This document shows positions 1 to 64,000 of a stretch of DNA of 64,000 bases, piece after piece. This stretch comes from Fimbriimonadaceae bacterium (GTDB taxonomy: Bacteria; Armatimonadota; Fimbriimonadia; Fimbriimonadales; Fimbriimonadaceae). The position numbers and the translations under genes were made by a program. The number at the start of each line of letters is the position of its first letter. Position 1 is the first letter of the stretch. Where the stretch lies: NCBI GenBank assembly GCA_020847855.1, contig JADLBH010000017.1, forward strand, positions 1 through 64,000. The letters are read 5' to 3'. Under the pieces are notes generated by a model. It ran no database searches. It worked only from the letters and a program-made list of their open reading frames with translations, and had not been told where the DNA came from.

Positions 1-72
1 ATACACTCTGCCCCGCGACCGAGTACGCGACCGCCGGCTGGGGATAGCGGGCAGGCTCCGATCAGATACACT
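1..72 (+). CRISPR. End of a type II CRISPR array: last spacer and last repeat
   Basis: The heptamer ATACACT occurs at 1-7 and again at 66-72, a period of 65 bases, and the bases after each copy differ. This fits a 36-nt repeat at 37-72, a 29-nt spacer at 8-36, and the tail of the previous repeat at 1-7. Only one full repeat is in the window, so its 5' boundary is inferred from the period. Bases 51-69 are the exact reverse complement of 4927-4945, the anti-repeat of the tracrRNA candidate, which confirms the repeat and shows that crRNA reads on the plus strand. The repeat ends in TACACT, a -10-like hexamer at the same place as the promoters embedded in type II-C repeats. The rest of the array lies left of the window. 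Confidence 0.85.
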
Positions 73-85
73 ATCTCCGAACTAG

Positions 86-113
86 CCCCGGCTCCGGCCG
101 GGGTTCCTTTTTT
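86..113 (+). terminator. Rho-independent terminator after the last CRISPR repeat
   Basis: A GC-only stem CCCCGGC/GCCGGGG (86-103) with a 3-4 nt loop is followed by a T-rich tract ending in TTTTTT (108-113). It begins 14 bases after the last repeat and reads in the crRNA direction, so it should end the array transcript. The convergent cas2 gene stops 12 bases further on. Confidence 0.8.
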
Positions 114-125
114 CGGGCGCCAGGA

Positions 126-431
126 TCAGAAAAACGAGAGCTGTTCCGGGGGCTTCTCGGGCGGCACGGTCAGTTTTCCATAGAAGACCTCCATCCGCTC
201 GAACTGCTTGTCGGTGAACATGATGATCCTCACCTGCCCTTCCGAGGGCACCCGGTCCTCGATGCGCTTGCGGTGCACGGTGGCGTTCTCGTCGCTCGGG
301 CAGGGCCGGGCATAGACGCTGTACTGCATCCGGTCAAACCCGTCCTTGAGCAGGTCCTTTCGGAACCTGGCATAGCGTCTCCGCTGCTCCGTAGTCTCCA
401 CCGGAAGGTCGAACATAACAAGTACCCACAT
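126..431 (-). CDS. cas2: CRISPR-associated endoribonuclease Cas2
   Basis: Small ferredoxin-fold nuclease that bridges two Cas1 dimers in the spacer-integration complex. The 101-aa product starts MWVLVMFDLPVETTEQRR; Asp8 in the FDLP motif is the usual metal-binding position, and QYSVYAR is typical of type II Cas2. An upstream GTG at 455 overlaps the cas1 stop (GTGA), but the ATG at 431 has a good Shine-Dalgarno sequence (TTTGGAGG, 10 nt upstream) and gives the N-terminus normal for the family, so it is preferred. It is the last gene of the cas9-cas1-cas2 row and converges with the array. Confidence 0.93.
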   Translation of the reverse strand: MWVLVMFDLPVETTEQRRRYARFRKDLLKDGFDRMQYSVYARPCPSDENATVHRKRIEDRVPSEGQVRIIMFTDKQFERMEVFYGKLTVPPEKPPEQLSFF

Positions 432-451
432 GATTCGATAGCCTCCAAAGG

Positions 452-1438
452 TCACCGCGGTGCGTCCCGCAGGGTCGGGAACTCGACCTTGCGCCCCTCG
501 CCGCAGATCGTCCGCTTAAGCGAGGCCGCGTAGTGGCCCAGGCACACCAGCAGGGGCATGCGCCGGGAGCCGAAGACGAGGTCTTTCTCGAGGAACCCCA
601 GAAGGGCCCGTTTGACGGGCGGAGTCAGGGTCTCGACCTCGCCGAACTCGGCAAGGACCCGCAGGACGTGGAGGTCCACGACCGGGCGGAGCGGCTCGAT
701 CGCGTCATCGGCGAGGGCAAGGGGGTTGTACTGGTTGTCGTGGTGGACGCCGAGGCCGGGGTGGAGGCCGGTGCCGACCAGGGCCCGGGCGACGCAGGCG
801 CGCATGACGGCGTAGCCGTAGTTCAGCATGGCGTTGAGGCCGGGCTCCTCGCGGTCGCGGACGAAGGCGGGGCCGAAAAGGGTCTCGAAGTAGAGCGTGG
901 CGGCTTGGGCTTCGCGGTTGTCGGGGTCGCCGGAGCGGACATTTTGGGACAGCGCTTGGATGCGCTGGGCGGCCCCCTCCCCCTGCCCCCTCCCCAGACA
1001 CCGGGGCGCGTCTAGGGCGGGGGTTCTGAGGGCGGCCGCTTGCTCGGAGAGCTTGGCCTGGACGATCTGCCGCCAGACCTGCTTCTTGAGGGGGAGGCTG
1101 GCTTGGAGCTGCTCGCGGAAGACCTTAGCGCTGAGGGTCTGGCCGGAGTAGGGAACGAGCTGGGCGGCGGGGAGGTGCTTGGCGTCGGTGACGACGAGGG
1201 CGATGTTGCGGGCGGCGCACTCGGCGAGCACTTCGCGGGTGAGGGAGATACCGGGGCCGTCGAGGAGGAGGAGGCCGATGTCGTCAAGCGGGACGCGGGG
1301 GTAGGCGGCGCCTTTGGCGGGCTCGCGTAGCCCGGGGGCTTGGGCGGGGGGCGCGAGGTCGGCTAGGGCGACGACGAGCTGGGCGTCCTCCACCCGGAGG
1401 AACGCCGGGTTCTCGACGACGACGGTGCGCGAGAGCAA
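452..1438 (-). CDS. cas1: CRISPR-associated integrase Cas1 (type II)
   Basis: Metal-dependent integrase that inserts new spacers with Cas2. The 328-aa product has the type II landmarks: PLDDIGLLLLDGPGISLT near residue 50, RSGDPDN near 168, Glu185 in LYFETLFGPAF, and the GLGVHHDNQYNPLALADD block near 228 carrying the His and Asp ligands. The start is TTG with GGAG 5-6 nt upstream. Two stretches look longer than in typical type II Cas1 from memory: residues about 27-45, rich in Ala and Pro, and about 138-157, rich in Gly, Arg and Ala. The second is coded by four C-runs at 973-995, which are G-runs on the coding strand. Otherwise it looks intact. Confidence 0.95.
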   Translation of the reverse strand: MLSRTVVVENPAFLRVEDAQLVVALADLAPPAQAPGLREPAKGAAYPRVPLDDIGLLLLDGPGISLTREVLAECAARNIALVVTDAKHLPAAQLVPYSGQTLSAKVFREQLQASLPLKKQVWRQIVQAKLSEQAAALRTPALDAPRCLGRGQGEGAAQRIQALSQNVRSGDPDNREAQAATLYFETLFGPAFVRDREEPGLNAMLNYGYAVMRACVARALVGTGLHPGLGVHHDNQYNPLALADDAIEPLRPVVDLHVLRVLAEFGEVETLTPPVKRALLGFLEKDLVFGSRRMPLLVCLGHYAASLKRTICGEGRKVEFPTLRDAPR

Positions 1439-1452
1439 CTGGCTCCGGATTC

Positions 1453-1490
1453 ATAGTAAGCCAGTAATGTGCCGCACGTAGCTAGCCAGT
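1453..1490 (-). promoter_or_regulatory. Possible cas1 promoter with two direct repeats
   Basis: The 78-base cas9-cas1 gap holds two direct copies of TAGNNAGCCAGT (1454-1465 and 1479-1490; 10 of 12 bases identical; 25-bp period). A minus-strand -10-like TACTAT covers 1453-1458, fourteen bases before the TTG of cas1, with GGAG between them. This could be an internal promoter with a repeated operator for cas1-cas2. No convincing -35 element is visible, so this is weak. Confidence 0.3.
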
Positions 1491-1516
1491 TTGCTAGCTT
1501 TTCGAATGTCGGCAGT

Positions 1517-4500
1517 TCAAAACCGGACCGATCCAGGGATGATTCGGCCCAACCTATCGACAAGGACGCGTCTTTCGATGGCCCGGAGATGGTCGGTGGA
1601 AGTCCAACGTACGTGGCCGTCGAGATTGTAGTCGAAAGAGCGAGCATCCGTCAACGGTTGTAGGGCAAGGTCAATCCTGGAGTGGCCGCGCTTGTCGGTT
1701 CCTGGAGTGCTGAACTTGACTACGCGGTAGTACCTTTCACTCCGTCCTTCGACCTCCACGATGTCGTTGGTGCACAGCGCCATGACCGGGGTGAGGCGTT
1801 CGCTGGTCAGGGTGGGGGCGAAGATGGGCTGGCCGCGGACGGCGCGGCGGGCGGCTTCGTGCATGGTGACGACCTCGACCTGGACGCGGCTGCTCAGCTG
1901 GTCGTAGTAGATCACGAAGTGGTGGTTGCTGCCGAACGGCAGAGACTTGGTCGCCCGAGGGTCCGGCTCGACCGGGATCTTCTCGGACGGCTTCATCTCC
2001 ACCTTGAGCATCTTGGAGGGTTCGGTCAGCTTGGTGTTCACCTTGACTCTGCGGACGATCCGCTGCTTGCCGTGGCGGTCTTGGAACCATAGCTCGGGCT
2101 CGACGAACTTCTCGACCTTCTCGTTGGCCTCCTTCTTTTCTTTGTGCTCTGCCAGGAGCGCAGCGACTTCGGCCCGGTGCGCGATGACCCGCTCGCGGAG
2201 CTTGGCGTCGCGGATGCTTTGCACCTCGGGGTCGGAGAGCATGGACACTGGCTTGCGGACGGTGAACTTGCCCGCCTTGGGATCCCAGCCGTAGGCGGTC
2301 TCGTCATGGAGCGCCCCGCTCAGCCCGCGGGTGGCCTGGTGGCTGACGACTATACTTCGAACCGAGCTCGCCACGGCGTCTCGGAAGCCTTCCCAGGGCG
2401 GGGGGGCGTGCCACTTTGCGTCGCCGAGCTTTTGCCGCTTTCCGGTCGTCTCGTCTTCCTCGAGCTTCTTGTTGGCGTCGGAGAGCCGCTTGAGGTAGGC
2501 CCTGCTGGTGGCGGCGATGACGGCGGCGTCCACAGCGTGGTGGCGGTGATCCATCCGGTTCTTCTCTGCCCTTGCCTCGTCCTCTAGGTCGCCGGGCGCG
2601 AGGATGGTGTTGAGCCCCCAACGATGGCGGAGGGCGGCGGTCGCCTTGCCGTTCCCGACCTCGACCTCGACCCCCAGGAGCTTGAGGTAGTCCTTGGCGA
2701 GCACGGCGATATAGCGGGTGTCGTTCAGGTGCCGGCTTGCGAGGTCCTTGTAGAGCTCTTGGACCTCCTCAGGGGTGAGCCGGAAGAGCCGCTTCTTGTG
2801 GCGCCCGCACTTCATGGCGTCTACGCGCTGGAGGATCTGCTCGTACTGCTCGGTGCCGTTGTAGGCTTCATACGGGGTCCGGTTCTTCTTTCGTTCGCGG
2901 TTTTCTTTGGCGATGCAGAGGGTCTTGTTGGCGAAGGAGTCGTCCAGGCAGCGGGAGAACGGGATGATGTGTTCGACGTCCACGTCTCCGCCGTAAAGCC
3001 TTGCGAGGCCAATCCGTTCGCCTGTGTACGGGCAATTGGCTTCGTTCGAGTCTCCTACTAGCGACTCTTTCCATAGCCGGTACTTGATCCGGTCGGTGCG
3101 GGTGGCGACCCCGCCCTTGATCTCTTCGAACACCTTGTCGGCCACTTCGTTGAGCCTCGCGATCCTCTTGTTCTCGTCTTCGAGCTTCTTCTTATCCTTC
3201 TTATTCAATTTGAGGCTGCGGGCGAGCTCAATGCGGACGATCGCGGGCTTGCCGTGCTCGCGGATGATGGCGTTGACGAGCTTTCGGACTTCGTGGAGGC
3301 ACTTGTCCACGACCGGGTTGCGGGCGGTGGGGAGGCGGTCGAGGGGGAGCGAGTCGAGGGTCTCGCTCTCCTTCTCGTAGGCGTGCAGGTAGAGGTCGGC
3401 CTTGTTGGGGCGGGGTTCTTTGTGGGGCCCTTTGCCTTCGCGGATTTCGAGGGCGGCTGCGCGCACGGCGTCGTGGTAGTTCTTGCCGGACTTGAGGTGG
3501 GGCAGGATGTTGCGGATCGCCTGGAGGCTGAGGTTGGCGACGCCGTCATCGAACTCGGTGACGGCAAGTTTGTAGGCTTGTTCGGTCGTCAGGCCCCACT
3601 TCGAGCCCAAGCGGCGGACGAGGGAGTCTTTGCGGTGGATGGTGAAGAGGGCTTCGATCAGGGCCTCGCGCCCCTCGAAGACCTCGTGCGGTTCGAGGGC
3701 CTTGCTCTTCTCTCTGGCGGGATGGTCCCAAAGGCCCGGTGCAGCCTTCTCGATGCGGATCAGCGTGGTGTTCCCGGCGACTCCCTTGTCGTGCCCCGGC
3801 TTTCCTTCATGGCTGAAGACTACGCCTTTCGGTAGATTGAGCTCCTTGCGGAAGCCAGCCCAGGTGACCATGGCGGTGGTGCTGAGGAGCTTGGCTAGCG
3901 CATCGCGCTGCGACTGGTCGAGCAGTCGCCATTCGAATTCTTCCACCGGGCGGTAGGAGAGGTGGGCGAGGAGCTGCCAGATCCGGAACTCCTGGGCGTC
4001 CGGGTGTGCTTTGTCGCACCTTGGGCGGGCCTTCTCGTATTGGCACTTGCCGACCAGCCCGCGCTGGATCTTGAGAGGCCGCTGGTGGAAGATCGCCTGG
4101 TGAACCCTCGCCTTGAGCCCGTCGGTGAGGACGTTCGGGTGGTGGGCGGCTTGGGCGGTCCAGAGCGCGTCGAACTCTTCTTCGTACATCGCACGCTCGG
4201 TATAGCGGCGGCGGACGGGCGTGAAGGCGAGGCACCGGTCCTCGTCGGTGGTTGCAAGGAGCTTCGCGAAATGCTCGCCGAGGGTGCGGCTTCCGGCCGC
4301 GCGCATCTCCCCGCGCAGGGCGGCGATCTCAGCGAGGACGACGCCTTCTTCTTTGTCCTCCTCCGGTTCGTCATCGCCGTTCTTCTTGCGCTTTTCCGCG
4401 GCGCGGGCTGCTTTCTCTTTCGCGTCGGCTGCGATGATGGCGGCGATTTCAGGGTCGTTGGCCAGGTCGCCGAGCCTGGTGCCGCGGTTGCTCTTGAACC

Positions 4501-4882
4501 CTCGGCGTCGGTTCAGGTGGTAGAGGGCGCGGCCGAGCTCGATGAGCGTGAGCTTCTCGTCGAGGCCCCGGGCGCGGAGGGCGTAGGGGTTCTGGGCGTG
4601 GTCGCTGAAAAGGGCGGCGAACTCCTGCGGGTCGGTGGGGAGCATGCCTTGCTCGCGCAGGATGCCGGCGAGGGCGTCGCGGCGCATCTGCCGGCGGCGG
4701 ACGGTGCGCCGTGCCCCCCTCGCGGTGCGGCGCTTGACGTTTTTGGGCGTGCCGCCCTTTGGCTCGATCGCGAGTTCGAAGGCGCGGGCCCCCGAGGCGC
4801 ACACGGCCTCGTTTTCCGGTTCGAGGAGGCACCATCCGACGGATGCGACGCCCAGGTCTAGCCCGAGGACTCGTTGCGTCAT
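1517..4882 (-). CDS. cas9: RNA-guided DNA endonuclease Cas9, type II-C
   Basis: Interference nuclease of the locus, cutting DNA matched by crRNA:tracrRNA. The 1121-aa length is normal for compact II-C proteins. Domains in order: RuvC-I LGLDLG with Asp9; Arg-rich bridge helix at 49-71; helical recognition lobe to about 520; RuvC-II IELARS with Glu552; HNH at about 615-660 with CPYTGE, His638 and Asn652; RuvC-III HHAVDA with His782 and Asp785; then the C-terminal PAM-interacting region. The residue before the HNH histidine is Glu637 where the best-studied Cas9s have Asp, which I expect to be tolerated. No frameshift or stop is seen. There is no Shine-Dalgarno; a TACAGT hexamer ends 6 nt before the ATG, suggesting a leaderless mRNA. 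Confidence 0.97.
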   Translation of the reverse strand: MTQRVLGLDLGVASVGWCLLEPENEAVCASGARAFELAIEPKGGTPKNVKRRTARGARRTVRRRQMRRDALAGILREQGMLPTDPQEFAALFSDHAQNPYALRARGLDEKLTLIELGRALYHLNRRRGFKSNRGTRLGDLANDPEIAAIIAADAKEKAARAAEKRKKNGDDEPEEDKEEGVVLAEIAALRGEMRAAGSRTLGEHFAKLLATTDEDRCLAFTPVRRRYTERAMYEEEFDALWTAQAAHHPNVLTDGLKARVHQAIFHQRPLKIQRGLVGKCQYEKARPRCDKAHPDAQEFRIWQLLAHLSYRPVEEFEWRLLDQSQRDALAKLLSTTAMVTWAGFRKELNLPKGVVFSHEGKPGHDKGVAGNTTLIRIEKAAPGLWDHPAREKSKALEPHEVFEGREALIEALFTIHRKDSLVRRLGSKWGLTTEQAYKLAVTEFDDGVANLSLQAIRNILPHLKSGKNYHDAVRAAALEIREGKGPHKEPRPNKADLYLHAYEKESETLDSLPLDRLPTARNPVVDKCLHEVRKLVNAIIREHGKPAIVRIELARSLKLNKKDKKKLEDENKRIARLNEVADKVFEEIKGGVATRTDRIKYRLWKESLVGDSNEANCPYTGERIGLARLYGGDVDVEHIIPFSRCLDDSFANKTLCIAKENRERKKNRTPYEAYNGTEQYEQILQRVDAMKCGRHKKRLFRLTPEEVQELYKDLASRHLNDTRYIAVLAKDYLKLLGVEVEVGNGKATAALRHRWGLNTILAPGDLEDEARAEKNRMDHRHHAVDAAVIAATSRAYLKRLSDANKKLEEDETTGKRQKLGDAKWHAPPPWEGFRDAVASSVRSIVVSHQATRGLSGALHDETAYGWDPKAGKFTVRKPVSMLSDPEVQSIRDAKLRERVIAHRAEVAALLAEHKEKKEANEKVEKFVEPELWFQDRHGKQRIVRRVKVNTKLTEPSKMLKVEMKPSEKIPVEPDPRATKSLPFGSNHHFVIYYDQLSSRVQVEVVTMHEAARRAVRGQPIFAPTLTSERLTPVMALCTNDIVEVEGRSERYYRVVKFSTPGTDKRGHSRIDLALQPLTDARSFDYNLDGHVRWTSTDHLRAIERRVLVDRLGRIIPGSVRF

Positions 4883-4888
4883 GCGTCT

Positions 4889-4920
4889 ACTGTACCGGTA
4901 GCGGGCGGTTGTGGTATAGT
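4889..4920. promoter_or_regulatory. Divergent promoters for cas9 and tracrRNA
   Basis: On the plus strand TATAGT (4915-4920) ends 6 bases before the anti-repeat, so initiation near 4927 would start tracrRNA almost exactly at its anti-repeat. On the minus strand TACAGT (4894 to 4889) ends 6 bases before the cas9 ATG. The -35 elements are poor on both sides. The two -10 elements lie in a 32-bp region, so the promoters probably overlap and may compete. Confidence 0.55.
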
Positions 4921-4926
4921 AGCGAA

Positions 4927-5060
4927 GTATCTGATCGGAGCCTGCGCCCGCATCTTCACAAAGGACAAGCAGTCCGCAGGATATCTCGAAAGAGGACCTT
5001 AGGCCCCGCTACCGGCGGTCGCTGCGACCACCTCCCTCACCGGGGGGTGTCGTTGTTTTT
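4927..5060 (+). ncRNA. tracrRNA of the type II-C system
   Basis: Bases 4927-4945 pair perfectly with repeat bases 51-69. After a small internal bulge, pairing resumes with 4953-4958 against repeat bases 39-44, giving the upper stem, bulge and lower stem expected of a crRNA:tracrRNA duplex. Downstream come a nexus-like hairpin GGAC-AAGCA-GTCC (4963-4975), a GAAA-tetraloop hairpin (about 4978-4999), a hairpin GGTCG-CTG-CGACC (5017-5029) and a terminator stem 5029-5036/5042-5049 with a T-rich tail to 5060. The RNA would be about 134 nt, transcribed divergently from cas9. Confidence 0.88.
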
Positions 5061-5111
5061 GAGGGGCCTATGCTCTGGGAGTGTCGGCCACCGAACTCCG
5101 AGGATCGCGCA

Positions 5112-5147
5112 CCCTCCTCCCTTGTGGGGCAGTCGAAAGGAGGAGGG
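5112..5147. terminator. Strong stem-loop after the secreted-protein gene
   Basis: Perfect inverted repeat CCCTCCTCC (5112-5120) / GGAGGAGGG (5139-5147) with an 18-base loop, 12 bases past the stop codon of the minus-strand gene at 5159. There is no clear T-run on either side, so it is only a possible terminator or 3'-end stabiliser. It also separates the CRISPR locus from the neighbouring genes. Confidence 0.4.
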
Positions 5148-5158
5148 CGTTGATCCAC

Positions 5159-6337
5159 CTATGGGCGGACGAGCCAGACGGCTTGGTCTAGCTCGAAGCA
5201 CCAATTGGCCGAGGCGGCGGGACCAGTCTGCCGGATGCGATATCGTGCCCGGACGCCGTTCGAACCGCTCACGAACCGCGCGACTGGGGCGTCTGCACCC
5301 ACGGCGACCGCCCTGAAGGTGGCACCGATGTTGGTCGTGGAGGAAGCGGTCGGGCTGAAGTTGCCCAAGCTCCAGTCGTAGAGGTCGAGCGTCTGGGAGA
5401 AGAGCCCGGTCGTGTTCATCCTCCCGAAGGTACGGAACGCCATCTGCGTCGGGTTTGCGATCGGGCTCGTGCCGTCCACTTCGACGGTGATCGGGGCGAC
5501 CGACTGGTTCGGGACGATGAATCTGCAGACCCGGAAGACTTGCCCGTCAATGTCGGAGATCTGGGCCACGCTGCCCGCATCCACCCGGCCGAGCCGGACG
5601 GTGACCGAGGTCGGGTTCACCTGGACGGTACCGGCGTCCCGCGAGACCCACTCGATAACGTTCCCGAGCAGGCGGAAGCCGAAGGGGTGGCCGACGAAGC
5701 GCTCGCTGACGGTCTCCGAGAACTGCGCGACGCGACCCTGGCCCGCATCCCAGCCTGAGAGCCCCACGAAGTTGCCATGCCGGATTGTCGCATAGAAGAT
5801 TTTGGCTCCAGCCTTCACCGAAGGGGTGTTGGTCTCCCCGCCAGCGACGTTGTCACCGTCCACGTCGAACAACGCGGGTAGGCCGGAGTTGATCGTGGGG
5901 TCGGCGTCCACCTGTTGGAAGGTGTGGAGGGTGTCGCCATTGTAGCTACCGGTCGCGACCGAGGGGAAAACGGAGTTGAGGATTTGGAAGTGCCCCCCTC
6001 CAGAGGTGAGCCAGAGCACCCACTCCGAAGTGAGAAGCCCTCCTCCATTGTTGACGAAGTCCACCATCTGCGTCTGGCCCGCTGCATTCATCGCGCCCGC
6101 TGTCCAGTTGTAATTCGCCTGCAAGAAGACGGCGTCATATCCGGTAAGCGAGACGGTGCCATCGAACTCCCAGTACTCGACTCCGATAATGGCGCTGTTG
6201 CCGAGCGCGTTGATCGCGGAGACGACGGTAGCGTCGTGAACGGCGTTCCCGCTCGACATCACGTAGATGCTCGCGGCGGGTGAGGTGGCTGCGAGGGCCA
6301 GTATGGTCGCGGCAGCCAAGGTCTTGCAAAGAGTCAT
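5159..6337 (-). CDS. Secreted ThuA-like protein with a recurring C-terminal module
   Basis: A 392-aa exported protein with an N-terminal signal peptide (cleavage likely after about residue 22). Residues about 24-235 read like a ThuA/glutamine-amidotransferase-like fold (SGYDAVF-type strand, VNNGGGLL turn); no catalytic triad is clear and the function is unknown. Residues about 240-392 form a beta-rich module that aligns by eye with the C-terminus of the subtilisin-like protease at 56177, including the ending LDQAVWLVRP versus IDQLVVRTLR. AGGA lies 5 nt before the ATG. Family assignment is tentative; a secreted protein is certain. Confidence 0.7.
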   Translation of the reverse strand: MTLCKTLAAATILALAATSPAASIYVMSSGNAVHDATVVSAINALGNSAIIGVEYWEFDGTVSLTGYDAVFLQANYNWTAGAMNAAGQTQMVDFVNNGGGLLTSEWVLWLTSGGGHFQILNSVFPSVATGSYNGDTLHTFQQVDADPTINSGLPALFDVDGDNVAGGETNTPSVKAGAKIFYATIRHGNFVGLSGWDAGQGRVAQFSETVSERFVGHPFGFRLLGNVIEWVSRDAGTVQVNPTSVTVRLGRVDAGSVAQISDIDGQVFRVCRFIVPNQSVAPITVEVDGTSPIANPTQMAFRTFGRMNTTGLFSQTLDLYDWSLGNFSPTASSTTNIGATFRAVAVGADAPVARFVSGSNGVRARYRIRQTGPAASANWCFELDQAVWLVRP

Positions 6338-6449
6338 TTGAGTCCTGTCCTATGCCAAAGTCGGCACTGGAAGGATTATACATCCGAAGCTAAGCGAACC
6401 TTGAAAACCCGGTGTTTTTGCGAGGCAGGCGTTGGGGTATTGTCGCACG

Positions 6450-6926
6450 ATGCAGCAACCCCCGCCCCCAGGCTTTGCCGAGTACCCCCGTGGGGGTTGG
6501 CAGCCCTCCTATCAGGAACTCAAGGATCTCTCCGACGGCTATTTTGGATTGAGCAGGGCCTTCATCATCAACGTCGTGCTTGCGCTCGCGGTTCGGCTCG
6601 CAGGCTCGGCGAACCCACGACTGGAGGAGGATCTTGGCCTGGTCTCCGTAACTGTGCTCGGGATCGCGCTGATCGTATTCTTTGCGACCTTGGGGCCCAA
6701 CCGGAGGATCGGTGCTGGCCTGGGGTGGAAGCCGAGCGGGCCCATTCTCGCATCGGTCCTCATGGGTCTGAACTCGGCGCTGTGCTGCGGCATCGTCGGG
6801 TACCTCGTTGTTCAAGGCATGGCCATGAAGCGGATCAAGCAGTACGGCATCAAGACCGGCCTCTTTGGGTTGCGCAAGCAGGACATTCAGGCGCGACTGG
6901 AGGAGCTTCGGTCCGCCCACCCGTAG
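6450..6926 (+). CDS. Small membrane protein of unknown function
   Basis: A 158-aa protein with a Pro-rich cytoplasmic-looking N-terminus (MQQPPPPGF), two or three hydrophobic segments (about 44-60, 70-88 and 100-125) and a basic C-terminus. No family recognised. A TTG at 6432 would add six residues, but TATTGT ends exactly 6 nt before the ATG at 6450, the leaderless pattern seen elsewhere in the window, so the ATG is preferred. The next gene starts 48 bases downstream on the same strand. Confidence 0.65.
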   Translation: MQQPPPPGFAEYPRGGWQPSYQELKDLSDGYFGLSRAFIINVVLALAVRLAGSANPRLEEDLGLVSVTVLGIALIVFFATLGPNRRIGAGLGWKPSGPILASVLMGLNSALCCGIVGYLVVQGMAMKRIKQYGIKTGLFGLRKQDIQARLEELRSAHP

Positions 6927-6974
6927 CCGCCCGAGCCTGCCGTCCCGTGTACATTGCTGGACTGAGATTGCTCG

Positions 6975-8213
6975 GTGACCATTGAGGCAGCATTCTTCGA
7001 AATGACGCGAGGGTTGTGGTGCGGGGCGGGGGATTGCGGCCGGACCCCTGGGGAAGTGGACGACTTTGTGGCGCGGGCGGCGGGCGCGGGGTTCAATCTG
7101 CTTTTGCCTGAACTCAAGGGGGGGCACGGGCTCCTGCGCTACCCGAGCCGAGAGTTCCCGCAGGCGGTCGAGCCAGGCTATTCGGACTTTGACCTACCAT
7201 CGCTCTTGTTGGCATCGTGTAGGAAACGCGGCATCGAGTTGCACGCATGGTTCATTGACTTCTTCGAAGGGGAGGGGGGGCCAGCCTATGCGGCTCACCC
7301 TGAGTGGGCAGCGAGAAATGCCCAGGGAAGACCGACCAACGAAGAGACGCTGCGAGGAGAGCGGTTCACCGGGCTCTGGATGTGCCCGGCGCAGCGACCC
7401 GGCTACTCGGATCAGTGGCTCGTGCCGATTCTCCGGGAGTTCGCTGAGCGTTACGACTTTGACGCGCTTCACCACGACTATGTCCGGTATCCCGGCGACC
7501 TCGCGCCTGACCAATACTGCTTCTGCGACTCGTGCATCGAGAGTCTGCCGCAATGGGCGGGCTATGTGAACGAGGCTCGCCCTGACGAGGCTTTCGACCA
7601 CGCGCTCTATGACCGGGAGTACCTGGAGGCTCACTGGGAGCAATCGCCCAGGGTGCTCCCGGCATATTGGGACCGGCTTCATCGCGCGGAACGGTCGAGG
7701 TTCCTTTTGGAGGGGGGGTACTTTCGCTACGGTCGGCAAGACCTGGACTACTTCTTCTACCGTTGGAGGACGGAAGCGATCGTGCGCTTCGTGCGCGAGG
7801 CGGCCGAGGCCGTGAGTGGGGCGCGACCTGGAATGGGACTGAGTGCCGCAGTGTTCAAGAACCCCGTGCAGAGCGGACGGTTTATTGGGCAGGATTGGCG
7901 CGAGTTTTCGCCCTGGGTTGACACTTTGATCCCGATGGATTATCGCGACCATTTCCCTGGATCGTTTGACGACTATCTTGCGTTGCTCGCTGAGGCGGTA
8001 GGACGTCAGAAGGTATGGGCGTCTGAGTTCAAGCGGTACCTGCCTGGCTTTGCGTTGTGGCCGTTGGTGCAGGGGGGCGAAAACGAGACCGAGCGAGGTG
8101 CCAGGATGCGAGCTACGATCGAGATTCTGCAGACGGAGTCGCCCCAGGGTTGGGTGATGTTCTGCGCCGGTGACCTCGAGAAGTATCGTCTATGGGAGGC
8201 GCTGGTCGAATAG
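6975..8213 (+). CDS. GHL10-like glycoside hydrolase family protein
   Basis: A 412-aa protein resembling the YngK/GHL10 (DUF4015-like) TIM-barrel hydrolases. Recognisable elements are an early RGLW strand, an ELHAWF strand with surrounding acidic residues, LHHDYVRYPGDL in the middle, and IPMDYRDHF towards the C-terminus. No signal peptide is visible, unlike many relatives, so it may act in the cytoplasm. The GTG at 6975 has no Shine-Dalgarno; an in-frame ATG at 7002 would remove nine residues. The substrate cannot be told; polysaccharide breakdown is inferred from the family. Confidence 0.75.
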   Translation: MTIEAAFFEMTRGLWCGAGDCGRTPGEVDDFVARAAGAGFNLLLPELKGGHGLLRYPSREFPQAVEPGYSDFDLPSLLLASCRKRGIELHAWFIDFFEGEGGPAYAAHPEWAARNAQGRPTNEETLRGERFTGLWMCPAQRPGYSDQWLVPILREFAERYDFDALHHDYVRYPGDLAPDQYCFCDSCIESLPQWAGYVNEARPDEAFDHALYDREYLEAHWEQSPRVLPAYWDRLHRAERSRFLLEGGYFRYGRQDLDYFFYRWRTEAIVRFVREAAEAVSGARPGMGLSAAVFKNPVQSGRFIGQDWREFSPWVDTLIPMDYRDHFPGSFDDYLALLAEAVGRQKVWASEFKRYLPGFALWPLVQGGENETERGARMRATIEILQTESPQGWVMFCAGDLEKYRLWEALVE

Positions 8214-8349
8214 GGATTCTGTTACCGTCTAGCGCAAACTCGCGCGGATCGGTGTGCAACATCGCTCGGTGAGAGCCGCCTTCGTAGCGGGTCGTACCCG
8301 TTCTCGCGCGGCTTTGGATAGAGTACTCCGTACGTGGTCGGTGAAAGAA

Positions 8350-8379
8350 GACGCCACACCCTCGGCGGGGTGTGGCGTC
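8350..8379 (-). terminator. Terminator of the PEP-CTERM gene
   Basis: Inverted repeat of about 11 bp (GACGCCACACC/GGTGTGGCGTC) with a short loop, followed on the minus strand by the T-rich tail TTCTTTC. It lies 29 bases past the stop codon of the gene at 8408. Confidence 0.75.
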
Positions 8380-8407
8380 GTCAGTGCGGGAGCTAATCCC
8401 TTGTCGC

Positions 8408-9001
8408 TTACTGACGTCGTCGGCGGGCAGCGAGAGCTGCCAGTCCGGCGGCGAGGGCGATCATGGTCGCGGGCTCGGGCACGGCTTGGAAGCTCGGCCC
8501 ATAGAAGCCGTTGACCGCGCTTGAGAAGTTGGTCGGCCTCTCGAAAATGCCGTTGATGCCCGAGAAGGTGGCGTCAATGAACGTGATGTTCGCGTTGACC
8601 GACTGGTTCACGTTGAATGCCAGACGATCGCTCTGGTTGGCTCCATTGAAGCCGCCAACGATGTACCCCGTGCCCACGGAAAGTACGGTGTCGGCTACGT
8701 CGAGCTGCCGCCAGATGCCATCGAGGTTCGCGCTCGTGCCCGCGGGCATGATTCCGCTTACGAGAAGGTTCCCGTTCGGATCCCAGATCCCGATCTCGTG
8801 CCGTGCGGACAGGCCGTCCAGATCCGCGTCGAACCATGTCAAGTGAGTAACCGTGATCGAGTTCACGACGTCGAACTGCCAGCCCACGGACTGGTCGTTA
8901 TTGCCGCCCGTGTTCCCCGAGTTTGGATCGAAGTCCACTGCGTTGAAAGCTGAAGCCGTTCCCGCCAGTGAGGCCATTGCCAAGATGAGTGTGCGTTTCA
9001 T
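8408..9001 (-). CDS. PEP-CTERM sorted surface protein with DUF4082-like domain
   Basis: A 198-aa exported protein. It has a signal peptide (MKRTLILAMASLAGTASA), a central domain resembling DUF4082 (WQFDVVNSITVTHLTWFDA, then GIWDPNGNLL), and a C-terminal PEP-CTERM signal: VPEP, a hydrophobic helix, then the basic tail ARRRRQ. The tail implies processing by an exosortase, which is not in this window. The ATG at 9001 is chosen because it opens the signal peptide and has AAGGAA 7-8 nt upstream. Confidence 0.9.
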   Translation of the reverse strand: MKRTLILAMASLAGTASAFNAVDFDPNSGNTGGNNDQSVGWQFDVVNSITVTHLTWFDADLDGLSARHEIGIWDPNGNLLVSGIMPAGTSANLDGIWRQLDVADTVLSVGTGYIVGGFNGANQSDRLAFNVNQSVNANITFIDATFSGINGIFERPTNFSSAVNGFYGPSFQAVPEPATMIALAAGLAALAARRRRQ

Positions 9002-9165
9002 GATTTGTTTCCTTCCGGTTCCAAAGTGGGACCCCTGATAGTGAGGTACCAAAGGAGACTATATCACATGTTTTTGGTTTCTTGCCAAGATTGCGGGCGA
9101 AGGAGCCTGGCCTAGCTCGGAGAACGTTGCGCCAAGCTCGCCCCAGGTGCCTCGTTCCGGCCGGA

Positions 9166-10482
9166 TTAGTTATAGTTCTTGATCACAACATAGTACGGAA
9201 CTCCGTTTACGTAGTAGACGATCACGCATGGGGACGGCGTCTCGTTGCCGTCTTGGGTGGTTGGCTCCGTGCCGCCGCCGCCTTGCCTTGTTTGCATTCC
9301 GAGGAAACTTGCGGGAGGATTGTCCGGGTCAGGTAGCACGGAATCGAGGATCACCACCGGGTCTATCCCGAGCGGCCAGGAAAACTGCGGCCGGATGCCG
9401 CTGCCGACGCCAGACTTCTGGTGAAGCGGGTTCCCCGAGGGCGTGAGCTGGTCGTTCATCACAAAGTAGGGGCTTGCAGAGGAGGTCGTGTCCACGTAGG
9501 CGGTGATGGCGTTGAGTGACAGGGGGTTCTTGATGAAGTCCATCGCCAGGCAAGCCCGGGCAGAAGCTACGGCTGCGTGAGTACGCGGGTTTTGCGCATC
9601 GAACGCGATGTCGAAGTGCATGAACGTAAAGTCGAAGAACTTGATCGGGTTGATCGTCATCGGTGTGATCTCTAACTGGGTGTTCAGATCGCTCTTGTCG
9701 GTCACTTGGGGATAGGAGGCGAGCTCAGGGATGTACTTGATCGTCAGAACGCGGGTGTCGAGCGCGAATTCGGCCACGTAGCTCAGTGGGAAGGTCGGCG
9801 CTGGGAGTGGAACGGTTTCGCCGAAGCTGACCGAGACATCCGTACCAGCACGTTCACGATCCGAACCGCCCCTTTCCGGGTTCCATTCGGAAACGTCCTT
9901 CACAGGGCCTTGTGTTCTCTTGGGGTCCAAGAACCGGGAGACTGTCATGGCGTTCGACTTGATGGCTCCCTCTAGTTGACTCGCGGTAGTTGGCACTTGA
10001 GCCGCTGCTATGACTTGGTTGCGGAAACCTATGAGTGCGTCCCGCACGGTCTCATAGGCCCCTGCTTGCTTGTCCAGCAAGCCTCGGAATCCCGGGTAGA
10101 GGAAGCTGAGAGCGTCCAAGGTGGCGATTGACTTAGGGGTGGGCGAGGTGAGCGGCTCGATATGGATCGTGATCGGGTCCGCGAAGGGCCAGTGGCTCAC
10201 GTCAAGATCCACGAGGCCGGTGGCCGAGTTGTAGGCCTTGACGCCGGAGAACGACTGAAGTGCCCGCTTCATGAACGGACCTGGTGCCGTGAGCAGGTCC
10301 ATCATGCTCGACCGGTCCGCGGGGATGATCACCACGGATTGCTCGAGGTGATGAGGGTCATAGCCGGTTCGGTAGTCCAGGAGCACGAAAGCGGCGAGTC
10401 CGGGTAGCCAGATCGGAGCCGGCAGATCGGGGTTCGTGTTGCCGCTCGTGCGAAAGGTGTCGAGAGGATCAGGAAATGGCAT
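9166..10482 (-). CDS. Hypothetical protein, 438 aa
   Basis: No family recognised. There is no signal peptide or membrane segment; the composition is Pro-, Asp- and Thr-rich with alternating beta-strand-like stretches, and the C-terminus is glycine-rich then hydrophobic-aromatic (VIVYYVNGVPYYVVIKNYN). Codon use resembles the neighbours and the frame is open throughout. TAGCAT ends 6 nt before the ATG, supporting this start as a leaderless gene. It stands alone between a PEP-CTERM gene and a signalling ATPase; nothing ties it to either. Confidence 0.6.
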   Translation of the reverse strand: MPFPDPLDTFRTSGNTNPDLPAPIWLPGLAAFVLLDYRTGYDPHHLEQSVVIIPADRSSMMDLLTAPGPFMKRALQSFSGVKAYNSATGLVDLDVSHWPFADPITIHIEPLTSPTPKSIATLDALSFLYPGFRGLLDKQAGAYETVRDALIGFRNQVIAAAQVPTTASQLEGAIKSNAMTVSRFLDPKRTQGPVKDVSEWNPERGGSDRERAGTDVSVSFGETVPLPAPTFPLSYVAEFALDTRVLTIKYIPELASYPQVTDKSDLNTQLEITPMTINPIKFFDFTFMHFDIAFDAQNPRTHAAVASARACLAMDFIKNPLSLNAITAYVDTTSSASPYFVMNDQLTPSGNPLHQKSGVGSGIRPQFSWPLGIDPVVILDSVLPDPDNPPASFLGMQTRQGGGGTEPTTQDGNETPSPCVIVYYVNGVPYYVVIKNYN

Positions 10483-10559
10483 CGGTCGATGCTACCGCTT
10501 CCCCAATGGACGACTTGTGTGTTACATCACTTTCTTCAGAAGAGTTTTCCACGCCGGGG

Positions 10560-13070
10560 TTAGGCGGAGACGATCTCGGTGACGAGGGACAGGAACGTTT
10601 CCGCTCTCGCGCAGTGTACAGGCTGGACGCCAAGGCGGTTCGCTGCTTCACGCGCGAACGCAACGACACGGGGCGAGTGCCGTCGCGGAAGGGCGAGCAT
10701 GGCAGCTACGGCTCGCCTGGCGAGATCGCGATCGCCGGATTCCTCGGCCGTGGTCGCCACTTCGATCAGCCCGACCCCGGCGCGGTGGAGCTGGCGTCCC
10801 TCGAGCGCGTGCCTCACCATCCGATTGGCCGCTCGAAGGCTCGCGCCGTAGTCCCCAGCTTCACGGGCGATCTTGGCGACCGTGCTGAGAACGTAAGGCG
10901 TGTGAGCTGGATCGGACTGCCGGCTCTGCGCCGCGATTGCCATGGCGAGTCCGTCGGACGGGTGACCTTCGATCACCAAGCACCGGGCCTCGAAGAGTTC
11001 CAGCCACACGCCCGCCTCTGGGTCCGTACTCTGGGGCACGACGTGCCGAAGGCGCTCGACGAGCTGCCTCGCGGCGTCCGGATCACCCTGCTCGATACTC
11101 AGGTCAATGAGGTCGCCGAGTGCGTCCGCCTCCGCGCTCGCATCGCCGATCTGGTGGGCCGCGTTGGCCCGTTCCTCCCAGTGGCCCGCCGCGACCTCCG
11201 GGAATCCGGAGCGCCTTGCCGCAATTCCTTGAAGCCCGAGGAGCTCGATGTAGAGCCCGTGGTCTCCTTCGGCAACCGCGGCCGCGGTGCTTTCGACCGC
11301 AAGGAACCCGAACTCGTGCAAGAGCCCGCTCTCGACGTAGATTCGGGCGAGGCCCCGTGCGTAGTCCAGGACGAGGCCCCGGTTCCCAGACTCCACGGCG
11401 TGCGCGAAGCCGGCCTTGAAGTTCCCTCCATCGGCTTGGATGGCCTCAGCGACGGTGACGGAGGCTGCGGCGAGCATCGCCTTACCCGTGGCGAGTGCTA
11501 GCTGGGCGAAGTGTCGGGCATGGGCGTCGCGCCAAGGGGCGAGCTCGTTGGCGGGAGTGGACTCGAGCAGGAACTCGCGCACCGAGTCGAGCTGACGATA
11601 ACGAAGGGCCTGGTGCCGAATCTCGGTCGCGAGTAGCGAACTGTCCCTCAGCCGACTCAGCAGGTCTAGGGTCTCATCGGTGTCGCCGAGCACGCCCAGG
11701 GCATCCTCGAGCCGGAAGCCTCCTTGGAAGACGGTGAACCTTGCCGCAGCGGCTCGGTCTTCGGGGTCCAAGAGCGAGACCGTGCTCTCCACCACTTGGT
11801 GGAGGCTGGAGTGCCTCCCTTGCCCGGACGGGGACCGAAGAGCCCCGAGCTGACTGTTCCGGACGCGCGCTTCCACGTCCTCAAGGCTCACGTGCCGAAG
11901 CCGACTCGCCGCAAGAATGATCGCAAGGGGAATCCCTTCGAGGGCACGAACGATGCCCGTGACCGTTCGAAGCTGGGACTTCGTCGGAGCGAAGTCGGGG
12001 ACGGCCAAATTGGCGGCTTCGAGGAAGAGCCTCTCTGCGGGGGAAGGCACCCCCCGGCTCGAGGTCTGATCCAGGCCCTTGAGTTCGAACGTCTGCTCGC
12101 CGGGCAGGCCGATCAATCTCCGGCTCGTGATGAGCACCCGCAGCCGGGCGCAAGAGCGCACGATTCGCGAAAGGAAGCCGAGTTCGGCGGCGATGCCCTC
12201 GCAACAGTCGAGGATCAAGAGCGTTTCGGTCTCGGCGGCTGCAGCCGCGATCGCCTCAGGCGTGAGATTGTCCACCGGTTGGTCGAGTCCGATCGCGATC
12301 GCGGCCAAAGCTTGCTCCCCCGTCCGGCACGACTCACAATCCAACCATCGCACCCCGCCAGGAAACCGATGGAGGCAGTCCCAAGCGACCGCGTTCGCCA
12401 GGGACGATTTGCCCACTCCCCCAAAACCGAGCACGGTGACGATGGGACTGATGCCCTCGAGCACAAAGGCCCGAAGGGCTGCTCGCTCGTGGTCGCGGCC
12501 GACGAAGCGGTGGTCAACAGGAACGAGGTCGGATTGTGTTCCTAGGGAGGCAAACGGTGCAACCTCGGACCCTTCACCATTGCGGAAAGCTTGCCAGAGG
12601 ACTTCGCGTCTCGTATGCCCGCGCAGTACGACCTGACCCAGTTTCTTCCACTCGATGTTGGGGCTCAGAAGGTCAACGGCGAGGTCGTGGCAGGTGGACG
12701 AAACAAGGACTTGGCCTGGGCGAGCAAGCTCGACGATCCGAGCGACTCGGTTCACGGCCGCGCCCTGGAAGTCTCCCTCCATCGGCTCGGCGTAGCCCGA
12801 GTGGACCCCGATCCGAACCTCGGCGTCCTGGAGCGTGCGGACGCACTCCACGGCCGCGAAGACGGCATCATGAGGCAAGTCGAAGACCGCTGCAAGCCCG
12901 TCTCCGAGGCTCTTGAAGACCGTGCCACCGGACGCTTCGACCGCCCTTCGCACCTCGGCGTTGTGCCTCGATATGCGCTCTCCCATCGCGAGCCGGTCAT
13001 GCTCCCATCCCGCCGAACTCTGTGCGAGGTCGGTGAAAAGGAACGTATACGTCCGGCCCTCGGAGGCCAT
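10560..13070 (-). CDS. Class III nucleotide cyclase fused to STAND ATPase and helical repeats
   Basis: An 836-aa regulatory protein. Residues 6-130 are a class III adenylate/guanylate cyclase catalytic domain: FTDLAQSS with Asp14, FKSLGDG with Lys53 and Asp57, and GAAVNRVARI with Asn107 and Arg111, so the active site looks complete. Residues about 186-480 form an AfsR/MalT-like STAND ATPase with P-loop GFGGVGKSS (Lys221) and Walker B LLILDCCEG. The C-terminal half is helical TPR-like repeats. This architecture links ligand- or partner-driven ATPase switching to cyclic nucleotide output; the ligand is unknown. TACAAT ends 8 nt before the ATG. Confidence 0.9.
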   Translation of the reverse strand: MASEGRTYTFLFTDLAQSSAGWEHDRLAMGERISRHNAEVRRAVEASGGTVFKSLGDGLAAVFDLPHDAVFAAVECVRTLQDAEVRIGVHSGYAEPMEGDFQGAAVNRVARIVELARPGQVLVSSTCHDLAVDLLSPNIEWKKLGQVVLRGHTRREVLWQAFRNGEGSEVAPFASLGTQSDLVPVDHRFVGRDHERAALRAFVLEGISPIVTVLGFGGVGKSSLANAVAWDCLHRFPGGVRWLDCESCRTGEQALAAIAIGLDQPVDNLTPEAIAAAAAETETLLILDCCEGIAAELGFLSRIVRSCARLRVLITSRRLIGLPGEQTFELKGLDQTSSRGVPSPAERLFLEAANLAVPDFAPTKSQLRTVTGIVRALEGIPLAIILAASRLRHVSLEDVEARVRNSQLGALRSPSGQGRHSSLHQVVESTVSLLDPEDRAAAARFTVFQGGFRLEDALGVLGDTDETLDLLSRLRDSSLLATEIRHQALRYRQLDSVREFLLESTPANELAPWRDAHARHFAQLALATGKAMLAAASVTVAEAIQADGGNFKAGFAHAVESGNRGLVLDYARGLARIYVESGLLHEFGFLAVESTAAAVAEGDHGLYIELLGLQGIAARRSGFPEVAAGHWEERANAAHQIGDASAEADALGDLIDLSIEQGDPDAARQLVERLRHVVPQSTDPEAGVWLELFEARCLVIEGHPSDGLAMAIAAQSRQSDPAHTPYVLSTVAKIAREAGDYGASLRAANRMVRHALEGRQLHRAGVGLIEVATTAEESGDRDLARRAVAAMLALPRRHSPRVVAFAREAANRLGVQPVHCARAETFLSLVTEIVSA

Positions 13071-13180
13071 GGCAGGGAATTGTAGCCGAGCCGGGGGCCG
13101 CTACTGCTTGCCGGCCGGCCAGGGCCAAGTGGCGCGCGCCCGCGACCAGGCCCCATGCGAGCATAATCCCCAGACCGAAG

Positions 13181-14005
13181 ATGGACTCGCGATTCTTGGC
13201 AGAAGAGCTTCGACAGCTGGAAGAAGAACGGTTCTGCACCAGCCTCGAACTCAAGACCATGGCTGGACTCGTGCTCCAAGGCAGGTTGGAGCGATGGATG
13301 CCGGGATTCAACTCTGAGGGCATCGAGATGGAGCACGCAAGGCGCTACGAGTGGGTCTCCGATCGCGTGCTTGGCAAGCGCGTCCTCGATGTAGCGTGCG
13401 GGGCTGGGCGTGGTTCCCAGATGATGGCGGAAGCGGGGGCGGCGAGTGTGGTCGGACTCGACATTGACCCGGAGATCGTGCGGTATGCGTCCCATCGGCA
13501 CGCCACGCCGGGGGTGGACTTTCGAACAGGGGACGCGGCTACATTTTGCTCTGAAGAGCCGTTTGACGCGATCGTGAGCTTCGAGACCATCGAGCACGTC
13601 CCGGAGGTCGAGCGCTTTCTTGCCAGCCTTGCCGGGCTTCTCGCCCCCGACGGAGCGCTTTTCGTCTCGACCCCGATCTCGTCCCTATCCCACGACCCGA
13701 AGCCGACAAACCGATACCACGTGCAGGAGTGGGGCTACCCTCGTTTCGCCAGCGTCTTGGCGGCATGTTTCCGCGTGGACGAGACGCATTTGCAACTCAC
13801 CAAGGAGCCGAGGAACTATGCGCGTCGCATGCTGAACTCGCTGGGGTTGGCTCGCAGGAGCTTCGAGCCCTGCCAGGTGCGACAGAACACCGATTTCGAA
13901 CCACTGGGTCGGCCCGGTGTGAAGTACCGCGGGTTCCAGATCCTGGTCTGCTCGAAGAAGGAAGGTGGGCCTGCGGCGCAGGCCCACCCACCCAAGGGAC
14001 AGTGA
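13181..14005 (+). CDS. Class I SAM-dependent methyltransferase
   Basis: A 274-aa Rossmann-fold methyltransferase with motif I VLDVACGAGRGS near residue 68, the acidic loop GLDIDPE, motif IV FDAIVSFETIEHV and the post-motif LAPDGALFVSTP. The N-terminal 45 residues are helical, and the C-terminus (after about 185) has the NYARRML type of substrate-binding region seen in UbiG/Methyltransf_11-like enzymes. Substrate unknown. CATAAT lies 13 nt before the ATG. Its last 14 codons contain an 11-bp perfect stem that probably also serves as terminator for the convergent lipoprotein gene. Confidence 0.85.
   Translation: MDSRFLAEELRQLEEERFCTSLELKTMAGLVLQGRLERWMPGFNSEGIEMEHARRYEWVSDRVLGKRVLDVACGAGRGSQMMAEAGAASVVGLDIDPEIVRYASHRHATPGVDFRTGDAATFCSEEPFDAIVSFETIEHVPEVERFLASLAGLLAPDGALFVSTPISSLSHDPKPTNRYHVQEWGYPRFASVLAACFRVDETHLQLTKEPRNYARRMLNSLGLARRSFEPCQVRQNTDFEPLGRPGVKYRGFQILVCSKKEGGPAAQAHPPKGQ
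13964..13988 (-). terminator. Terminator hairpin inside the end of the methyltransferase gene
   Basis: Perfect 11-bp stem GGTGGGCCTGC / GCAGGCCCACC with a 3-base loop. Read on the minus strand it is followed by TTCCTTCTTC, a T-rich tail, 34 bases past the lipoprotein stop codon. On the plus strand it encodes GGPAAQAHP, an odd tail for a methyltransferase. Confidence 0.7.
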
Positions 14006-14021
14006 AGAAGAGCCCTGAGGG

Positions 14022-14855
14022 CTACTCCTTCACGCAGAGTCCGATGACTCGGTTGGTCGGGCTTGTGCCTCCGATCACGCCCACTGGAGTCGCGGTGCCA
14101 GTGACCAGGCTCACCTTGTAGAGCTTGGGCTGCGGGTCCGCAAGGGCCGCGTAGGCATCGTTGGTCTGGCCGTCAATGTCAAATCCCGCGACCGGGTCGA
14201 GAGTGGCGGCAATCCCCAAGGGCCCTATGATGGACCCTGTCCCGGCATCCGCCGGACCGTTCGAGTTCGGCGCGCCCAGCTGAACCAGCTGTTTCACGGC
14301 CGTGTCAATCCCATAGGCACTACACGGAGTCATGGCTCCGGGCATCTGGTTGGTGTGCGCGATCTCTGCGATCCCGCTCGCGGCTCCCGTCAGGGCCGAC
14401 TTTGCAACGAGGGTGCCGGTAGCCGTTCCCACTACTTGGTTGTCGTTCGACGAACCCTTCTGGATCGCGAAGAGCTGGGTGCTCGGGTCATAGCTCAAGC
14501 CCCATTGCCCGGTCGAGCCGAAGGAGCCCGAAGTGACCGCCAGCAATTGGCCGTTCGACGTGTTCACCCGGTACCACTTCATGCTTGTACCGTCATGGAC
14601 GCAGCCGTAGAGCGAGTTTGTGGCGGAGTGATAGTCAATCGCGCTCAGCGGCGTCGGTGTAGATCCGAGCTTCGTGGTGAACGCATAGGTGGCCGCCGCA
14701 GGATTGGAAGCCGGGACGAGTAGGACGTCACCCGCCTCGGTGAGGGCGTAGAGGAAGGTCCCAGCAGGAGTGCTCCCGCCGCCCCCGCCGCAGCCGGTGA
14801 TCAGGGCGAGCGCAGCCGCGATCGCGGCTACGGTGGTGAGTTGGTTCGCTTTCAT
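14022..14855 (-). CDS. Lipoprotein with DUF4394-like beta-propeller
   Basis: A 277-aa exported lipoprotein: signal peptide, lipobox LITGC at about residue 22, then a Gly-rich linker. The body looks like a DUF4394 domain, with TFLYALTEAGDVLLV at the start and FDIDGQTNDAYAAL near the end, a signature of that family. Likely anchored in the cell envelope; role unknown. AGGA sits about 9 nt before the ATG. Confidence 0.85.
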   Translation of the reverse strand: MKANQLTTVAAIAAALALITGCGGGGGSTPAGTFLYALTEAGDVLLVPASNPAAATYAFTTKLGSTPTPLSAIDYHSATNSLYGCVHDGTSMKWYRVNTSNGQLLAVTSGSFGSTGQWGLSYDPSTQLFAIQKGSSNDNQVVGTATGTLVAKSALTGAASGIAEIAHTNQMPGAMTPCSAYGIDTAVKQLVQLGAPNSNGPADAGTGSIIGPLGIAATLDPVAGFDIDGQTNDAYAALADPQPKLYKVSLVTGTATPVGVIGGTSPTNRVIGLCVKE

Positions 14856-14963
14856 CGTCGTGTTCCTGCTGCCGCGTGGGCAGCACGGAACGATGATCGC
14901 GCACCTTCATTCAAAAAGATGTGATAAAACTCACAGATTCATGATCAGGTTTCGAGACTTCTG

Positions 14964-16964
14964 TCATGGCTCCAAGAGCAGCGGCAGGAAGACGCCACCG
15001 ACCACGGAGCGCGCCCGAAAACCGACCACCCTTCCCGTCTTCGTGTCGTACCAATCGCTCAAGGGCACCCGATCCGGCCCTTGGTCCAGCCAGTCATAGA
15101 CCGGGGCAAGGATTCGGTCCCGCTCGGCCCGCGAAGGTGCCATGCAGGCGGTCCACACGATCCAATCGAGCTTCGTGTAGTCCGCCCGACCATCGAGGGG
15201 AGTGCCAAAACGCTCGGCATGGCGAAGGGCGGTAGCTGTTTCCTTGGCATAGGCAGCGGGAGGGAAGAGGCCTAGGCCGAGCAGCTTGTCCCAGAGCATG
15301 TTGTACTTCTGGCTCCATGTTCCGGGCCGGTCGAAGGCAAGCACCGTGTCCTGGCCGTCGCCTGCCATGTTGCGCCACTTTGCGGCCCATTCCTTCGCCA
15401 TGTTTCCGAACCGTTCCGCCTCGCGTTGGTGCCCCAGCCGATCGGCCAACCGCGCGTAGCAGGCCAGTCCGACGATCGCTTTCACCGAAAGGTTAGCGTT
15501 ACTGGCCAGGTGGCCGGCGAAGTCGTCGGTGCAGAGCTGCTCGCCGGGGTCGAGGCCGTTTTGTTCGAGATATCGCGCCCACTCTGAGACGACGGGCCAG
15601 TACTCTTGGGCTAGGCTCGCGTCGTCGTGCAGGGTCGCCAAGGCTCCCAAGAGGATCAACATGTTGCCGCACTCCTCCACCGGCATTTGATTTTCCGCGG
15701 TGCGTTCTCCGCCGCCATAGACTTGGCCGTTTGCCAAGGGGTATGTGCCGAGATCGTGAGGTGCGAACGGCCACCGCCACCGCGGCATCGAGGCGTATTC
15801 GAGCACCGGGCGCAGTTGGCTCGCGAGAAGATCGGGTTGGTAAACCAAGAAGAAGGGCGCGGCGGGGTACATCACGTCCACGGTTCCGATGCAACCGTTG
15901 CTGAAGTTCTCTTTACTGAAGGTACGAAGCTTGCCATCGTCGTCGAGCACGGTCTTGTGCGCGCCCCAGCACTGCCGAAAGGCCAATGAGCAGAGCCTGG
16001 CGAATCCTTCGCCGCCGATGCGCTCCCACCGGGCCCACTCCTGTTCGTCGAACCTACGAGCTGCCTCGGCGGGGCCGAGTGGGGCCGTCACGAGGTCGGA
16101 GACGTCCTCTCCCGACGCTCGCCAAGGCGCGGCGAGCTTCTTACCGAAGTACTCGATGCTCTGCACGTCGTCGTAGGCAAGTACGAACCGTAAAACGGCG
16201 GCCTCCCCGCCCTCCTTAATGGTGACCGGGTGGGTTGCGCAAGCCGCAACGGGCCATGCGTCCGAGGCCTTGCGCGGGAAGCGCAGGTCGTCGGATTCTG
16301 GCAGCGAGCCGGATCGCGCGTACGTGGTTCTGGCGATGTCGTGCGCACCTAAGTAGTCACGCCCTGGTGACACAGGGGCCAGCAACGCGCGTCCCCAGTC
16401 TATGCGGAGGTCGTCTCCGGAGCGCTCGAGCGGCCTGCCGCCCTCGTGGGACAAGGCGAGGACGTTTCCGGTCTCGACGCGCAGCCGAGCGGCGTCCACG
16501 AGTTGATCCGGGCTGTCCACGGCAAGCTCGCCCGAGATATCGAGGTACGCCGAGACCTCGACGGGAGCGCTGCCCGTGTTCACAACTTCCAGTTCGACGA
16601 GGGTGCTCGTGCGAGAGGCGGCGACGGGATTTCCCGGCATCACTGGGCTCACGAACCGTGCGGTGAAGCGCACGTCCCCGGCGCGGAAGTCGTACTCAGT
16701 GGTCGTTGCGCGTACCCGAGTCTCGAGCAGCTCGGCCCGCTCGACGTCCCTCACCCCTGGGCTCAGCCAGCGGTAGGGCTTGCCTCCGACCCGGACCATG
16801 CCGCAGACCGCTTGGTTCTTGCCGGTCCAGTGCTTGGTCCAATCGTCGGCTGGATGGTCGGCGAACGACCAGATCGAGAAGTAAGGATCGTGGACGACGA
16901 GCGGGACGGCGGGCGGGCGATGGGCTGGCGCAAACATGGCGAGGGCGGCGAGAGTGCCGGTCAC
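14964..16964 (-). CDS. Secreted glutaminase A-like protein (DUF5127/DUF4965/DUF1793)
   Basis: A 666-aa protein with the full GtaA-type layout: a short signal-like N-terminus, VPLVVHDPYFSIWS, a DUF5127 beta-sandwich to about 320, then an (alpha/alpha)-barrel with FSKENFSNGCIGTVDVMYP, the DLGTYPLANGQVYGGG loop and MPVEECGNMLIL. The fungal prototype is a glutaminase, but the fold is glycosidase-like and bacterial members are mostly uncharacterised, so the reaction is uncertain. The start is GTG; CACAAT ends 7 nt upstream, the leaderless pattern. Confidence 0.88.
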   Translation of the reverse strand: MTGTLAALAMFAPAHRPPAVPLVVHDPYFSIWSFADHPADDWTKHWTGKNQAVCGMVRVGGKPYRWLSPGVRDVERAELLETRVRATTTEYDFRAGDVRFTARFVSPVMPGNPVAASRTSTLVELEVVNTGSAPVEVSAYLDISGELAVDSPDQLVDAARLRVETGNVLALSHEGGRPLERSGDDLRIDWGRALLAPVSPGRDYLGAHDIARTTYARSGSLPESDDLRFPRKASDAWPVAACATHPVTIKEGGEAAVLRFVLAYDDVQSIEYFGKKLAAPWRASGEDVSDLVTAPLGPAEAARRFDEQEWARWERIGGEGFARLCSLAFRQCWGAHKTVLDDDGKLRTFSKENFSNGCIGTVDVMYPAAPFFLVYQPDLLASQLRPVLEYASMPRWRWPFAPHDLGTYPLANGQVYGGGERTAENQMPVEECGNMLILLGALATLHDDASLAQEYWPVVSEWARYLEQNGLDPGEQLCTDDFAGHLASNANLSVKAIVGLACYARLADRLGHQREAERFGNMAKEWAAKWRNMAGDGQDTVLAFDRPGTWSQKYNMLWDKLLGLGLFPPAAYAKETATALRHAERFGTPLDGRADYTKLDWIVWTACMAPSRAERDRILAPVYDWLDQGPDRVPLSDWYDTKTGRVVGFRARSVVGGVFLPLLLEP

Positions 16965-17035
16965 AGACGCTATTGTGACGCCGGGAAGGGCATGTCAGCA
17001 CACCCGAGGGCATGCGGATGACCAGCGGTCTCAGG

Positions 17036-17929
17036 TCACGGCTTCCAAGCCATGACGCGCATGTCCATGCTCGAGGAGTAGACCGTCTTCCCATCGGTGG
17101 ACCAAGCGACGCCCGTCACGGGTCGCTCGTGCTTGTTGTGCTTTCCTTTGACCGCGCCGGTGGCGACGTCAATGACGACCACAAGGTTGTCGAAGGTTCC
17201 CAGCGCGAGGGACTTGCCATCGGGAGAGAACGCCGCTCCGAGAGCGTCGAAGGCGGGGCCGTCCTTGATCGCCTCGATCCCGGAGGATGTGGCCTTCCAA
17301 AACTTGATCGGGCCGTCTCCCCCTGCCGAGACGACGGTGGAACCATCGGGGGAGAACGCTATGCACCTCGCCATGGATCCGTGCGAGACGGTTCCCTTGG
17401 GCGCCAGGTCGCTCCCGAAGAGATACACGGTTCCGGCGTCATCGCACCCCACGACGAGGCTTCCGTCCGCGCCCGCGGCGACGCCGACCGGCTGGTAGCT
17501 GCCTTGTGCGGTCGCGAGCGTCTTACCGTCCGCTGTCGAGTTCTTATGGAACTTGTAGTCTCCGCAAGCCGAAAAGACGGCCTTGCCGTCCGGGCTGAAC
17601 GCAACGGAGTTGAGCCGCCCTTCGAACTCTGTGAACGTCTTGGCCACTGCTCCCGTGGCAGCGTCCAGGAGGAAGAGCTGGTTGTACATCTCCCCGGCGG
17701 CAAGCCACTTTCCATCGCGGGAGAAGGCGACCGAAACAACGTCGCCCTTGAATCCGGAGACCGCCTTGGATGCGCTTCCGGACCACAACCGAACGGTACC
17801 GTCTGTGCTCCCTGAGGCAACCGTCTTTCCATCCGGGGAGGTTGCGATGCAATTCACCTCCCGGGTGTGCCCCGACATCGCGTTTTGGGGGGCGAGCAGG
17901 CAGAGGCCGGTGAGCAGGGCGGTAGTCAT
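17036..17929 (-). CDS. Secreted WD40 repeat protein
   Basis: A 297-aa protein with a short signal-like N-terminus, then about seven WD40-type blades: repeated S-P-D-G-K or S-R-D-G-K turns and strands such as VNCIATSPDGKTVASGSTDGTVRLW and VTGVAWSTDGKTVYSSSMDMRVMAW split over the repeat unit. It probably folds as a closed beta-propeller used for binding. CATAAA ends 7 nt before the ATG with AAGG within the spacer. Partner unknown. Confidence 0.85.
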   Translation of the reverse strand: MTTALLTGLCLLAPQNAMSGHTREVNCIATSPDGKTVASGSTDGTVRLWSGSASKAVSGFKGDVVSVAFSRDGKWLAAGEMYNQLFLLDAATGAVAKTFTEFEGRLNSVAFSPDGKAVFSACGDYKFHKNSTADGKTLATAQGSYQPVGVAAGADGSLVVGCDDAGTVYLFGSDLAPKGTVSHGSMARCIAFSPDGSTVVSAGGDGPIKFWKATSSGIEAIKDGPAFDALGAAFSPDGKSLALGTFDNLVVVIDVATGAVKGKHNKHERPVTGVAWSTDGKTVYSSSMDMRVMAWKP

Positions 17930-17999
17930 CGGGCCTTTTATGGCACAGCTATCGCAAAGTCACCGTGAAATCCATGCCAGGAAGCGTGGCCAGGTACGG

Positions 18000-18974
18000 T
18001 CATGTCGGCAAGAGCTGTCCGAAGATCGCGTCTATAGTCGTGAACGCCAAGCAGACCACGGTGTCGGCACCGCCGTAGTAGACCGCGATTCGGCCGGTTC
18101 CTGCGTCGCACACCGCCGCACAGGGGAAGACGACGTTCGGCACGTCCCCTGCTAGTTCGTAGGGTGCCTGGGGAGACATGAGATATCCCGGTGTGCGAGC
18201 CCGAACACGCCACGGCTCTTCGAGGTCGAGCAGCGCGGCGCCCCAGTGATAGACGAACCCGTTGCAGCTCGTCAGTACCCCGTGGTAGATCATGAGCCAG
18301 CCCTCCGTGGTCTCGATCGGCACGGGGCCTGGACCGATCTTCGTACTCTCCCACGGCTGTTCGCCCTTCATGACCCATCGGTGCCTCCCCCAATGGACCA
18401 GGTCGCGACTCTGGCTGAGAAAGACCTCCCCGAACGGGGTATGGCCGTTGTCGCTGGGTCGGCTCAAGAGCATGTAGCGCCCCCCGATCTTGCGTGGGAA
18501 GAGGACGCCGTTGCGGTTGTGGGGAAGCAGGGCGTTCTCCACCATCACGAAGTCGCGGAAGTCGGTGGTGTGGCCCAACCCTATGGTGGGACCGTGTCAC
18601 CCGTTGCACCAGGTCACGAAGAACTTTCCATCGAGCTCGACCACCCTGGGATCGTATCCATAGGCTGGAGCTTCCACGCCCTCGGGCACCTGCCACTCGA
18701 TCGGCTCGGGGGCGATCTCCCACGCCAGGCCATCGAAACTCAATCCTGAGTGCAAGCGCATCTCGCGCCGAGTGTCGTCCACTCGGAACACTCCGGCGAA
18801 GCCTCCGTTGAACGGGACGACCGCGCTGTTCAGGACGGAGTTCGAGGTCGGCGTCACACTCCGTCGGATCACGGGGTTCGCGCTGAAACGCCAAACCGGG
18901 GAACGGTCGCTTTCGCTTCGATCCTCCCAGGGCAGGTGAGGGACTGCTGGTCCAAGGAGACGAGCCGATTCCAT
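18000..18974 (-). pseudogene. GH130 mannoside phosphorylase gene interrupted by an in-frame TGA
   Basis: Both halves are in one frame and together read as a complete GH130 protein of about 325 residues. The upstream half has LPWEDR, PTSNSVLNSAVVPF, FAGVFRVDD, YDPRVVELDGKFFVTWCNG; the downstream half has [48 protein letters not shown] and [11 protein letters not shown]. The stop is TGA at 18599-18597, codon 126, where relatives have Tyr in WCNGYHGPTIG. GH130 enzymes phosphorolyse beta-mannosides. No frameshift and no other damage are visible, so this is a very recent nonsense mutation, a sequencing error, or readthrough. Confidence 0.85.
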
Positions 18975-19056
18975 GCTGGATGTGTACCTGGCCGCGACTG
19001 TGGAAAACCTTGCGGTGCCCTTGAGGGCGACGGATCGTCCCTTGTCGTGGGAAAGG

Positions 19057-19806
19057 ATGGCGGTCGCGACACTGGCTCGGCACGACGGAGGGGAGGCGCT
19101 GGGGCTCATCGCCCCGCCCGACCTGCAAATCGAGTCCGATGGATTCACGGGTTCGCTCGGTACTCTCTTCAAGCTGGCGCGCGAACATCGGATTGATCTG
19201 GCCGAAGTCGCGATCTCACCGATTTGCACGAGCTATTGGGTCTACGTCCTCGAGTGTAGGGATCACGACCTCGAGCCTGCGGCGGTCGCGCTGGTCGCCC
19301 TCGCATACCTTGTCGAGCGTAAGGCGTGGGGGCTTCTCCCGTCCAACGCCCCCGAGCCGGAGGAGGCGGAGGAACTCGCTCCCCTCGAGCCTTGGGTGGC
19401 CGAGTTCACCGACGCCATCCTCGCCCTGAGCGAGAAGGCGGACGAGCGGGACGCCCTTTACTTTCGAGCGTCCGATCCGCGCGACCAGTACGAGCTACCG
19501 ATGGACTTCGAGTCGGTGGACGCGACGGCGCTCGCCCTCGCGCTTCAGCGACTCTTGGAGCGAGCAGCCCCCGATCCGCCTGGCCACACCCAGAAGCCCT
19601 CCCGTTCCTTGAGCGATGTCATCCTGGTCGTCATGGGCGAGTTGACCCCGTCGTTCCGCGAGCTCGGCACGATGCTGCCGGACGGTTACACGCGCACGGA
19701 CTGTGTTTGGTGGTTCCTGGCCCTGCTGGAATTGATGCGGCTGGGCCAGGCGCGCGCCAAAGTGGAGGACGGGCTGGCAATGTTCTGCAGGGCGGGCAAG
19801 GAGTGA
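19057..19806 (+). CDS. scpA: Segregation and condensation protein ScpA
   Basis: Kleisin subunit of the Smc-ScpAB condensin. The 249-aa product has the N-terminal SMC-head-binding region (GFTGSLGTLFKLAREHRIDLAEVAISPICTSY, split over two helices) and a C-terminal winged-helix-like end. The start is uncertain: ATG at 18973 would add 28 residues without visible homology and would overlap the ATG of the divergent GH130 gene, so the ATG at 19057 is chosen although its Shine-Dalgarno (AAAGG) touches the start. scpB follows two bases after the stop, as in many genomes. Confidence 0.8.
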   Translation: MAVATLARHDGGEALGLIAPPDLQIESDGFTGSLGTLFKLAREHRIDLAEVAISPICTSYWVYVLECRDHDLEPAAVALVALAYLVERKAWGLLPSNAPEPEEAEELAPLEPWVAEFTDAILALSEKADERDALYFRASDPRDQYELPMDFESVDATALALALQRLLERAAPDPPGHTQKPSRSLSDVILVVMGELTPSFRELGTMLPDGYTRTDCVWWFLALLELMRLGQARAKVEDGLAMFCRAGKE

Positions 19807-19808
19807 GC

Positions 19809-20372
19809 ATGGACGGGTACCCGCTGAACGCGGAGAAGGCGGTGGAGGCCCTTCTCTTTGTGTGCGACTCCCCGGTAGGGGTGGAGGAGCTTGCCGCGGC
19901 TACTGGCCTCGCCCCCTACGCCGTGGAGGAGGCACTGGAGCGTCTGGGAGGAAGGATGCACCATGAAGGGGGCCTGCAATTGGTCCGTATCGCGGGGGGC
20001 TACCAGATTTGTACCAAGCCGGAGTACGCAGCACCGGTTGCGCGCCTGCTCCGTCCTCGCAAGGTGCGGTTCACGCGAAGTCAGCTCGAGGTTCTCGCGA
20101 TCGTTGCGTACCAGCAACCGGTGACCGTCTCCGAGGTGGACCAGGTTCGGGGCGTGGACAGTTCGCACACCATGAGGCTATTGGTCGAGCGCAGGCTGCT
20201 CACCGAGGTGGGACGGAAGCACTCCCCAGGGAGGCCGCACCTCTATGGCACTACGCAACAGTTTCTCCACACTTTCAACCTCGAGGACTTGCGCTCACTC
20301 CCCGAGGTGCAGGCGGCGATTCCGTCCACCGTCGGAGAAGAGCGCGAGCCGAGCCAGGCCTCGTTGCTCTGA
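19809..20372 (+). CDS. scpB: Segregation and condensation protein ScpB
   Basis: 187-aa winged-helix partner of ScpA in the Smc-ScpAB complex. Two winged helices are visible: an N-terminal one (AVEALLFVCDSPVGVEELA) and a second with LEVLAIVAYQQPVTVSEVDQVRG and the signature GRKHSPGRPHLYGTT. The ATG at 19809 comes two bases after the scpA stop; an in-frame GTG at 19803 overlaps that stop and could also be used. Translation is probably coupled to scpA. Confidence 0.95.
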   Translation: MDGYPLNAEKAVEALLFVCDSPVGVEELAAATGLAPYAVEEALERLGGRMHHEGGLQLVRIAGGYQICTKPEYAAPVARLLRPRKVRFTRSQLEVLAIVAYQQPVTVSEVDQVRGVDSSHTMRLLVERRLLTEVGRKHSPGRPHLYGTTQQFLHTFNLEDLRSLPEVQAAIPSTVGEEREPSQASLL

Positions 20373-20390
20373 GCGTGTAGGATGTCTTCG

Positions 20391-21533
20391 GTGTCCCGCT
20401 TCGCACTGGTCGTTTTGGGATGCGCGGTGGTCGCGTTCGCGACCGCACAGCCGCAACTTCACGCCGGCTCGGCGGTCGTTCTCGACGCAAGGACCGGCCG
20501 CGTGCTCTTCGAGCTGAACGCCGACGAACCCCTGCCTCCCGCGAGCACGACCAAGATCCTCACCGCGCTCGTGGTGGCCGCTCACACGAAGATGGACGAG
20601 ACCGTCTTCGTCCCGCCGGACGCAGTCGGGATCGAGGGCAGCAGCTTCCACCTTCGGCCCGCCGAAGCCATCTCCGTTCGTGATCTTCTCTACGCGCTCC
20701 TCCTGCGTAGCGGGAACGATGTCGCACACACGCTGGCGGTTCACGTTGCCGGGTCGGACGGTGCTTTCGCGGGCCTCATGAACAAGGAGGCGGCCATGCT
20801 TGGGTGTACAAGCTCGCGGTTTATGAACCCGCACGGCTTGCCTGCGCCAGGGCACTTGACGAGTGCTCGCGACCTCGCCACGATCGCGCGAACCCTCCTT
20901 GAAAACCCCGACCTTGCCGAGATCGTCCGCAGCCAGCGCCACCAGGTGAATCGCGGCAAGGCGAGCAAGGACACGTTGCTCGTGAATCGGAACGTCTGGC
21001 TCGCACGGGATCGAAGCGCAGTCGGGGTGAAGACCGGCCATACGCAGGAAGCGGGAGAGTGCTTCGTGGGTGCAGCCGACCGCCCGCAAGGCCAGATCGT
21101 GACCGCGCTCCTGGGATCCACCGATTGGTTGAGAGACCAAGAGGCTCTCGTCGCCTACGCCTACGGCACCTTTCACGAGGCAGCTGTGGCGTCGCCTGGC
21201 AAGGAGCTGGCGCAAATCAGAGTGGAGAACGGGGCTTCGAACTTGGTCCCTGTGGGCGTTGCGAGCGAGTATCGGGCCATGGTCGCCGAGGGGGAGCGGT
21301 GGACCCTAGAACCCCGTCGGAGCAGCGTGCGAGCACCCGTCCGGCAGGGGGACCACCTAGGCATCGGCGTCCTGCGCTCGCCCGAGGGGTTCGAAGTGAA
21401 GCTCCCCGTGGTGGCCTTGGGAACGGTGGAGGAGTCGTTTCTTGCGCGTTACGGTTCTTTACTCGCCGGCGCCTTGGCCGGCGCGGCCGTTGGACTGGGC
21501 CTGCTCGCCCGCCGCGCGCGGCGTGCTGCATGA
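20391..21533 (+). CDS. D-alanyl-D-alanine carboxypeptidase (PBP5 family)
   Basis: Peptidoglycan carboxypeptidase of family S11. Signal peptide ending near AFATAQ; SxxK motif PASTTK; SxN motif LLRSGNDVA; KTG motif VKTGHT, so the active site is complete. A beta-sandwich domain follows and the protein ends in a hydrophobic helix with a basic tail (GLLARRARRAA), which should hold it at the membrane outer face. An ATG at 20382 would add three residues, but TAGGAT at 20378-20383 overlaps that ATG and ends 7 nt before the GTG at 20391, so the GTG is preferred as a leaderless start. Confidence 0.92.
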   Translation: MSRFALVVLGCAVVAFATAQPQLHAGSAVVLDARTGRVLFELNADEPLPPASTTKILTALVVAAHTKMDETVFVPPDAVGIEGSSFHLRPAEAISVRDLLYALLLRSGNDVAHTLAVHVAGSDGAFAGLMNKEAAMLGCTSSRFMNPHGLPAPGHLTSARDLATIARTLLENPDLAEIVRSQRHQVNRGKASKDTLLVNRNVWLARDRSAVGVKTGHTQEAGECFVGAADRPQGQIVTALLGSTDWLRDQEALVAYAYGTFHEAAVASPGKELAQIRVENGASNLVPVGVASEYRAMVAEGERWTLEPRRSSVRAPVRQGDHLGIGVLRSPEGFEVKLPVVALGTVEESFLARYGSLLAGALAGAAVGLGLLARRARRAA

Positions 21534-21540
21534 TGGTGCC

Positions 21541-22263
21541 ATGAGACTGCACAGGTACATCGGTCAGTGCGGGGTGACCAGCCGCAGGAAGGCCGAGGAG
21601 ATGATCGCCGAAGGGAGGGTGAGCGTGAACGGCGAACGGATCACGACCCCAGGGACGAGCGTGGAGGAGGGCGATGCGGTCTGCGTGGACGGACGTCCGA
21701 TCGAACTGCCCAGGAAGGCGTACTATGCCTTGAACAAGCCGACCGGCTACGTGACGACCCTCTCCGACCCGGCCCGTCGCAGGACCGTCTCCGAACTGTT
21801 CCCACCGAGCGTGGTCGGCCTCAAGCCCATTGGCAGGCTGGACGTGATGACGAGCGGGCTCTTGCTCGTGACAAACGATGGCGAATTCGCCTCGAAGGTG
21901 GGCCACCCGAGCGGCATGGTGGAGAAGGAGTATGTGGCGAAGGTCCGTCGCGAGCCGAGCGACCGGGACCTCGCCCGGCTGGAGCGTGGGGTCTTCGAAG
22001 GGGGAGAGCGCCTTGTGGCGGTGAGCGCGAGGCTGACGGGCAGGGCCACCCCCCAGCGTCCTGCAACGGTACGCATCGTTCTCCACGAAGGGAAGAACCG
22101 CCAAGTGCGCCGGATGCTTTCGGTGATCGGTTGCCCCGCCCTCCAGTTGGAAAGAGTGCGATACGGCCCCATCGTGCTGAAAGGGATGCGGCCTGGCGAG
22201 TGCCGAAAGCTGGGAATGGAGGAAGTGGGCAAGATCCTCAAGTCCTTGGGAAGTGCCCAGTGA
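21541..22263 (+). CDS. rluB: 23S rRNA pseudouridine synthase, RluB/RsuA family
   Basis: 240-aa pseudouridine synthase with an N-terminal S4 RNA-binding domain (MRLHRYIGQCGVTSRRKAEE, G.V.VNG) and catalytic motif GRLDVMTSGLLLVTNDG, where Asp is the nucleophile. The C-terminal EGKNRQVRRML motif is typical of RluB/RluE/RsuA. The ATG follows the carboxypeptidase stop by 7 bases. It overlaps the next gene by 4 nt (GTGA), so the two are probably translationally coupled. Confidence 0.93.
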   Translation: MRLHRYIGQCGVTSRRKAEEMIAEGRVSVNGERITTPGTSVEEGDAVCVDGRPIELPRKAYYALNKPTGYVTTLSDPARRRTVSELFPPSVVGLKPIGRLDVMTSGLLLVTNDGEFASKVGHPSGMVEKEYVAKVRREPSDRDLARLERGVFEGGERLVAVSARLTGRATPQRPATVRIVLHEGKNRQVRRMLSVIGCPALQLERVRYGPIVLKGMRPGECRKLGMEEVGKILKSLGSAQ

Positions 22264-24329
22264 ACCGTCTCGGCAAGTCCCGGTCGCCCTATCTCCGCCA
22301 ACACGCAGAGAACCCGGTCGCGTGGCAGGAGTGGGGTGACGAGGCTTGGAGCGAGGCGAAGCGCCTCGACCGGCCGGTTTTCCTCAGTATCGGATATAGC
22401 TCGTGCCACTGGTGTCACGTGATGGCTCACGAGTCCTTCGAGGACCGGGAAGTGGCGGATGCGCTCAATCGAGCGTTCGTCTGTATCAAGTTGGATCGGG
22501 AGGAGCGGCCCGATGTGGACGAGCTGTACATGACGGCGGTGCAAGTCTCTTCCGGGCACGGGGGTTGGCCCATGAGCGTCTTCTTGACCCCCGACGCCGA
22601 ACCATTCTTCGCAGGCACCTATTTTCCCAAGAACGGCTCTGCGGGCCGTCCGGGGTTTCTTCAGATCGTTCACGCCCTCGCCTCGGCATGGGAGACCCAG
22701 GGGGCCGAAGTGTGCGAGCAGGCCGGGAAGTTCGCGGCCGCGGTGCGTGGCGCCTTGGACCGGGCCTTTCCGAGCTTCGAGGGCTCCGATCCTGGGGCAT
22801 TGGCCGCCGCCGCAGTGCGCCATGCCGAGTCACGGTTCGATTCTGCCTACGGCGGCTTTGAGGGTGCCCCGAAGTTTCCGCCCCACTCTCTCCTCCATTT
22901 CCTTCAGGACTATGCGGCCTGGCCGCGGGCCGAGCCTGGTCTTGCAAGGTCAGCCGGGCGTATGGCTTCCGAGACTTTGAGCGCCATCGTTCGAGGTGGG
23001 ATCCACGACCACGTGGGCGGTGGCTTTCACCGTTACGCGACGGATGAGCGATGGCACTTGCCCCACTTCGAGAAGATGCTCTCGGACAACGGCTTGCTCC
23101 TGGAAGCCCTGTCCCGCGACGGTGGACACCCTGGCGCTGTTTCTCGCCTGGTCGCGTGGCTGGGGCGGGAGATGACGGCTCCCGAAGGTTGGTTCTACTC
23201 CGCGTTGGACGCGGATATCGAGGGCGAAGAGGGGATTACGTATACATGGACCCTCGCCGAACTGCAGGCAGTGCTGGGAGCGCAGGCAAAGGACGTGGCC
23301 CACGCCTTCCAAGTCTCGGAGGCCGGCAACTATCTCGACGAGGCGAGCCGGGTTCGGACGGGCCGGAACGTCCTTCACCTCCTGCCTGGCGCACAGGTCG
23401 AGAAAGAGGTGTTGGACGAGTTGCTCGCAACCCGCAACGCTCGGCCGCATCCGGGCTTGGACGACAAGGGTGTCGCGGCCTGGAACGCCTTTGCGATTCG
23501 TGGCTTGGTCGCCGCGGGTGCGACAGCCGCCGCGGTGAGATGTGGTGAAAACTGGATGGCAGACGAGCCCATGAGAGTGCTCGGTGGTGACGTCCCCGGC
23601 TTCCTGGAGGACTACGCGGCCCTGGCGGACGCGATGCTCGACCTGGCTGACGTAACGGGCGGTGAACGTTGGCGGGAAAGCGCGGAACGGATCGCCCACC
23701 ATATGGTAGAGCGGTTTGGCCCTGCGTCGGGGTTGCTGCGGTTCAGTTCGGAGGGCCATGGTCCGCTGCTGGGAGTGTCCCGTCCGATCCTCGATGGCTC
23801 CACGCCGGCACCGAACGCCCTGGCCGTACGGGCGTTGCGCCGGGTGGGTCGGCACGACGACGCGCGGGCGATCGCCGAGGCGGGCTTAGGCTGGGTCGAG
23901 CGGGCACCGGGTGCGTGCTCGGGCCTGCTTCGTGAGCTTATAGCCTTGGAAATGGCACCTGCCTTGCGCCCGACACGCAAGCCGCTGGGAACCATCGAAG
24001 CGCGCCTCGAACCGGTGGAGTGCCCTCTGGATTCCAGCGGTTCGGCGTCATCGGAACTCGTGCTCAACGTCCCCCCGGGCTACTTCCTGACTTCGCATGA
24101 CCCCATCGCACGGTGGATGGAGCCCCTCGAGGTGCGCGTCGAGGGCGTACACGCCGAAGCAGGTTTCCCAGAAGCCCCGGAAGGTAGCTACGCGGGTGAG
24201 GTTCGGATCCCGTTGCGACTCCAAGCGACGAAAGGGCGGGAGTTTGCGGTCACGGTTCGAGCCCAGCTCTGCTCGGAGAGCGAGTGCCTCTTGCCCCAGG
24301 AGCTCGAACTCACGGGCAAGCTTGTGTAG
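22260..24329 (+). CDS. YyaL-like thioredoxin-domain protein with DsbD-like C-terminal domain
   Basis: A 689-aa member of the DUF255/YyaL (SPATA20-like) family. The N-terminal thioredoxin-like domain carries Cys49 and Cys52 in SSCHWCHVMAHESF, then KLDREERPDVDELYM and GHGGWPMSVFLTPD. The middle is an (alpha/alpha) barrel with GGIHDHVGGGFHRYA and the HFEKML loop. The last 100 residues (from about 590) add a beta-rich domain ending CSESECLLPQ, resembling the N-terminal domain of DsbD or related redox partners. No signal peptide, so cytosolic. Start GTG overlaps the rluB stop. Confidence 0.88.
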   Translation: MNRLGKSRSPYLRQHAENPVAWQEWGDEAWSEAKRLDRPVFLSIGYSSCHWCHVMAHESFEDREVADALNRAFVCIKLDREERPDVDELYMTAVQVSSGHGGWPMSVFLTPDAEPFFAGTYFPKNGSAGRPGFLQIVHALASAWETQGAEVCEQAGKFAAAVRGALDRAFPSFEGSDPGALAAAAVRHAESRFDSAYGGFEGAPKFPPHSLLHFLQDYAAWPRAEPGLARSAGRMASETLSAIVRGGIHDHVGGGFHRYATDERWHLPHFEKMLSDNGLLLEALSRDGGHPGAVSRLVAWLGREMTAPEGWFYSALDADIEGEEGITYTWTLAELQAVLGAQAKDVAHAFQVSEAGNYLDEASRVRTGRNVLHLLPGAQVEKEVLDELLATRNARPHPGLDDKGVAAWNAFAIRGLVAAGATAAAVRCGENWMADEPMRVLGGDVPGFLEDYAALADAMLDLADVTGGERWRESAERIAHHMVERFGPASGLLRFSSEGHGPLLGVSRPILDGSTPAPNALAVRALRRVGRHDDARAIAEAGLGWVERAPGACSGLLRELIALEMAPALRPTRKPLGTIEARLEPVECPLDSSGSASSELVLNVPPGYFLTSHDPIARWMEPLEVRVEGVHAEAGFPEAPEGSYAGEVRIPLRLQATKGREFAVTVRAQLCSESECLLPQELELTGKLV

Positions 24330-24339
24330 AATCGGGGCC

Positions 24340-25299
24340 GTGAACGTACTCGTCGCGGACAAGTTTGAGCGAAGTGGGATCGAGGGCCTGGAGTCCCTGG
24401 GTTGTCAAGTGACGGTGGAGCCTTCCCTGAAGGACGATTCCCTGATCGAGGCGATCCGTGAGCAGTCTCCGGAGGTGTTGATCGTCCGCTCGACCAAGGT
24501 GCCCGCCGCCGCGTTCAATCTCGGTGTGCTCAAGCTTGCGGTTCGCGCTGGTGCCGGATACAACAACCTCGATACCGAATCAGCGAAAGCCGCAGGGGTT
24601 CCCGTGTGCAATTGTCCAGGCAAGAACGCGGCTGCCGTCGCCGAGCTGGCGTTTGGATTGATCCTCTCTTTGGATCGGCGCATCCCGGACAACGTGACCG
24701 CGTTCCGGGCTGGCGTCTGGGACAAAGCTGGATTTGGCAAGGCCAAGGGCATCGCGGGCTCCACCCTCGGCCTCGTGGGCTTCGGTCAGATCGGTAAGGA
24801 GATGGTCCCTCGGGCGAAGGCGTTCCAGATGGAGGTTTTGATCCACAGTCAATGGCTCGACCCCGGCACGGCGGCCTCGCTCGGGGTGGAGCGTGCATCC
24901 ACTCTGGAAGAACTCGCAAGGAGGAGCGACATCGTGAGCGTCCACTGCTCGCTTCGCCCGGAAACCAAGGGGATGCTGGGGAGGGCCTTCTTTGACGCGA
25001 TGAAGCCCGGTGCGAGCTTCATCAACACGAGCCGGGCCGAGGTCGTGGACGAGGCCTCGCTCCTCGAAGCGGCGCGGACTGGTGCCGTGCGGGCCGGTCT
25101 CGATGTCTTCGACGGCGAGCCCTCCGTGTCCCAGGGAGAGCAGGACAGTCCTTGGAGGACTGTGGAAGGTGCCTATGTCACGCACCATATCGGGGCGAGC
25201 ACGGACCAGGCCCAGGAGGCGGTCGCCGCAGAGACGGTGCGGATCGTTCGGGAGTTTATGGCTACCGGAAAGGCGCCGAACGTCGTGAACGGAGTCTAG
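24340..25299 (+). CDS. D-3-phosphoglycerate dehydrogenase-like 2-hydroxyacid dehydrogenase
   Basis: 319-aa D-isomer-specific 2-hydroxyacid dehydrogenase. NAD-binding motif LGLVGFGQIGKEM, the RAGAGYNNLD strand, FINTSRAEVVDE, and the catalytic His in THHIGAST. The short form without an ACT domain fits SerA, the first step of serine synthesis, but other 2-hydroxyacids are possible. TAGAAT ends 7 nt before the GTG start, supporting it. The stop interlocks with that of alr at CTAG. It has a paralogue at 35023. Confidence 0.88.
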   Translation: MNVLVADKFERSGIEGLESLGCQVTVEPSLKDDSLIEAIREQSPEVLIVRSTKVPAAAFNLGVLKLAVRAGAGYNNLDTESAKAAGVPVCNCPGKNAAAVAELAFGLILSLDRRIPDNVTAFRAGVWDKAGFGKAKGIAGSTLGLVGFGQIGKEMVPRAKAFQMEVLIHSQWLDPGTAASLGVERASTLEELARRSDIVSVHCSLRPETKGMLGRAFFDAMKPGASFINTSRAEVVDEASLLEAARTGAVRAGLDVFDGEPSVSQGEQDSPWRTVEGAYVTHHIGASTDQAQEAVAAETVRIVREFMATGKAPNVVNGV

Positions 25300-26399
25300 T
25301 AGCGGTACTTTCGAGGCACTCGCGACATGAGTCGGGTCACGATCTCGTGGGAGTTGGTGCCCGCCGCCTCGGCGAGGGCGGAAGCTTGCACCTTGCCGCC
25401 GATCACGCTCACTTGGTCACCGACGGCGACGGGCGGGCACTCGGTGACGTCGAGGATCGTCTGATCCATGCACACGAGGCCCACCACGGGTGCGAAGCAA
25501 CCATGTACGTCCATCATGGCCTTGTTGCTCAGTGCCCTGGGATAGCCGTCCCCATATCCGACTCCGACCGTTGCGAGCCGGGTCGCGCGCTTGGTCCGGA
25601 ACGTGCTGCTGTAGCCGATCGTGGCACCTTGGGGAACTTCCCTCACGCTCGTTACGCGCGAGTACCACGCCATCACTGGCCTCGCCTCGCCTTGGAGGAG
25701 GAGGAAAGGGTCAACCCCGTAGCCAATCAGGCCCACACGAACCATCGAGTAGCGGCTCTCCCCATAGGCCACCGTGCCTGCGCTGTTGGCGGCGTGGATC
25801 GTCTCGGGCACGATCCCTGCTGCCGCCAAGGTGCGGCGCACCGAGTCGAACTGGGCGATCTGGGCAAGGGTGGATTCCCGATCCCGCGAGCTGTCAATGA
25901 AGTGTTGAGCGAGGCCGACTAACTGGATTCCTGGGGTGGACCTCGCCCGTTGGGCAAGAGCCAGGGCTGTCGAAGGGTCGCAACCGAACCTGTGGATTCC
26001 GGTGTCCACCTTGAGGTGGACTCGGGCTACCTTTCCGATGCTTGTGGCGGCCTTTCCCAGGGCCTCCAGGATCATCGGTTCCTCGACCATGGTGTCGAGG
26101 TCGTAGAAGACGGCCTGTTCGACCTCAACCGGCAAGATCGGCGAGAGCACGACCACGCGGTTGTCTATCCCCACGTCGCGCAGGCTGATCCCTTCTTGGA
26201 TCGTTGCGACGGCAGCCCAAGCCGCGCCATTGCGCACCGCGTGGCGAGAGATGGGGACGAGCCCGTGCCCATAGGCATCGGCCTTGACCACCAATGCGAT
26301 CTCGGGACCCTCCGGGCCGAGGCGCCTTCGCACACACCTCAAGTTGTGGGAGAGTGCGGCAAGGTCGATCTCGGCCCAGCTCCGAGGATGGGGGTTCAC
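25296..26399 (-). CDS. alr: Alanine racemase
   Basis: PLP enzyme making D-alanine for peptidoglycan. WAEIDLAALSHNL at the N-terminus, Lys39 in VVKADAYGHG binding PLP, HLKVDTGIHRFG, and the catalytic Tyr region VGVGYGDGYPR with CMDQ. An ATG at 26417 would add six residues, but CACAAT ends 6 nt before the GTG at 26399 and lies inside that longer reading, so the GTG start is preferred; it also gives the usual N-terminal length. About 367 aa. Confidence 0.95.
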   Translation of the reverse strand: MNPHPRSWAEIDLAALSHNLRCVRRRLGPEGPEIALVVKADAYGHGLVPISRHAVRNGAAWAAVATIQEGISLRDVGIDNRVVVLSPILPVEVEQAVFYDLDTMVEEPMILEALGKAATSIGKVARVHLKVDTGIHRFGCDPSTALALAQRARSTPGIQLVGLAQHFIDSSRDRESTLAQIAQFDSVRRTLAAAGIVPETIHAANSAGTVAYGESRYSMVRVGLIGYGVDPFLLLQGEARPVMAWYSRVTSVREVPQGATIGYSSTFRTKRATRLATVGVGYGDGYPRALSNKAMMDVHGCFAPVVGLVCMDQTILDVTECPPVAVGDQVSVIGGKVQASALAEAAGTNSHEIVTRLMSRVPRKYRY

Positions 26400-26450
26400 G
26401 CCAAGATTGTGCCCCATTTCCAGGTTCGCGGACGGGATTCCACCGTAAGG

Positions 26451-26480
26451 TTGACAGCAGACTCATAAATCGGGCACAAT
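26451..26480 (+). promoter_or_regulatory. Promoter of the TetR-family gene
   Basis: Consensus -35 TTGACA (26451-26456), an 18-bp spacer and -10 CACAAT (26475-26480). The ATG is only 6 nt after the -10 hexamer, so the transcript should start at or next to the start codon. Confidence 0.7.
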
Positions 26481-26486
26481 GGACGC

Positions 26487-27038
26487 ATGAAGGAGACGCG
26501 ATCCTCCATCCTCGCCGCGGCGTACGACATGATGGGCAACAACGGGCTGGAGGACGTCCATGCTCGCACGGTGGCGGCGGCGATCAAGATCAACCACGCC
26601 ACGGTCCACTATTACTTCCCGAAGCGCGAGGATCTCTTGGTCGGAGTCGCCGACTATGCGCTCGAGACTTTGCGGGAGGATCGCAAGCGGTTCCAAGCGG
26701 GGTCTGCGGACTCGAAGGCTAAGGTAGGGGCAGAGATGTCCTTGGCTGAGGCCTACGCGAAGAAAGGGAGCCGCTTCGCCAAGGTCCTCGCCGGTCTCGT
26801 TGTGGCGGGCGCAGGTTCGGCGAAGGTGAAAAAGAAGGTGAAGGAGCTCTTCGTGGAGTGGGGCTCAGTCTGCAAGTCGGATTTGGCGGGGGCAAAGCCG
26901 AAGAAGGGTGCGGTCTTCGCCGACCCTGACTTGATGCTAGCGACGTTCTTCGGCCTTGCGCTCACCAATCTCGGGATCGAGGGTGGAATGGACGTCGGGG
27001 CCAAGCTCGACGCCGTTTACGACTCGATCTTCGCGTAG
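26487..27038 (+). CDS. TetR/AcrR family transcriptional regulator
   Basis: 183-aa regulator with an N-terminal TetR helix-turn-helix (ILAAAYDMMGNNGLEDVHARTVAAA, then HATVHYYFPKREDLL, split here) and a ligand-binding C-terminal half rich in Lys (SAKVKKKVKELF). Ligand unknown. Its 3' end overlaps the convergent ABC ATPase gene by 22 bases. A leaderless mRNA is predicted from the promoter just upstream. Confidence 0.88.
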   Translation: MKETRSSILAAAYDMMGNNGLEDVHARTVAAAIKINHATVHYYFPKREDLLVGVADYALETLREDRKRFQAGSADSKAKVGAEMSLAEAYAKKGSRFAKVLAGLVVAGAGSAKVKKKVKELFVEWGSVCKSDLAGAKPKKGAVFADPDLMLATFFGLALTNLGIEGGMDVGAKLDAVYDSIFA

Positions 27039-27976
27039 TCGGCAACTTTCCAGCACGCGCAAGCTCGGCCGCTCCCGATAGGAAGCGCGTCGGGCTCCTC
27101 GACGCACCGCTCGAAGCGATCTGGGCACCGAGGTGCGAAGGCACAGCCCGCAGGGAGGTTTCGAAAGTCTGGAGGTGAGCCAGGGATGGTGGCTAGTCGC
27201 TCCACACCCGGTTGGGGCAAAGCTTTGAGCAACATCCTGGTGTAAGGGTGGCTGGGCTCGTGGAGAACCTGCGCCGCACTCCCGGTCTCGATGACCCTTC
27301 CCGCATAGAAGACGGCGACGCGGTCGCTCACGCTCCCGATGACCCCGATGTCGTGGGAGACCAAGAGGATTGCGGTGCCCACGCTCCGCTGCAGGTCTTG
27401 GATCAGTCGCAGGATCTGGGCCTGGAGGGTGACGTCGAGCGCGGTGGTCGGCTCGTCAGCGATGAGGAGCTTCGGCTTGGCGGCATAGGAGATCGCGATC
27501 ACGACGCGTTGTCGTTGCCCGCCGCTGAGTTGGTGAGGGAACCTTTGGGCCGAGGCTTCCGGGTTGGGTACGCCGACTTTTGCGAGCATTTCCACCGCCT
27601 TGGCGTTGGCCTCCCTTGCGCTCATGCCTTGGTGATAGACCATCACCTCTGCGATCTGGGGCCCGATTCGCATCATGGGGTTGAGGGACGTGAACGGGTC
27701 TTGCATCACCATCGAGACCGTCGTCCCACGGATGCCGCGCCACTCCTTTTTGCTGAGCCGGGTCAAATCGTGGCCGTCGAGCAGGGCCTGCCCGGCGGTG
27801 ATCCGGCCGTGGGTCGGCAGCATGCCCATGATCGTGAGGGCGGTCAGGCTCTTGCCGCATCCGGACTCTCCCACGACCCCAACGGTCTCGCCCTCGTTCA
27901 CTTCGAGGTCCACACCGCGAAGGATCTCCGTGCCGCCGATCTGCACTCGGACCCCCTGAAGCGAAAGCAACGCCAT
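27017..27976 (-). CDS. Oligopeptide/dipeptide ABC transporter ATP-binding protein (OppD/DppD type)
   Basis: 319-aa ABC ATPase: Walker A GESGCGKS, signature LSGGQRQRV, Walker B LLIADEPTTALD, switch His in VSHD. The C-terminal extension CAFAPRCPDRFERC is the oligopeptide_ABC C-terminal motif with Cys that can bind an Fe-S cluster. It energises peptide (or nickel/sugar) uptake with partners that are not in this window, so it is an orphan here. The ATG at 27976 gives the usual MALLSLQGV start; longer readings would run into the divergent response-regulator gene. Confidence 0.9.
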   Translation of the reverse strand: MALLSLQGVRVQIGGTEILRGVDLEVNEGETVGVVGESGCGKSLTALTIMGMLPTHGRITAGQALLDGHDLTRLSKKEWRGIRGTTVSMVMQDPFTSLNPMMRIGPQIAEVMVYHQGMSAREANAKAVEMLAKVGVPNPEASAQRFPHQLSGGQRQRVVIAISYAAKPKLLIADEPTTALDVTLQAQILRLIQDLQRSVGTAILLVSHDIGVIGSVSDRVAVFYAGRVIETGSAAQVLHEPSHPYTRMLLKALPQPGVERLATIPGSPPDFRNLPAGCAFAPRCPDRFERCVEEPDALPIGSGRACACWKVADYAKIES

Positions 27977-28037
27977 CACGGTGATGATAGTCGGGCGGCA
28001 GGCTTCGTTGCAGGTTCCTGAGTATAATCCCGGATCC

Positions 28038-28700
28038 ATGTCAACCACGATCAGGGTCGTTATCGCAGACGACGAGAGCGGGTACAGGAACGCGATCCAA
28101 CGGACGCTGACCCTCATGCCCGAATGCCAAGTGCTGGCGGTCTGCAAGGATGGGCAAGAAGCACTGGACGAGTGTCTGAACGAGCCGCCTGACGTGCTCC
28201 TCACCGACATCAACATGCCCAGGATGGACGGTCTTGAGCTCATGCGCAGGTTGCTCCGCAAGGAGCGCGAGATCCAGGTCGTGGTCTTGACCGTGAACGA
28301 GGACGACGATGTGGTCTTTGACGCCTTTCGCGCGGGGGCCCTCGGATACCTGCTGAAGACCTCCACTCCCCAAGAGGTGATCGAGGCGATCCGGCTCGCA
28401 CACCGAGGCGAGGCCAAGATCACCCCCAAGATCGCGACAAAGGTCATCGAGGACTTTCGACGGGTCAAGGACGATGACGAGAACGACGACTCGGAGCTTT
28501 ATGTCCTGAGCGACCGCGAGACCGAGATCCTCGAGCTCATCGCCAAGGGTATGCGCAACAAGGAGATCGCCTTGCACCTCTCCATCGCGGAGAAGACGGT
28601 CAAGAACCACGTGAGCAACATTCTTAAGGCGCTCCAAGTGAACTCGCGCACCGAAGCGGCCATGAAGGCCGTGCGCGCGAAGCTGGTCCAAGGCTCCTAA
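28038..28700 (+). CDS. NarL/FixJ-type response regulator
   Basis: 220-aa two-component regulator: receiver domain with Asp11-Asp12, phospho-acceptor Asp57 in LLTDINMP and Lys107 in YLLKTST; then a LuxR-type helix-turn-helix (LSDRETEILELIAKGMRNKEIA, split; KTVKNHVSNIL). No partner kinase gene is adjacent. A perfect TATAAT (28023-28028) ends 9 nt before the ATG, so the leader is at most a few bases. Its stop interlocks with that of nhaA. Confidence 0.95.
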   Translation: MSTTIRVVIADDESGYRNAIQRTLTLMPECQVLAVCKDGQEALDECLNEPPDVLLTDINMPRMDGLELMRRLLRKEREIQVVVLTVNEDDDVVFDAFRAGALGYLLKTSTPQEVIEAIRLAHRGEAKITPKIATKVIEDFRRVKDDDENDDSELYVLSDRETEILELIAKGMRNKEIALHLSIAEKTVKNHVSNILKALQVNSRTEAAMKAVRAKLVQGS

Positions 28701-30019
28701 GCGGCAGATCGGGGCGTCCTAGCGTTCTTTGCAAAGAGGAGCACGGTCGCCCCAAGCACTGCAGCCGTGGCGGAGGCGAACAGAACCCCGATCTTGGCAC
28801 TCTCGATCCCCGAGCCCCCTGGAAGAGCAAGGCCGGCGATGAACAGCGACATCGTGAAGCCGATGCCTGCGAGCATCCCCAGCCCGGCGATGTGAGCCCA
28901 GCCAAGGCCGCTCGGCCGCTCCCCGATCTTGAGCCTGACCGCCAGCCAAGTGAACAAGACGACCCCGATGGGCTTGCCCAGAAGTAGCCCCACCGCTACC
29001 CCATAGGCAACGGGGGCTTCGATCCCTGCGCCTCCGAGCGGAACCCCTGCATTGAAGAACGCGAAGACCGGGACGATCCCGAACGCGACCCAGGGGTGAA
29101 GCGCATGGAGCAACGATTGGAGCGGGGTTCCCACGGCCTCGGTAGCCCGTTCGATCTCTTCGACGAACGCCTGTTGGTCCTCGGTGAGAACTGCCACGTC
29201 TCGGCCTGCAGGGCAATCGCGAAAGGACTGCACAAGGCCCTGGATCCGGGCGAGGAACTCGGGGACGTTGATCCTCGATTGGGCAGGGATCGTCAGGGCC
29301 GCTAATACTCCTGCGATCGTGGGATGAAGGCCCGAGCGATAGATGAACGCCCAGAGGACCATCGCACCCAGGGCGTACGGGGTCGCCCGCCGCACCCCGA
29401 TGGCGTTGAATGCGAGCATCACGAGCAAGGTGCCGCCCCCAAGGGCGAGCATCTCCGGCTGGATCCCTTTGCCATAGAAAAAGGCGATGAGGAGGACGGC
29501 CCCGATGTCGTCCATGATCGCGAGAGCGGCTAAGAAGATTCGTGCGGAAGCGGGCACTCTGGGGCCCAGGAGGGCGAGGACGCCGAGTGCGAACGCGATG
29601 TCGGTCGCGGTTGGGACTCCCCAGCCGTGGGTGAAGCCCGTGCCCCGAGTTATCCCGAGGTAGATCAGCACGGGGACGCCCATCCCCCCGATCGCAGCGA
29701 GGACGGGAAGGCTCGCCTTCTCCCAGGTTCGCAGTTCACCGACCAGGATCTCCCGCTTGATCTCCAGGCCGACGACGAAGAAGAACGTCGCCATGAGGAG
29801 GTCGTTCACCACATGGATGAGTTCCTCACGGAAGTCGAGCGGGCCCAGGGCGAGCGTGACGGGTAGCTCCTTCCACGCAAAGTACGCAGGCCCGAGCGGA
29901 GAGTTCGCAACGAGGAGCGCAGCGAGGGCCGCGACGATCAGGAGGACGCCCCCAGAGGCTTCGCGAGCGAAGAACTCTTGGAACGGCCTGACGATCCTCC
30001 TCAATCGCCTTCCCCGCAT
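28697..30019 (-). CDS. nhaA: Na+/H+ antiporter NhaA
   Basis: Inner-membrane antiporter exporting Na+ in exchange for protons. About 440 aa with some 12 membrane segments; the two adjacent Asp of AIMDDIGAV and the Asp of TATDIAFALG mark the ion site. A hydrophilic insertion (about 245-295, CPAGRDVAVLTEDQQAFVEEIERATE split) enlarges the middle loop. The ATG at 30019 is preferred over a TTG at 30031 because a TAGATT hexamer overlaps that TTG. Confidence 0.93.
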   Translation of the reverse strand: MRGRRLRRIVRPFQEFFAREASGGVLLIVAALAALLVANSPLGPAYFAWKELPVTLALGPLDFREELIHVVNDLLMATFFFVVGLEIKREILVGELRTWEKASLPVLAAIGGMGVPVLIYLGITRGTGFTHGWGVPTATDIAFALGVLALLGPRVPASARIFLAALAIMDDIGAVLLIAFFYGKGIQPEMLALGGGTLLVMLAFNAIGVRRATPYALGAMVLWAFIYRSGLHPTIAGVLAALTIPAQSRINVPEFLARIQGLVQSFRDCPAGRDVAVLTEDQQAFVEEIERATEAVGTPLQSLLHALHPWVAFGIVPVFAFFNAGVPLGGAGIEAPVAYGVAVGLLLGKPIGVVLFTWLAVRLKIGERPSGLGWAHIAGLGMLAGIGFTMSLFIAGLALPGGSGIESAKIGVLFASATAAVLGATVLLFAKNARTPRSAA

Positions 30020-30076
30020 CCGAAGATTCAATCTACCCCTGCGGGAAGGAATTGTGCCCTCGAGGGATCCGGCCCG

Positions 30077-31276
30077 TCAGCGCGATCCCATCAGACGTTC
30101 GCGGACGCGAACAAAGGCCTCCAGGGCTGCCTCCAGGTCCGCTTGCGTATGCGCCGCACTGGGCATGGTCCGGATCCTCGCCTTCCCGCGCGCGACGGTG
30201 GGGAAGACGATACTCAGAGCATAGACCCCCTCGTCCCAGAGCGCCCTTTCGGTCCGCTGGGCTTCCCCTTCGTCACCGACGTAGACCGGGGTGATCGGGG
30301 TTTCGCTGCCCATTGTGTCGAAGCCCGCCTCTTGGAGCATGCCCTTCCACGCCGCAGTGTTCTCCCAGAGCCTTTGCATCGGCTTTGGGTCGTTCTCCAT
30401 GACATCGAGGGCGGCGATGAGGGCGGCCGCAACCATAGGGGGAAGGGCGGTGGAGAAGAGGTAGGGCCTGCCCCTTTGGACCAGCCAGTCCTTCAGAGGT
30501 GCCGAGCCCGCGATGTATCCGCCGACGACGCCCAGTGCCTTGCTCAAGGTACCGAGCTGGATGTCCACCCGGCCGTACAGGTCAAAGTGGCTGGTCGTCC
30601 CTGCGCCGTTCTTGCCGAGCACGCCGCTCGCGTGGGCATCGTCCACCATGACGAAGGCGCCGTACTTCTCGGCCAAGGCCACGATGTCGGGCAATGGCGC
30701 GATGTCCCCGTCCATGGAAAAGACCCCGTCGGTAATGATCATCCGCTTCTCGAACCCACCCGCGCGGCGGAGACAGTCCTCGAGGCCGTCCATGTCCTTG
30801 TGGGCGTAGACCCAGCCCTCCGACTTCCGGTAGGACGCGGGCGAGAGGCGAACCCCGTCAATGATCGAGGCGTGGTTGAGCTCGTCGCTGATCACGACGT
30901 CCTTGTCGGTGAGCACGGCGGGGATGCAGCCGCTGTTCGCGGTGAAGCCGCTGGTGAAGGCAAGGACAGCCTCGACGTTCTTGAACCGGGCGAGCCTTTG
31001 TTCGAGTTCGTCGTGTACCTTCATCGTGCCCCCAATCCATCGGACGGCCCCGGCCCCGACGCCCCACTTCTCGATCGCGTCGAGCGCGGCTTGCCGCACC
31101 TGGGGGTGGTTTGCCAGCCCGAGGTAGTTGTTGCTGGACATGTTCACCACCTCCTTGCCGTCCATGCGGACTCGGCCCCCGGCGGGCGTCTCTAGGATCT
31201 TGGGAACCTTGTAGAGGTTCTGGTCGCGCAGGGCCTGGCTCTGGTTCGTGAGCCAGTCTTGGAGTCCGGGGTTCAT
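30077..31276 (-). CDS. kbl: Glycine C-acetyltransferase (2-amino-3-ketobutyrate CoA ligase)
   Basis: 399-aa PLP enzyme of the alpha-oxoamine synthase family. SSNNYLGLANHP near the N-terminus, DELNHASIIDG, DDAHASGVLG, and the PLP-binding Lys in LGTLSKALGVVGGY. The best match is Kbl, which cleaves 2-amino-3-oxobutyrate to glycine and acetyl-CoA; 8-amino-7-oxononanoate synthase is close, and no threonine dehydrogenase or biotin gene is adjacent to decide. The ATG at 31276 fits the usual N-terminus. Confidence 0.85.
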   Translation of the reverse strand: MNPGLQDWLTNQSQALRDQNLYKVPKILETPAGGRVRMDGKEVVNMSSNNYLGLANHPQVRQAALDAIEKWGVGAGAVRWIGGTMKVHDELEQRLARFKNVEAVLAFTSGFTANSGCIPAVLTDKDVVISDELNHASIIDGVRLSPASYRKSEGWVYAHKDMDGLEDCLRRAGGFEKRMIITDGVFSMDGDIAPLPDIVALAEKYGAFVMVDDAHASGVLGKNGAGTTSHFDLYGRVDIQLGTLSKALGVVGGYIAGSAPLKDWLVQRGRPYLFSTALPPMVAAALIAALDVMENDPKPMQRLWENTAAWKGMLQEAGFDTMGSETPITPVYVGDEGEAQRTERALWDEGVYALSIVFPTVARGKARIRTMPSAAHTQADLEAALEAFVRVRERLMGSR

Positions 31277-31321
31277 GCCCTTGGAGTTTGGCAGACTCGG
31301 GCCTTTGGGAGCCGGCGACGG

Positions 31322-32431
31322 TCAGCGGGCCGCGGTCGTGAAGGTCCAGCGTTTCGTCTTCGTTCCTTCGCCAGAAAGGACGGAGACGGTGGCGGCGTAG
31401 GTCGTGTTTGGGCGGAGCGGCTGGGCGGGGACGAGGATCACTGCCCGCGCCGCGAAGGGATCGTTCCCTCGGTGCCGTAGGACCGTCTTGACGGGCTTGC
31501 CGTCAGCCCCCGTGAGCTCGGCTTTGAGCAAGGACCACTCGTTCGTCCCGAAGAGTGCGGCCACGCCAGGGTAGCCGTACGGGGCCCCGAGCCCGCTGTC
31601 CCGCATGGGTGAAGGGGTCTCGACCCCGTCCCAGTCGGTCGGCACATCGGCCTCTTTGTGGGCTGGGGAGACGGACATGCCGCTCTCGGCTTCGGAGACG
31701 AGGAGGGCGGTGTAGTCCCCTTGAACCGATGCGCCGAGGTCTGGCCTGCCCGGAACTAGCAAGGGGATCCTGTGGTAGGGCGCGTCAAAGAGCGATCGCA
31801 CGGCGAGCGAAGGGCTAGCAATCCCCGAGGAGAGGAGTTCGCTCACCGCTCCGCCATACCCAAAGAGCATGGCACGGTCGCCCGGCGTGGCTCCGGTAGG
31901 AACGTTCTGTACGTGGTCGAAGCTCCCCGTGCGTTGGATCGTTCGAGTCTGGAACGCAGAGGCGGCGGTGAGACCCAGGTCGGTTTTCACGGGATCGAGG
32001 CCGAGCCTCGCCCGAATCCTGTTCAAGGCTTGGGTCGCCTCGACCGCGCTCGGGGTCGGCTCGGCGAGGGTCATGGTGGCATCGGGCAAAACTCGGACCG
32101 TCCAGTCCTGATGCGCTGTGTGCCGGCGGTTGAGGGTGACCGTGCACTCGAACTTGTGCGTGCCGACCGCAAGAGGGTCCGCGGGAGTGTGGACGACAGC
32201 TCGGAGCCCCTCGTCGTATCTCGCGGTCACCTCCTTGCCGTCACGAACCAGGCGGACTTCGGTGATCTTGAGACCGTCGTCGCTCCAGATCTTCCAACGA
32301 ACCTGGGGTCGCGCATAGAGAAGGTCGCCCATCGGTGAAGGAAGCTGGTAGTGGTAGGTTCCGCCTGCGGGCGCGCCGCGCGCCAGGCAGGGGAGAAGCA
32401 GAACCGGGATCCAGGCACGCACCACTGCCAT
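31322..32431 (-). CDS. Secreted CAP/SCP-domain protein
   Basis: 369-aa exported protein: signal peptide to about residue 20, an Ig-like beta domain (about 25-125), a CAP/SCP-type domain from about 135 (ATQALNRIRARLGLDPVKTD, TAASAFQTRTIQRTG, FDHVQN) and a C-terminal beta domain (about 270-369, LRPNTTYAATVSVLSG). The CAP His/Glu residues are not clearly all present. The domain is common in surface proteins; function unknown. The ATG at 32431 is chosen because it opens the signal peptide. Confidence 0.75.
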   Translation of the reverse strand: MAVVRAWIPVLLLPCLARGAPAGGTYHYQLPSPMGDLLYARPQVRWKIWSDDGLKITEVRLVRDGKEVTARYDEGLRAVVHTPADPLAVGTHKFECTVTLNRRHTAHQDWTVRVLPDATMTLAEPTPSAVEATQALNRIRARLGLDPVKTDLGLTAASAFQTRTIQRTGSFDHVQNVPTGATPGDRAMLFGYGGAVSELLSSGIASPSLAVRSLFDAPYHRIPLLVPGRPDLGASVQGDYTALLVSEAESGMSVSPAHKEADVPTDWDGVETPSPMRDSGLGAPYGYPGVAALFGTNEWSLLKAELTGADGKPVKTVLRHRGNDPFAARAVILVPAQPLRPNTTYAATVSVLSGEGTKTKRWTFTTAAR

Positions 32432-32540
32432 AGAAGATGTGTTCCGCGTCCTTCCTGATACGTCTTGCGGGTTCTGCGGAAGTCCGGTACTCCTCCTTGG
32501 ATCGGGCCCTGGTACACAGCGGCTGGTACGATGGACCTCC

Positions 32541-33932
32541 ATGTCCTCTTCCCTCGTTGCTCGCGCTCAAGCCTGGCTGGAAGCCCATGCGAGCGAGCTT
32601 CAGCAAGAATACCAGGCTCTGCTCCGGATCGCGAGCGTCGAGTCCGACCCTGAGCCCGGTGCGCCGTTTGGCAGGGCGAATCGAGAGGCCCTGGACTTCA
32701 TGCTTGGGCTCGGCAGCAAATGGGGGATGGCGGTCAAAGACGTCGAGGGCTACTGCGGATTTGCGGAGTTCGGTACAGGTGAGCGGATGGTGATGTCCAT
32801 GGGGCACCTCGACGTCGTGCCGGTGGGTCCGGGATGGAAGTATCCACCCTTTGGTGCAGAGGAGCACGACGGGTATGTCTACGCCCGCGGGGCGGTGGAC
32901 GACAAGGGGCCGACGATCGCCTCCTTCTTCGCGATGCGGGCGCTCCAAGAGTGCGGCGGGGTGGAGGGGGTCCGGTTTCGAAGCTTCTTCGGCTGCAACG
33001 AAGAGTCGGGCTTCCATTGCGTCCATCGGTACAACGAGACGGAGGAGCCGCCGACCTTCGGGGTGGCGCCGGACTCGGGATGGCCCTTGATCCATGGCGA
33101 GAAGGGGATCGCGAACCTATATTTGGAAGCGCCCTTGCCCACCGGGTCCACAGAACTGCTCGAAGTGAGCGGCGGGCAACGGCCCAACATCGTGATTGAC
33201 TCATGTCGCGCCCGATTGCGCGTTTCGCCGGAGGCAAAGGGAGAGGTCGAGGAGGCTCTGACCAAAAGGTGGGATAGGAACGTGACGACGGAGTGGTCCG
33301 GGGACGTTCTCGAGATCGAGGCCGTCGGAAAAGCCGCGCACGGAGCCTGGCCCTTCGGTGGCGACAATGCGGCGACCCGACTATTCCGGTTCCTGCGCGA
33401 GATCGTTCCCCTGGACCAGAAGCCTGCCTTCGAGGCCCTCTTCTTCGCGGGGCACCCAGGCGGCGATGGCCTCGGAATTGCCGGCTCCGACGAGCCCAGC
33501 GGGGCACTCACGGCGAACCTTGGCATCGTGGAAACGGTGGCGGGCAAGATTCGACTCACGGTGAACGTCCGATATCCGGTGACCTGGGCCGGGGATCAGG
33601 TCAGTGATCGCTGCGTGGCCTTTTTGACCAAGAAGGCACCAAGCTTGACCCTCGCGGGCTTTGACGACTCCAAGCCGCTCTACTTCCCGCTCGACCATCC
33701 GATGGTGACGGCGATTTGCGAGGCCTATCGGGCCGAGACCGGCGACATGCGGGAACCTACGACCATGGGGGGCGGTACCTATGCGAGAGCCATGCCGCGA
33801 ACGGTCAGTATTGGGACGGGTTGGGACGGGGACGGGGACGCACACGAGACCGACGAGAGGCTGGCCCTGGCAAGCCTGCACAAGATGGCGCGGATCTACG
33901 CCCATATCTTCGTTCGACTCGCGAGCATCTAG
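32541..33932 (+). CDS. M20 family dipeptidase (PepV-like)
   Basis: 463-aa zinc-dependent peptidase of family M20. Metal site motifs MGHLDVVPVG, GAVDDKGP and NEESGF, a lid domain in the middle (GKAAHGAWPFGGDNA), and the C-terminal GGTYARAMPRTVSIG / DAHETDE region supplying the last ligands. It should hydrolyse dipeptides in the cytosol. TACGAT ends 8 nt before the ATG at 32541. The upstream gene runs divergently. Confidence 0.92.
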   Translation: MSSSLVARAQAWLEAHASELQQEYQALLRIASVESDPEPGAPFGRANREALDFMLGLGSKWGMAVKDVEGYCGFAEFGTGERMVMSMGHLDVVPVGPGWKYPPFGAEEHDGYVYARGAVDDKGPTIASFFAMRALQECGGVEGVRFRSFFGCNEESGFHCVHRYNETEEPPTFGVAPDSGWPLIHGEKGIANLYLEAPLPTGSTELLEVSGGQRPNIVIDSCRARLRVSPEAKGEVEEALTKRWDRNVTTEWSGDVLEIEAVGKAAHGAWPFGGDNAATRLFRFLREIVPLDQKPAFEALFFAGHPGGDGLGIAGSDEPSGALTANLGIVETVAGKIRLTVNVRYPVTWAGDQVSDRCVAFLTKKAPSLTLAGFDDSKPLYFPLDHPMVTAICEAYRAETGDMREPTTMGGGTYARAMPRTVSIGTGWDGDGDAHETDERLALASLHKMARIYAHIFVRLASI

Positions 33933-33941
33933 GAGCTCCTC

Positions 33942-34466
33942 ATGTTTCGCAACCTTAGGACGATCCATCGCTGGGTTGGGCTCGCCGGTTCGTTGTGCAT
34001 GCTCGTGCTCGCGGTTTCTGGCTTCTTCCTGGCCCTCAAGTCGGAGTTCGGCTGGATGAGGCCGCCCACTCGGGAAGCGGGGGAAGTCCACTCGCTGGAA
34101 TCCTCGCTCCATCCCACCCAGGTCCTGGACGCGGCGTTCGCGGTCGGGTTGCCCCAGCTTGCGGACCTCGACGACGTGGATCGGTTCGAGTATCACCAAA
34201 AGGGGCACCTGTACAAGGTGTTGAGCAAGGATGGGTACCACGAGGTCCAGGTGGACGCGGCGGAAGGCACCGTGCTCTCCGTGGGCAAGCGGAACGACCA
34301 GTTCACCGAGGACATCCATGACCTCAGCATCCTTCATCCCGAACTGAGGAAGTTCCTCCTGCCCGTCGTGGCCGCCTGCCTCTTTACGCTCGGGGTGACG
34401 GGGGTTGTGATGTACTTTGTGCCGGTCGTGCGGCGATGGCGCTTCCGCCACCGAAACGCGACCTAG
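33942..34466 (+). CDS. PepSY-associated membrane protein
   Basis: 174-aa protein with an N-terminal membrane helix preceded by RTIHRWVGLAGS, a periplasmic PepSY domain (about 55-120, with HPTQVLDAAF and EVQVDAAEGTVLSV), and a C-terminal membrane helix with a basic end. It looks like a short PepSY_TM protein; such proteins often occur with iron or copper reductases, but no such gene is near. AGGAG lies 6 nt before the ATG, 9 bases after the dipeptidase stop, so the two are probably co-transcribed. Confidence 0.85.
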   Translation: MFRNLRTIHRWVGLAGSLCMLVLAVSGFFLALKSEFGWMRPPTREAGEVHSLESSLHPTQVLDAAFAVGLPQLADLDDVDRFEYHQKGHLYKVLSKDGYHEVQVDAAEGTVLSVGKRNDQFTEDIHDLSILHPELRKFLLPVVAACLFTLGVTGVVMYFVPVVRRWRFRHRNAT

Positions 34467-34972
34467 ACCGGGAGCCGGTACTTCTCCACGATCTCGATCG
34501 CCGCCTCTGGCCCCTGCATGCCCTTCACGTTCACCTGCTTCTCCTCCAGGAGCTTGTAGATCTCAAAGAAGTGGTGGATCTCCTTGACGGTGTGAGGGTT
34601 CAGTTCGGAGAGAGAGCTTCGCTGGCCGAACCTTGGATCCTTGAGGGCGACACAGATGAGCTTTTCGTCCGGCTTGCCACCGTCGTCCATCTCGAGCACG
34701 CCGATCGGCTTGCTCTCGATCACGCAGCCGGGGAAGGTCGGGTGCGAGACGAGGACGAGGGCGTCTATCGGGTCCCCGTCGAGATAGTTGGTCTGAGGAA
34801 GGAACCCATAGTCCCAGGGATAGAAGAGGGGGGAAAAGAGCACACGGTCGAGCCTGAGAGCCCCGAGATCTGGGTCGAACTCGTACTTGTTCGAACTGAA
34901 ACGCGGGATCTCGATCACTACGTTGAACTCGCTGGGAGCTCGGCGCCCGAGCGGGATGTTCATCAACGACAT
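34463..34972 (-). CDS. ppa: Inorganic pyrophosphatase
   Basis: 169-aa family I soluble pyrophosphatase: FNVVIEIPRFSSNKYEFD substrate-binding strand, YPWDYGFLPQT, and the metal-binding DGDPIDALV. It removes pyrophosphate from biosynthesis. TAGAGT ends 7 nt before the ATG, the leaderless pattern. The stop interlocks with the PepSY gene at CTAG. Confidence 0.95.
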   Translation of the reverse strand: MSLMNIPLGRRAPSEFNVVIEIPRFSSNKYEFDPDLGALRLDRVLFSPLFYPWDYGFLPQTNYLDGDPIDALVLVSHPTFPGCVIESKPIGVLEMDDGGKPDEKLICVALKDPRFGQRSSLSELNPHTVKEIHHFFEIYKLLEEKQVNVKGMQGPEAAIEIVEKYRLPV

Positions 34973-35022
34973 GGCTGAGACTCTACCGGCCAGGTCGCAG
35001 GTTGCGGTAGCGTTGGACCCGG

Positions 35023-35973
35023 ATGCACGTTTTTGTCCCCAAGTCGCCTCCCGAGGAGGTCGTGGCGCGGCTGGAGAGGATTCTCGGCAAAGAGAACTTG
35101 ACCATAGAAGGTGGGCCGCCCCCGGAGACGACCGTGCTCGTGGACGGGCGGCCGAGCCGGGAAACGCTCGCCTCGCTGCCGCAGATCGAGGCCGTGATCG
35201 TCCCCTTCGCCGGGGTCCCGGTCGAGACCTTGGAGACGGTTCGTGCCCAGGGAGGGATCGCGCTCTATAACCTGCACCACAACGCCGCGGCCACGGCGGA
35301 GAAGGCGATCGAGCTTCTCTTGGCGGTCGCGAAAGGCACGGTCAAGAACGACGCGCGGTTGCGCCAGAACGACTGGGGCGGGCGCTACGAGTCCGCGACC
35401 GGGGTCTCGATCTCGGGCCGTTCTGCACTCATCCTCGGCTACGGACGGATCGGGGCTCGGGTGGCGGCGGTGCTGGCTGCGATGGGCGCCACGGTGAGGG
35501 CGACGAAGCGAATCGCCCGGAGCGCCTTCGACGGCGAGGTCGAGATTTACTCCCCCACCGCGCTCGCGAACCTTCTCCCGAAGAGTCAGATCGTCATCGT
35601 GTGCGCGCCGCTGACGGCGGCGACCGAAGGCTTGCTCGGTCCGCGCGAGATCGGGATGCTTCCTGGTGACGCGATTCTCGTGAACGTGGCCCGCGGCAAG
35701 ATCGTGGACGAGGAGGCTGTCTTCCACGCGCTTCGAGACGGGAAGATTCGGGGTGCCGGGCTGGATGTCTGGTGGCAATACGGGCGCAGCGGGGAGGACA
35801 GGACGCCGCCCAGCCGCTTCGACTTCGCCTCGCTCGAGAACGTGGTCATGAGCCCGCACTGCGGCGGGTCTACCATGGACTCAGAGGCCCTGCGGTGGCA
35901 GGCCCTTGCCGACTTGTTGGAGCGGATCGCGGCTGGGAAAGCCGACCCGATTGATCTAGAAGCGGGGTACTAG
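35023..35973 (+). CDS. D-isomer-specific 2-hydroxyacid dehydrogenase
   Basis: 316-aa NAD-dependent dehydrogenase: Rossmann motif LILGYGRIGARVA, VCAPLTAATEGLL, LVNVARGKIVDEEA, and SPHCGGST with the catalytic His. The N-terminal domain is short (MHVFVPKSPPEEVV) and the enzyme differs strongly from the serA-like paralogue at 24340. Substrate unknown. TAGCGT ends 9 nt before the ATG. Three bases separate its stop from the convergent miaB stop. Confidence 0.87.
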   Translation: MHVFVPKSPPEEVVARLERILGKENLTIEGGPPPETTVLVDGRPSRETLASLPQIEAVIVPFAGVPVETLETVRAQGGIALYNLHHNAAATAEKAIELLLAVAKGTVKNDARLRQNDWGGRYESATGVSISGRSALILGYGRIGARVAAVLAAMGATVRATKRIARSAFDGEVEIYSPTALANLLPKSQIVIVCAPLTAATEGLLGPREIGMLPGDAILVNVARGKIVDEEAVFHALRDGKIRGAGLDVWWQYGRSGEDRTPPSRFDFASLENVVMSPHCGGSTMDSEALRWQALADLLERIAAGKADPIDLEAGY

Positions 35974-35976
35974 CCG

Positions 35977-37365
35977 CTAGGCAAGCTCGGCGACGAGGCC
36001 CCATCGGCGAGCCCTGGTAGCCCGGACGTGAACCGTCTTCCCTTTGAGGTCGCGACCTGCGGGGAAATGCACCATGCGAAAACAGCGGGTGTAGCCTTGC
36101 CACATCGCGGGGTCCTTGGGCGAAGGCCCTTCCGCCAGCACCTCGAACTCCCTGCCGACGAGGCCCGCGTTGATCTCGTCGGTGATCCCGTTCTGTAGGG
36201 CGATCAGGCGGTTCAGGCGATCCATCGCGACCTGCGGGTCCACCTGGGGCAATTCGGCGGCTGGGGTTCCGGGACGGGGCGAGTACCGGAACATATAAGC
36301 GCCATCGAACCGGAACCGGCGCATCGCCTCCATGGTCGCCTCGAACTCTTCGTCCGTCTCGCCAGGGAAACCGACGATGACGTCCGTGGTCAACCCGACT
36401 TCAGGCATTGCGGTGCGAAGGCTCTCGACGATCGTCGCGAAGGACTCCAAGGTGTAGACCCTTCGCATGCGGGCGAGCAAGGCATCGTGCCCGGCCTGGA
36501 GCGGGATGTGGCAATGCTCCATGACCTCGGGCACCTCGCGGATGGTTTGGATGAGGTCGGCCCTGAAGTCTCGCGGGTAAGGGGACGTGAAGCGAACCCT
36601 CTCGATCCCTTCGATCCCAGCGACCTCGCGGAGGAGGTCGGCGAACGGAACCCTTCCATCGAGGAGGTTCTTGCCATAGGAGTTCACGGTCTGGCCCAGG
36701 AGCGTCACTTCCTTCGTACCCTTCGCAGCGAGTGCGGCCACCTCATCGAGGATGTCCTGGGTCGGTCTTGAACGCTCGCGGCCACGGGTGGTCGGCACGA
36801 TGCAAAACGTGCAGAACTTGTCACACCCATATTGGATGGGCACAAACGCCTTGAGCTTGGCTTCGCGACCCAGGTGCCGCTGCGGGACATCGGTGACGAC
36901 GGCCCCTTTCCGATCCGGGAGGTCGAGCCGCAAGGAGAAGCGCTTACCTTGGAGAGCTTCCTCCACGAGGCCCGGTACCTCGGCGATGTGGGCGGTCCCC
37001 ACGACGAAGTCCACGTGCGGGTTGCGCCGACGAATCTCCTTCGCCCGCGCCTGGGCCATACACCCCGCCACCCCGATCACCATGTCAGGGCGATCCTTCT
37101 TCCTCTCGCGCAGCTCCCCGAGGAAGGAGAACGCCTTTTGCTCGGGAAGGGCCCTCACCGAGCAAGTATTGAGCACGACGACTTGGGCCTCGGCCCAGGA
37201 GCGGGCAGGCTTGAGACCGAGATCGCGAAGATAGAGCCCGATCTGTTCACTGTCCTCGACGTTCATCTGGCACCCCCATGTCTGGACGAAGAACGTCCCG
37301 GCGCGGGATTTCGGACGCGGTGAGGCGGTGAGAGAGGAAGGGCTGAGGAGCCCGTTAGGAGTCAT
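35977..37365 (-). CDS. miaB: tRNA-2-methylthio-N6-dimethylallyladenosine synthase
   Basis: 462-aa methylthiotransferase modifying A37 of tRNAs. The N-terminal UPF0004 domain has its three Cys in GCQMN, NTCSVR and GCMAQ; the radical-SAM cluster motif is YGCDKFCTFC; the C-terminal TRAM domain ends the protein. VRFTSPYPRDF and the CHIPLQAGHD loop favour MiaB over MtaB or RimO. The ATG at 37365 precedes a Ser/Pro-rich 25-residue lead. Upstream it faces the VKOR-DsbA gene divergently. Confidence 0.93.
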   Translation of the reverse strand: MTPNGLLSPSSLTASPRPKSRAGTFFVQTWGCQMNVEDSEQIGLYLRDLGLKPARSWAEAQVVVLNTCSVRALPEQKAFSFLGELRERKKDRPDMVIGVAGCMAQARAKEIRRRNPHVDFVVGTAHIAEVPGLVEEALQGKRFSLRLDLPDRKGAVVTDVPQRHLGREAKLKAFVPIQYGCDKFCTFCIVPTTRGRERSRPTQDILDEVAALAAKGTKEVTLLGQTVNSYGKNLLDGRVPFADLLREVAGIEGIERVRFTSPYPRDFRADLIQTIREVPEVMEHCHIPLQAGHDALLARMRRVYTLESFATIVESLRTAMPEVGLTTDVIVGFPGETDEEFEATMEAMRRFRFDGAYMFRYSPRPGTPAAELPQVDPQVAMDRLNRLIALQNGITDEINAGLVGREFEVLAEGPSPKDPAMWQGYTRCFRMVHFPAGRDLKGKTVHVRATRARRWGLVAELA

Positions 37366-37416
37366 CGAACCGGGACGGCAGGATACCCGCGGCTCTCGTG
37401 CCCGTATAATCCTGAT

Positions 37417-38535
37417 GTGACCACCAAGGTCTTGAACCGAGTCTCGGGCTTCCTCGCCTGGGGCGGGGTATTCGTCGCAGGCGTCCTTACCTACGCACAC
37501 TATACGAACGGTGTCCCGCCGTGCGGTACGGGTGGTGGGTGCGCCAAGGTCGCCGCCGACGAGTCATCCAGGTGGTTCGGCCAACCGGTCGCGCTCTATG
37601 GCCTTGTCGCCTATCTCTTGTTGGCCGTGCTCGCGCTGCTCCGCGAAGGGGCGGTCGGCGAGACTTGGAAGCGACTTGCCAAGGTGAGCCTATGGATGGT
37701 GGTCGGAGGCTTCGCGCTGAGCATGATGCTCATGTACACCAGCTTGGCGAAGATCAGGGCCGAGTGCCATTGGTGCATTGCCTCAGCGGCGATCATGACC
37801 GTCCTCCTCATGGTTCACGTTGCGCTCAAGGAGAAGGAGCCTCCCCAGGCGAAGGAGAGCGGGTTTGGCATCATTGCCCCCACGTTTGTCGGCGTCGTCC
37901 TGGCGGCGGCGCTGTTCGGGTTCACGGAGCCTCGGATTCGCGGTTCGGCCCAGGCGGTGAACCTTGGGCCCTATTCGGCCGAGGACCTGATCCCGCCTGC
38001 AAACCGCTTGGTCGGTTCGCCCGACGCCCCCATCACCGTGATCGAGTTTGCCGACATCAACTGCCCTGCGTGCCGTTCGTCTTTCTTGGACGCCAAGGTG
38101 ATCGTGACGAACGGCAAGGGGAAGGTACGCATGGGATTCCGGCACTATCCGCTCTACACCTTGGAAGGGCACGAGTCCAGCATCCAGGCCGCCGTGGTCT
38201 CACAGTTCGCGGCCAAGGAAGGGAAGTTCTGGGCGTTCTTGGAGAAGGCGTACGACCCTGCGAACACGGAGCGGGTGAAGACGGTCGACGGCCTGGTCTC
38301 GGTCGCCCTCGAGGTCGGGCTGGACGAGGCGGGAGTGAAGAAGGCTCTTCAGGAGGACTCTCCCGAGACCGACCAAGTGGTCGCGGACTTTGTGATGACC
38401 CAAACCCTGGGGATCAAACTGACCCCCAGCTTCATCGTGATCGCTCCCGGCACCACCCCCAAGATCGGGAACCCGGTCCAGCTTGCACGCCTCCTCGCCG
38501 AGTCGCCCTATCGGGAGATCATCAACGGGCGGTGA
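37417..38535 (+). CDS. VKOR-DsbA fusion: disulfide-forming membrane protein
   Basis: 372-aa fusion. Residues about 1-140 are a vitamin K epoxide reductase domain with four membrane helices, the loop pair in PPCGTGGGCAKV and the active CHWC in AECHWC. After a fifth helix, residues about 190-372 are a DsbA-like thioredoxin domain with CPAC (FADINCPACRSSF) and the cis-Pro loop KLTPSF. It should oxidise exported proteins and pass electrons to quinone. TATAAT ends 6 nt before the GTG start. Its stop overlaps the mnmA start (GTGA), an unusual but tight coupling. Confidence 0.92.
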   Translation: MTTKVLNRVSGFLAWGGVFVAGVLTYAHYTNGVPPCGTGGGCAKVAADESSRWFGQPVALYGLVAYLLLAVLALLREGAVGETWKRLAKVSLWMVVGGFALSMMLMYTSLAKIRAECHWCIASAAIMTVLLMVHVALKEKEPPQAKESGFGIIAPTFVGVVLAAALFGFTEPRIRGSAQAVNLGPYSAEDLIPPANRLVGSPDAPITVIEFADINCPACRSSFLDAKVIVTNGKGKVRMGFRHYPLYTLEGHESSIQAAVVSQFAAKEGKFWAFLEKAYDPANTERVKTVDGLVSVALEVGLDEAGVKKALQEDSPETDQVVADFVMTQTLGIKLTPSFIVIAPGTTPKIGNPVQLARLLAESPYREIINGR

Positions 38536-39599
38536 GGAGCAAGGGCACGGTTTGCGTCGCGATGTCAGGCGGCGTGGATAGCAGCGTGGCCGCGGCCATG
38601 CTCCTGCGGCGCGGCTACGACGTGATCGGTGTCACCTTGCAGATTTGGCAAGAGAGCCAGACGGACCCGCGCCATTCCGGATGCTGCTCCCTGGGCGCGG
38701 TCGAGGACGCCAAAGCGGTTGCCCGCGCTCTCTCGATCCCGCACTATACTTTCAACTATCAGGACTCGTTCCGCAGGGCCGTGATCCACGAGTTCGTAGA
38801 GGAGTACGCCGCGGGCCGTACGCCGAACCCTTGCGTGACGTGCAACCGTTCGGTGAAGTTTCACGAGTTGCTCGATCAAGCTCGCGAACTAGGGTGCGAC
38901 CGATTGGCCACGGGACACTATGCGAGGGTTCGGCGCTATGCCGGGCGGCACCGGCTGTTGCGGGCCCGGAACCTAGAGAAGGATCAGAGCTACGTCCTAT
39001 ACATGCTCGGCGAGGAGCAACTTTCCCGAGTTATGTTCCCGCTCGGGGAGTTGGAGAGCAAGGCTTCTACCCGGCGAATGGCGCACGAGCTTGGTTTGAT
39101 TGTGGCCGAGAAGCCAGACTCGCAGGAGATTTGCTTCGTGGGACCGGAAGGCTATCGAGGGTTCCTTCGTGCCGAGCGTCCGGGGTTGGCGCTCCCTGGT
39201 GAGATCATGGGTCCGGATGGCAAGGCGATGGGGTTGCACGGCGGGGTCGCCGATTTCACGGTCGGCCAGCGCCGGGGTCTTGGCGTTGCGACGGGCGAGC
39301 CGCTCTATGTGACGAAGATCGAGCCCGAGACGCGCAGAGTCTACGTGGGGCGCGCGGACGCCCTCTTTCAGCGCGAGGTCGTCCTCGATGACGTTGTCTG
39401 GAACTCGGATCTGCGAGACGGGTCCAGGGTGACGGCGAAGATCCGCTCCACGATGCCCGCGCAGCCGGCGCGGATTCGGCGGGGCGATCGAGTCGAGCTT
39501 CGGTTCGACCAACCTGTCCGCGCCGTGGCTCCCGGTCAGATTGCGGTAGCCTATCGCGGCGCTTCCGTGGTCGCCGGCGGACGCATCGTCTCAAGTTGA
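38532..39599 (+). CDS. mnmA: tRNA-specific 2-thiouridylase
   Basis: 355-aa enzyme that 2-thiolates U34 of tRNA(Glu/Gln/Lys). PP-loop motif AMSGGVDSSVAA, first catalytic Cys in NPCVTCN, second in SQEICFVG, and the DFTVGQRRGLG region of the C-terminal barrel. The GTG start at 38532 overlaps the upstream stop by 4 nt and gives the normal N-terminus (KGTVCVAMSGG). Confidence 0.95.
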   Translation: MRSKGTVCVAMSGGVDSSVAAAMLLRRGYDVIGVTLQIWQESQTDPRHSGCCSLGAVEDAKAVARALSIPHYTFNYQDSFRRAVIHEFVEEYAAGRTPNPCVTCNRSVKFHELLDQARELGCDRLATGHYARVRRYAGRHRLLRARNLEKDQSYVLYMLGEEQLSRVMFPLGELESKASTRRMAHELGLIVAEKPDSQEICFVGPEGYRGFLRAERPGLALPGEIMGPDGKAMGLHGGVADFTVGQRRGLGVATGEPLYVTKIEPETRRVYVGRADALFQREVVLDDVVWNSDLRDGSRVTAKIRSTMPAQPARIRRGDRVELRFDQPVRAVAPGQIAVAYRGASVVAGGRIVSS

Positions 39600-39600
39600 A

Positions 39601-39948
39601 ATGGAGATCCTGCTCGTTCTGCTCGGCGTGATGACTGCGGGGATGCTCTTCCTCGGCTTCGCCGCACTTCGGGCGGCGAGCAGCGTGAGGAAGGAGCTCT
39701 CGTCCCTGGACAAGCGGATCACCGACCTCTCCACGCAGGTGCAACAGCAGTCGGAACGCATCCATGCGGTGTCCGCGAGCTTGGACCGTCGCAAGCAAGA
39801 GCCGGTCTTCCTCGTCGCGGACGCCTTGCAGAGTTGGAAGAGCCGCGGCGTCTTGGGCACGGCGATGCTTCTCGGTGTCCGACTTTTTCGGTCATACTTG
39901 GGCAGTAGGTCGCCGCGCAAGGCATTGCCGCCCCCGAAGCGACCTTGA
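39601..39948 (+). CDS. Small membrane-anchored coiled-coil protein
   Basis: 115-aa protein: one N-terminal membrane helix (MEILLVLLGVMTAGMLFLGF), a coiled coil at about 25-60 (RKELSSLDKRITDLSTQVQQ) and a basic Pro-rich tail. It starts one base after the mnmA stop and is followed by a YtxH-like gene, so it belongs to the same transcription unit. No function known. Confidence 0.7.
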   Translation: MEILLVLLGVMTAGMLFLGFAALRAASSVRKELSSLDKRITDLSTQVQQQSERIHAVSASLDRRKQEPVFLVADALQSWKSRGVLGTAMLLGVRLFRSYLGSRSPRKALPPPKRP

Positions 39949-39959
39949 GAGAGTAGACG

Positions 39960-40190
39960 ATGAATGGAAACGACGACAAGAACGCTTTGGTGTACCTACT
40001 GGCCGGCTTTGGGCTTGGGTGCTTGATCGGCGCGATCGCAGGCCTCCTATTCGCTCCGAAGACGGGAACTGAGACTCGCGAGTTGGTCGGCTCGAGGATG
40101 AAGGACCTGAAGTCGAAGACGGAAGACTGGATCAACGAGCAGCGGGCCAAGCGAGCACCTGCCAAGAATCCAGAAGAAGTCGGCGCCTAG
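39960..40190 (+). CDS. YtxH domain protein
   Basis: 76-aa protein with one membrane helix (YLLAGFGLGCLIGAIAGLLF) followed directly by APKTGTETRE, the hallmark of YtxH proteins, and a Lys/Arg/Glu-rich tail. Family members are general stress or envelope-associated proteins of unknown action. Same operon as the genes on either side. Confidence 0.85.
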   Translation: MNGNDDKNALVYLLAGFGLGCLIGAIAGLLFAPKTGTETRELVGSRMKDLKSKTEDWINEQRAKRAPAKNPEEVGA

Positions 40191-40205
40191 TTCCCGCGGG
40201 CGGCC

Positions 40206-41381
40206 ATGGACGGCTGGAGGGCCTGGAACACCGCTTGGCGGATCCTGCTGTGGATCTCGCTGGTCATCGGTGCGCTCTGGTTCCTTTGGGCCGTCCGTGC
40301 CGTGCTGCTTCCTTTCGTGCTCGCTTTTCTTTCGGCCGTGATTGTCGAGCCGGCGGTCGAGGGGCTTACGCGTCGTCGGGTAAAGCGACCCTTCGCGGTC
40401 GTCGCGGTGACGGTTGCCTTCTTCGGCGTGTTGGGGTTGGTGGCGGCATGGCTCGCAACGCCCGTGAGCCAGCAAGTCCAGGTGGCGCAGTCCGCGATCC
40501 AACAGGCCGCGGACTCCTTCGCTTCGGGGTCTGCTGATGACTCCATGGGGCAAGTGGATGCCGTGCTGGCTCGGCTGTCGGGCTTCACGGAGCAGTTTGG
40601 GTTCGTGCTGGACCGCGAGACCATCGTGACCAAGTTCATCGAGCCCCGCCAGGAGAAGATCGGCGCTTGGCTCGAGTCTTTTGCAAACGGCCTGTTCAAC
40701 GCGGTCACGACGATGCTCTCCCAGGCTTTCGGATTGGTCTTCGTGCCGATCTTCGTCGTGATGCTCCTGATGGACCTTCACCTCTTCCGCAAACGGCTCC
40801 GGGATTGGTTCCCGCCTTCGATCCGCGAGTCTGGCATGGCCCTGATCGCGGAGGTCGGCGACGTGTTCAAGGCCTACCTTCGGGGCATCTCGATCTCGGT
40901 CACGCTCTATGTGCTCATGATGATGCTGGTGCTCGCACTCATGGGGGCGCCCTACTTCGTGCTTCTCTCGATCATCGCGGGCATCCTGTATCTCATCCCG
41001 GTGATCGGCGGGATGATCACTTCGATCCTTGTCTTTACCGTGATCGCCTTGAGCGGGCAGACCGGTTCCAGCTGGTTCGACGTGGGTTCGCCCGTGGCCT
41101 ATGGCGCGTGCGTGGTCGGTGCGCTCTTCGTGCTGGGCACTTCGTACGATATGCTCGTGAACCCGAGGATCGTGGGCAAAGCGGTGAGCCTGCACCCCTT
41201 CTTCGCGGTGTTCGTGGTCTTCTGTGGTGGTGCCCTCTTCGGTGTGCCAGGGATGATCCTGGCCGTGCCGGTGGCCGGTGCCACCAAGGTCGTGCTGGAA
41301 AAGCTCCTTCGACTCTCGACCAGCTCACAAGACCTGGTGAACCTTCCCGCGGTTCCGGGACGGCACCGGATCGCGATCTAG
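40206..41381 (+). CDS. AI-2E family transporter (PerM/YdiK-like)
   Basis: 391-aa inner-membrane protein with about eight helices in the AI-2E exporter-like arrangement. An N-terminal pair, a long loop with coiled-coil character (about 85-160), then dense helices with the family signatures YLIPVIGGMI and NPRIVGKAVSLHPF. Members export small molecules or ions (some work as Na+/H+ antiporters); the substrate cannot be told here. It ends the VKOR-mnmA operon. Confidence 0.9.
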   Translation: MDGWRAWNTAWRILLWISLVIGALWFLWAVRAVLLPFVLAFLSAVIVEPAVEGLTRRRVKRPFAVVAVTVAFFGVLGLVAAWLATPVSQQVQVAQSAIQQAADSFASGSADDSMGQVDAVLARLSGFTEQFGFVLDRETIVTKFIEPRQEKIGAWLESFANGLFNAVTTMLSQAFGLVFVPIFVVMLLMDLHLFRKRLRDWFPPSIRESGMALIAEVGDVFKAYLRGISISVTLYVLMMMLVLALMGAPYFVLLSIIAGILYLIPVIGGMITSILVFTVIALSGQTGSSWFDVGSPVAYGACVVGALFVLGTSYDMLVNPRIVGKAVSLHPFFAVFVVFCGGALFGVPGMILAVPVAGATKVVLEKLLRLSTSSQDLVNLPAVPGRHRIAI

Positions 41382-41427
41382 GCCCTCAAGGAGTAGGGAG
41401 ACCCGCGAGTTCGTCTAATCTCATTGT

Positions 41428-42408
41428 ATGAGCTTTGCGACCCTTGCCGCGCTTTGGACGACTGCCTATGCGTTCGCCCCCGGTGTGGCGCACCAATATG
41501 ACGTCAAGGTCACGTTCGACGGATTCTTGCCGGTCTTGGGAGGGAACGAAGGCAAGGCAGAGATCAAACTTGGGGTCCGCGTGGAGGGGCTCAAGGGCAT
41601 CGAAGGGACCACCGCCGCCATCAACGAGATCACGGCGTTCGAGATCTCGTTCAATGGTGCCAAGCTCCCTTTGACCGTGGACAACGTGACCGATTACTTC
41701 CCGCGCTCCACGCTCATCATTGAACCGACGGGGAAGCTCGTGAAGAACGACGCCCCGGACAAGAAGCTCCCTGTCCGCTTGCCTGGGCTGGACGTTCGCA
41801 GGCTCCCGGACATCACTTATGTCCCGATCGAGTTCGCTCGGATCAACACGAGCCCCGGCGAGTCCTGGACCTTCGAGCGGGACTTCGGCGGTACACCCAT
41901 GAAGTACGACTGCAAAGCCACGGGGGAAGAGGACGGCTTGGTCAGGATCGAAGTAGCCGTTCGGCAGGAGTACACCGTCTTGGAGAATGACTCCCTGGAA
42001 GTGGTCACCGACCGTTCCAGTGCCGTACGCGAGGTGAAGACGGTGCTGATGGGGACAGGGTTCGTCCTTTTCGACCAAGAGTTGGGGATGGCTCGAAAGG
42101 CGGTGATGTCGAACGTTGCGACGAGCGAGGCGAAAGATCTGAAGGACGGGGCCGTCACCGTTCGAAAACTCAAGACGGACTACGAGGTCGCACTGGGCTC
42201 GCCGCGCACCAAGGCGAAGACCCCTTGGTGGATCCAAGTGCGAGACACGGCGGTGCTCGCCCGAAAGAACCCGAGCACCGTCGTTGGGATGATCCAGATG
42301 GCTGCGCTTCTCGGTATGGAACGTTTGCCCAAGACCTGGGCTGCCGCGCTACGTCCCATCGAGAGCCATATCCGACAGTGGCTGCCTAGGCTCCTTTGGC
42401 AAAGGTAG
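41428..42408 (+). CDS. Conserved-looking secreted protein of unknown function
   Basis: 326-aa protein with a short signal-like N-terminus (MSFATLAALWTTAYAFAPG), then an all-beta body of alternating strands with repeated Thr/Asp turns (about 20-260) and a helical, basic C-terminus (about 275-326). No family recognised; the beta body loosely recalls other bacterial exported proteins measuring surfactant- or lipoprotein-like folds, but I cannot name it. TAATCT ends 6 nt before the ATG. It lies alone upstream of ligA. Confidence 0.6.
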   Translation: MSFATLAALWTTAYAFAPGVAHQYDVKVTFDGFLPVLGGNEGKAEIKLGVRVEGLKGIEGTTAAINEITAFEISFNGAKLPLTVDNVTDYFPRSTLIIEPTGKLVKNDAPDKKLPVRLPGLDVRRLPDITYVPIEFARINTSPGESWTFERDFGGTPMKYDCKATGEEDGLVRIEVAVRQEYTVLENDSLEVVTDRSSAVREVKTVLMGTGFVLFDQELGMARKAVMSNVATSEAKDLKDGAVTVRKLKTDYEVALGSPRTKAKTPWWIQVRDTAVLARKNPSTVVGMIQMAALLGMERLPKTWAAALRPIESHIRQWLPRLLWQR

Positions 42409-45322
<2,914 letters not shown>

Positions 45323-45326
<4 letters not shown>

Positions 45327-46177
45327 CCGGTATCACGCTGGCCGCGGCCCTGCTTGCCTGGACCCCGTTCTCGCTCATGTGCGAGCTGGACAATGTCGCC
45401 GTGAACGAGAGTTCAGGGCTCGCAGCGAGCAACCACGCCCCTGGGGTCTTCTACACGCACAACGACAGCGGGGACGGCCCGAGGTTCTTCCGGTTCCGCA
45501 AGGACGGGACCGTGGATGCGACGTTCAACCTCTCCGCCACCGCCGTAGACTGGGAAGACATGGAGTCCGCCGTTGTCGGCGGTACTCGGTTCCTGTACTT
45601 TGGAGACATCGGCGACAACGCGAGGGCGAGGGCGAAGGTCACGGTCTACCGGTGCGAGGAACCCGCGCTCACGGCGGGGTCGAGCGTGGTGGCAACGACG
45701 AAGTTCGACTTCCGGTACCCGGACGCACCTCACAACTGTGAGGCGATGTTCGTCGCCCCGGATGGAGCGGTGTGGTTCGTCACAAAAGAGTCTGGCCCGG
45801 CCAAGGTGTTTCGGGGAACGCCCTCGACGAGCGGCACTGCGACCCTGGAACCGAAGGGCACCCTCACGATCAATACCGGCGGTCTAGGGGGCCAGCTGGT
45901 CACGAGCGCAACGATCTCTCACGATGCGAGGCTGGTCGTCGTGCGGACCTACACTGGGGTGCGGTCCTACCGGGCTGGAGCAGGCCTGGAAGGGTGGTGG
46001 AACTCGCCGGAAGAATCACTGGGAAACCTGATCGAGATCCAAGGGGAGGCGGTGTGCTTCTCCCTGGACGATGGCGCCGTCCTTACCTCCAGCGAAGGCG
46101 TTCCATGCCCAATTCTCATCAGTTTGCGAAAGAATCCACGTGCGACCGGTGGTTTGAACCTAAGACCGCCCCTTTGA
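45323..46177 (+). CDS. Secreted beta-propeller-like protein
   Basis: 284-aa protein with a signal-like N-terminus (MTGITLAAALLAWTPFSLMC) and a propeller-like series of strands: ESSGLAASNHAPGVFYTHND, DWEDMES, YFGDIGDNAR, NCEAMFVAP. The SGLAASR..PG..W.HNDSG pattern and the D-W-E-D motif are seen in a family of secreted bacterial propeller proteins of unknown role. ATG overlaps the ogg stop (ATGA). Confidence 0.75.
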
Positions 46178-46214
46178 CATGGGGATAAGTGGCCTTTCGA
46201 CCCAGGCCTTTGGT

Positions 46215-46234
46215 CAGGATTCCTGCGGTTTTTT
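46215..46234 (+). terminator. Possible terminator after the ligA operon
   Basis: Short palindrome CAGGA/TCCTG (46215-46225) followed by CGG and TTTTTT (46229-46234), 38 bases past the stop of the propeller gene. The stem is short, so confidence is low. Another 78 bases without a recognised element lead to the next gene. Confidence 0.35.
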
Positions 46235-46312
46235 GCCGACCCTTGAACCGCCGAGCCGGTATACAAGCGTTCGCGGCACCCGCCGTAGCAATGCGCAACG
46301 GTTACTAGCCTT

Positions 46313-46972
46313 ATGCGAAAGTCGTCCCTTTTGGCGACGCTCACACTCCTTCTGACTTCGGTCACGGGCGTGTCAGCGAGCCCTTCAGTCATCAACATCA
46401 ATATGAAGCTCGCCGAGCGGCTCGAGATCGAGAAGAAGCCGCTCGAGGTCAAGTACGTTTTCGATCGGACCCTGGGGAGGGGTCGAACCATGAAGATCGA
46501 GGAAGGGGTCGAGGGCCGGGTCTATACTCGGTTCGCCCAGGTCTTCGTTCACGGCAAGCTCGTCGCCGAGAAGCCGGTGAAGCAGACGATTCGCGAGTCG
46601 CAGCCTGCGGTGTACGCCATGGGGCCTTCCGGTTTCTCCACGAGTCGTGGCAGCTTCACGCGGGCCCAGGTTCGCGAGATGGAGTCCACCGCCTACACCC
46701 CGGACGCGGGCCGTGGGGCACGCGCTACGTTCCGCACTCGCACCGGGCGCCGCGCCGCCTATGGGGTGGTCGCCGTGGACCCGCGCGTCATTCCGTTGAA
46801 CACCCTCCTGTTCGTAGAGGGCTATGGCTTCGCGGTGGCGGCGGACACCGGAGGTGCGATCAAGGGCAATATCATTGACGTTTGTCTTCCGACGAACGCA
46901 GAATGCATGCAATGGGGCCGCAGGGACGTAACGGTCCACATCTTCCGGGAAAAAGTCCAACCGGGCGAGTAG
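46313..46972 (+). CDS. Secreted G5/3D-domain cell-wall protein (YabE-like)
   Basis: 219-aa exported protein with a signal peptide (to about 22), a G5-type beta domain (about 45-95) and a C-terminal 3D domain with its three Asp: VDPRVIPLNT, AADTGGAIKG and IDVCLP. The ESTAYTP motif opens the 3D domain. This double-psi barrel occurs in lytic transglycosylases and Rpf-like proteins, so peptidoglycan remodelling is likely. It sits directly upstream of rsmA, as yabE does in Bacillus. The rsmA start lies inside this gene. Confidence 0.9.
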   Translation: MRKSSLLATLTLLLTSVTGVSASPSVININMKLAERLEIEKKPLEVKYVFDRTLGRGRTMKIEEGVEGRVYTRFAQVFVHGKLVAEKPVKQTIRESQPAVYAMGPSGFSTSRGSFTRAQVREMESTAYTPDAGRGARATFRTRTGRRAAYGVVAVDPRVIPLNTLLFVEGYGFAVAADTGGAIKGNIIDVCLPTNAECMQWGRRDVTVHIFREKVQPGE

Positions 46973-47760
46973 CCGAGGTCGTCGCCAGGGCCAAGCGGCA
47001 CGGCCTCGATCCGAGGAAGTCCCTTGGCCAGCACTTCCTGGTCTCGCCTGGGCACGTCTCCCGCATCGTGGACGAGGCCCGTGGCTTGGCTTCGGTCGTC
47101 GAGGTCGGCCCTGGGCCCGCGACCCTGACCCCCGGCCTGGTCGAAGCGGTGGGCACCGTGGTGGCGGTGGACATTGACCCTCGGGTAGGGCCGATTCTGG
47201 CGGAGGCGGCACCGGAGGCTCGGTTCATCCTTGCCGACATCCTTGAGTTCAACCTGGCGGCGTGCATTGGTACCCTGCCCCGTCCTTGCGGCATCGTCTC
47301 GAACATGCCCTATAACATCACGGGGCCGTTGCTGGACCGGGTAGCCCGGGTGGCGGACTCGGTTGACCGTGCCATCCTCATGATGCAGACGGAAGTGGCG
47401 CGGAAGGTCATGGCGCTCGCCGGGAACTCGGCGCGAGGCGCCCTCTCCGTTCTCATGCAGTGGGACTTCGAGATCGCGCTGGTTTCTCGGGTGCCGGCGG
47501 GGGCGTTCTATCCTCCGCCCAAGGTGGAGAGCACGGTGCTGCGGCTCACCCCTCGGGCGGCGCGGCCCGATCCACGGACCCGAGCCATCGTCCGGTCGGG
47601 CTTTGCTCACCCCAGGAAGACCTTGGCCCACAACCTCGGTTGGCCGCGGGCGGATATCCTCGGGCTTCTCGAGGAGCTCGACCACCCACCGTTGGTCCGT
47701 GCGCACCAACTCTCACAGGAGGACTGGCAGTTTCTGGCATCGAAGTCACCGACGCCTTGA
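46912..47760 (+). CDS. rsmA: 16S rRNA adenine dimethyltransferase KsgA/RsmA
   Basis: About 282-aa SAM methyltransferase that dimethylates two adenines near the 3' end of 16S rRNA. KSLGQHFLV, motif I VVEVGPGPATLTPGL, motif IV as NMPYNIT (usually NLPY) and the PPPKVESTVLRL segment. The start is uncertain: ATG at 46912 or 46903, both within the upstream 3D gene, because no start codon exists between there and the conserved region. No Shine-Dalgarno is visible. queG follows with a 4-nt overlap. Confidence 0.93.
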   Translation: MGPQGRNGPHLPGKSPTGRVAEVVARAKRHGLDPRKSLGQHFLVSPGHVSRIVDEARGLASVVEVGPGPATLTPGLVEAVGTVVAVDIDPRVGPILAEAAPEARFILADILEFNLAACIGTLPRPCGIVSNMPYNITGPLLDRVARVADSVDRAILMMQTEVARKVMALAGNSARGALSVLMQWDFEIALVSRVPAGAFYPPPKVESTVLRLTPRAARPDPRTRAIVRSGFAHPRKTLAHNLGWPRADILGLLEELDHPPLVRAHQLSQEDWQFLASKSPTP

Positions 47761-48686
47761 AGGCGCAAGCCCGCTTGGCAGGTTTTTCCTTGGTCGGCGT
47801 CGCCAGGGCCAAAGAGCCGACCGGTCACTCCTTCTATCGAGCCTGGATCGAGAAGGGCTACCACGGCACGATGGAGTACCTTTCCAACTCGATCGCGCAA
47901 CGAGGCGACCTCGATTCGGTCCTTCCTGGTGTGCGCAGCGTGCTGGCCTGCGCGATGTTCTATTCGCGCCCAGCCCGGCAAGAGTCCCCGCGCATCGCTC
48001 AATATGCCCTGGGGCGGGACTATCACAAGGTGTTGCGCGGCAAGCTCCGCAAACTGGGGCTTTGGCTCGAATCCCAAGTACCCGGCTGCGTGACCCGGCC
48101 CTGTGTGGACTCGGCGCCCATTCTCGAGCGAGAACTTGCCCAGAACGCTGGTCTAGGCTGGTTCGGTAAGAACACTTGTTTGATCAATAGCGAGCGCGGC
48201 AGTTGGTTCGTGCTCGGCATGCTGCTCACGACCGCGGAGCTCTGGCCCGATGCTCCGGCGGTCGGCGGGTGTGGCAGCTGCCAGCGATGTGTGGAGGCAT
48301 GCCCGACCGGGGCGATCGTCCACGAGGAGGGCCGCTGGCAAGTGGACGCGCGAAGGTGTGTGAGCTACCTGACCATCGAGCACCGCGGCGGTTTCAGCCG
48401 GGAACAAGCGGCGTGGGTCGGGGACTGGACGTTCGGTTGCGACGTCTGCCAGGAGGTGTGCCCGTTCAACGAGCCTCGTGCGAGCCAGCCGATGCGATCA
48501 CCTCGGGTCGAGGAGGAAGGGCTTGCATCGAGCCGGGAATGGCCCTCGGTGGGGCACATTGCGACGATCGAGGAGGGGGAATGGGACCTCCTCACGCGCG
48601 GGTCGGCAGTGCGCCGAGCCGGTTGGTCGGGCTTGCAACGGAACGCGCGCGCCAACCTGGAGAACGCTCAGCAGACGAAGGGCTGA
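47757..48686 (+). CDS. queG: Epoxyqueuosine reductase
   Basis: 309-aa cobalamin- and Fe-S-dependent enzyme for the last step of queuosine synthesis. FSLVGVARAKEP, the CVDSAPILERELAQNAGLGWFG region (shown split), and two [4Fe-4S] motifs: CGSCQRCVEACPTGAI and CDVCQEVCPF. The start TTG at 47757 overlaps the rsmA stop (TTGA) in the same style as other couplings here and puts the reading at the usual family N-terminus. Its last 19 bases overlap the convergent dprA-like gene. Confidence 0.93.
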   Translation: MKAQARLAGFSLVGVARAKEPTGHSFYRAWIEKGYHGTMEYLSNSIAQRGDLDSVLPGVRSVLACAMFYSRPARQESPRIAQYALGRDYHKVLRGKLRKLGLWLESQVPGCVTRPCVDSAPILERELAQNAGLGWFGKNTCLINSERGSWFVLGMLLTTAELWPDAPAVGGCGSCQRCVEACPTGAIVHEEGRWQVDARRCVSYLTIEHRGGFSREQAAWVGDWTFGCDVCQEVCPFNEPRASQPMRSPRVEEEGLASSREWPSVGHIATIEEGEWDLLTRGSAVRRAGWSGLQRNARANLENAQQTKG

Positions 48687-49549
48687 CCCAGCGGCCGGGC
48701 ACCGAGGGCGATCAAGGCGGCGGCGCACTCGGCACCGGGGTTGACTCGGACAGGCCTACCCGCCCTCAAAGCTGCCTTGGCGAGCTGTTCCATGTTTCCC
48801 GAGGCGCGCCCATGAACCAGGTCGAGTTGTCGCGAGAGCCCGACGACCAGACGGTCTCGCACCCGGTTGCTGTTCCGATGGTAGTCCCGGTCGGGCGTCA
48901 CGGCACTCACCACGAGGTCCGTCCTTGGGTCGAAGGCGAACCGCCACAATCGGGCGGCGGCGAACGCCTCTTGGTCGAGTTGGGGGCCGAGCACCACATA
49001 GTGACCCCGATCGAGAACAAGGATCCGTGGGGCACCGAAGCGCAGGGGGACTACTGCGGCTCGCTGGTACGCGGGAGTGTCGTGCCCGCTCACCAGGGCG
49101 CGCCCTTCGAGAACGTGCTCCTCGCTCAGCTGCTCGACCATCTCGAGCGCTGGCCTGTCCGGCTCCCGCGAAGCGAGCACGGTGGCGGTGTCTGCTCCCA
49201 GGAGTTTTTCGTTGCCGAAGAGGAACAAGACTCCAGGGGGATCGGGAGTGATCTCTTCGATCCCGGATGGGTAGTGGGCATCGGCCAGAGTCAACCATTG
49301 AATCTTGGAAGCACTGAGGCGCTTCTCCAACTCCGCCGCGTGTTGCACCCACAGCTTCCGGCCGGTCACCCACGCCGCGGCTGCGTGGGGCGGGATTCTG
49401 TACTCTTCGGTCATCGCCTCCTCGCCGAGCTTGAGGAACTCGTCCGGCGATCGCCCCCACAAGTCGTTCCGCGTGTGGATCCTGGCGATGGACTTGCCGC
49501 CGATGCCAGGGCAACCGACAAGGGCGAGAGTGAGGCGACGCCGGTTCAT
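48668..49549 (-). CDS. DprA-like DNA-processing protein, divergent
   Basis: 293-aa protein with an N-terminal helical domain (ALVGCPGIGGKSIARI, a HhH-like element) and a Rossmann-like core as in DprA/Smf: DAHYPSGIEEI, PPGVLFLFGN, and VVSAVTPDRDYHRNSNRVRD where DprA normally has the ivvSGlA.GID..AH segment. The usual G-S/T-R and GIDxxAH residues are replaced, so single-stranded DNA loading in transformation is uncertain. ATG overlaps the stop of mtnP (ATGA). Confidence 0.7.
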   Translation of the reverse strand: MNRRRLTLALVGCPGIGGKSIARIHTRNDLWGRSPDEFLKLGEEAMTEEYRIPPHAAAAWVTGRKLWVQHAAELEKRLSASKIQWLTLADAHYPSGIEEITPDPPGVLFLFGNEKLLGADTATVLASREPDRPALEMVEQLSEEHVLEGRALVSGHDTPAYQRAAVVPLRFGAPRILVLDRGHYVVLGPQLDQEAFAAARLWRFAFDPRTDLVVSAVTPDRDYHRNSNRVRDRLVVGLSRQLDLVHGRASGNMEQLAKAALRAGRPVRVNPGAECAAALIALGARPLGQPFVC

Positions 49550-50268
49550 TCTTTGCCTGCGAGTTCCAAGGCCCGTTGAAGGAGGCGGGTGAGATCAGCG
49601 GAGCGCGCGTTCATTGCATGGACGACATCTTCGTGGTCGAGCGTTGTGGCCTCCATGCCTGCGGCAAGGTTGCTCACGACCGCGATACACCCGTACTCGA
49701 CGCGGGCTTCCGAGAGGAGGATGGCCTCGGTGCCCGCCGTCATCCCTACGATTCCGGCCCCCAGGCTCGCGAGCATGGCGATTTCAGCCTTGGTCTCGTA
49801 CCGAGGGCCGTCCAAGTTGGCATAGACGCCGCCATCGGCGACCTCGATGCCGGTCAGTCGCGCTGCGTCTAAGAGGTAGTGCGCTGCGGGCGCGGGCTCG
49901 GTCACGTCGGTGTGGACGACTTCGCGATCGTAGAGGGTAGACCTTCTGAAGCTGAGGTCCAAGAAGTCACGAACAATGACGATCGTGCCGGTCGGCCAAT
50001 CCCGGCGCAGCGACCCCACCGCCGCGGTGGCGCGGCAGACCTTGACCCCGGATCGCCGAAGCCCATCGGCGATCGCTCGAAACTCGATTCGGTGCGGTGG
50101 CACGCTGTGACCCTCGCGGTGCCGCTTGACGAGCATGGTCGCCGAGTCGGTGAGCGCCGCGTGGAAAGTTCCGAAGGGTGTGGGCACGCGCACGGGCCGG
50201 GAAGACATGCTCGCGAGCAAGGGCCCGGTTCCGGTTCCTCCGATCAGCGCGACTCGGGCTAGCGACAC
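49546..50268 (-). CDS. S-methyl-5'-thioadenosine phosphorylase family protein
   Basis: 240-aa MTAP/PNP family enzyme: ALIGGTGTG phosphate loop, RHREGHSVPPHRIEFRA (family RHG.GH..PPH), NLDGPRYETKAEI, GMTAGTEAILLSEA and SNLAAGM. It would phosphorolyse methylthioadenosine or a purine nucleoside; specificity cannot be fixed. TAGGCT ends 6 nt before the GTG start. Overlaps the dprA-like gene by 4 nt, so both form one unit. Confidence 0.88.
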   Translation of the reverse strand: MSLARVALIGGTGTGPLLASMSSRPVRVPTPFGTFHAALTDSATMLVKRHREGHSVPPHRIEFRAIADGLRRSGVKVCRATAAVGSLRRDWPTGTIVIVRDFLDLSFRRSTLYDREVVHTDVTEPAPAAHYLLDAARLTGIEVADGGVYANLDGPRYETKAEIAMLASLGAGIVGMTAGTEAILLSEARVEYGCIAVVSNLAAGMEATTLDHEDVVHAMNARSADLTRLLQRALELAGKE

Positions 50269-50300
50269 ACGGGGAGCCTACCCGCGCCATACTGGAAGCG

Positions 50301-51674
50301 ATGCCGCCCTCCATCACGTTCCTCGGTGCCGCCCAGACCGTGACGGGGTCCCGACACCTACTCGATATCGAGGGTCGGAAGGTGCTGGTGGACTGTGGCC
50401 TCTTCCAAGGCCCTCGTGAGCTGCGTGAGCGCAACCGGCACGACACAGGTCTCGAAGCGAGGGAGGTGGACTCCGTCGTGCTCACCCATGCCCACATGGA
50501 TCACATTGGCTACCTGCCCGTGCTCGTGAAGCAAGGCTTCAAGGGCCCGGTCTACGCGAGCCCTGCGACGATCGCCCTCGCAAGGATCAGCCTTCCTGAC
50601 AGTGGGCGAATTCAAGAAGAGGACTATCGGTACGATCTCAAGAAGGGGAGGGAGACCGAGGGACCTCTCTACACCGAGGCCGAAGCCTACGCGGCACTGA
50701 AGCTGTTGCGCCCGGTGCACTATTTCCAGGACGTCGAGCTGGGGAACGGGGCACAGTTCCGATTCCTGCCTGCCGGTCACATTCTGGGCTCTGCCTTCGC
50801 CGAGATCTACTTTGCGAGCGGCGAGCGCATCCTGATGAGTGGTGACCTTGGTCGGCCGAACCGGCCCATCCTCAAGGATCCGACGCCCGTGGACTATGCC
50901 GAGTACCTCGTCTTGGAGAGCACTTATGGTGACCGCTTGCACGACAAGTCTGACCCTGCCGACACTCTCGCGGAGGTGCTGGAGAGCACGGTTCGGAACC
51001 GTGGCTGCGTGATCGTGCCGAGCTTCGCCATCGGTCGCACCCAAGAGTTGCTTTGGTACATCCATCAGCTCCACGAGGAACGGCGCATTCCCCGAGTACC
51101 CATCTATGTGGACAGCCCGATGGCGACCTCCGTGACCGATGTCTACTCGAAAGGAACGGAGGACCACGATGCCGAGATGCGGGAGAGCCTTCGCCAGGGC
51201 ACGAACCCTCTCGAAGAAGGCACGGTGCGACTCGTCAGGGACCGGGCAATGAGCAAGGCCCTCAACGACATGCGGGGGCCGATGATGGTGATCAGTGGGA
51301 GCGGGATGCTCACTGGCGGTCGCGTGCTCCACCATCTCCGAAACCGGATCAGCGATCCTACGACCACAGTGCTCTTCACGGGATATCAAGCCGAGGGGTC
51401 ACCGGGCCGTCGGCTCAAGGACGGAGCGGAGACGATGAGGTTCTTTGGCGAGGAGGTCGAGGTGCGGGCTGAGATCCGCTCTCTCGAGGGCCTCTCCGCG
51501 CACGCCGACCAGGGTGAGATCCTTTCCTGGCTCCGCGGCTTCCGCGAAGCACCTCGGCAGACGTTCTTGGTTCATGGCGAGCCGGGCCCGCAGGAGGTGC
51601 TCTCGAGCCTGATCAAGCAGGAGTTGGGCTGGGAAGTGGCGATCCCGTCTTGGAAGGAGCAACGGGATCTCTAG
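50301..51674 (+). CDS. MBL-fold/beta-CASP ribonuclease-like protein
   Basis: 457-aa metallo-beta-lactamase nuclease with a beta-CASP domain: TVTGSRHLLD, metal motif HAHMDHIG, GHILGSA, GDLGRP, then the beta-CASP region SFAIGRTQELLWYI and SGSGMLTGGRV, and the last His in LSAHADQ. Such proteins process RNA in bacteria and resemble CPSF-73/Ysh1. CATACT ends 7 nt before the ATG. Its stop interlocks with the next convergent gene at CTAG. Confidence 0.92.
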   Translation: MPPSITFLGAAQTVTGSRHLLDIEGRKVLVDCGLFQGPRELRERNRHDTGLEAREVDSVVLTHAHMDHIGYLPVLVKQGFKGPVYASPATIALARISLPDSGRIQEEDYRYDLKKGRETEGPLYTEAEAYAALKLLRPVHYFQDVELGNGAQFRFLPAGHILGSAFAEIYFASGERILMSGDLGRPNRPILKDPTPVDYAEYLVLESTYGDRLHDKSDPADTLAEVLESTVRNRGCVIVPSFAIGRTQELLWYIHQLHEERRIPRVPIYVDSPMATSVTDVYSKGTEDHDAEMRESLRQGTNPLEEGTVRLVRDRAMSKALNDMRGPMMVISGSGMLTGGRVLHHLRNRISDPTTTVLFTGYQAEGSPGRRLKDGAETMRFFGEEVEVRAEIRSLEGLSAHADQGEILSWLRGFREAPRQTFLVHGEPGPQEVLSSLIKQELGWEVAIPSWKEQRDL

Positions 51675-52066
51675 GGAGGATCCTCTTGGTGCTCCTGGAG
51701 CTGAGCCAGCATGGCGACGTGTCGGGCCGCGGCCTCGTCCGCTTCTTGCTCCAAGGGCGCGCCGCGGTGGGAGCGATACTTGATGTATTGCCAGGCAAAG
51801 GCCAGGAGATATCGGGGTGTGCTCCGAAACACCTCGGCCTCTTGCCAGACGTGATGGTGCTCGTGAGCTCGCCAGAAATCTTGGCGCAGGTAGATCCTCC
51901 AAGCGAGCGGTTGGCCGAGCCAGACCTTGCCTGCGAGAGTGATCGCCCAATATCTCGGCACTAGCAGCCTGGTCCACAAAGCACCGATGCGGCAGGGATA
52001 TCCTTCGGGGTCGGTGCGCGGGATCCCGCCCCACCATTTGGAGAGTTTGCTCTGAGGTTCGGGCAT
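51671..52066 (-). CDS. Small HEHHH-containing protein, possible metallopeptidase relative
   Basis: 131-aa protein. The segment RAHEHHHVWQEAEVF is followed about 30 residues later by PLEQEADEAA, which resembles the HExxH...E layout of DUF4157-like metallopeptidases (HELTHVWQ ... EREAD). A His replaces the expected spacing residue but HEHHH still fits HExxH. No signal peptide. The ATG at 52066 lies 2 bases after the ogt stop, so the two are probably co-transcribed. Activity is a guess. Confidence 0.6.
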   Translation of the reverse strand: MPEPQSKLSKWWGGIPRTDPEGYPCRIGALWTRLLVPRYWAITLAGKVWLGQPLAWRIYLRQDFWRAHEHHHVWQEAEVFRSTPRYLLAFAWQYIKYRSHRGAPLEQEADEAAARHVAMLAQLQEHQEDPP

Positions 52067-52068
52067 GG

Positions 52069-52527
52069 CTATAGACCGAGCGACCGTTGCGAGGTCTCGT
52101 GACCCAAGAGCCATTTTTTCCTCCAAGCACCGCCCGCGTAGCCTGAAAGTTCTCCGGTTGCGCTCACGACCCGGTGACACGGAACGACGATCGCGACCGG
52201 GTTTCTCGCATTCGCTTGTCCGACCGCCCTTGCCCCTCCTGGCGTCCCGAGTCGGGCCGCGATCTCGCGATAGGAGACGGTGGTGCCGAAGGGCACCTTG
52301 AGAAGCTCGCGCCAGTGGCCCAAGTCGTGCGACGTACCTTGTAGGTCCAGTGGGAGGTCGAACACCTCCGCCTCGTGTGCGAAGTATGCGTCCAGCTGCC
52401 CTTGTGCGTCACGCAGTCCCGAAGGCACGTCCGTCGGCTCCTCCTCGGTAAAGGTCAGGTGGGTCAAGCCAAGCGCCGACGCCTTGAGGAGGAGGTTGCC
52501 GATGGGCGAGGGCACCACTGCATACAC
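52069..52527 (-). CDS. ogt: Methylated-DNA-protein cysteine methyltransferase
   Basis: 152-aa DNA repair protein that transfers alkyl groups from O6-alkylguanine to its own Cys. The active site PCHRV is present, preceded by the NPVAIVV strand and the helix-turn-helix TVSYREIAARLGTPGGARAV. The N-terminal domain is present but short. TACAAT ends 6 nt before the GTG at 52527. The GH15 gene starts divergently 36 bases away. Confidence 0.95.
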   Translation of the reverse strand: MYAVVPSPIGNLLLKASALGLTHLTFTEEEPTDVPSGLRDAQGQLDAYFAHEAEVFDLPLDLQGTSHDLGHWRELLKVPFGTTVSYREIAARLGTPGGARAVGQANARNPVAIVVPCHRVVSATGELSGYAGGAWRKKWLLGHETSQRSLGL

Positions 52528-52562
52528 GGAATCATTGTAACGAATCCGGGAATAATCGGAGG

Positions 52563-54326
52563 ATGCCTCGCTCCATTGTCCTTTCCAATGGACGTCTGTT
52601 CGTGGGATATGACGGGGCGGGCCAAGTCAAGGACCTCACCTGGCCCAGGGTGGGAATGCCGAACCATGTGGTGGATCGCCGAATTACGTGGGGAGTTTGG
52701 GCCGATGGGAAGGTGCGCTGGCTAGGCGATCCGGGCTGGGACGTTTCCGCGCGGTACGAAGTGGGCTCCTTGATCGCAGAGTGGCGGGCCGTGGACAACG
52801 AGCGCGGGTTGGAACTCGTGACGCGAGACGCAGTTTCGCCACAAACTGACCATTGGGTGAAGGAGATGGCCATTCGAGATACGACGGGCCGAAATCGAAC
52901 CGTGGTCCTACTCGCGACCCACGACCTTGCCCTGGGGCAGAGCGATATCGAGAACACCGCGTACTGGTCGCTGGCGACGGGTTGGCTCGTCCACTACCGG
53001 TGGGAATGGGCGGTCGGGTTTCGATTGGACGGGGACGGAGAACTCTCGTCGGCTTGTGGGATCGCAGGTTTCGAGGGGTTGGAAGGCACGTGGCGGGACG
53101 CCGATGACGGCAAGCTATCCGGCATCCCGATCGCGCAAGGCTCCGTGGACTCCACGCTCGCCCTTCGGGTGGCAACGGCCGCGAATGGAGAGGCTCGGGC
53201 GGTGTGGCAGGCCGCGTGGGCGGAGAGCGCCGAGAAGGCTGCGGCCTTGGTGCCGGCCGATCCTGCGTCGCTCTTTGCGGCAAGGCGGGAGGTGGACGCG
53301 GCCGATTTCGACGTCTTGATCGCAAAGTCCCTGCAGGACGAGGGCGGTGCCTGGATGGCGGCGAATGACTCCGACATCTTGGAGACCAACCGCGCGACGT
53401 ATTCGAACTGTTGGCCGAGGGACGGGGCCATCGCCGCCCACCTTATGGTGGACATGGGTCGCCAGGAGGAGGCGCGAAGGTTTCTCGAGTTCTGTGAGCG
53501 GATCCAGCGCCCCGAGGGCCCGCCGTTCCTGCAAAAGTACACGGCAGAAGGGAAGTTAGGGTCGAGTTGGCACCCTTGGACGAAGGACGGCGTCGCGATC
53601 GTCCCCTGGCAGCAGGACGAGACTGCCTTGGTGCTCCTGGCGGCGGCGGCCTACAGTGCCAGGTTTGGGGGCTTCGAAGGCCTGATCGAGCGCTGTGCCG
53701 ATTTCCTTGCGAGCTCGGTGGACGCCTGGGGGTTGCCCCTGCCTTCCTGGGACATGTGGGAAGAGCGGTACGGGGTACACACCTCCACCGCGTGCGTGAC
53801 GGCACGTGCCCTCCGCGAGGCAGGCACGGGGTTCGAGGGACGTTGGGACTCAGTCTCCGAGCAGATGCTCTTGGCCGTGCAGGAGCGGCTCTTCCTTGCG
53901 GAGGAGGGAAGGTATGCGAGGAGCCTAGGCGACTCGACGCCGGACAGCGCGCTCCTCTTCGGCTTGCGCTACGTGCCTGATCTGCCGCATGCCGAGGAGA
54001 CGGTTCGTCACTTGGGGTCAGTGCTCCAGGTGGGGACCGGTGTGGGCGGTGTGGCCCGATACCCTGGCGACTACTACTTCAGACTGACGGAGGAGGCGCC
54101 AGGAAACCCCTGGGTGATATGCACCATTTGGTGGGAGACTTGGAACGCTCGTCTCGGTGACGCATCGGCAGAGGCCAGGCTCGAGGCTTGGCTTCGCCAG
54201 GTGGGGGGGCCAACCGGGATCCTTCCCGAGCAGCTGCATGCGATGGAGGGCACTCCGCTGAGTGTGAGCCCCCTCGCTTGGTCGCATGTCGAGGCGGCCC
54301 GGTTCCGCGCCCGGCTCTGGAAGTAG
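52563..54326 (+). CDS. GH15 glucoamylase-like glycoside hydrolase
   Basis: 587-aa intracellular glucoamylase/glucodextranase-like protein. N-terminal beta-sandwich (about 1-250), then an (alpha/alpha)6 barrel with NCWPRDGA, YTAEGKLGSSWHPW, VPWQQDETALVL and a late LPEQLHA, where the acidic residues WPRD, QQDE and PEQ are the usual catalytic positions. No signal peptide. AATAAT ends 6 nt before the ATG, with GGAGG touching the start. Ten bases separate it from the GH127 gene, so they are co-directional in one region of sugar metabolism. Confidence 0.9.
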   Translation: MPRSIVLSNGRLFVGYDGAGQVKDLTWPRVGMPNHVVDRRITWGVWADGKVRWLGDPGWDVSARYEVGSLIAEWRAVDNERGLELVTRDAVSPQTDHWVKEMAIRDTTGRNRTVVLLATHDLALGQSDIENTAYWSLATGWLVHYRWEWAVGFRLDGDGELSSACGIAGFEGLEGTWRDADDGKLSGIPIAQGSVDSTLALRVATAANGEARAVWQAAWAESAEKAAALVPADPASLFAARREVDAADFDVLIAKSLQDEGGAWMAANDSDILETNRATYSNCWPRDGAIAAHLMVDMGRQEEARRFLEFCERIQRPEGPPFLQKYTAEGKLGSSWHPWTKDGVAIVPWQQDETALVLLAAAAYSARFGGFEGLIERCADFLASSVDAWGLPLPSWDMWEERYGVHTSTACVTARALREAGTGFEGRWDSVSEQMLLAVQERLFLAEEGRYARSLGDSTPDSALLFGLRYVPDLPHAEETVRHLGSVLQVGTGVGGVARYPGDYYFRLTEEAPGNPWVICTIWWETWNARLGDASAEARLEAWLRQVGGPTGILPEQLHAMEGTPLSVSPLAWSHVEAARFRARLWK

Positions 54327-54336
54327 TCTCGCAAGA

Positions 54337-56118
54337 ATGAAGGTCGTCCTCACCGATCCGTTTTGGAGCGAGATCAGGGGCCAGATGGCCACTGTGGGCC
54401 TCGCCCATCAGTTTGAGCAGATCGTGTCCACGGGAAGGTTGGAGAACTTCCGCTTGACCGCATCGGGCGGTGGCGGTGGCCACAGCGGACGGTGCTACGA
54501 CGATAGCGACGTATACAAGTGGCTGGAGGCCGCGAGTTACGCGACCGGCCTCGGCCAGGAGCCCGAGGGGATGGCGCCAACGATCAACGCGATCTCCGAG
54601 GCGCAAGCTGGCGACGGCTACCTTCATACTTGGAGCCAGTTGGGCCACGGATCGGGTCGGTGGTCCAGCCTTTGCGCCGACCACGAGGCCTATTGCATGG
54701 GGCACTTGATCGAGGCCGGCGTCGCCCACTTCGGCGCGACCGGCTCGCGCGCCCTGCTCGAAACTGCGGAGCGGGCTGCAGGGTGCTTGGAAGCGCAGTT
54801 TGGTTAAAGCGGCCTCCATGCCGCGTGCGGTCACCAAGAGGCCGAGGTCGCACTCGCTCGCTTGGCGCAAGTCACCGGGAACGAAGGCTACCGTGCGCTC
54901 GGCGACAGGATGATTGCCGCCCGTGGCTTGCCCGCTAGTGCATTCAAGGCAGAGTGCCAGATCGAGGACGGCCCGTCGGCGAGGTACCGGCCCTTGGTGG
55001 TCAGGGACGGGCAGTACGAAGGATCCTATTTCCAGGATCACGCCCCGCTCGAAGAGTGCAGTGAGGTGGTGGGCCACGCTGTTCGGGCGATGTATTACTT
55101 CTGCGGAGCGATGGACTGCGCCGCCAACGGCCGTTACGATGACGCGCTAGGGCGCCTTTGGGCGAACCTCGTGGGTCGCCGCATGTACATCACCGGCGGT
55201 ATTGGGTCGGCGGGGGCGAACGAGGGCTTCACTGCGGACTACGACCTCCCGAACCGGCACGCCTATGCCGAAACGTGCGCGGCCATCGGGCTCGTGATGT
55301 GGGCATCCCGGATGGCCCGGCGGTTTCAAAGCGTGGAGGCGGTCGGCGTTTTGTTGCGGGCCCTCTACAATGCAGTGCTCTCGGGTGCTTCCCAGGACGC
55401 GCGCGGCTACTTCTATGCCAATCCCCTGGAGAGTCAAGGCGAGCATGCCCGACGGCCATGGTTCGAGTGCGCGTGCTGTCCGCCCAACATTGCGCGGATG
55501 GTGCTTTCGGTGGAGAGGTACTTGGCTTGGGAGGACGACGCGGGATTGGTCCTGGCCGCTCCCGTCGCAGGAAGATACGAGGTGGGCGGGCACGTCGTGA
55601 ACGTGGAGTCGGACTACCCTTGGGGGAACGATTTCACGCTTGCCACCGAGACCCAAGGAACGATCGCCGTACGGGTCGCCGATCCGTTCGGGGGTCAAGG
55701 CACGCTCTCTTGGGATGGTGGCGAGGCACGGAGCGAGGACGGTTGGCTCGTTGCGCACGCCCTGGGTGGAGGCGTTGTGCGAGGAAGGTTAGGCCATGTG
55801 CCGGAGTTTGTGAGGTCGCACCCGCTCGTGCCTGAGAACGCGGGCCGGTTGGCGGCTGTGGACGGTCCGATCGTTTACTGTGCGGAAGCGGTCGCGAGCG
55901 AGCCGAGTCCGAACGCCTTCCGCGTCCGTGCTTCGGCGAAGCCGAAGCGAAGCTCGGGCGGCCTGAGGGTGGAAGGAACCGATCTGTCTTATGCAGCCTC
56001 GCTCTATTCGGGCTCTGCGGAGCTGGTCGGGACTCCGCGATCGCTCGATCTCATTCCGTACTCCACTTGGTCGAACCGTGGCCCTTCGGTCATGCGGGTG
56101 TGGCTTGCCGAGGCATAA
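54337..56118 (+). pseudogene. GH127 beta-L-arabinofuranosidase-like gene interrupted by an in-frame TAA
   Basis: One continuous frame codes a protein of about 593 residues broken by a single TAA at 54805-54807 (codon 157). Before it: DPFWSEIRGQM, YDDSDVYKWLEA, SWSSLCADHEAYC-like metal region. After it: AACGHQEAEVALARL, MYITGGIGSAGANEGF, YAETCAAIGLVMWASRM, FECACCPPNIARM (the Cys-rich zinc/catalytic motif). Relatives read straight through at this point (FG...HQE). Everything else is intact, so it is a fresh nonsense mutation or a sequence error. TAGTCT ends 7 nt before the ATG. Confidence 0.85.
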
Positions 56119-56121
56119 GAA

Positions 56122-56153
56122 GAGCCCCAGTCCCGTGATTGGGACTGGGGCTC
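56122..56153. terminator. Bidirectional terminator between the GH127 and protease genes
   Basis: Perfect 13-bp inverted repeat GAGCCCCAGTCCC / GGGACTGGGGCTC with a 6-base loop, between two convergent stop codons (56118 and 56177). On the minus strand it is followed by TTCTTAT, a weak T-tract. Confidence 0.8.
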
Positions 56154-56176
56154 GAGTCGTCGGTCGCTTCGCCTCC

Positions 56177-57886
56177 TTAGCGGAGGGTTCGAACGACGAG
56201 CTGGTCTATCGAGGTCTCCCACTGGGAGATCGTCGTCGGGCCGGCCTGGTAGACGGCGACCCTGGCGTTGACCTTGCCTGCGTTGACATAGTTCGCCGCG
56301 GAGGCACCGGAGACGGTCGCCTCGAGCTTGGACATGGTCGTTGTGGCAGTTCCAGAGCCGATGACGTCATAGTTTCCGGTCGTGTGGTTCAACAGTTCGA
56401 TCCGCCGGCTCAGCCCGCCGGTGTTGACGCTGCACGTCAGCTGGACGTTGACCTCGTTCGGCGTCGCGAACGCGGCGTTGTGCTCTGAGCCGACCTGGAT
56501 CGGGGCTTCGCCCGCGTTCACCACCAGGCCTCTCTTGACCCGAAGGACGTTGCCCTCAACACGATAGGTGTCGGGCACGCCACCCGCCTGCAGGAAGCCG
56601 CGGACGATCGTGAAGCTGTTCATGACCTTGCCCATGGCGTTGGAGACGTTGACCCGTCCCCAGCCGTAGTTGGTCACGTTGCCCATGTCAATGCACGACT
56701 TATAGAGCACGTCCTCCATCTGCTGGGCAGAATACGTCGGGTTTTGAGAAAGGATCAACCCAGCGAGCCCGGCGGCGAACGGGCAAGCCATGCTCGTGCC
56801 GCTCAAGTTCGCATAGGTGTTCGTGGCGGATCCGGTCCAATAGGTGGAGCGGATGTTATCGCCGGGTGCGAAGAGGTCGGTGTCGGTGCCGTAGTTGCTG
56901 AAGCCTGCTCGGGCGTTCGCCGAGTTGGTCGCACCCACGATCACGACGTTCACGTGGTCGGCGCCGCTGATGAACGCACCGCTGTTTCCTGCCGCCCAGA
57001 GCGAGAGGGCGTTGTAGGTGTTCTTCAGTGTCGTTCCCGTGGTGCCCACGGATGCGGAGTTGTAGCCGGAGTAGCTCGTGCTGGTCACCCGTGCTCCGTT
57101 CTGCGCAGCCCAGAGGATGCCGCCGGTGAGCCAGGAGATGGAGGACCCGCCGCCCGACGAGTTCGTGACGCGCACGGGCATGATCTTGGTACCGGTCAAG
57201 CTGACGCCCGCGACGCCACGGGAGTTGTCTCCGATCGCGGCCGCGATGCCGGCGCAGTGGGTGCCGTGGCCGTTGATGTCCTGGACCTGGCCGCCGTTCG
57301 CCTGGGACTGGCCGCTGGCCGAGTTATAGCCAGAGACAAGGTTCGAGGCCGGGTTGTTGAAGTCCTCGTGCGTGAGGTGGACCCCGGTGTCGGTGATCGC
57401 GACGATGACAGCAGAGCTACCGCGCTGGACGTCCCATCCGGCTCGGCTCTCCGAGTTTGTGTGCGACCACTGCGAGCCGAGCTGCGGGTCGTTCGGGGTG
57501 TAAACCGGGAACACCATCCAGTCCGGTTCGATGTACTGGTAGCGTCCGGTGGCGAGGTACCGATGGGCAAACGACGTCTCGTTCTCACCTTCGGGGAGCT
57601 GGATGATGTACTCGTCGTTCGGGCCGCGGTACTCGATCATGAACTGGGACATCTCCAGCTCGACCTGCTGGCGCATGAGGCGTGCGGAGAGGTCGCTGAC
57701 CCCGGCTCGTGCGAGCTGGTCGGCCTGCTTGGGTCGGACGATCATCCTCCCGGTGAACTCCATGACGTTCGGGACTTCGACGAACCGAATCTGGGTGTTG
57801 GCGCCAACGCGGGGGATGCGAGCATTCTGAGCGAACGTGATCGAGCAGATGGACGCTAGGGCAAGTGCGGTTAAGGTTCTATGCAT
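56177..57886 (-). CDS. Secreted subtilisin-like serine protease (S8) with C-terminal module
   Basis: 569-aa exported protease. Signal peptide (MHRTLTALALASICSITFA), an inhibitor-like prodomain (about 25-135), then a subtilase domain with the triad Asp in AITDTGVHL, His in INGHGTHCAGI and Ser in NLSGTSMACPFAAG, and oxyanion Asn in WAAGNSG. The C-terminal 125 residues form a beta-rich module shared by eye with the secreted protein at 5159. The ATG at 57886 is chosen for the signal peptide; GGAG lies 9 nt upstream. An in-frame start at 57940 would add 18 residues. Confidence 0.93.
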   Translation of the reverse strand: MHRTLTALALASICSITFAQNARIPRVGANTQIRFVEVPNVMEFTGRMIVRPKQADQLARAGVSDLSARLMRQQVELEMSQFMIEYRGPNDEYIIQLPEGENETSFAHRYLATGRYQYIEPDWMVFPVYTPNDPQLGSQWSHTNSESRAGWDVQRGSSAVIVAITDTGVHLTHEDFNNPASNLVSGYNSASGQSQANGGQVQDINGHGTHCAGIAAAIGDNSRGVAGVSLTGTKIMPVRVTNSSGGGSSISWLTGGILWAAQNGARVTSTSYSGYNSASVGTTGTTLKNTYNALSLWAAGNSGAFISGADHVNVVIVGATNSANARAGFSNYGTDTDLFAPGDNIRSTYWTGSATNTYANLSGTSMACPFAAGLAGLILSQNPTYSAQQMEDVLYKSCIDMGNVTNYGWGRVNVSNAMGKVMNSFTIVRGFLQAGGVPDTYRVEGNVLRVKRGLVVNAGEAPIQVGSEHNAAFATPNEVNVQLTCSVNTGGLSRRIELLNHTTGNYDVIGSGTATTTMSKLEATVSGASAANYVNAGKVNARVAVYQAGPTTISQWETSIDQLVVRTLR

Positions 57887-58010
57887 CAGGATTGTCTCCA
57901 ATGGGCGCGACACGAATACCTGTCCGTACTCGCGCGGCAATACCCACTATGGCCTAAAACCACCGCTACCAGGTTGGTGCCATGCGTGGTCAGCCCCGAT
58001 AATCCAGCAT

Positions 58011-58619
58011 TTATGCTGGGAATCCGGTGGTTCGGTAGAGTTCTGTCTCGACCCCGTAGAACCTTTCGGTGGGACCTAGGTGCTCCATGCCGAGCCTCTT
58101 AGCGACCGATGCCGAGCGCCGATTGGCCCGATACAGGACGGCGAAGACCTCCTGGAGCCGTAGAGTGTGGAACCCGTGGCACAGCAGGGCGGCACCCGCT
58201 TCGGTCGCCAGGCCCTGTCCCCAGTAGGTCCGCGCCAAGTGCCAACCGACCTCGATCTCGTGGATCTCGGGTGGCGGCCCCCCGTCCCGGAACGCTCGCC
58301 ATGCGTCCAGATCTTCCGATCGGGGTAGGGGTTTGAGGAGCCCGCACCCGACCACGGTGCCGGTCTCCTTGAGCTCGATCGCGTAGGGTCCGTAGCCTCC
58401 CTCCAACTGGGAATAGGCACGGACGCTTGCTTGAAGTTTTTCGAGCTGCTCATCGAGCGACTCTTCGACGCTCCCGCTCAAGAACTCGGCGACCAGGGGA
58501 TCAGAATAGATGGCAAATGCATCCTCGGCATCACGCTCCGGCTCCCAGGGGCGAAGGGTCGTTCGGGCGGTCTCGATCCTGGTCTCCAGGTATCGGGGTC
58601 GGTCTTCAGGAACTTCCAT
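58011..58619 (-). CDS. GNAT family acetyltransferase (RimJ/RimL-like)
   Basis: About 202-aa N-acetyltransferase: TLRPWEPERDAEDAFAIYSD opening of the RimJ-type domain, VGCGLLKPLP, IEVGWHLARTYWGQGLATEAGAA (acetyl-CoA loop, shown split) and ANRRSASVAKRLGMEHLG. It acetylates a protein N-terminus or a small molecule; the substrate is unknown. The ATG at 58619 is taken as start; an ATG at 58655 would add 12 residues, and neither has a clear ribosome binding site. Confidence 0.85.
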   Translation of the reverse strand: MEVPEDRPRYLETRIETARTTLRPWEPERDAEDAFAIYSDPLVAEFLSGSVEESLDEQLEKLQASVRAYSQLEGGYGPYAIELKETGTVVGCGLLKPLPRSEDLDAWRAFRDGGPPPEIHEIEVGWHLARTYWGQGLATEAGAALLCHGFHTLRLQEVFAVLYRANRRSASVAKRLGMEHLGPTERFYGVETELYRTTGFPA

Positions 58620-58699
58620 GGCCGGAAGGGGTATACGTAAATTGGGCCCGTCCATCGTTGGATGCAGGCCGAAAGGATCTTGAATCGAGGCTAAGAACC

Positions 58700-59623
58700 A
58701 TGCGAACCGTTGTCCTTCTTACCGTCTTCTCCACCGTGGCGGCCAGTGCCTGGCTTGCCCCGCCGGCCTGGCAGTTGCCCAATTCGTTGAAAGGATACTG
58801 CGACACGCTGGCCGCAGCAAAAGCGGTTCAAGTACACGTGACAGTGCAAGAGGTGCCCGGCGCGACGGAGGAACTTTCCATCGTCCTCGCTCGCGAAGGG
58901 AAGTACTTTGTGGACTCGCCATCCCATTTGACCTTGAGCGACGGCAAGACCGTGACCTTTCTGGACAAGAAGGCGAACACGTACACCCAGCGGCCCGTCG
59001 GTGAGACGGTGCTCGCCGATTTGAACTCCGAGGTCTCGACTTGGGTGCTCATGCCGTTCTTTGAGAAGGAGAGTGCCAAGCTGTTTACGAGCGGAACGAA
59101 GAAGGGGAGTCGAAAGGTCGCTGGCACGGATTCGGACGAGGTCGCGGTCGTGACGCCAGAGGGCGATCAAGGCTCGATCTACATTGCGAAGGCGTCCGGC
59201 ATCGCAACCGGCTTCCAGCTCACGCGCGAGGGCAAATCATACGTGGTGCTGTTCAAGGAGGCGAAGCTGGATGGCGAGGACGTCGCGGACTCACAGTTTG
59301 CGTTTGTCGCCCCGGAAGGCGCCACGAAAGAAGCCGAGGCGACGGAGGAGATGGGCGCACCAGGGTGGGCGACCGTCTCCCCGATCTTTAAGAAGTCTTG
59401 CATGCCGTGCCACGGCGAGCAGAAGGCGGATGGGATTGACTTGCGAACTTATAGCTCCACCTTAGCGAGCAAGTCGGTCGTGCCGGGCAACGCAGCATCA
59501 AGCCGCCTCGTGAAGTCGCTCCGGGGCACGATCCAACCCAGGATGCCGCAGGGCCGTCCTCCCCTCCCCGAAGCCACGATCAAGGTCGTGGAGAAGTGGA
59601 TCTCGGCCGGCGCAAAGCAGTAG
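58700..59623 (+). CDS. LolA-like domain fused to a c-type cytochrome domain
   Basis: 307-aa exported protein: signal peptide (to about 18), a LolA/DUF2092-like beta domain (about 25-210, LSIVLAREGKYFVDSP, GKTVTFLDKKANTYTQ) and a C-terminal cytochrome c-like domain with haem motif CMPCH (SCMPCHGEQKADG) and a later Met in RMPQGRPPLP. The haem domain resembles planctomycete-type PSCyt1. The combination of a lipid/lipoprotein-binding fold with a haem is unusual. GAGG lies 9 nt before the ATG. Confidence 0.85.
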   Translation: MRTVVLLTVFSTVAASAWLAPPAWQLPNSLKGYCDTLAAAKAVQVHVTVQEVPGATEELSIVLAREGKYFVDSPSHLTLSDGKTVTFLDKKANTYTQRPVGETVLADLNSEVSTWVLMPFFEKESAKLFTSGTKKGSRKVAGTDSDEVAVVTPEGDQGSIYIAKASGIATGFQLTREGKSYVVLFKEAKLDGEDVADSQFAFVAPEGATKEAEATEEMGAPGWATVSPIFKKSCMPCHGEQKADGIDLRTYSSTLASKSVVPGNAASSRLVKSLRGTIQPRMPQGRPPLPEATIKVVEKWISAGAKQ

Positions 59624-59652
59624 AGGGCCGGGCCTGTGCGGGTGCGGCTAGA

Positions 59653-62600
59653 CTAGCTGCACCCGCTGGTGGCCCCGCACGAGTCGCACTTGAGGCAGAC
59701 GCCGTTGCGCACCAGGGTGAACGCGCCACACGCCGTACACGGGTCGCCTTCGTAGCCCTTCATCCTGGCCTCGCGGATTCGTGCCACGGTGGCTCGGCCA
59801 TCTTCTGTGAGCGCCGCTCCCACGAGGGCAGCCTCCATCCGGGGTGTTCCGCTTCCATGGGAGCCGTTCGTGCCTAGCCCCTTGTGAAACCCGCGAGAGT
59901 CGGCCTTTCTCGTGTCCTGGCTTGCGCCTTCGGCGATATCGCCCGCTTCGACCTCGTCATCGAAGTCGAAGCCCTCCTGCGTGGGCGAGCCCAGGGTGTC
60001 GTGTCGCACATCGTCGGGCGAGACTTGGACCAGGTCGTGCCTGCCGAGGTAGCTCATCCCCAGCTCGCGGAAGATGTAGTCAATGACCGAGGTGGACATC
60101 TTGATGTTGTCGTGGCCCTGGACCGGCCCGTTCGGTTCGAACCTCGTGAAAACGAAGGCCTCGACGAACTCCTCGAGCGGGACCCCGTACTGCAGCCCGA
60201 GGGACACTGCGATGGCGAAGCAGTTCATGAGGGAGCGGAAGGCGGCCCCTTCGCGGTGCATGTCCACGAAGATCTCTCCCAGGGCGCCGTCATCGTACTC
60301 GCCGGTGCGGAGGTACACCTTGTGCCCCGCCACCCTTGCCTTCTGGGTGTAGCCGCGGCGGCGGGCCGGCATGAGCCTCCTTTTCGCGATATACCGGTAC
60401 ACGAGCTTCTGCGCGGCTTCGGCGGCGAGCGGTTGATCCTCCTCGGTTCCTATCGTCGCCTCGAGGATCGCGGCGGCCGCGTCGTCCGAGCTCGCATTGA
60501 GGGGCTGGCTCAGCTTGCTGCCATCGCGATAAAGGGCGTTCGCCTTGAGTCCGAGTTTCCAACTGAGGAGATAGGCGTCGCCGACGTCCTCCAGCGTTGC
60601 CTCACTGGGAAGGTTGATCGTCTTGCTGATCGCGCCGCTGAGGAAGGGTTGGGCGGCCGCCATCATTCGGATGTGGCCCTCGGCTCGAATGAACCTCTTG
60701 CCGATGCGACCGCACCGGTTTGCGCAGTCGAAGACCGGGAGGTGCTCGTCGCGCAGGAACGGGGCGCCCTCCACGGTCATCCGACCGCAGACGTGGTCGT
60801 TCGCCTCCGCGATTTGCTCCTTCGTGAAGCCGAGTTCTGTGAGCATGTCGAACTCCCAGTCGTCAAGTTGCTCCTTGGTGAATCCGAGCTTCTGGATGCA
60901 GAGTTCCTCGCCGAGGTTGAACTGGTTGAAGACGAAGCGAAGCTCGAAGGCGCCTTCGAGTGCGGCCTCGACTTTCTCGAGGTCGGCATCCCGGAACCCT
61001 TTCGCCCGCAGCGATTCGGGGTTGATGTGGGGTGCGCCGCCCATGGTTCGAGCACCGACGGCATATTCCACGATCGCTTCGATTTGATCCTGCCCGTAGC
61101 CGAGCCTCTTGAGCGCCGCGGGCACCGACCGGTTCACGATCTTGAAGTACCCGCCACCGGCCAGCTTCTTGAACTTGACGAGGGCGAAGTCTGGCTCGAC
61201 CCCGGTCGTGTCGCAGTCCATGATGAGGCCGATCGTGCCCGTGGGGGCGAGGACGGTCGTCTGAGCGTTCCGGTACCCGTGCTCTTGCCCTAGTGCGAGC
61301 GCCTTGTCCCATGCTGCCTTCGCGGCATCGCCGAGGTATTTCGGGCAAAGGTCTTTCGAGATTCCGACGGGCGGAACGGAGAGGCCCTCGTACTCGGTGT
61401 CGGCGGCGTCATAGGCGGCCCGCCGGTGGTTGCGAACGACCCGGAGCATGTCCTCCTTGTTCTGGGCGAAGCCAGCAAACGGACCGAGCTCCCCGGCGAT
61501 CTCTGCGCTTGTAGCATAGGACTCGCCGCCCATGATCGCGGTCACCGCGCCTGCGATGGCAAAGCCTTCCTCGCTGTCATAGGGAACCCCCATCTTCATC
61601 AAAAGTGTGCCGAGGTTGGCATAGCCGAGTCCCAGGGTTCGGAACTCGTAGCTCTTCTCTGCGATGGAGCGCGATGGGAACTGTGCCATGAGCACGCTGA
61701 TCTCGAGGACGATGGTCCAGAGCCGGACCGCGTGGGTGTACGCCTGGACGTCGAACTCACCGGACCCCTCGTGATAGAACTGGCAAAGGTTGAGGCTGGC
61801 GAGATTGCAGGCCGTGTCATCGAGGAACATGTACTCGCTGCACGGGTTGCTGGCGTTGATCCTGCCGCTCTTTGGGCAGGTGTGCCAGTCGTTGATCGTC
61901 GTGTCATATTGGACCCCAGGGTCGGCGCAGTTCCAGGCCGCGTTGCAGATCTGATCCCAGAGTTCGGCGGCAGCGACCGTCTTGATCGTCTCCCCCGTCG
62001 TGCGGCTCGTCAGGTTCCAGGCCTTGTCGTCCACGACCGCGTTGAGGAAATCTTGGCTCACTCGGACGGAATTGTTAGAGTTCTGGCCAGAAACCGTAAC
62101 ATATGCTTCGCTCTCATAGCCGGTATCGAAGACAGGGAACTCGATGTGGGTAACGCCTTGGCCTGCAAGCTGGATCACCCGTTGGATGTAGTTCAGGCTG
62201 ATCCCGTCCGCCTTGGCTTCGGCGATCGCGGCGGCAAGGTGCTTGTTCTTGCGCGGGTCGTTGGCTCCTTCGCCCTCGTGCGCCGCGCGAATGATCGCGT
62301 TGAGGTGTCGGTTGTTGAGTTGCGAGCCGGTGACCAGGGCGGCGACCTTTTGCTCCTCCTTGACCTTCCAGTTGACAAACCCCTCGATGTCGGGGTGATC
62401 CACATCGAGGCAGACCATCTTTGCCGCTCGCCGCGTGGTGCCACCGCTCTTGATCGCCCCCGCGCTCCGGTCGCCCACTCGCAGGAAGCTCATGAGGCCG
62501 CTGGACCTGCCGCCTCCGCTCAGGCGCTCGTTCTCACCGCGGAGCCTGCTGAAGTTCGTGCCGACCCCGCTCCCATATTTGAAGATCCTCGCTTCCCGCG

Positions 62601-63159
62601 TCCAAAGGTCCATGATCCCGCCATCGTTGACGAGGTCGTCGTCCACGCTCAGGATGAAGCAGGCGTGAGGCTGCGGCCGCTCGTAGGCGTTCTCGCTTCG
62701 CAAGGTCTCCCCAGACTTGGGTTCGACGAAAAAGTGGCCTTGCGGGGTGCCAGTGATGCCGTAGGCGAAATAGAGTCCGGTATTGAACCATTGTGGGCTG
62801 TTGGGAGCCGCGATCTGTCGCGCGAGCATGTGGCAGAGCTCGTCATAGAAGGCCTGCCCGTCGGCCTCGCTGTCGAAATATCCGTGCTTCTGGCCCCAGT
62901 GCCGCCAGCAACCGGCCAGCCGGTGGAAGACCTGCCGGGAGTCGGTTTCGTGATCGGTCTCCGGCACGCCTGCCTTCCGGAAGTACTTTTGGGCAAGGAT
63001 GTCGGTCGCGACCTGCGACCACGCCTTGGGAACCATGACGTCGTTCATCTCGAAGACGAGGGAACCGTCCGGGTTCCGGATCTCACTCCTTCTCGCTTCG
63101 AACTCGATACCGCTGTAGGGGCCGCTCTCGGCCGTCGTGAAATGTCTCTTGATCTTCAT
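59653..63159 (-). CDS. nrdJ: Adenosylcobalamin-dependent ribonucleoside-diphosphate reductase (class II)
   Basis: 1168-aa class II ribonucleotide reductase, reducing ribonucleotides with B12 and so oxygen-independent. [40 protein letters not shown] (catalytic Cys and Glu region), a nucleotide loop, and a C-terminal Cys pair tail ([15 protein letters not shown]) for thioredoxin delivery. Start ATG with AAGGAAG upstream. It lies 42 bases after nrdR on the same strand, so the nrdR promoter may also drive it; a weaker TATAGTATAGT sits in the gap. Confidence 0.95.
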
Positions 63160-63201
63160 GGGTGTACGGTGCTTCCTTGACCTATACTTGTGTCTACTAT
63201 A

Positions 63202-63711
63202 CTATAAGCGCGTGGAATGAGGGTCCCCCGAAAAGAGCCCTTCCGGCACGGAGTCGCGCTTCTTGGGTCTCATCCGTCGGATGAAGTCCTCGAACTCGTC
63301 CACGCTCTCAAACTCGCGATAGACGCTCGCAAATCGAACGAACGCGACAGGATCGAGTTCGAAGAGGGTCCGCATCGCCTTTTCGCCCACCATCCGGCTC
63401 TCGACCTCCGCTAGGCAGAGGTCATAGAGGGCCTTCTCGATCGCGTCCGCCGCCTCTTCCAGACAGCGGACGCGCACCGGGCGCTTCCGGCAGGCAAGGA
63501 TCATCCCTTGCAGCAGCTTGTCACGGTCGAACCCCTCGCGCGCGCCGTTGCGCTTGAGCACTAGGAGTCGCGGCTTTTCTGGTGCTTCGAACGTCGTGTA
63601 CCTTCGGCGGCACGCTTCGCACTCGCGTCGCCTTCGGACAGCCTCGCCGTCCCTCGCCGGGCGGGTCTCCAAGACCCTTTGCCCCTCGTGCCCGCATACT
63701 GGGCACTTCAT
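63202..63711 (-). CDS. nrdR: Transcriptional repressor NrdR
   Basis: 169-aa repressor of ribonucleotide reductase genes. An N-terminal zinc ribbon (MKCPVCGHEGQRV ... CEACRRRYTTFE) precedes an ATP-cone that senses dNTP/ATP. The ATG at 63711 is chosen because it opens the zinc ribbon and has GGAGAG 6 nt upstream. It is followed by nrdJ, its likely target, and its own promoter contains a candidate NrdR box. Confidence 0.96.
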   Translation of the reverse strand: MKCPVCGHEGQRVLETRPARDGEAVRRRRECEACRRRYTTFEAPEKPRLLVLKRNGAREGFDRDKLLQGMILACRKRPVRVRCLEEAADAIEKALYDLCLAEVESRMVGEKAMRTLFELDPVAFVRFASVYREFESVDEFEDFIRRMRPKKRDSVPEGLFSGDPHSTRL

Positions 63712-63743
63712 CGGTCGCTCTCCAACATCTAGTGTCAGAAGGC

Positions 63744-63772
63744 ACTGTACCACCCTATATATGTGGTGTCAA
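63744..63772 (-). promoter_or_regulatory. nrdR promoter with a candidate NrdR box in the spacer
   Basis: On the minus strand: -35 TTGACA (63772 to 63767, consensus), a 17-bp spacer, and -10 TACAGT (63749 to 63744). The spacer CCACATATATAGGGTGG is an imperfect palindrome resembling the ACAC-(AT-rich)-GTGT NrdR box. Initiation would fall near 63737, giving a 26-nt leader with Shine-Dalgarno GGAGAG. A bound repressor there would block RNA polymerase. Confidence 0.75.
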
Positions 63773-64000
63773 GGGCCTGTGAGAAGATTTTTCTTCGGCC
63801 CCTGCCACTGGGACTGGACCCTCGCGTTCTGGGGGAACAGCGCCGGCAGCCTGCCGTTCACTCTCGGTCTTGAACTCGGCGGTGAGGTGTTTGCGGGCCC
63901 TCGGGACGTTGACGGACGCTTCGCAAGGGCAGCTAGGAGGGCACCCCGCCGTCTCTTGGCGACCGCTGGGAGGAGGTTTCGTGGAACCGAAGCCTTGTGC
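63755..64000 (-). other. Open frame with no start in the window; possible 3' end of a gene
   Basis: The minus-strand frame read from 64000 stays open for 81 codons to a TAG at 63757-63755. The product would be Pro-, Glu- and Ala-rich with no recognised motif. In GC-rich DNA this may be chance, and the stop lies inside the nrdR promoter. No other gene, tRNA or RNA is seen in 63773-64000. Confidence 0.2.

Follow-up and report, generated by a model that had tools for sequence, protein, structure and literature searches.

A predicted tracrRNA transcribed divergently from cas9 in a type II-C CRISPR-Cas9 system of a Fimbriimonadaceae bacterium

We analyzed the first 64,000 nucleotides of a contig from a Fimbriimonadaceae bacterium (hereafter, the window) and found that the forward-strand segment from 4927 to about 5060 encodes, with a probability of roughly 96%, the tracrRNA for a CRISPR-Cas9 system of type II-C, having a predicted extended -10 promoter of its own, lying divergent from cas9 and ending in an intrinsic terminator. 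The tracrRNA is genuine, complete and in the right orientation, but both it and the type II-C system to which it belongs are standard ones, met here in a new genome. The sequence-only reading of this DNA had placed a tracrRNA upstream of cas9, and this placement was directly backed by the sequence and its pairing, by uniqueness in the genome, by partner-specific co-variation with the repeat in relatives, and by a promoter-like box and terminator signals. Transcription, processing and cleavage activity are what we infer for the system. That reading had also called the RNA a full single partner for the nuclease; the partner stands, but "single" is loose, as the guide RNA is dual and the tracrRNA makes up only half of it. 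The interest of this otherwise ordinary locus lies mostly in a possible extra helix within the tracrRNA.

The cas genes are all encoded on the reverse strand. The cas9 gene (1517-4882) encodes a protein of 1121 aa with both RuvC and HNH domains, which matched TIGR01865 at 612 bits and was the only cas9 in the genome above the family cut-off. The cas1 gene (452-1438) matched the type II NMENI model TIGR03639 at 249 bits, and cas2 lies at 126-455. No csn2 was found in the locus or genome-wide, in a search run without a positive control, and no cas4 scored above the cut-off. The system is thus filed as type II-C, having cas9, cas1 and cas2 and neither csn2 nor cas4 in the locus. Elsewhere in the window, the reverse-strand region 10560-13070 encodes a protein that weakly matches nucleotide cyclase, AAA and nSTAND1 models and may be a signalling protein or STAND NTPase.

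The anti-repeat occupies 4927-4958 on the forward strand. Bases 4927-4945 had been described as the perfect complement of repeat bases 51-69, and they proved to be the exact 19-nt reverse complement of these bases. In the folded duplex with the repeat, 4927-4943 pairs with 53-69, 4946-4951 with 47-52 and 4952-4958 with 39-45, giving 30 bp in which two tracrRNA nucleotides and A46 of the repeat are bulged out. Pairing does resume after a bulge, as had been claimed, but not first at 4953-4958, since both 4946-4951 and 4952-4958 pair; the placement of the 2-nt bulge alters the second segment, which is either 4946-4951 or 4948-4951. When the repeat plus 4927-5060 was folded, as the sequence-only reading had proposed, here with the two joined through GAAA, the free energy was -93.5 kcal/mol (z -7.1), compared with -60.4 kcal/mol (sd 4.6) for shuffled sequences, 0 of 200 of which folded as well. 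Folded alone, the tracrRNA was unexceptional (z -1.05 vs shuffles), as expected if the signal resides in the partner. With up to three mismatches, the anti-repeat pattern had no third match in the window (0.01 expected by shuffling), and every other match in the 2.53 Mb genome was an array repeat, while the reversed pattern used as a control gave 0 matches across the genome. A better anti-repeat elsewhere in the genome had been named as evidence that would count against this tracrRNA; because the exact complement is unique outside the array at up to three mismatches, there is none at that sensitivity.

Downstream of the anti-repeat, folding and a terminator search recovered each of the elements that had been read from the letters. 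A nexus-like hairpin, GGAC-aagca-GTCC, lies at 4963-4975 (stem 4963-4966/4972-4975), followed by a GAAA-loop hairpin at 4984-4995, a third hairpin, GGCCCCG...CGGcGGUC, at 5002-5020, and an intrinsic terminator at 5029-5060 with its stem at 5029-5049 and a T-rich tail, all on the forward strand. Perfect 8-bp inverted repeats, TAGGCCCC (5000-5007) and GGGGCCTA (5063-5070), flank the third hairpin, the terminator and the T run. The locus therefore shows the features of a type II tracrRNA, with a repeat-complementary anti-repeat outside the array and near cas9, and a nexus, other hairpins and a terminator 3' of it. An Rfam search with the region returned no covariance-model match even at E 10, and a search of plasmids gave no match.

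An extended -10 box, TGgTATAGT, was read in the sequence at 4912-4920 on the forward strand; its end lies 6 bases before 4927, and the start of the tracrRNA is predicted from it at about 4927. Among 28 tracrRNA loci from the genome studied and related genomes, 18 carried a TATAAT-like hexamer (at least 5 of 6 bases) 3-12 bases before the anti-repeat, compared with 2.7 expected and at most 10 in any of 1000 shuffles. No -35 box for the tracrRNA was found in the window; several relatives have TTGACA too, at 16-19 bases. On the opposite strand, no ribosome binding site is visible at the cas9 start (4880-4894), and a TACAGT hexamer (4894-4889) ends 6 bases before the cas9 ATG. These two observations suggest a possibly leaderless cas9 mRNA whose promoter would overlap the tracrRNA promoter region.

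Relatives of this Cas9, no more than 45% identical to it, were present in 28 genomes out of 201 and, in a second set overlapping the first, in 33 out of 291, and a separate search for Cas9 loci in the genome contig collection yielded two distant relatives only. In most relatives with a readable array, an anti-repeat was found, mostly upstream of cas9 and divergent from it; in three more distant relatives (L051, L052 and L079), it runs in the other direction. The repeats vary among the relatives, and the anti-repeats change along with them, showing the between-species co-variation expected of type II tracrRNAs. Across 22 genomes, the helix score of repeat with anti-repeat was 41.3 for matched pairs and 18.1 (sd 1.7) for permuted partners, a z of 14 in which the kinship among the genomes is retained. 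This co-variation is the strongest evidence that the tracrRNA is the partner with which the repeat works. It is very improbable that the anti-repeat is instead a dead solo repeat or the relic of a decayed tracrRNA, for it is error-free and accompanied by a promoter-like box, hairpins and a terminator; moreover, cas9, cas1 and cas2 are all open, and 18 of the 19 repeats on the contig carrying the rest of the array (C19) are identical.

Window base 1 is the first base of its contig (C17). Positions 1-7 are the tail of a preceding repeat, 8-36 are a spacer, and the last complete repeat, GCTGGGGATAGCGGGCAGGCTCCGATCAGATACACT, spans 37-72 (36 nt, forward strand), with a terminator at 84-113 on the same strand just after it. 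The remaining array was found on the reverse strand at the start of C19 (G000:C19:20-1245), where the exception among the repeats has 8 mismatches; one spacer of this part is 37 nt long, compared with the usual 28-30. The array thus appears to be split over two contigs, the repeat tail at 1-7 suggesting that it continues past window base 1. The degenerate repeat lies at the array's 5' end, remote from cas2. Degenerate repeats usually mark the old end of an array, and if they do so here, new repeats would join at the cas2 end. Spacers had no match among phages, and their matches among 150 relatives were arrays or scattered short ones, from which no PAM was derived.

Three signs together support the array direction given in the sequence-only reading, in which the crRNAs are read on the forward strand, in the direction of cas2 and opposite to the cas genes: the polarity of the tracrRNA, which has its hairpins and terminator downstream of the anti-repeat on the forward strand only; the terminator that follows the last repeat; and the degenerate repeat at the array's 5' end. 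The complement is symmetric in itself, and array and cas genes share one reading direction in some type II systems, so one might suppose that the reverse strand is the one read for both tracrRNA and array, away from cas2. We consider this highly unlikely, because the tail of such an RNA would enter the cas9 coding sequence, the pairing reaches the 5' end of the repeat in the forward direction only, terminator-like sites were found here on the forward strand only, and the -10 box stands before the anti-repeat on that strand. The repeats here end in GATACACT, in which TACACT matches 4 of 6 bases, and those of relatives often end in TACAAT or TATAAT; these -10-like ends make transcription from within the repeats plausible.

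A conserved GCAGG just after the nexus (4976-4980, forward strand) is complementary to the middle of the anti-repeat, CCUGC (4941-4945). When the 5' parts of 17 homologous tracrRNAs were aligned with plain MAFFT, in which structure is not consulted, RNAalifold predicted a single helix, namely 4941-4945 with 4976-4980. Two-sided changes were seen at 4 of its 5 pairs, and 90.5% of cells were paired compared with no more than 45% when the strands were slid by 1-3 columns; the observed measures were reached by 3 to 19 of 500 shuffles. Because per-sequence p-values against shuffled tails were weak (0.01-0.99), partner permutation was used, which gave a p of about 0.01, compared with 0.19-0.36 for three control comparisons. 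In the free tracrRNA of the window, the helix had a predicted probability of 0.48. This helix and full pairing of the same bases with the repeat are mutually exclusive. Some mid anti-repeat bases of L033, L034 and L042 mismatch the repeat yet match the post-nexus bases.

These observations would be compatible with an addition to the standard scheme, in which this pairing closes the free tracrRNA until a crRNA opens it, or gives rise to a pseudoknot once the complex is bound. We hold this to be possible but doubtful. Independent changes are few, related sequences inflate the counts, both motifs may be conserved for protein contacts, and the helix is absent or unclear in five relatives (L047, L049, L031, L055 and L056). 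In two of these (L055:11794, forward strand; L056:2207, reverse strand), a different nexus region, GCAGTTGA, is complementary to the lower anti-repeat, TCGACTGC; the extra helix there, if any, differs. The helix may accordingly be regarded as a lead with modest support. The literature searched gave no account of it, and an earlier description is possible.

The layout can be compared with known type II-C systems. In Clostridium cellulolyticum H10 (CcCas9), a 70-107 nt tracrRNA lies upstream of the cas genes, RNA-seq shows that the array is transcribed opposite to them, the repeat's final nine bases look like an extended -10 box, and several sgRNAs were inactive (PMC7038990). The same arrangement of tracrRNA and array is read here from sequence, and the repeat 3' ends may likewise be -10-like; the organism is different, and the likeness is one of layout. 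The system resembles that of Neisseria meningitidis (Nme1Cas9) in its Cas1 model, TIGR03639, and in the succession of repeat:anti-repeat, AAUAAGG linker, nexus and stem loops, whereas the repeat here begins with GCTGGGG, not GTTGTAG. The Nme1 sgRNA printed in PMC6594998 contains CGUUGC/GCAACG, which could pair in the same additional way. Among Cas9 chains in the PDB, the best matches to the window Cas9 reached only about 200 bits. As in Acidothermus cellulolyticus AceCas9 (PMC7733487), a duplex and short linker precede stem loop 1, a conserved connecting loop and stem loop 2; however, two tracrRNA stem loops are described there (PMC7733487), compared with three hairpins and a terminator here, and the Cas9 similarity is weak (chains 6wbr and 6wc0).

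In the proposed mechanism, the tracrRNA would be transcribed from its extended -10 promoter, divergently from cas9, to the intrinsic terminator, and its 5' part would pair with the repeat portion of crRNAs made from the forward strand towards cas2. The RNAs would then be processed, and the genome has a gene for RNase III; Cas9 would bind the duplex, nexus and hairpins, and the spacer would direct cutting of matching DNA. With the tracrRNA, a further type II-C Cas9 system is fully described, so a dual guide RNA or an sgRNA could be tried. The extra helix, if present, would matter for guide design, as trimming the upper duplex would change which partner the mid anti-repeat meets. That this lineage, and possibly type II-C at large, keeps the mid anti-repeat complementary to the post-nexus bases seems to us unlikely; if true, guide assembly would include a general and little-remarked step, either a pseudoknot that is conserved or a free tracrRNA that stays closed until the crRNA opens it.

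What the first reader, a model, noticed from the sequence alone, without database searches (positions are those of the whole stretch)
54805..54807. A second sugar-enzyme gene (GH127) broken by one in-frame TAA
The frame continues intact for over 430 codons after the stop with the Cys-rich catalytic motif kept. Together with the GH130 case, two of the window's glycosidase genes carry one fresh nonsense codon each, with different stop codons, which argues against recoding and for relaxed selection on sugar use or shared sequencing problems.
Basis: partly seen in the sequence, partly recalled or inferred. Interest (0 to 1): 0.5.

Follow-up and report, generated by a model that had tools for sequence, protein, structure and literature searches.

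The report
Sugar-enzyme gene with stray stop codon
A bacterial gene for an arabinose-removing type of enzyme carries one premature stop codon in an otherwise healthy-looking sequence; this is most likely a very recent loss-of-function mutation, or else an error in the assembled sequence, and is ordinary.

Summary
TAA 54805-54807 interrupts a GH127-family gene (ATG 54337, final TAA 56116-56118) at codon 157 of 593. Both halves match the same Pfam family, 436 further codons stay open and the catalytic motifs are kept. The sibling case is real too: TGA 18597-18599 in the genome's only GH130 match. Both genes are single matches, have intact orthologues in a similar neighbourhood in a family-level relative, and show ordinary coding constraint on both sides of the stop, so the stops are very young or not real. 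Recoding is not supported: all three stops end normal genes, none of 44 tRNA genes reads a stop, and all 50 homologues aligned run through the GH127 position in one open frame. 'Relaxed selection on sugar use' is not shown: the other glycosidases tested are intact, and the same kind of lesion was found elsewhere in an exonuclease III-like gene, an esterase gene and probably an FG-GAP protein gene. Best reading: a recent nonsense mutation in this strain (nascent pseudogene or polymorphism). A consensus or assembly error is the main rival, because no reads could be checked. Ordinary.

The parts
54337..56118 (+). GH127-family glycosidase gene (beta-L-arabinofuranosidase-like), interrupted; 593 codons plus the final stop
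   Evidence: PF07944 on both sides of the stop and PF20737 at the C-terminus; only PF07944 match in the genome, '1 TAA' inside; best solved relatives of the part after the stop are GH127 enzymes such as 4qjy and 3wkw
54805..54807 (+). in-frame TAA, codon 157, in the stretch just before the CGHQE motif
   Evidence: sequence; 50 of 50 homologous loci run through this column in one open frame
54808..56115 (+). 436 further open codons, with motifs YAETCA and ECACCPPN kept
   Evidence: aligned to 4qjy
52563..54326 (+). intact GH15-like gene ending 10 bases before the GH127 start, same strand, probably co-transcribed (inference)
   Evidence: PF00723 E 5.8e-12; NCBIfam TIGR01577 145 bits, below its cut-off of 820.7
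56122..56153 (.). strong hairpin (14 base pairs, 4-base loop) just after the full-length stop, between convergent genes; terminator-like, but no T run follows it
   Evidence: fold -31.4 kcal/mol, z -6.1, 0 of 200 shuffles as stable; sequence
18003..18941 (-). sibling case: GH130-family gene (stretch covering the family match)
   Evidence: PF04041 on both halves; only match in the genome
18597..18599 (-). in-frame TGA in the GH130 gene; Trp or Phe at this column in the homologues aligned

Best explanation
A vertically inherited GH127 gene, the only one in the genome, has been hit by one very recent point nonsense mutation. In cells carrying it, translation ends after 156 residues, before the part that holds the catalytic and zinc-binding motifs, so no enzyme is made: a nascent pseudogene or a loss-of-function allele segregating in the population. 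The stop, the intact remaining frame, the kept motifs and the conserved neighbourhood are shown. The loss of activity, and that the mutation is present in living cells, are inferred.
For: One stop and an otherwise open frame of 593 codons. Coding signal per codon 0.18 before and 0.15 after, GC3 0.81 and 0.75. NG86 dN/dS against the G016 orthologue 0.33 before and 0.21 after the stop; 16 segments of other window genes give 0.09-0.54, so no decay is visible. At columns conserved in homologues it departs at 0 of 19 before and 6 of 69 after the stop, rank 45 of 51, inside the range of intact homologues. The G016 orthologue is intact and has the same kind of convergent subtilase gene next to it. 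The lesion type recurs in unrelated genes and is described as widespread in bacteria (PMC7918605; abstract and first part of Results read).
Against: No reads and no second genome of the species or genus were available, so a consensus error is not excluded. The 6 departures of 69, all after the stop, are on the high side. No interrupted gene was confirmed in the two relatives sampled (0 of 132 and 0 of 133 genes with a homologue; 0 of 3 scan candidates tested), which could mean that this assembly is poorer.
Confidence: 0.6

Rival explanations
1. The stop is an error of the assembled consensus (low coverage or mixed strains), and the organism has an intact GH127 gene.
For: The genome is in 41 contigs at 97% completeness and looks like a metagenome bin (inference). 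The rest of the gene looks constrained. PMC11017572 (abstract and first part of Results read) reports that many internal-stop pseudogenes are assembly artefacts tied to coverage, platform and assembler. Five single-stop genes (one of them only probable) in 1.11 Mb here, none confirmed in 0.78 Mb of two relatives.
Against: No frameshift pair and no further interrupted gene among 242 own genes with a homologue, beyond the two known. 0 of 33 ABC transporter and 0 of 14 GFO/IDH matches have stops. The counts in the relatives are not strictly comparable: fewer bases and fewer candidates tested.
Confidence: 0.3
2. The stop is read through at low frequency, so the gene still gives a little enzyme and stays under selection.
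For: Constraint is seen after the stop. PMC7918605 proposes frequent readthrough of in-frame stops in bacterial genes. The stop lies in a stretch where homologues vary.
Against: No suppressor tRNA among 44 tRNA genes. None of the 50 homologous loci shares the stop. Constraint over the long branch to G016 says nothing about the time since a recent stop.
Confidence: 0.07
3. Relaxed selection on sugar use: the lineage is losing several glycosidase genes because it no longer needs them.
For: Two glycosidase genes in one 64 kb window carry stops, and one of the three other broken genes is an esterase. Nominal excess in this window: 2 of 55 genes against 3 of 958 elsewhere in the sample, Fisher p 0.026, post hoc.
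Against: GH13, GH3 and the GH15-like gene are intact. An exonuclease III-like gene, and probably an FG-GAP protein gene, are broken too. No rise of dN/dS is seen. The window was chosen because of these two genes, and the outside count is a lower bound.
Confidence: 0.15
4. The two fragments are separate genes forming a split enzyme.
For: Both halves keep family sequence.
Against: The first in-frame start after the stop is a TTG after 18 codons, past the conserved CGHQE motif. All 50 homologous loci run through in one frame.
Confidence: 0.02

Closest known systems
GH127 beta-L-arabinofuranosidases (HypBA1 type; PDB 3wkw, 4qjy)
   Same: Catalytic domain PF07944 and C-terminal domain PF20737; Glu and Cys motifs aligned to 4qjy
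   Different: Interrupted at codon 157; the only NCBIfam match (aceric acid hydrolase) is far below its cut-off (71 and 168 bits against 950), so the exact substrate is unknown
In-frame stops in bacterial genes (nascent pseudogenes or polymorphic stops; PMC7918605)
   Same: Single nonsense codon, constrained sequence on both sides, not shared by other species. In the part read, that paper found no major functional trend except an excess of mobile-element genes; carbohydrate genes were among the largest categories by count
   Different: Nothing distinctive found
Spurious internal-stop pseudogenes of draft assemblies (PMC11017572)
   Same: Single internal stop in an otherwise intact gene of a draft genome
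   Different: Could not be tested here: no reads

Membership tests
GH127 (Pfam PF07944) | Match to the catalytic-domain profile above the curated cut-off | tested here: met
   82.4 and 164.8 bits for the two parts against 24.9; 256.1 bits read through
GH127 (Pfam PF07944) | Cys nucleophile with zinc-coordinating Glu and Cys residues | tested here: met
   NEGFT, YAETCA and ECACCPPN kept and aligned to 4qjy. E322, E338, C340 and C418 of HypBA1 seen in passages of PMC10728902; C417 as the nucleophile is recalled. Presence of residues only, no activity tested
GH127 (Pfam PF07944) | Continuous reading frame giving the enzyme | tested here: not met
   TAA at codon 157
Nascent pseudogene | Disabling mutation in a gene whose orthologues are intact | tested here: met
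   32 of 40 relatives' genomes have a match to the part after the stop, no listed match with an internal stop. For the whole gene: 50 of 50 loci (29, 21) run through the position. Intact orthologue beside the same kind of subtilase gene in G016
Nascent pseudogene | Loss of constraint after inactivation | tested here: inconclusive
   No loss seen, as expected if very recent; dS near saturation and no close relative
Nascent pseudogene | Mutation present in the real DNA | not testable with these tools
   No reads; no genome of the same genus among the 40 relatives
Stop-codon recoding | tRNA able to read the stop, or reassignment of TAA or TGA | tested here: not met
   44 tRNA genes, none with an anticodon for a stop; TAG 473, TGA 394 and TAA 151 end the 1018 coding segments of the sample

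The most novel reading that the evidence does not exclude
The stops in the GH127 and GH130 genes are tolerated on purpose: low-level readthrough keeps two rarely needed sugar enzymes at trace amounts in this lineage.
Probability: 0.04. Interest if true: 0.45.

Novelty: new member of a known kind. Interest (0 to 1): 0.12.

Why it matters
On its own, little. It is a reminder that single-stop genes in draft genomes should not be read as adaptive loss or recoding before the reads are checked. If real, the strain cannot make its only GH127 and GH130 enzymes, which matters for metabolic models built from this genome.

Tried and rejected
Recoding or code change: rejected, because all three stops end normal coding segments and no suppressor tRNA was found. 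Failed horizontal transfer: not favoured, because both broken genes have orthologues in similar neighbourhoods in G016. Frameshift-rich assembly: not seen, 0 frameshift pairs in the three samples.

A first homology scan was swamped by antisense open frames and its output was cut, which use non-overlapping coding segments, replaced it. The reference set held loci fetched with GH127 and GH130 queries, so those two genes were sure to be covered. The repeat without these loci (own3: 2 of 223) found the same two, but three G016 stretches had been chosen to include GH127 or GH130 matches. A transposase candidate of G018 that at first looked like a broken gene was dropped: its upstream half matches the end of the profile and its downstream half the beginning, so these are two neighbouring copies. 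Literature: 'Fimbriimonadaceae' with 'pseudogene', 'in-frame stop codon' with 'GH127' and four terms on in-frame stops, metagenome genomes, pseudogenes and glycoside hydrolases gave 0 papers each. Pfam scans of other window genes served only for annotation. No structure was predicted.

Full report
What is there. The window lies in a 2.53 Mb, 41-contig genome, 97% complete. The best match with a record title is from a Fimbriimonadaceae metagenome-assembled genome (L032), so the organism probably belongs to or near that family (inference). On the plus strand a GH127-family gene runs from ATG 54337 to TAA 56116-56118 and is broken by TAA 54805-54807 at codon 157. The part before the stop matches PF07944 at profile positions 2-158 and the part after at 172-374, followed by the GH127 C-terminal domain. 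It is the genome's only PF07944 match and is listed with one internal TAA. The gene starts 10 bases after an intact GH15-like gene. A strong hairpin, 14 base pairs at -31.4 kcal/mol, follows the full-length stop; no T run follows it.

Where the stop falls. In the alignment with 50 homologous loci the stop lies just before the CGHQE motif, at a column where most homologues have Pro and others Asp, Ala, Trp, Gln or Glu. All 50 run through it in one open frame; the segments were picked stop to stop, so this is what shows the absence of a stop. The catalytic motifs come after it: NEGFT, YAETCA and ECACCPPN align with the solved GH127 enzyme 4qjy. A protein ending at residue 156 would lack them. 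The first in-frame start after the stop is a TTG after 18 codons, past the CGHQE motif; a working split enzyme is unlikely (inference).

Age of the stop. The codon-usage score per codon is 0.18 before and 0.15 after the stop, GC3 0.81 and 0.75. NG86 dN/dS against the G016 orthologue is 0.33 before and 0.21 after; for the GH130 gene 0.13 and 0.12. The yardstick lists 19 window segments, of which 3 are pieces of these two genes; the other 16 lie between 0.09 and 0.54. dS is close to saturation, so this is a coarse test. At columns conserved in at least 92% of the other sequences the gene departs at 0 of 19 before and 6 of 69 after the stop, rank 45 of 51; six intact homologues depart more. No clear decay has accumulated: the stop is very recent, or not in the organism. 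In G016 both orthologues are intact. The GH127 orthologue lies beside a convergent homologue of the window's subtilase gene (Peptidase_S8), with four other window genes (45296-48686) matched within 7 kb. The GH130 orthologue shares a 20 kb stretch with matches to at least ten other genes of the window's 14967-28700 region, in partly different order. Vertical inheritance is the simplest reading.

The sibling case. The GH130 gene on the minus strand is broken by TGA 18597-18599, with PF04041 on both sides. It is the genome's only match; of the 45 matches in 41 genomes one other has an internal stop, a TAG in G006. The nine aligned rows (eight loci, the G016 gene in twice) have Trp or Phe there.

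How common is this in the genome? I sampled 1,106,080 of 2,526,561 bases: the window, the first 20 kb or the whole of the 40 other contigs and 20 further stretches. A codon-signal scan listed 6 candidates in the window and 58 outside (13, 24, 21). Of the 58 I tested 14 by a Pfam scan across the stop (10, 4). Two are clearly one broken gene, with the two halves matching successive parts of one profile: exonuclease III-like (C27:12206, TAG) and an esterase (C5:11151, TAG; each half just under the family's cut-off alone, 41.4 bits together). One is probable: an FG-GAP repeat protein (C33 near 56344, TGA), with one weak repeat match before the stop (E 0.01) and three after. Of the other 11, four have different families on the two sides, four a match on one side only and three none; the last seven are undecided. 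The remaining 44 were set aside by eye, mostly as neighbouring genes with a start near the stop. So three is a lower bound.

Controls. In the relatives the same scan listed 19 (G018, 400 kb) and 12 (G016, 380 kb) candidates. Three of G018 were tested and none is shown to be a broken gene; none of G016 was tested. A homology scan that treats the three genomes alike found 2 interrupted of 242 own genes with a homologue (the two known cases), 0 of 132 in G018 and 0 of 133 in G016, and no frameshift pairs; it did not detect the three extra cases. Whole-genome family searches found stops in 0 of 33 ABC transporter, 0 of 14 GFO/IDH, 0 of 4 GH13 and 0 of 1 GH3 matches, and no GH2 match; of 4 exonuclease-family matches one has a stop.

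Is the window special? 2 of 55 genes here against 3 of 958 elsewhere in the sample gives Fisher p 0.026, but the window was chosen because of these two genes and the outside count is a lower bound. I do not treat it as evidence.

Recoding and readthrough. TAG, TGA and TAA end 473, 394 and 151 of 1018 coding segments. 44 tRNA matches were found and their anticodons read; none is for a stop. Readthrough cannot be excluded by sequence. PMC7918605 argues that in-frame stops in bacterial genes are widespread, that many are under purifying selection and that they tend to persist for a short time; it found no major functional trend except mobile-element genes, with carbohydrate genes among the largest categories by count (abstract and first part of Results). 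PMC11017572 shows that many internal-stop pseudogenes are assembly artefacts (abstract and first part of Results).

Verdict. The link to sugar use is not shown. A recent nonsense mutation is the likeliest account (0.6), an assembly error the main rival (0.3).

Noticed in passing
window 126-4921 (-): Type II CRISPR-Cas genes: Cas1 (PF01867) and a Cas9 of about 1121 residues with HNH and RuvC III domains, plus a small open frame after Cas1 that may be Cas2 (not tested). The repeat array was not looked for.
   Followed up: no
G000:C27:12206 (L086:12206): The genome's best-scoring exonuclease III-like gene is broken by one in-frame TAG; the three weaker family matches have no stop.
   Followed up: partly
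G000:C5:11151 (L057:11151): A PHB-depolymerase-type esterase gene is broken by one in-frame TAG.
   Followed up: partly
L201:16344 (G000:C33, near 56344): An FG-GAP repeat protein gene is probably broken by one in-frame TGA.
   Followed up: partly
G006:C13:11646-12629: A relative's GH130 copy also has one internal stop (TAG).
   Followed up: no
window 56122-56153: Very stable 14-bp hairpin between the convergent GH127 and subtilase (Peptidase_S8) genes.
   Followed up: no
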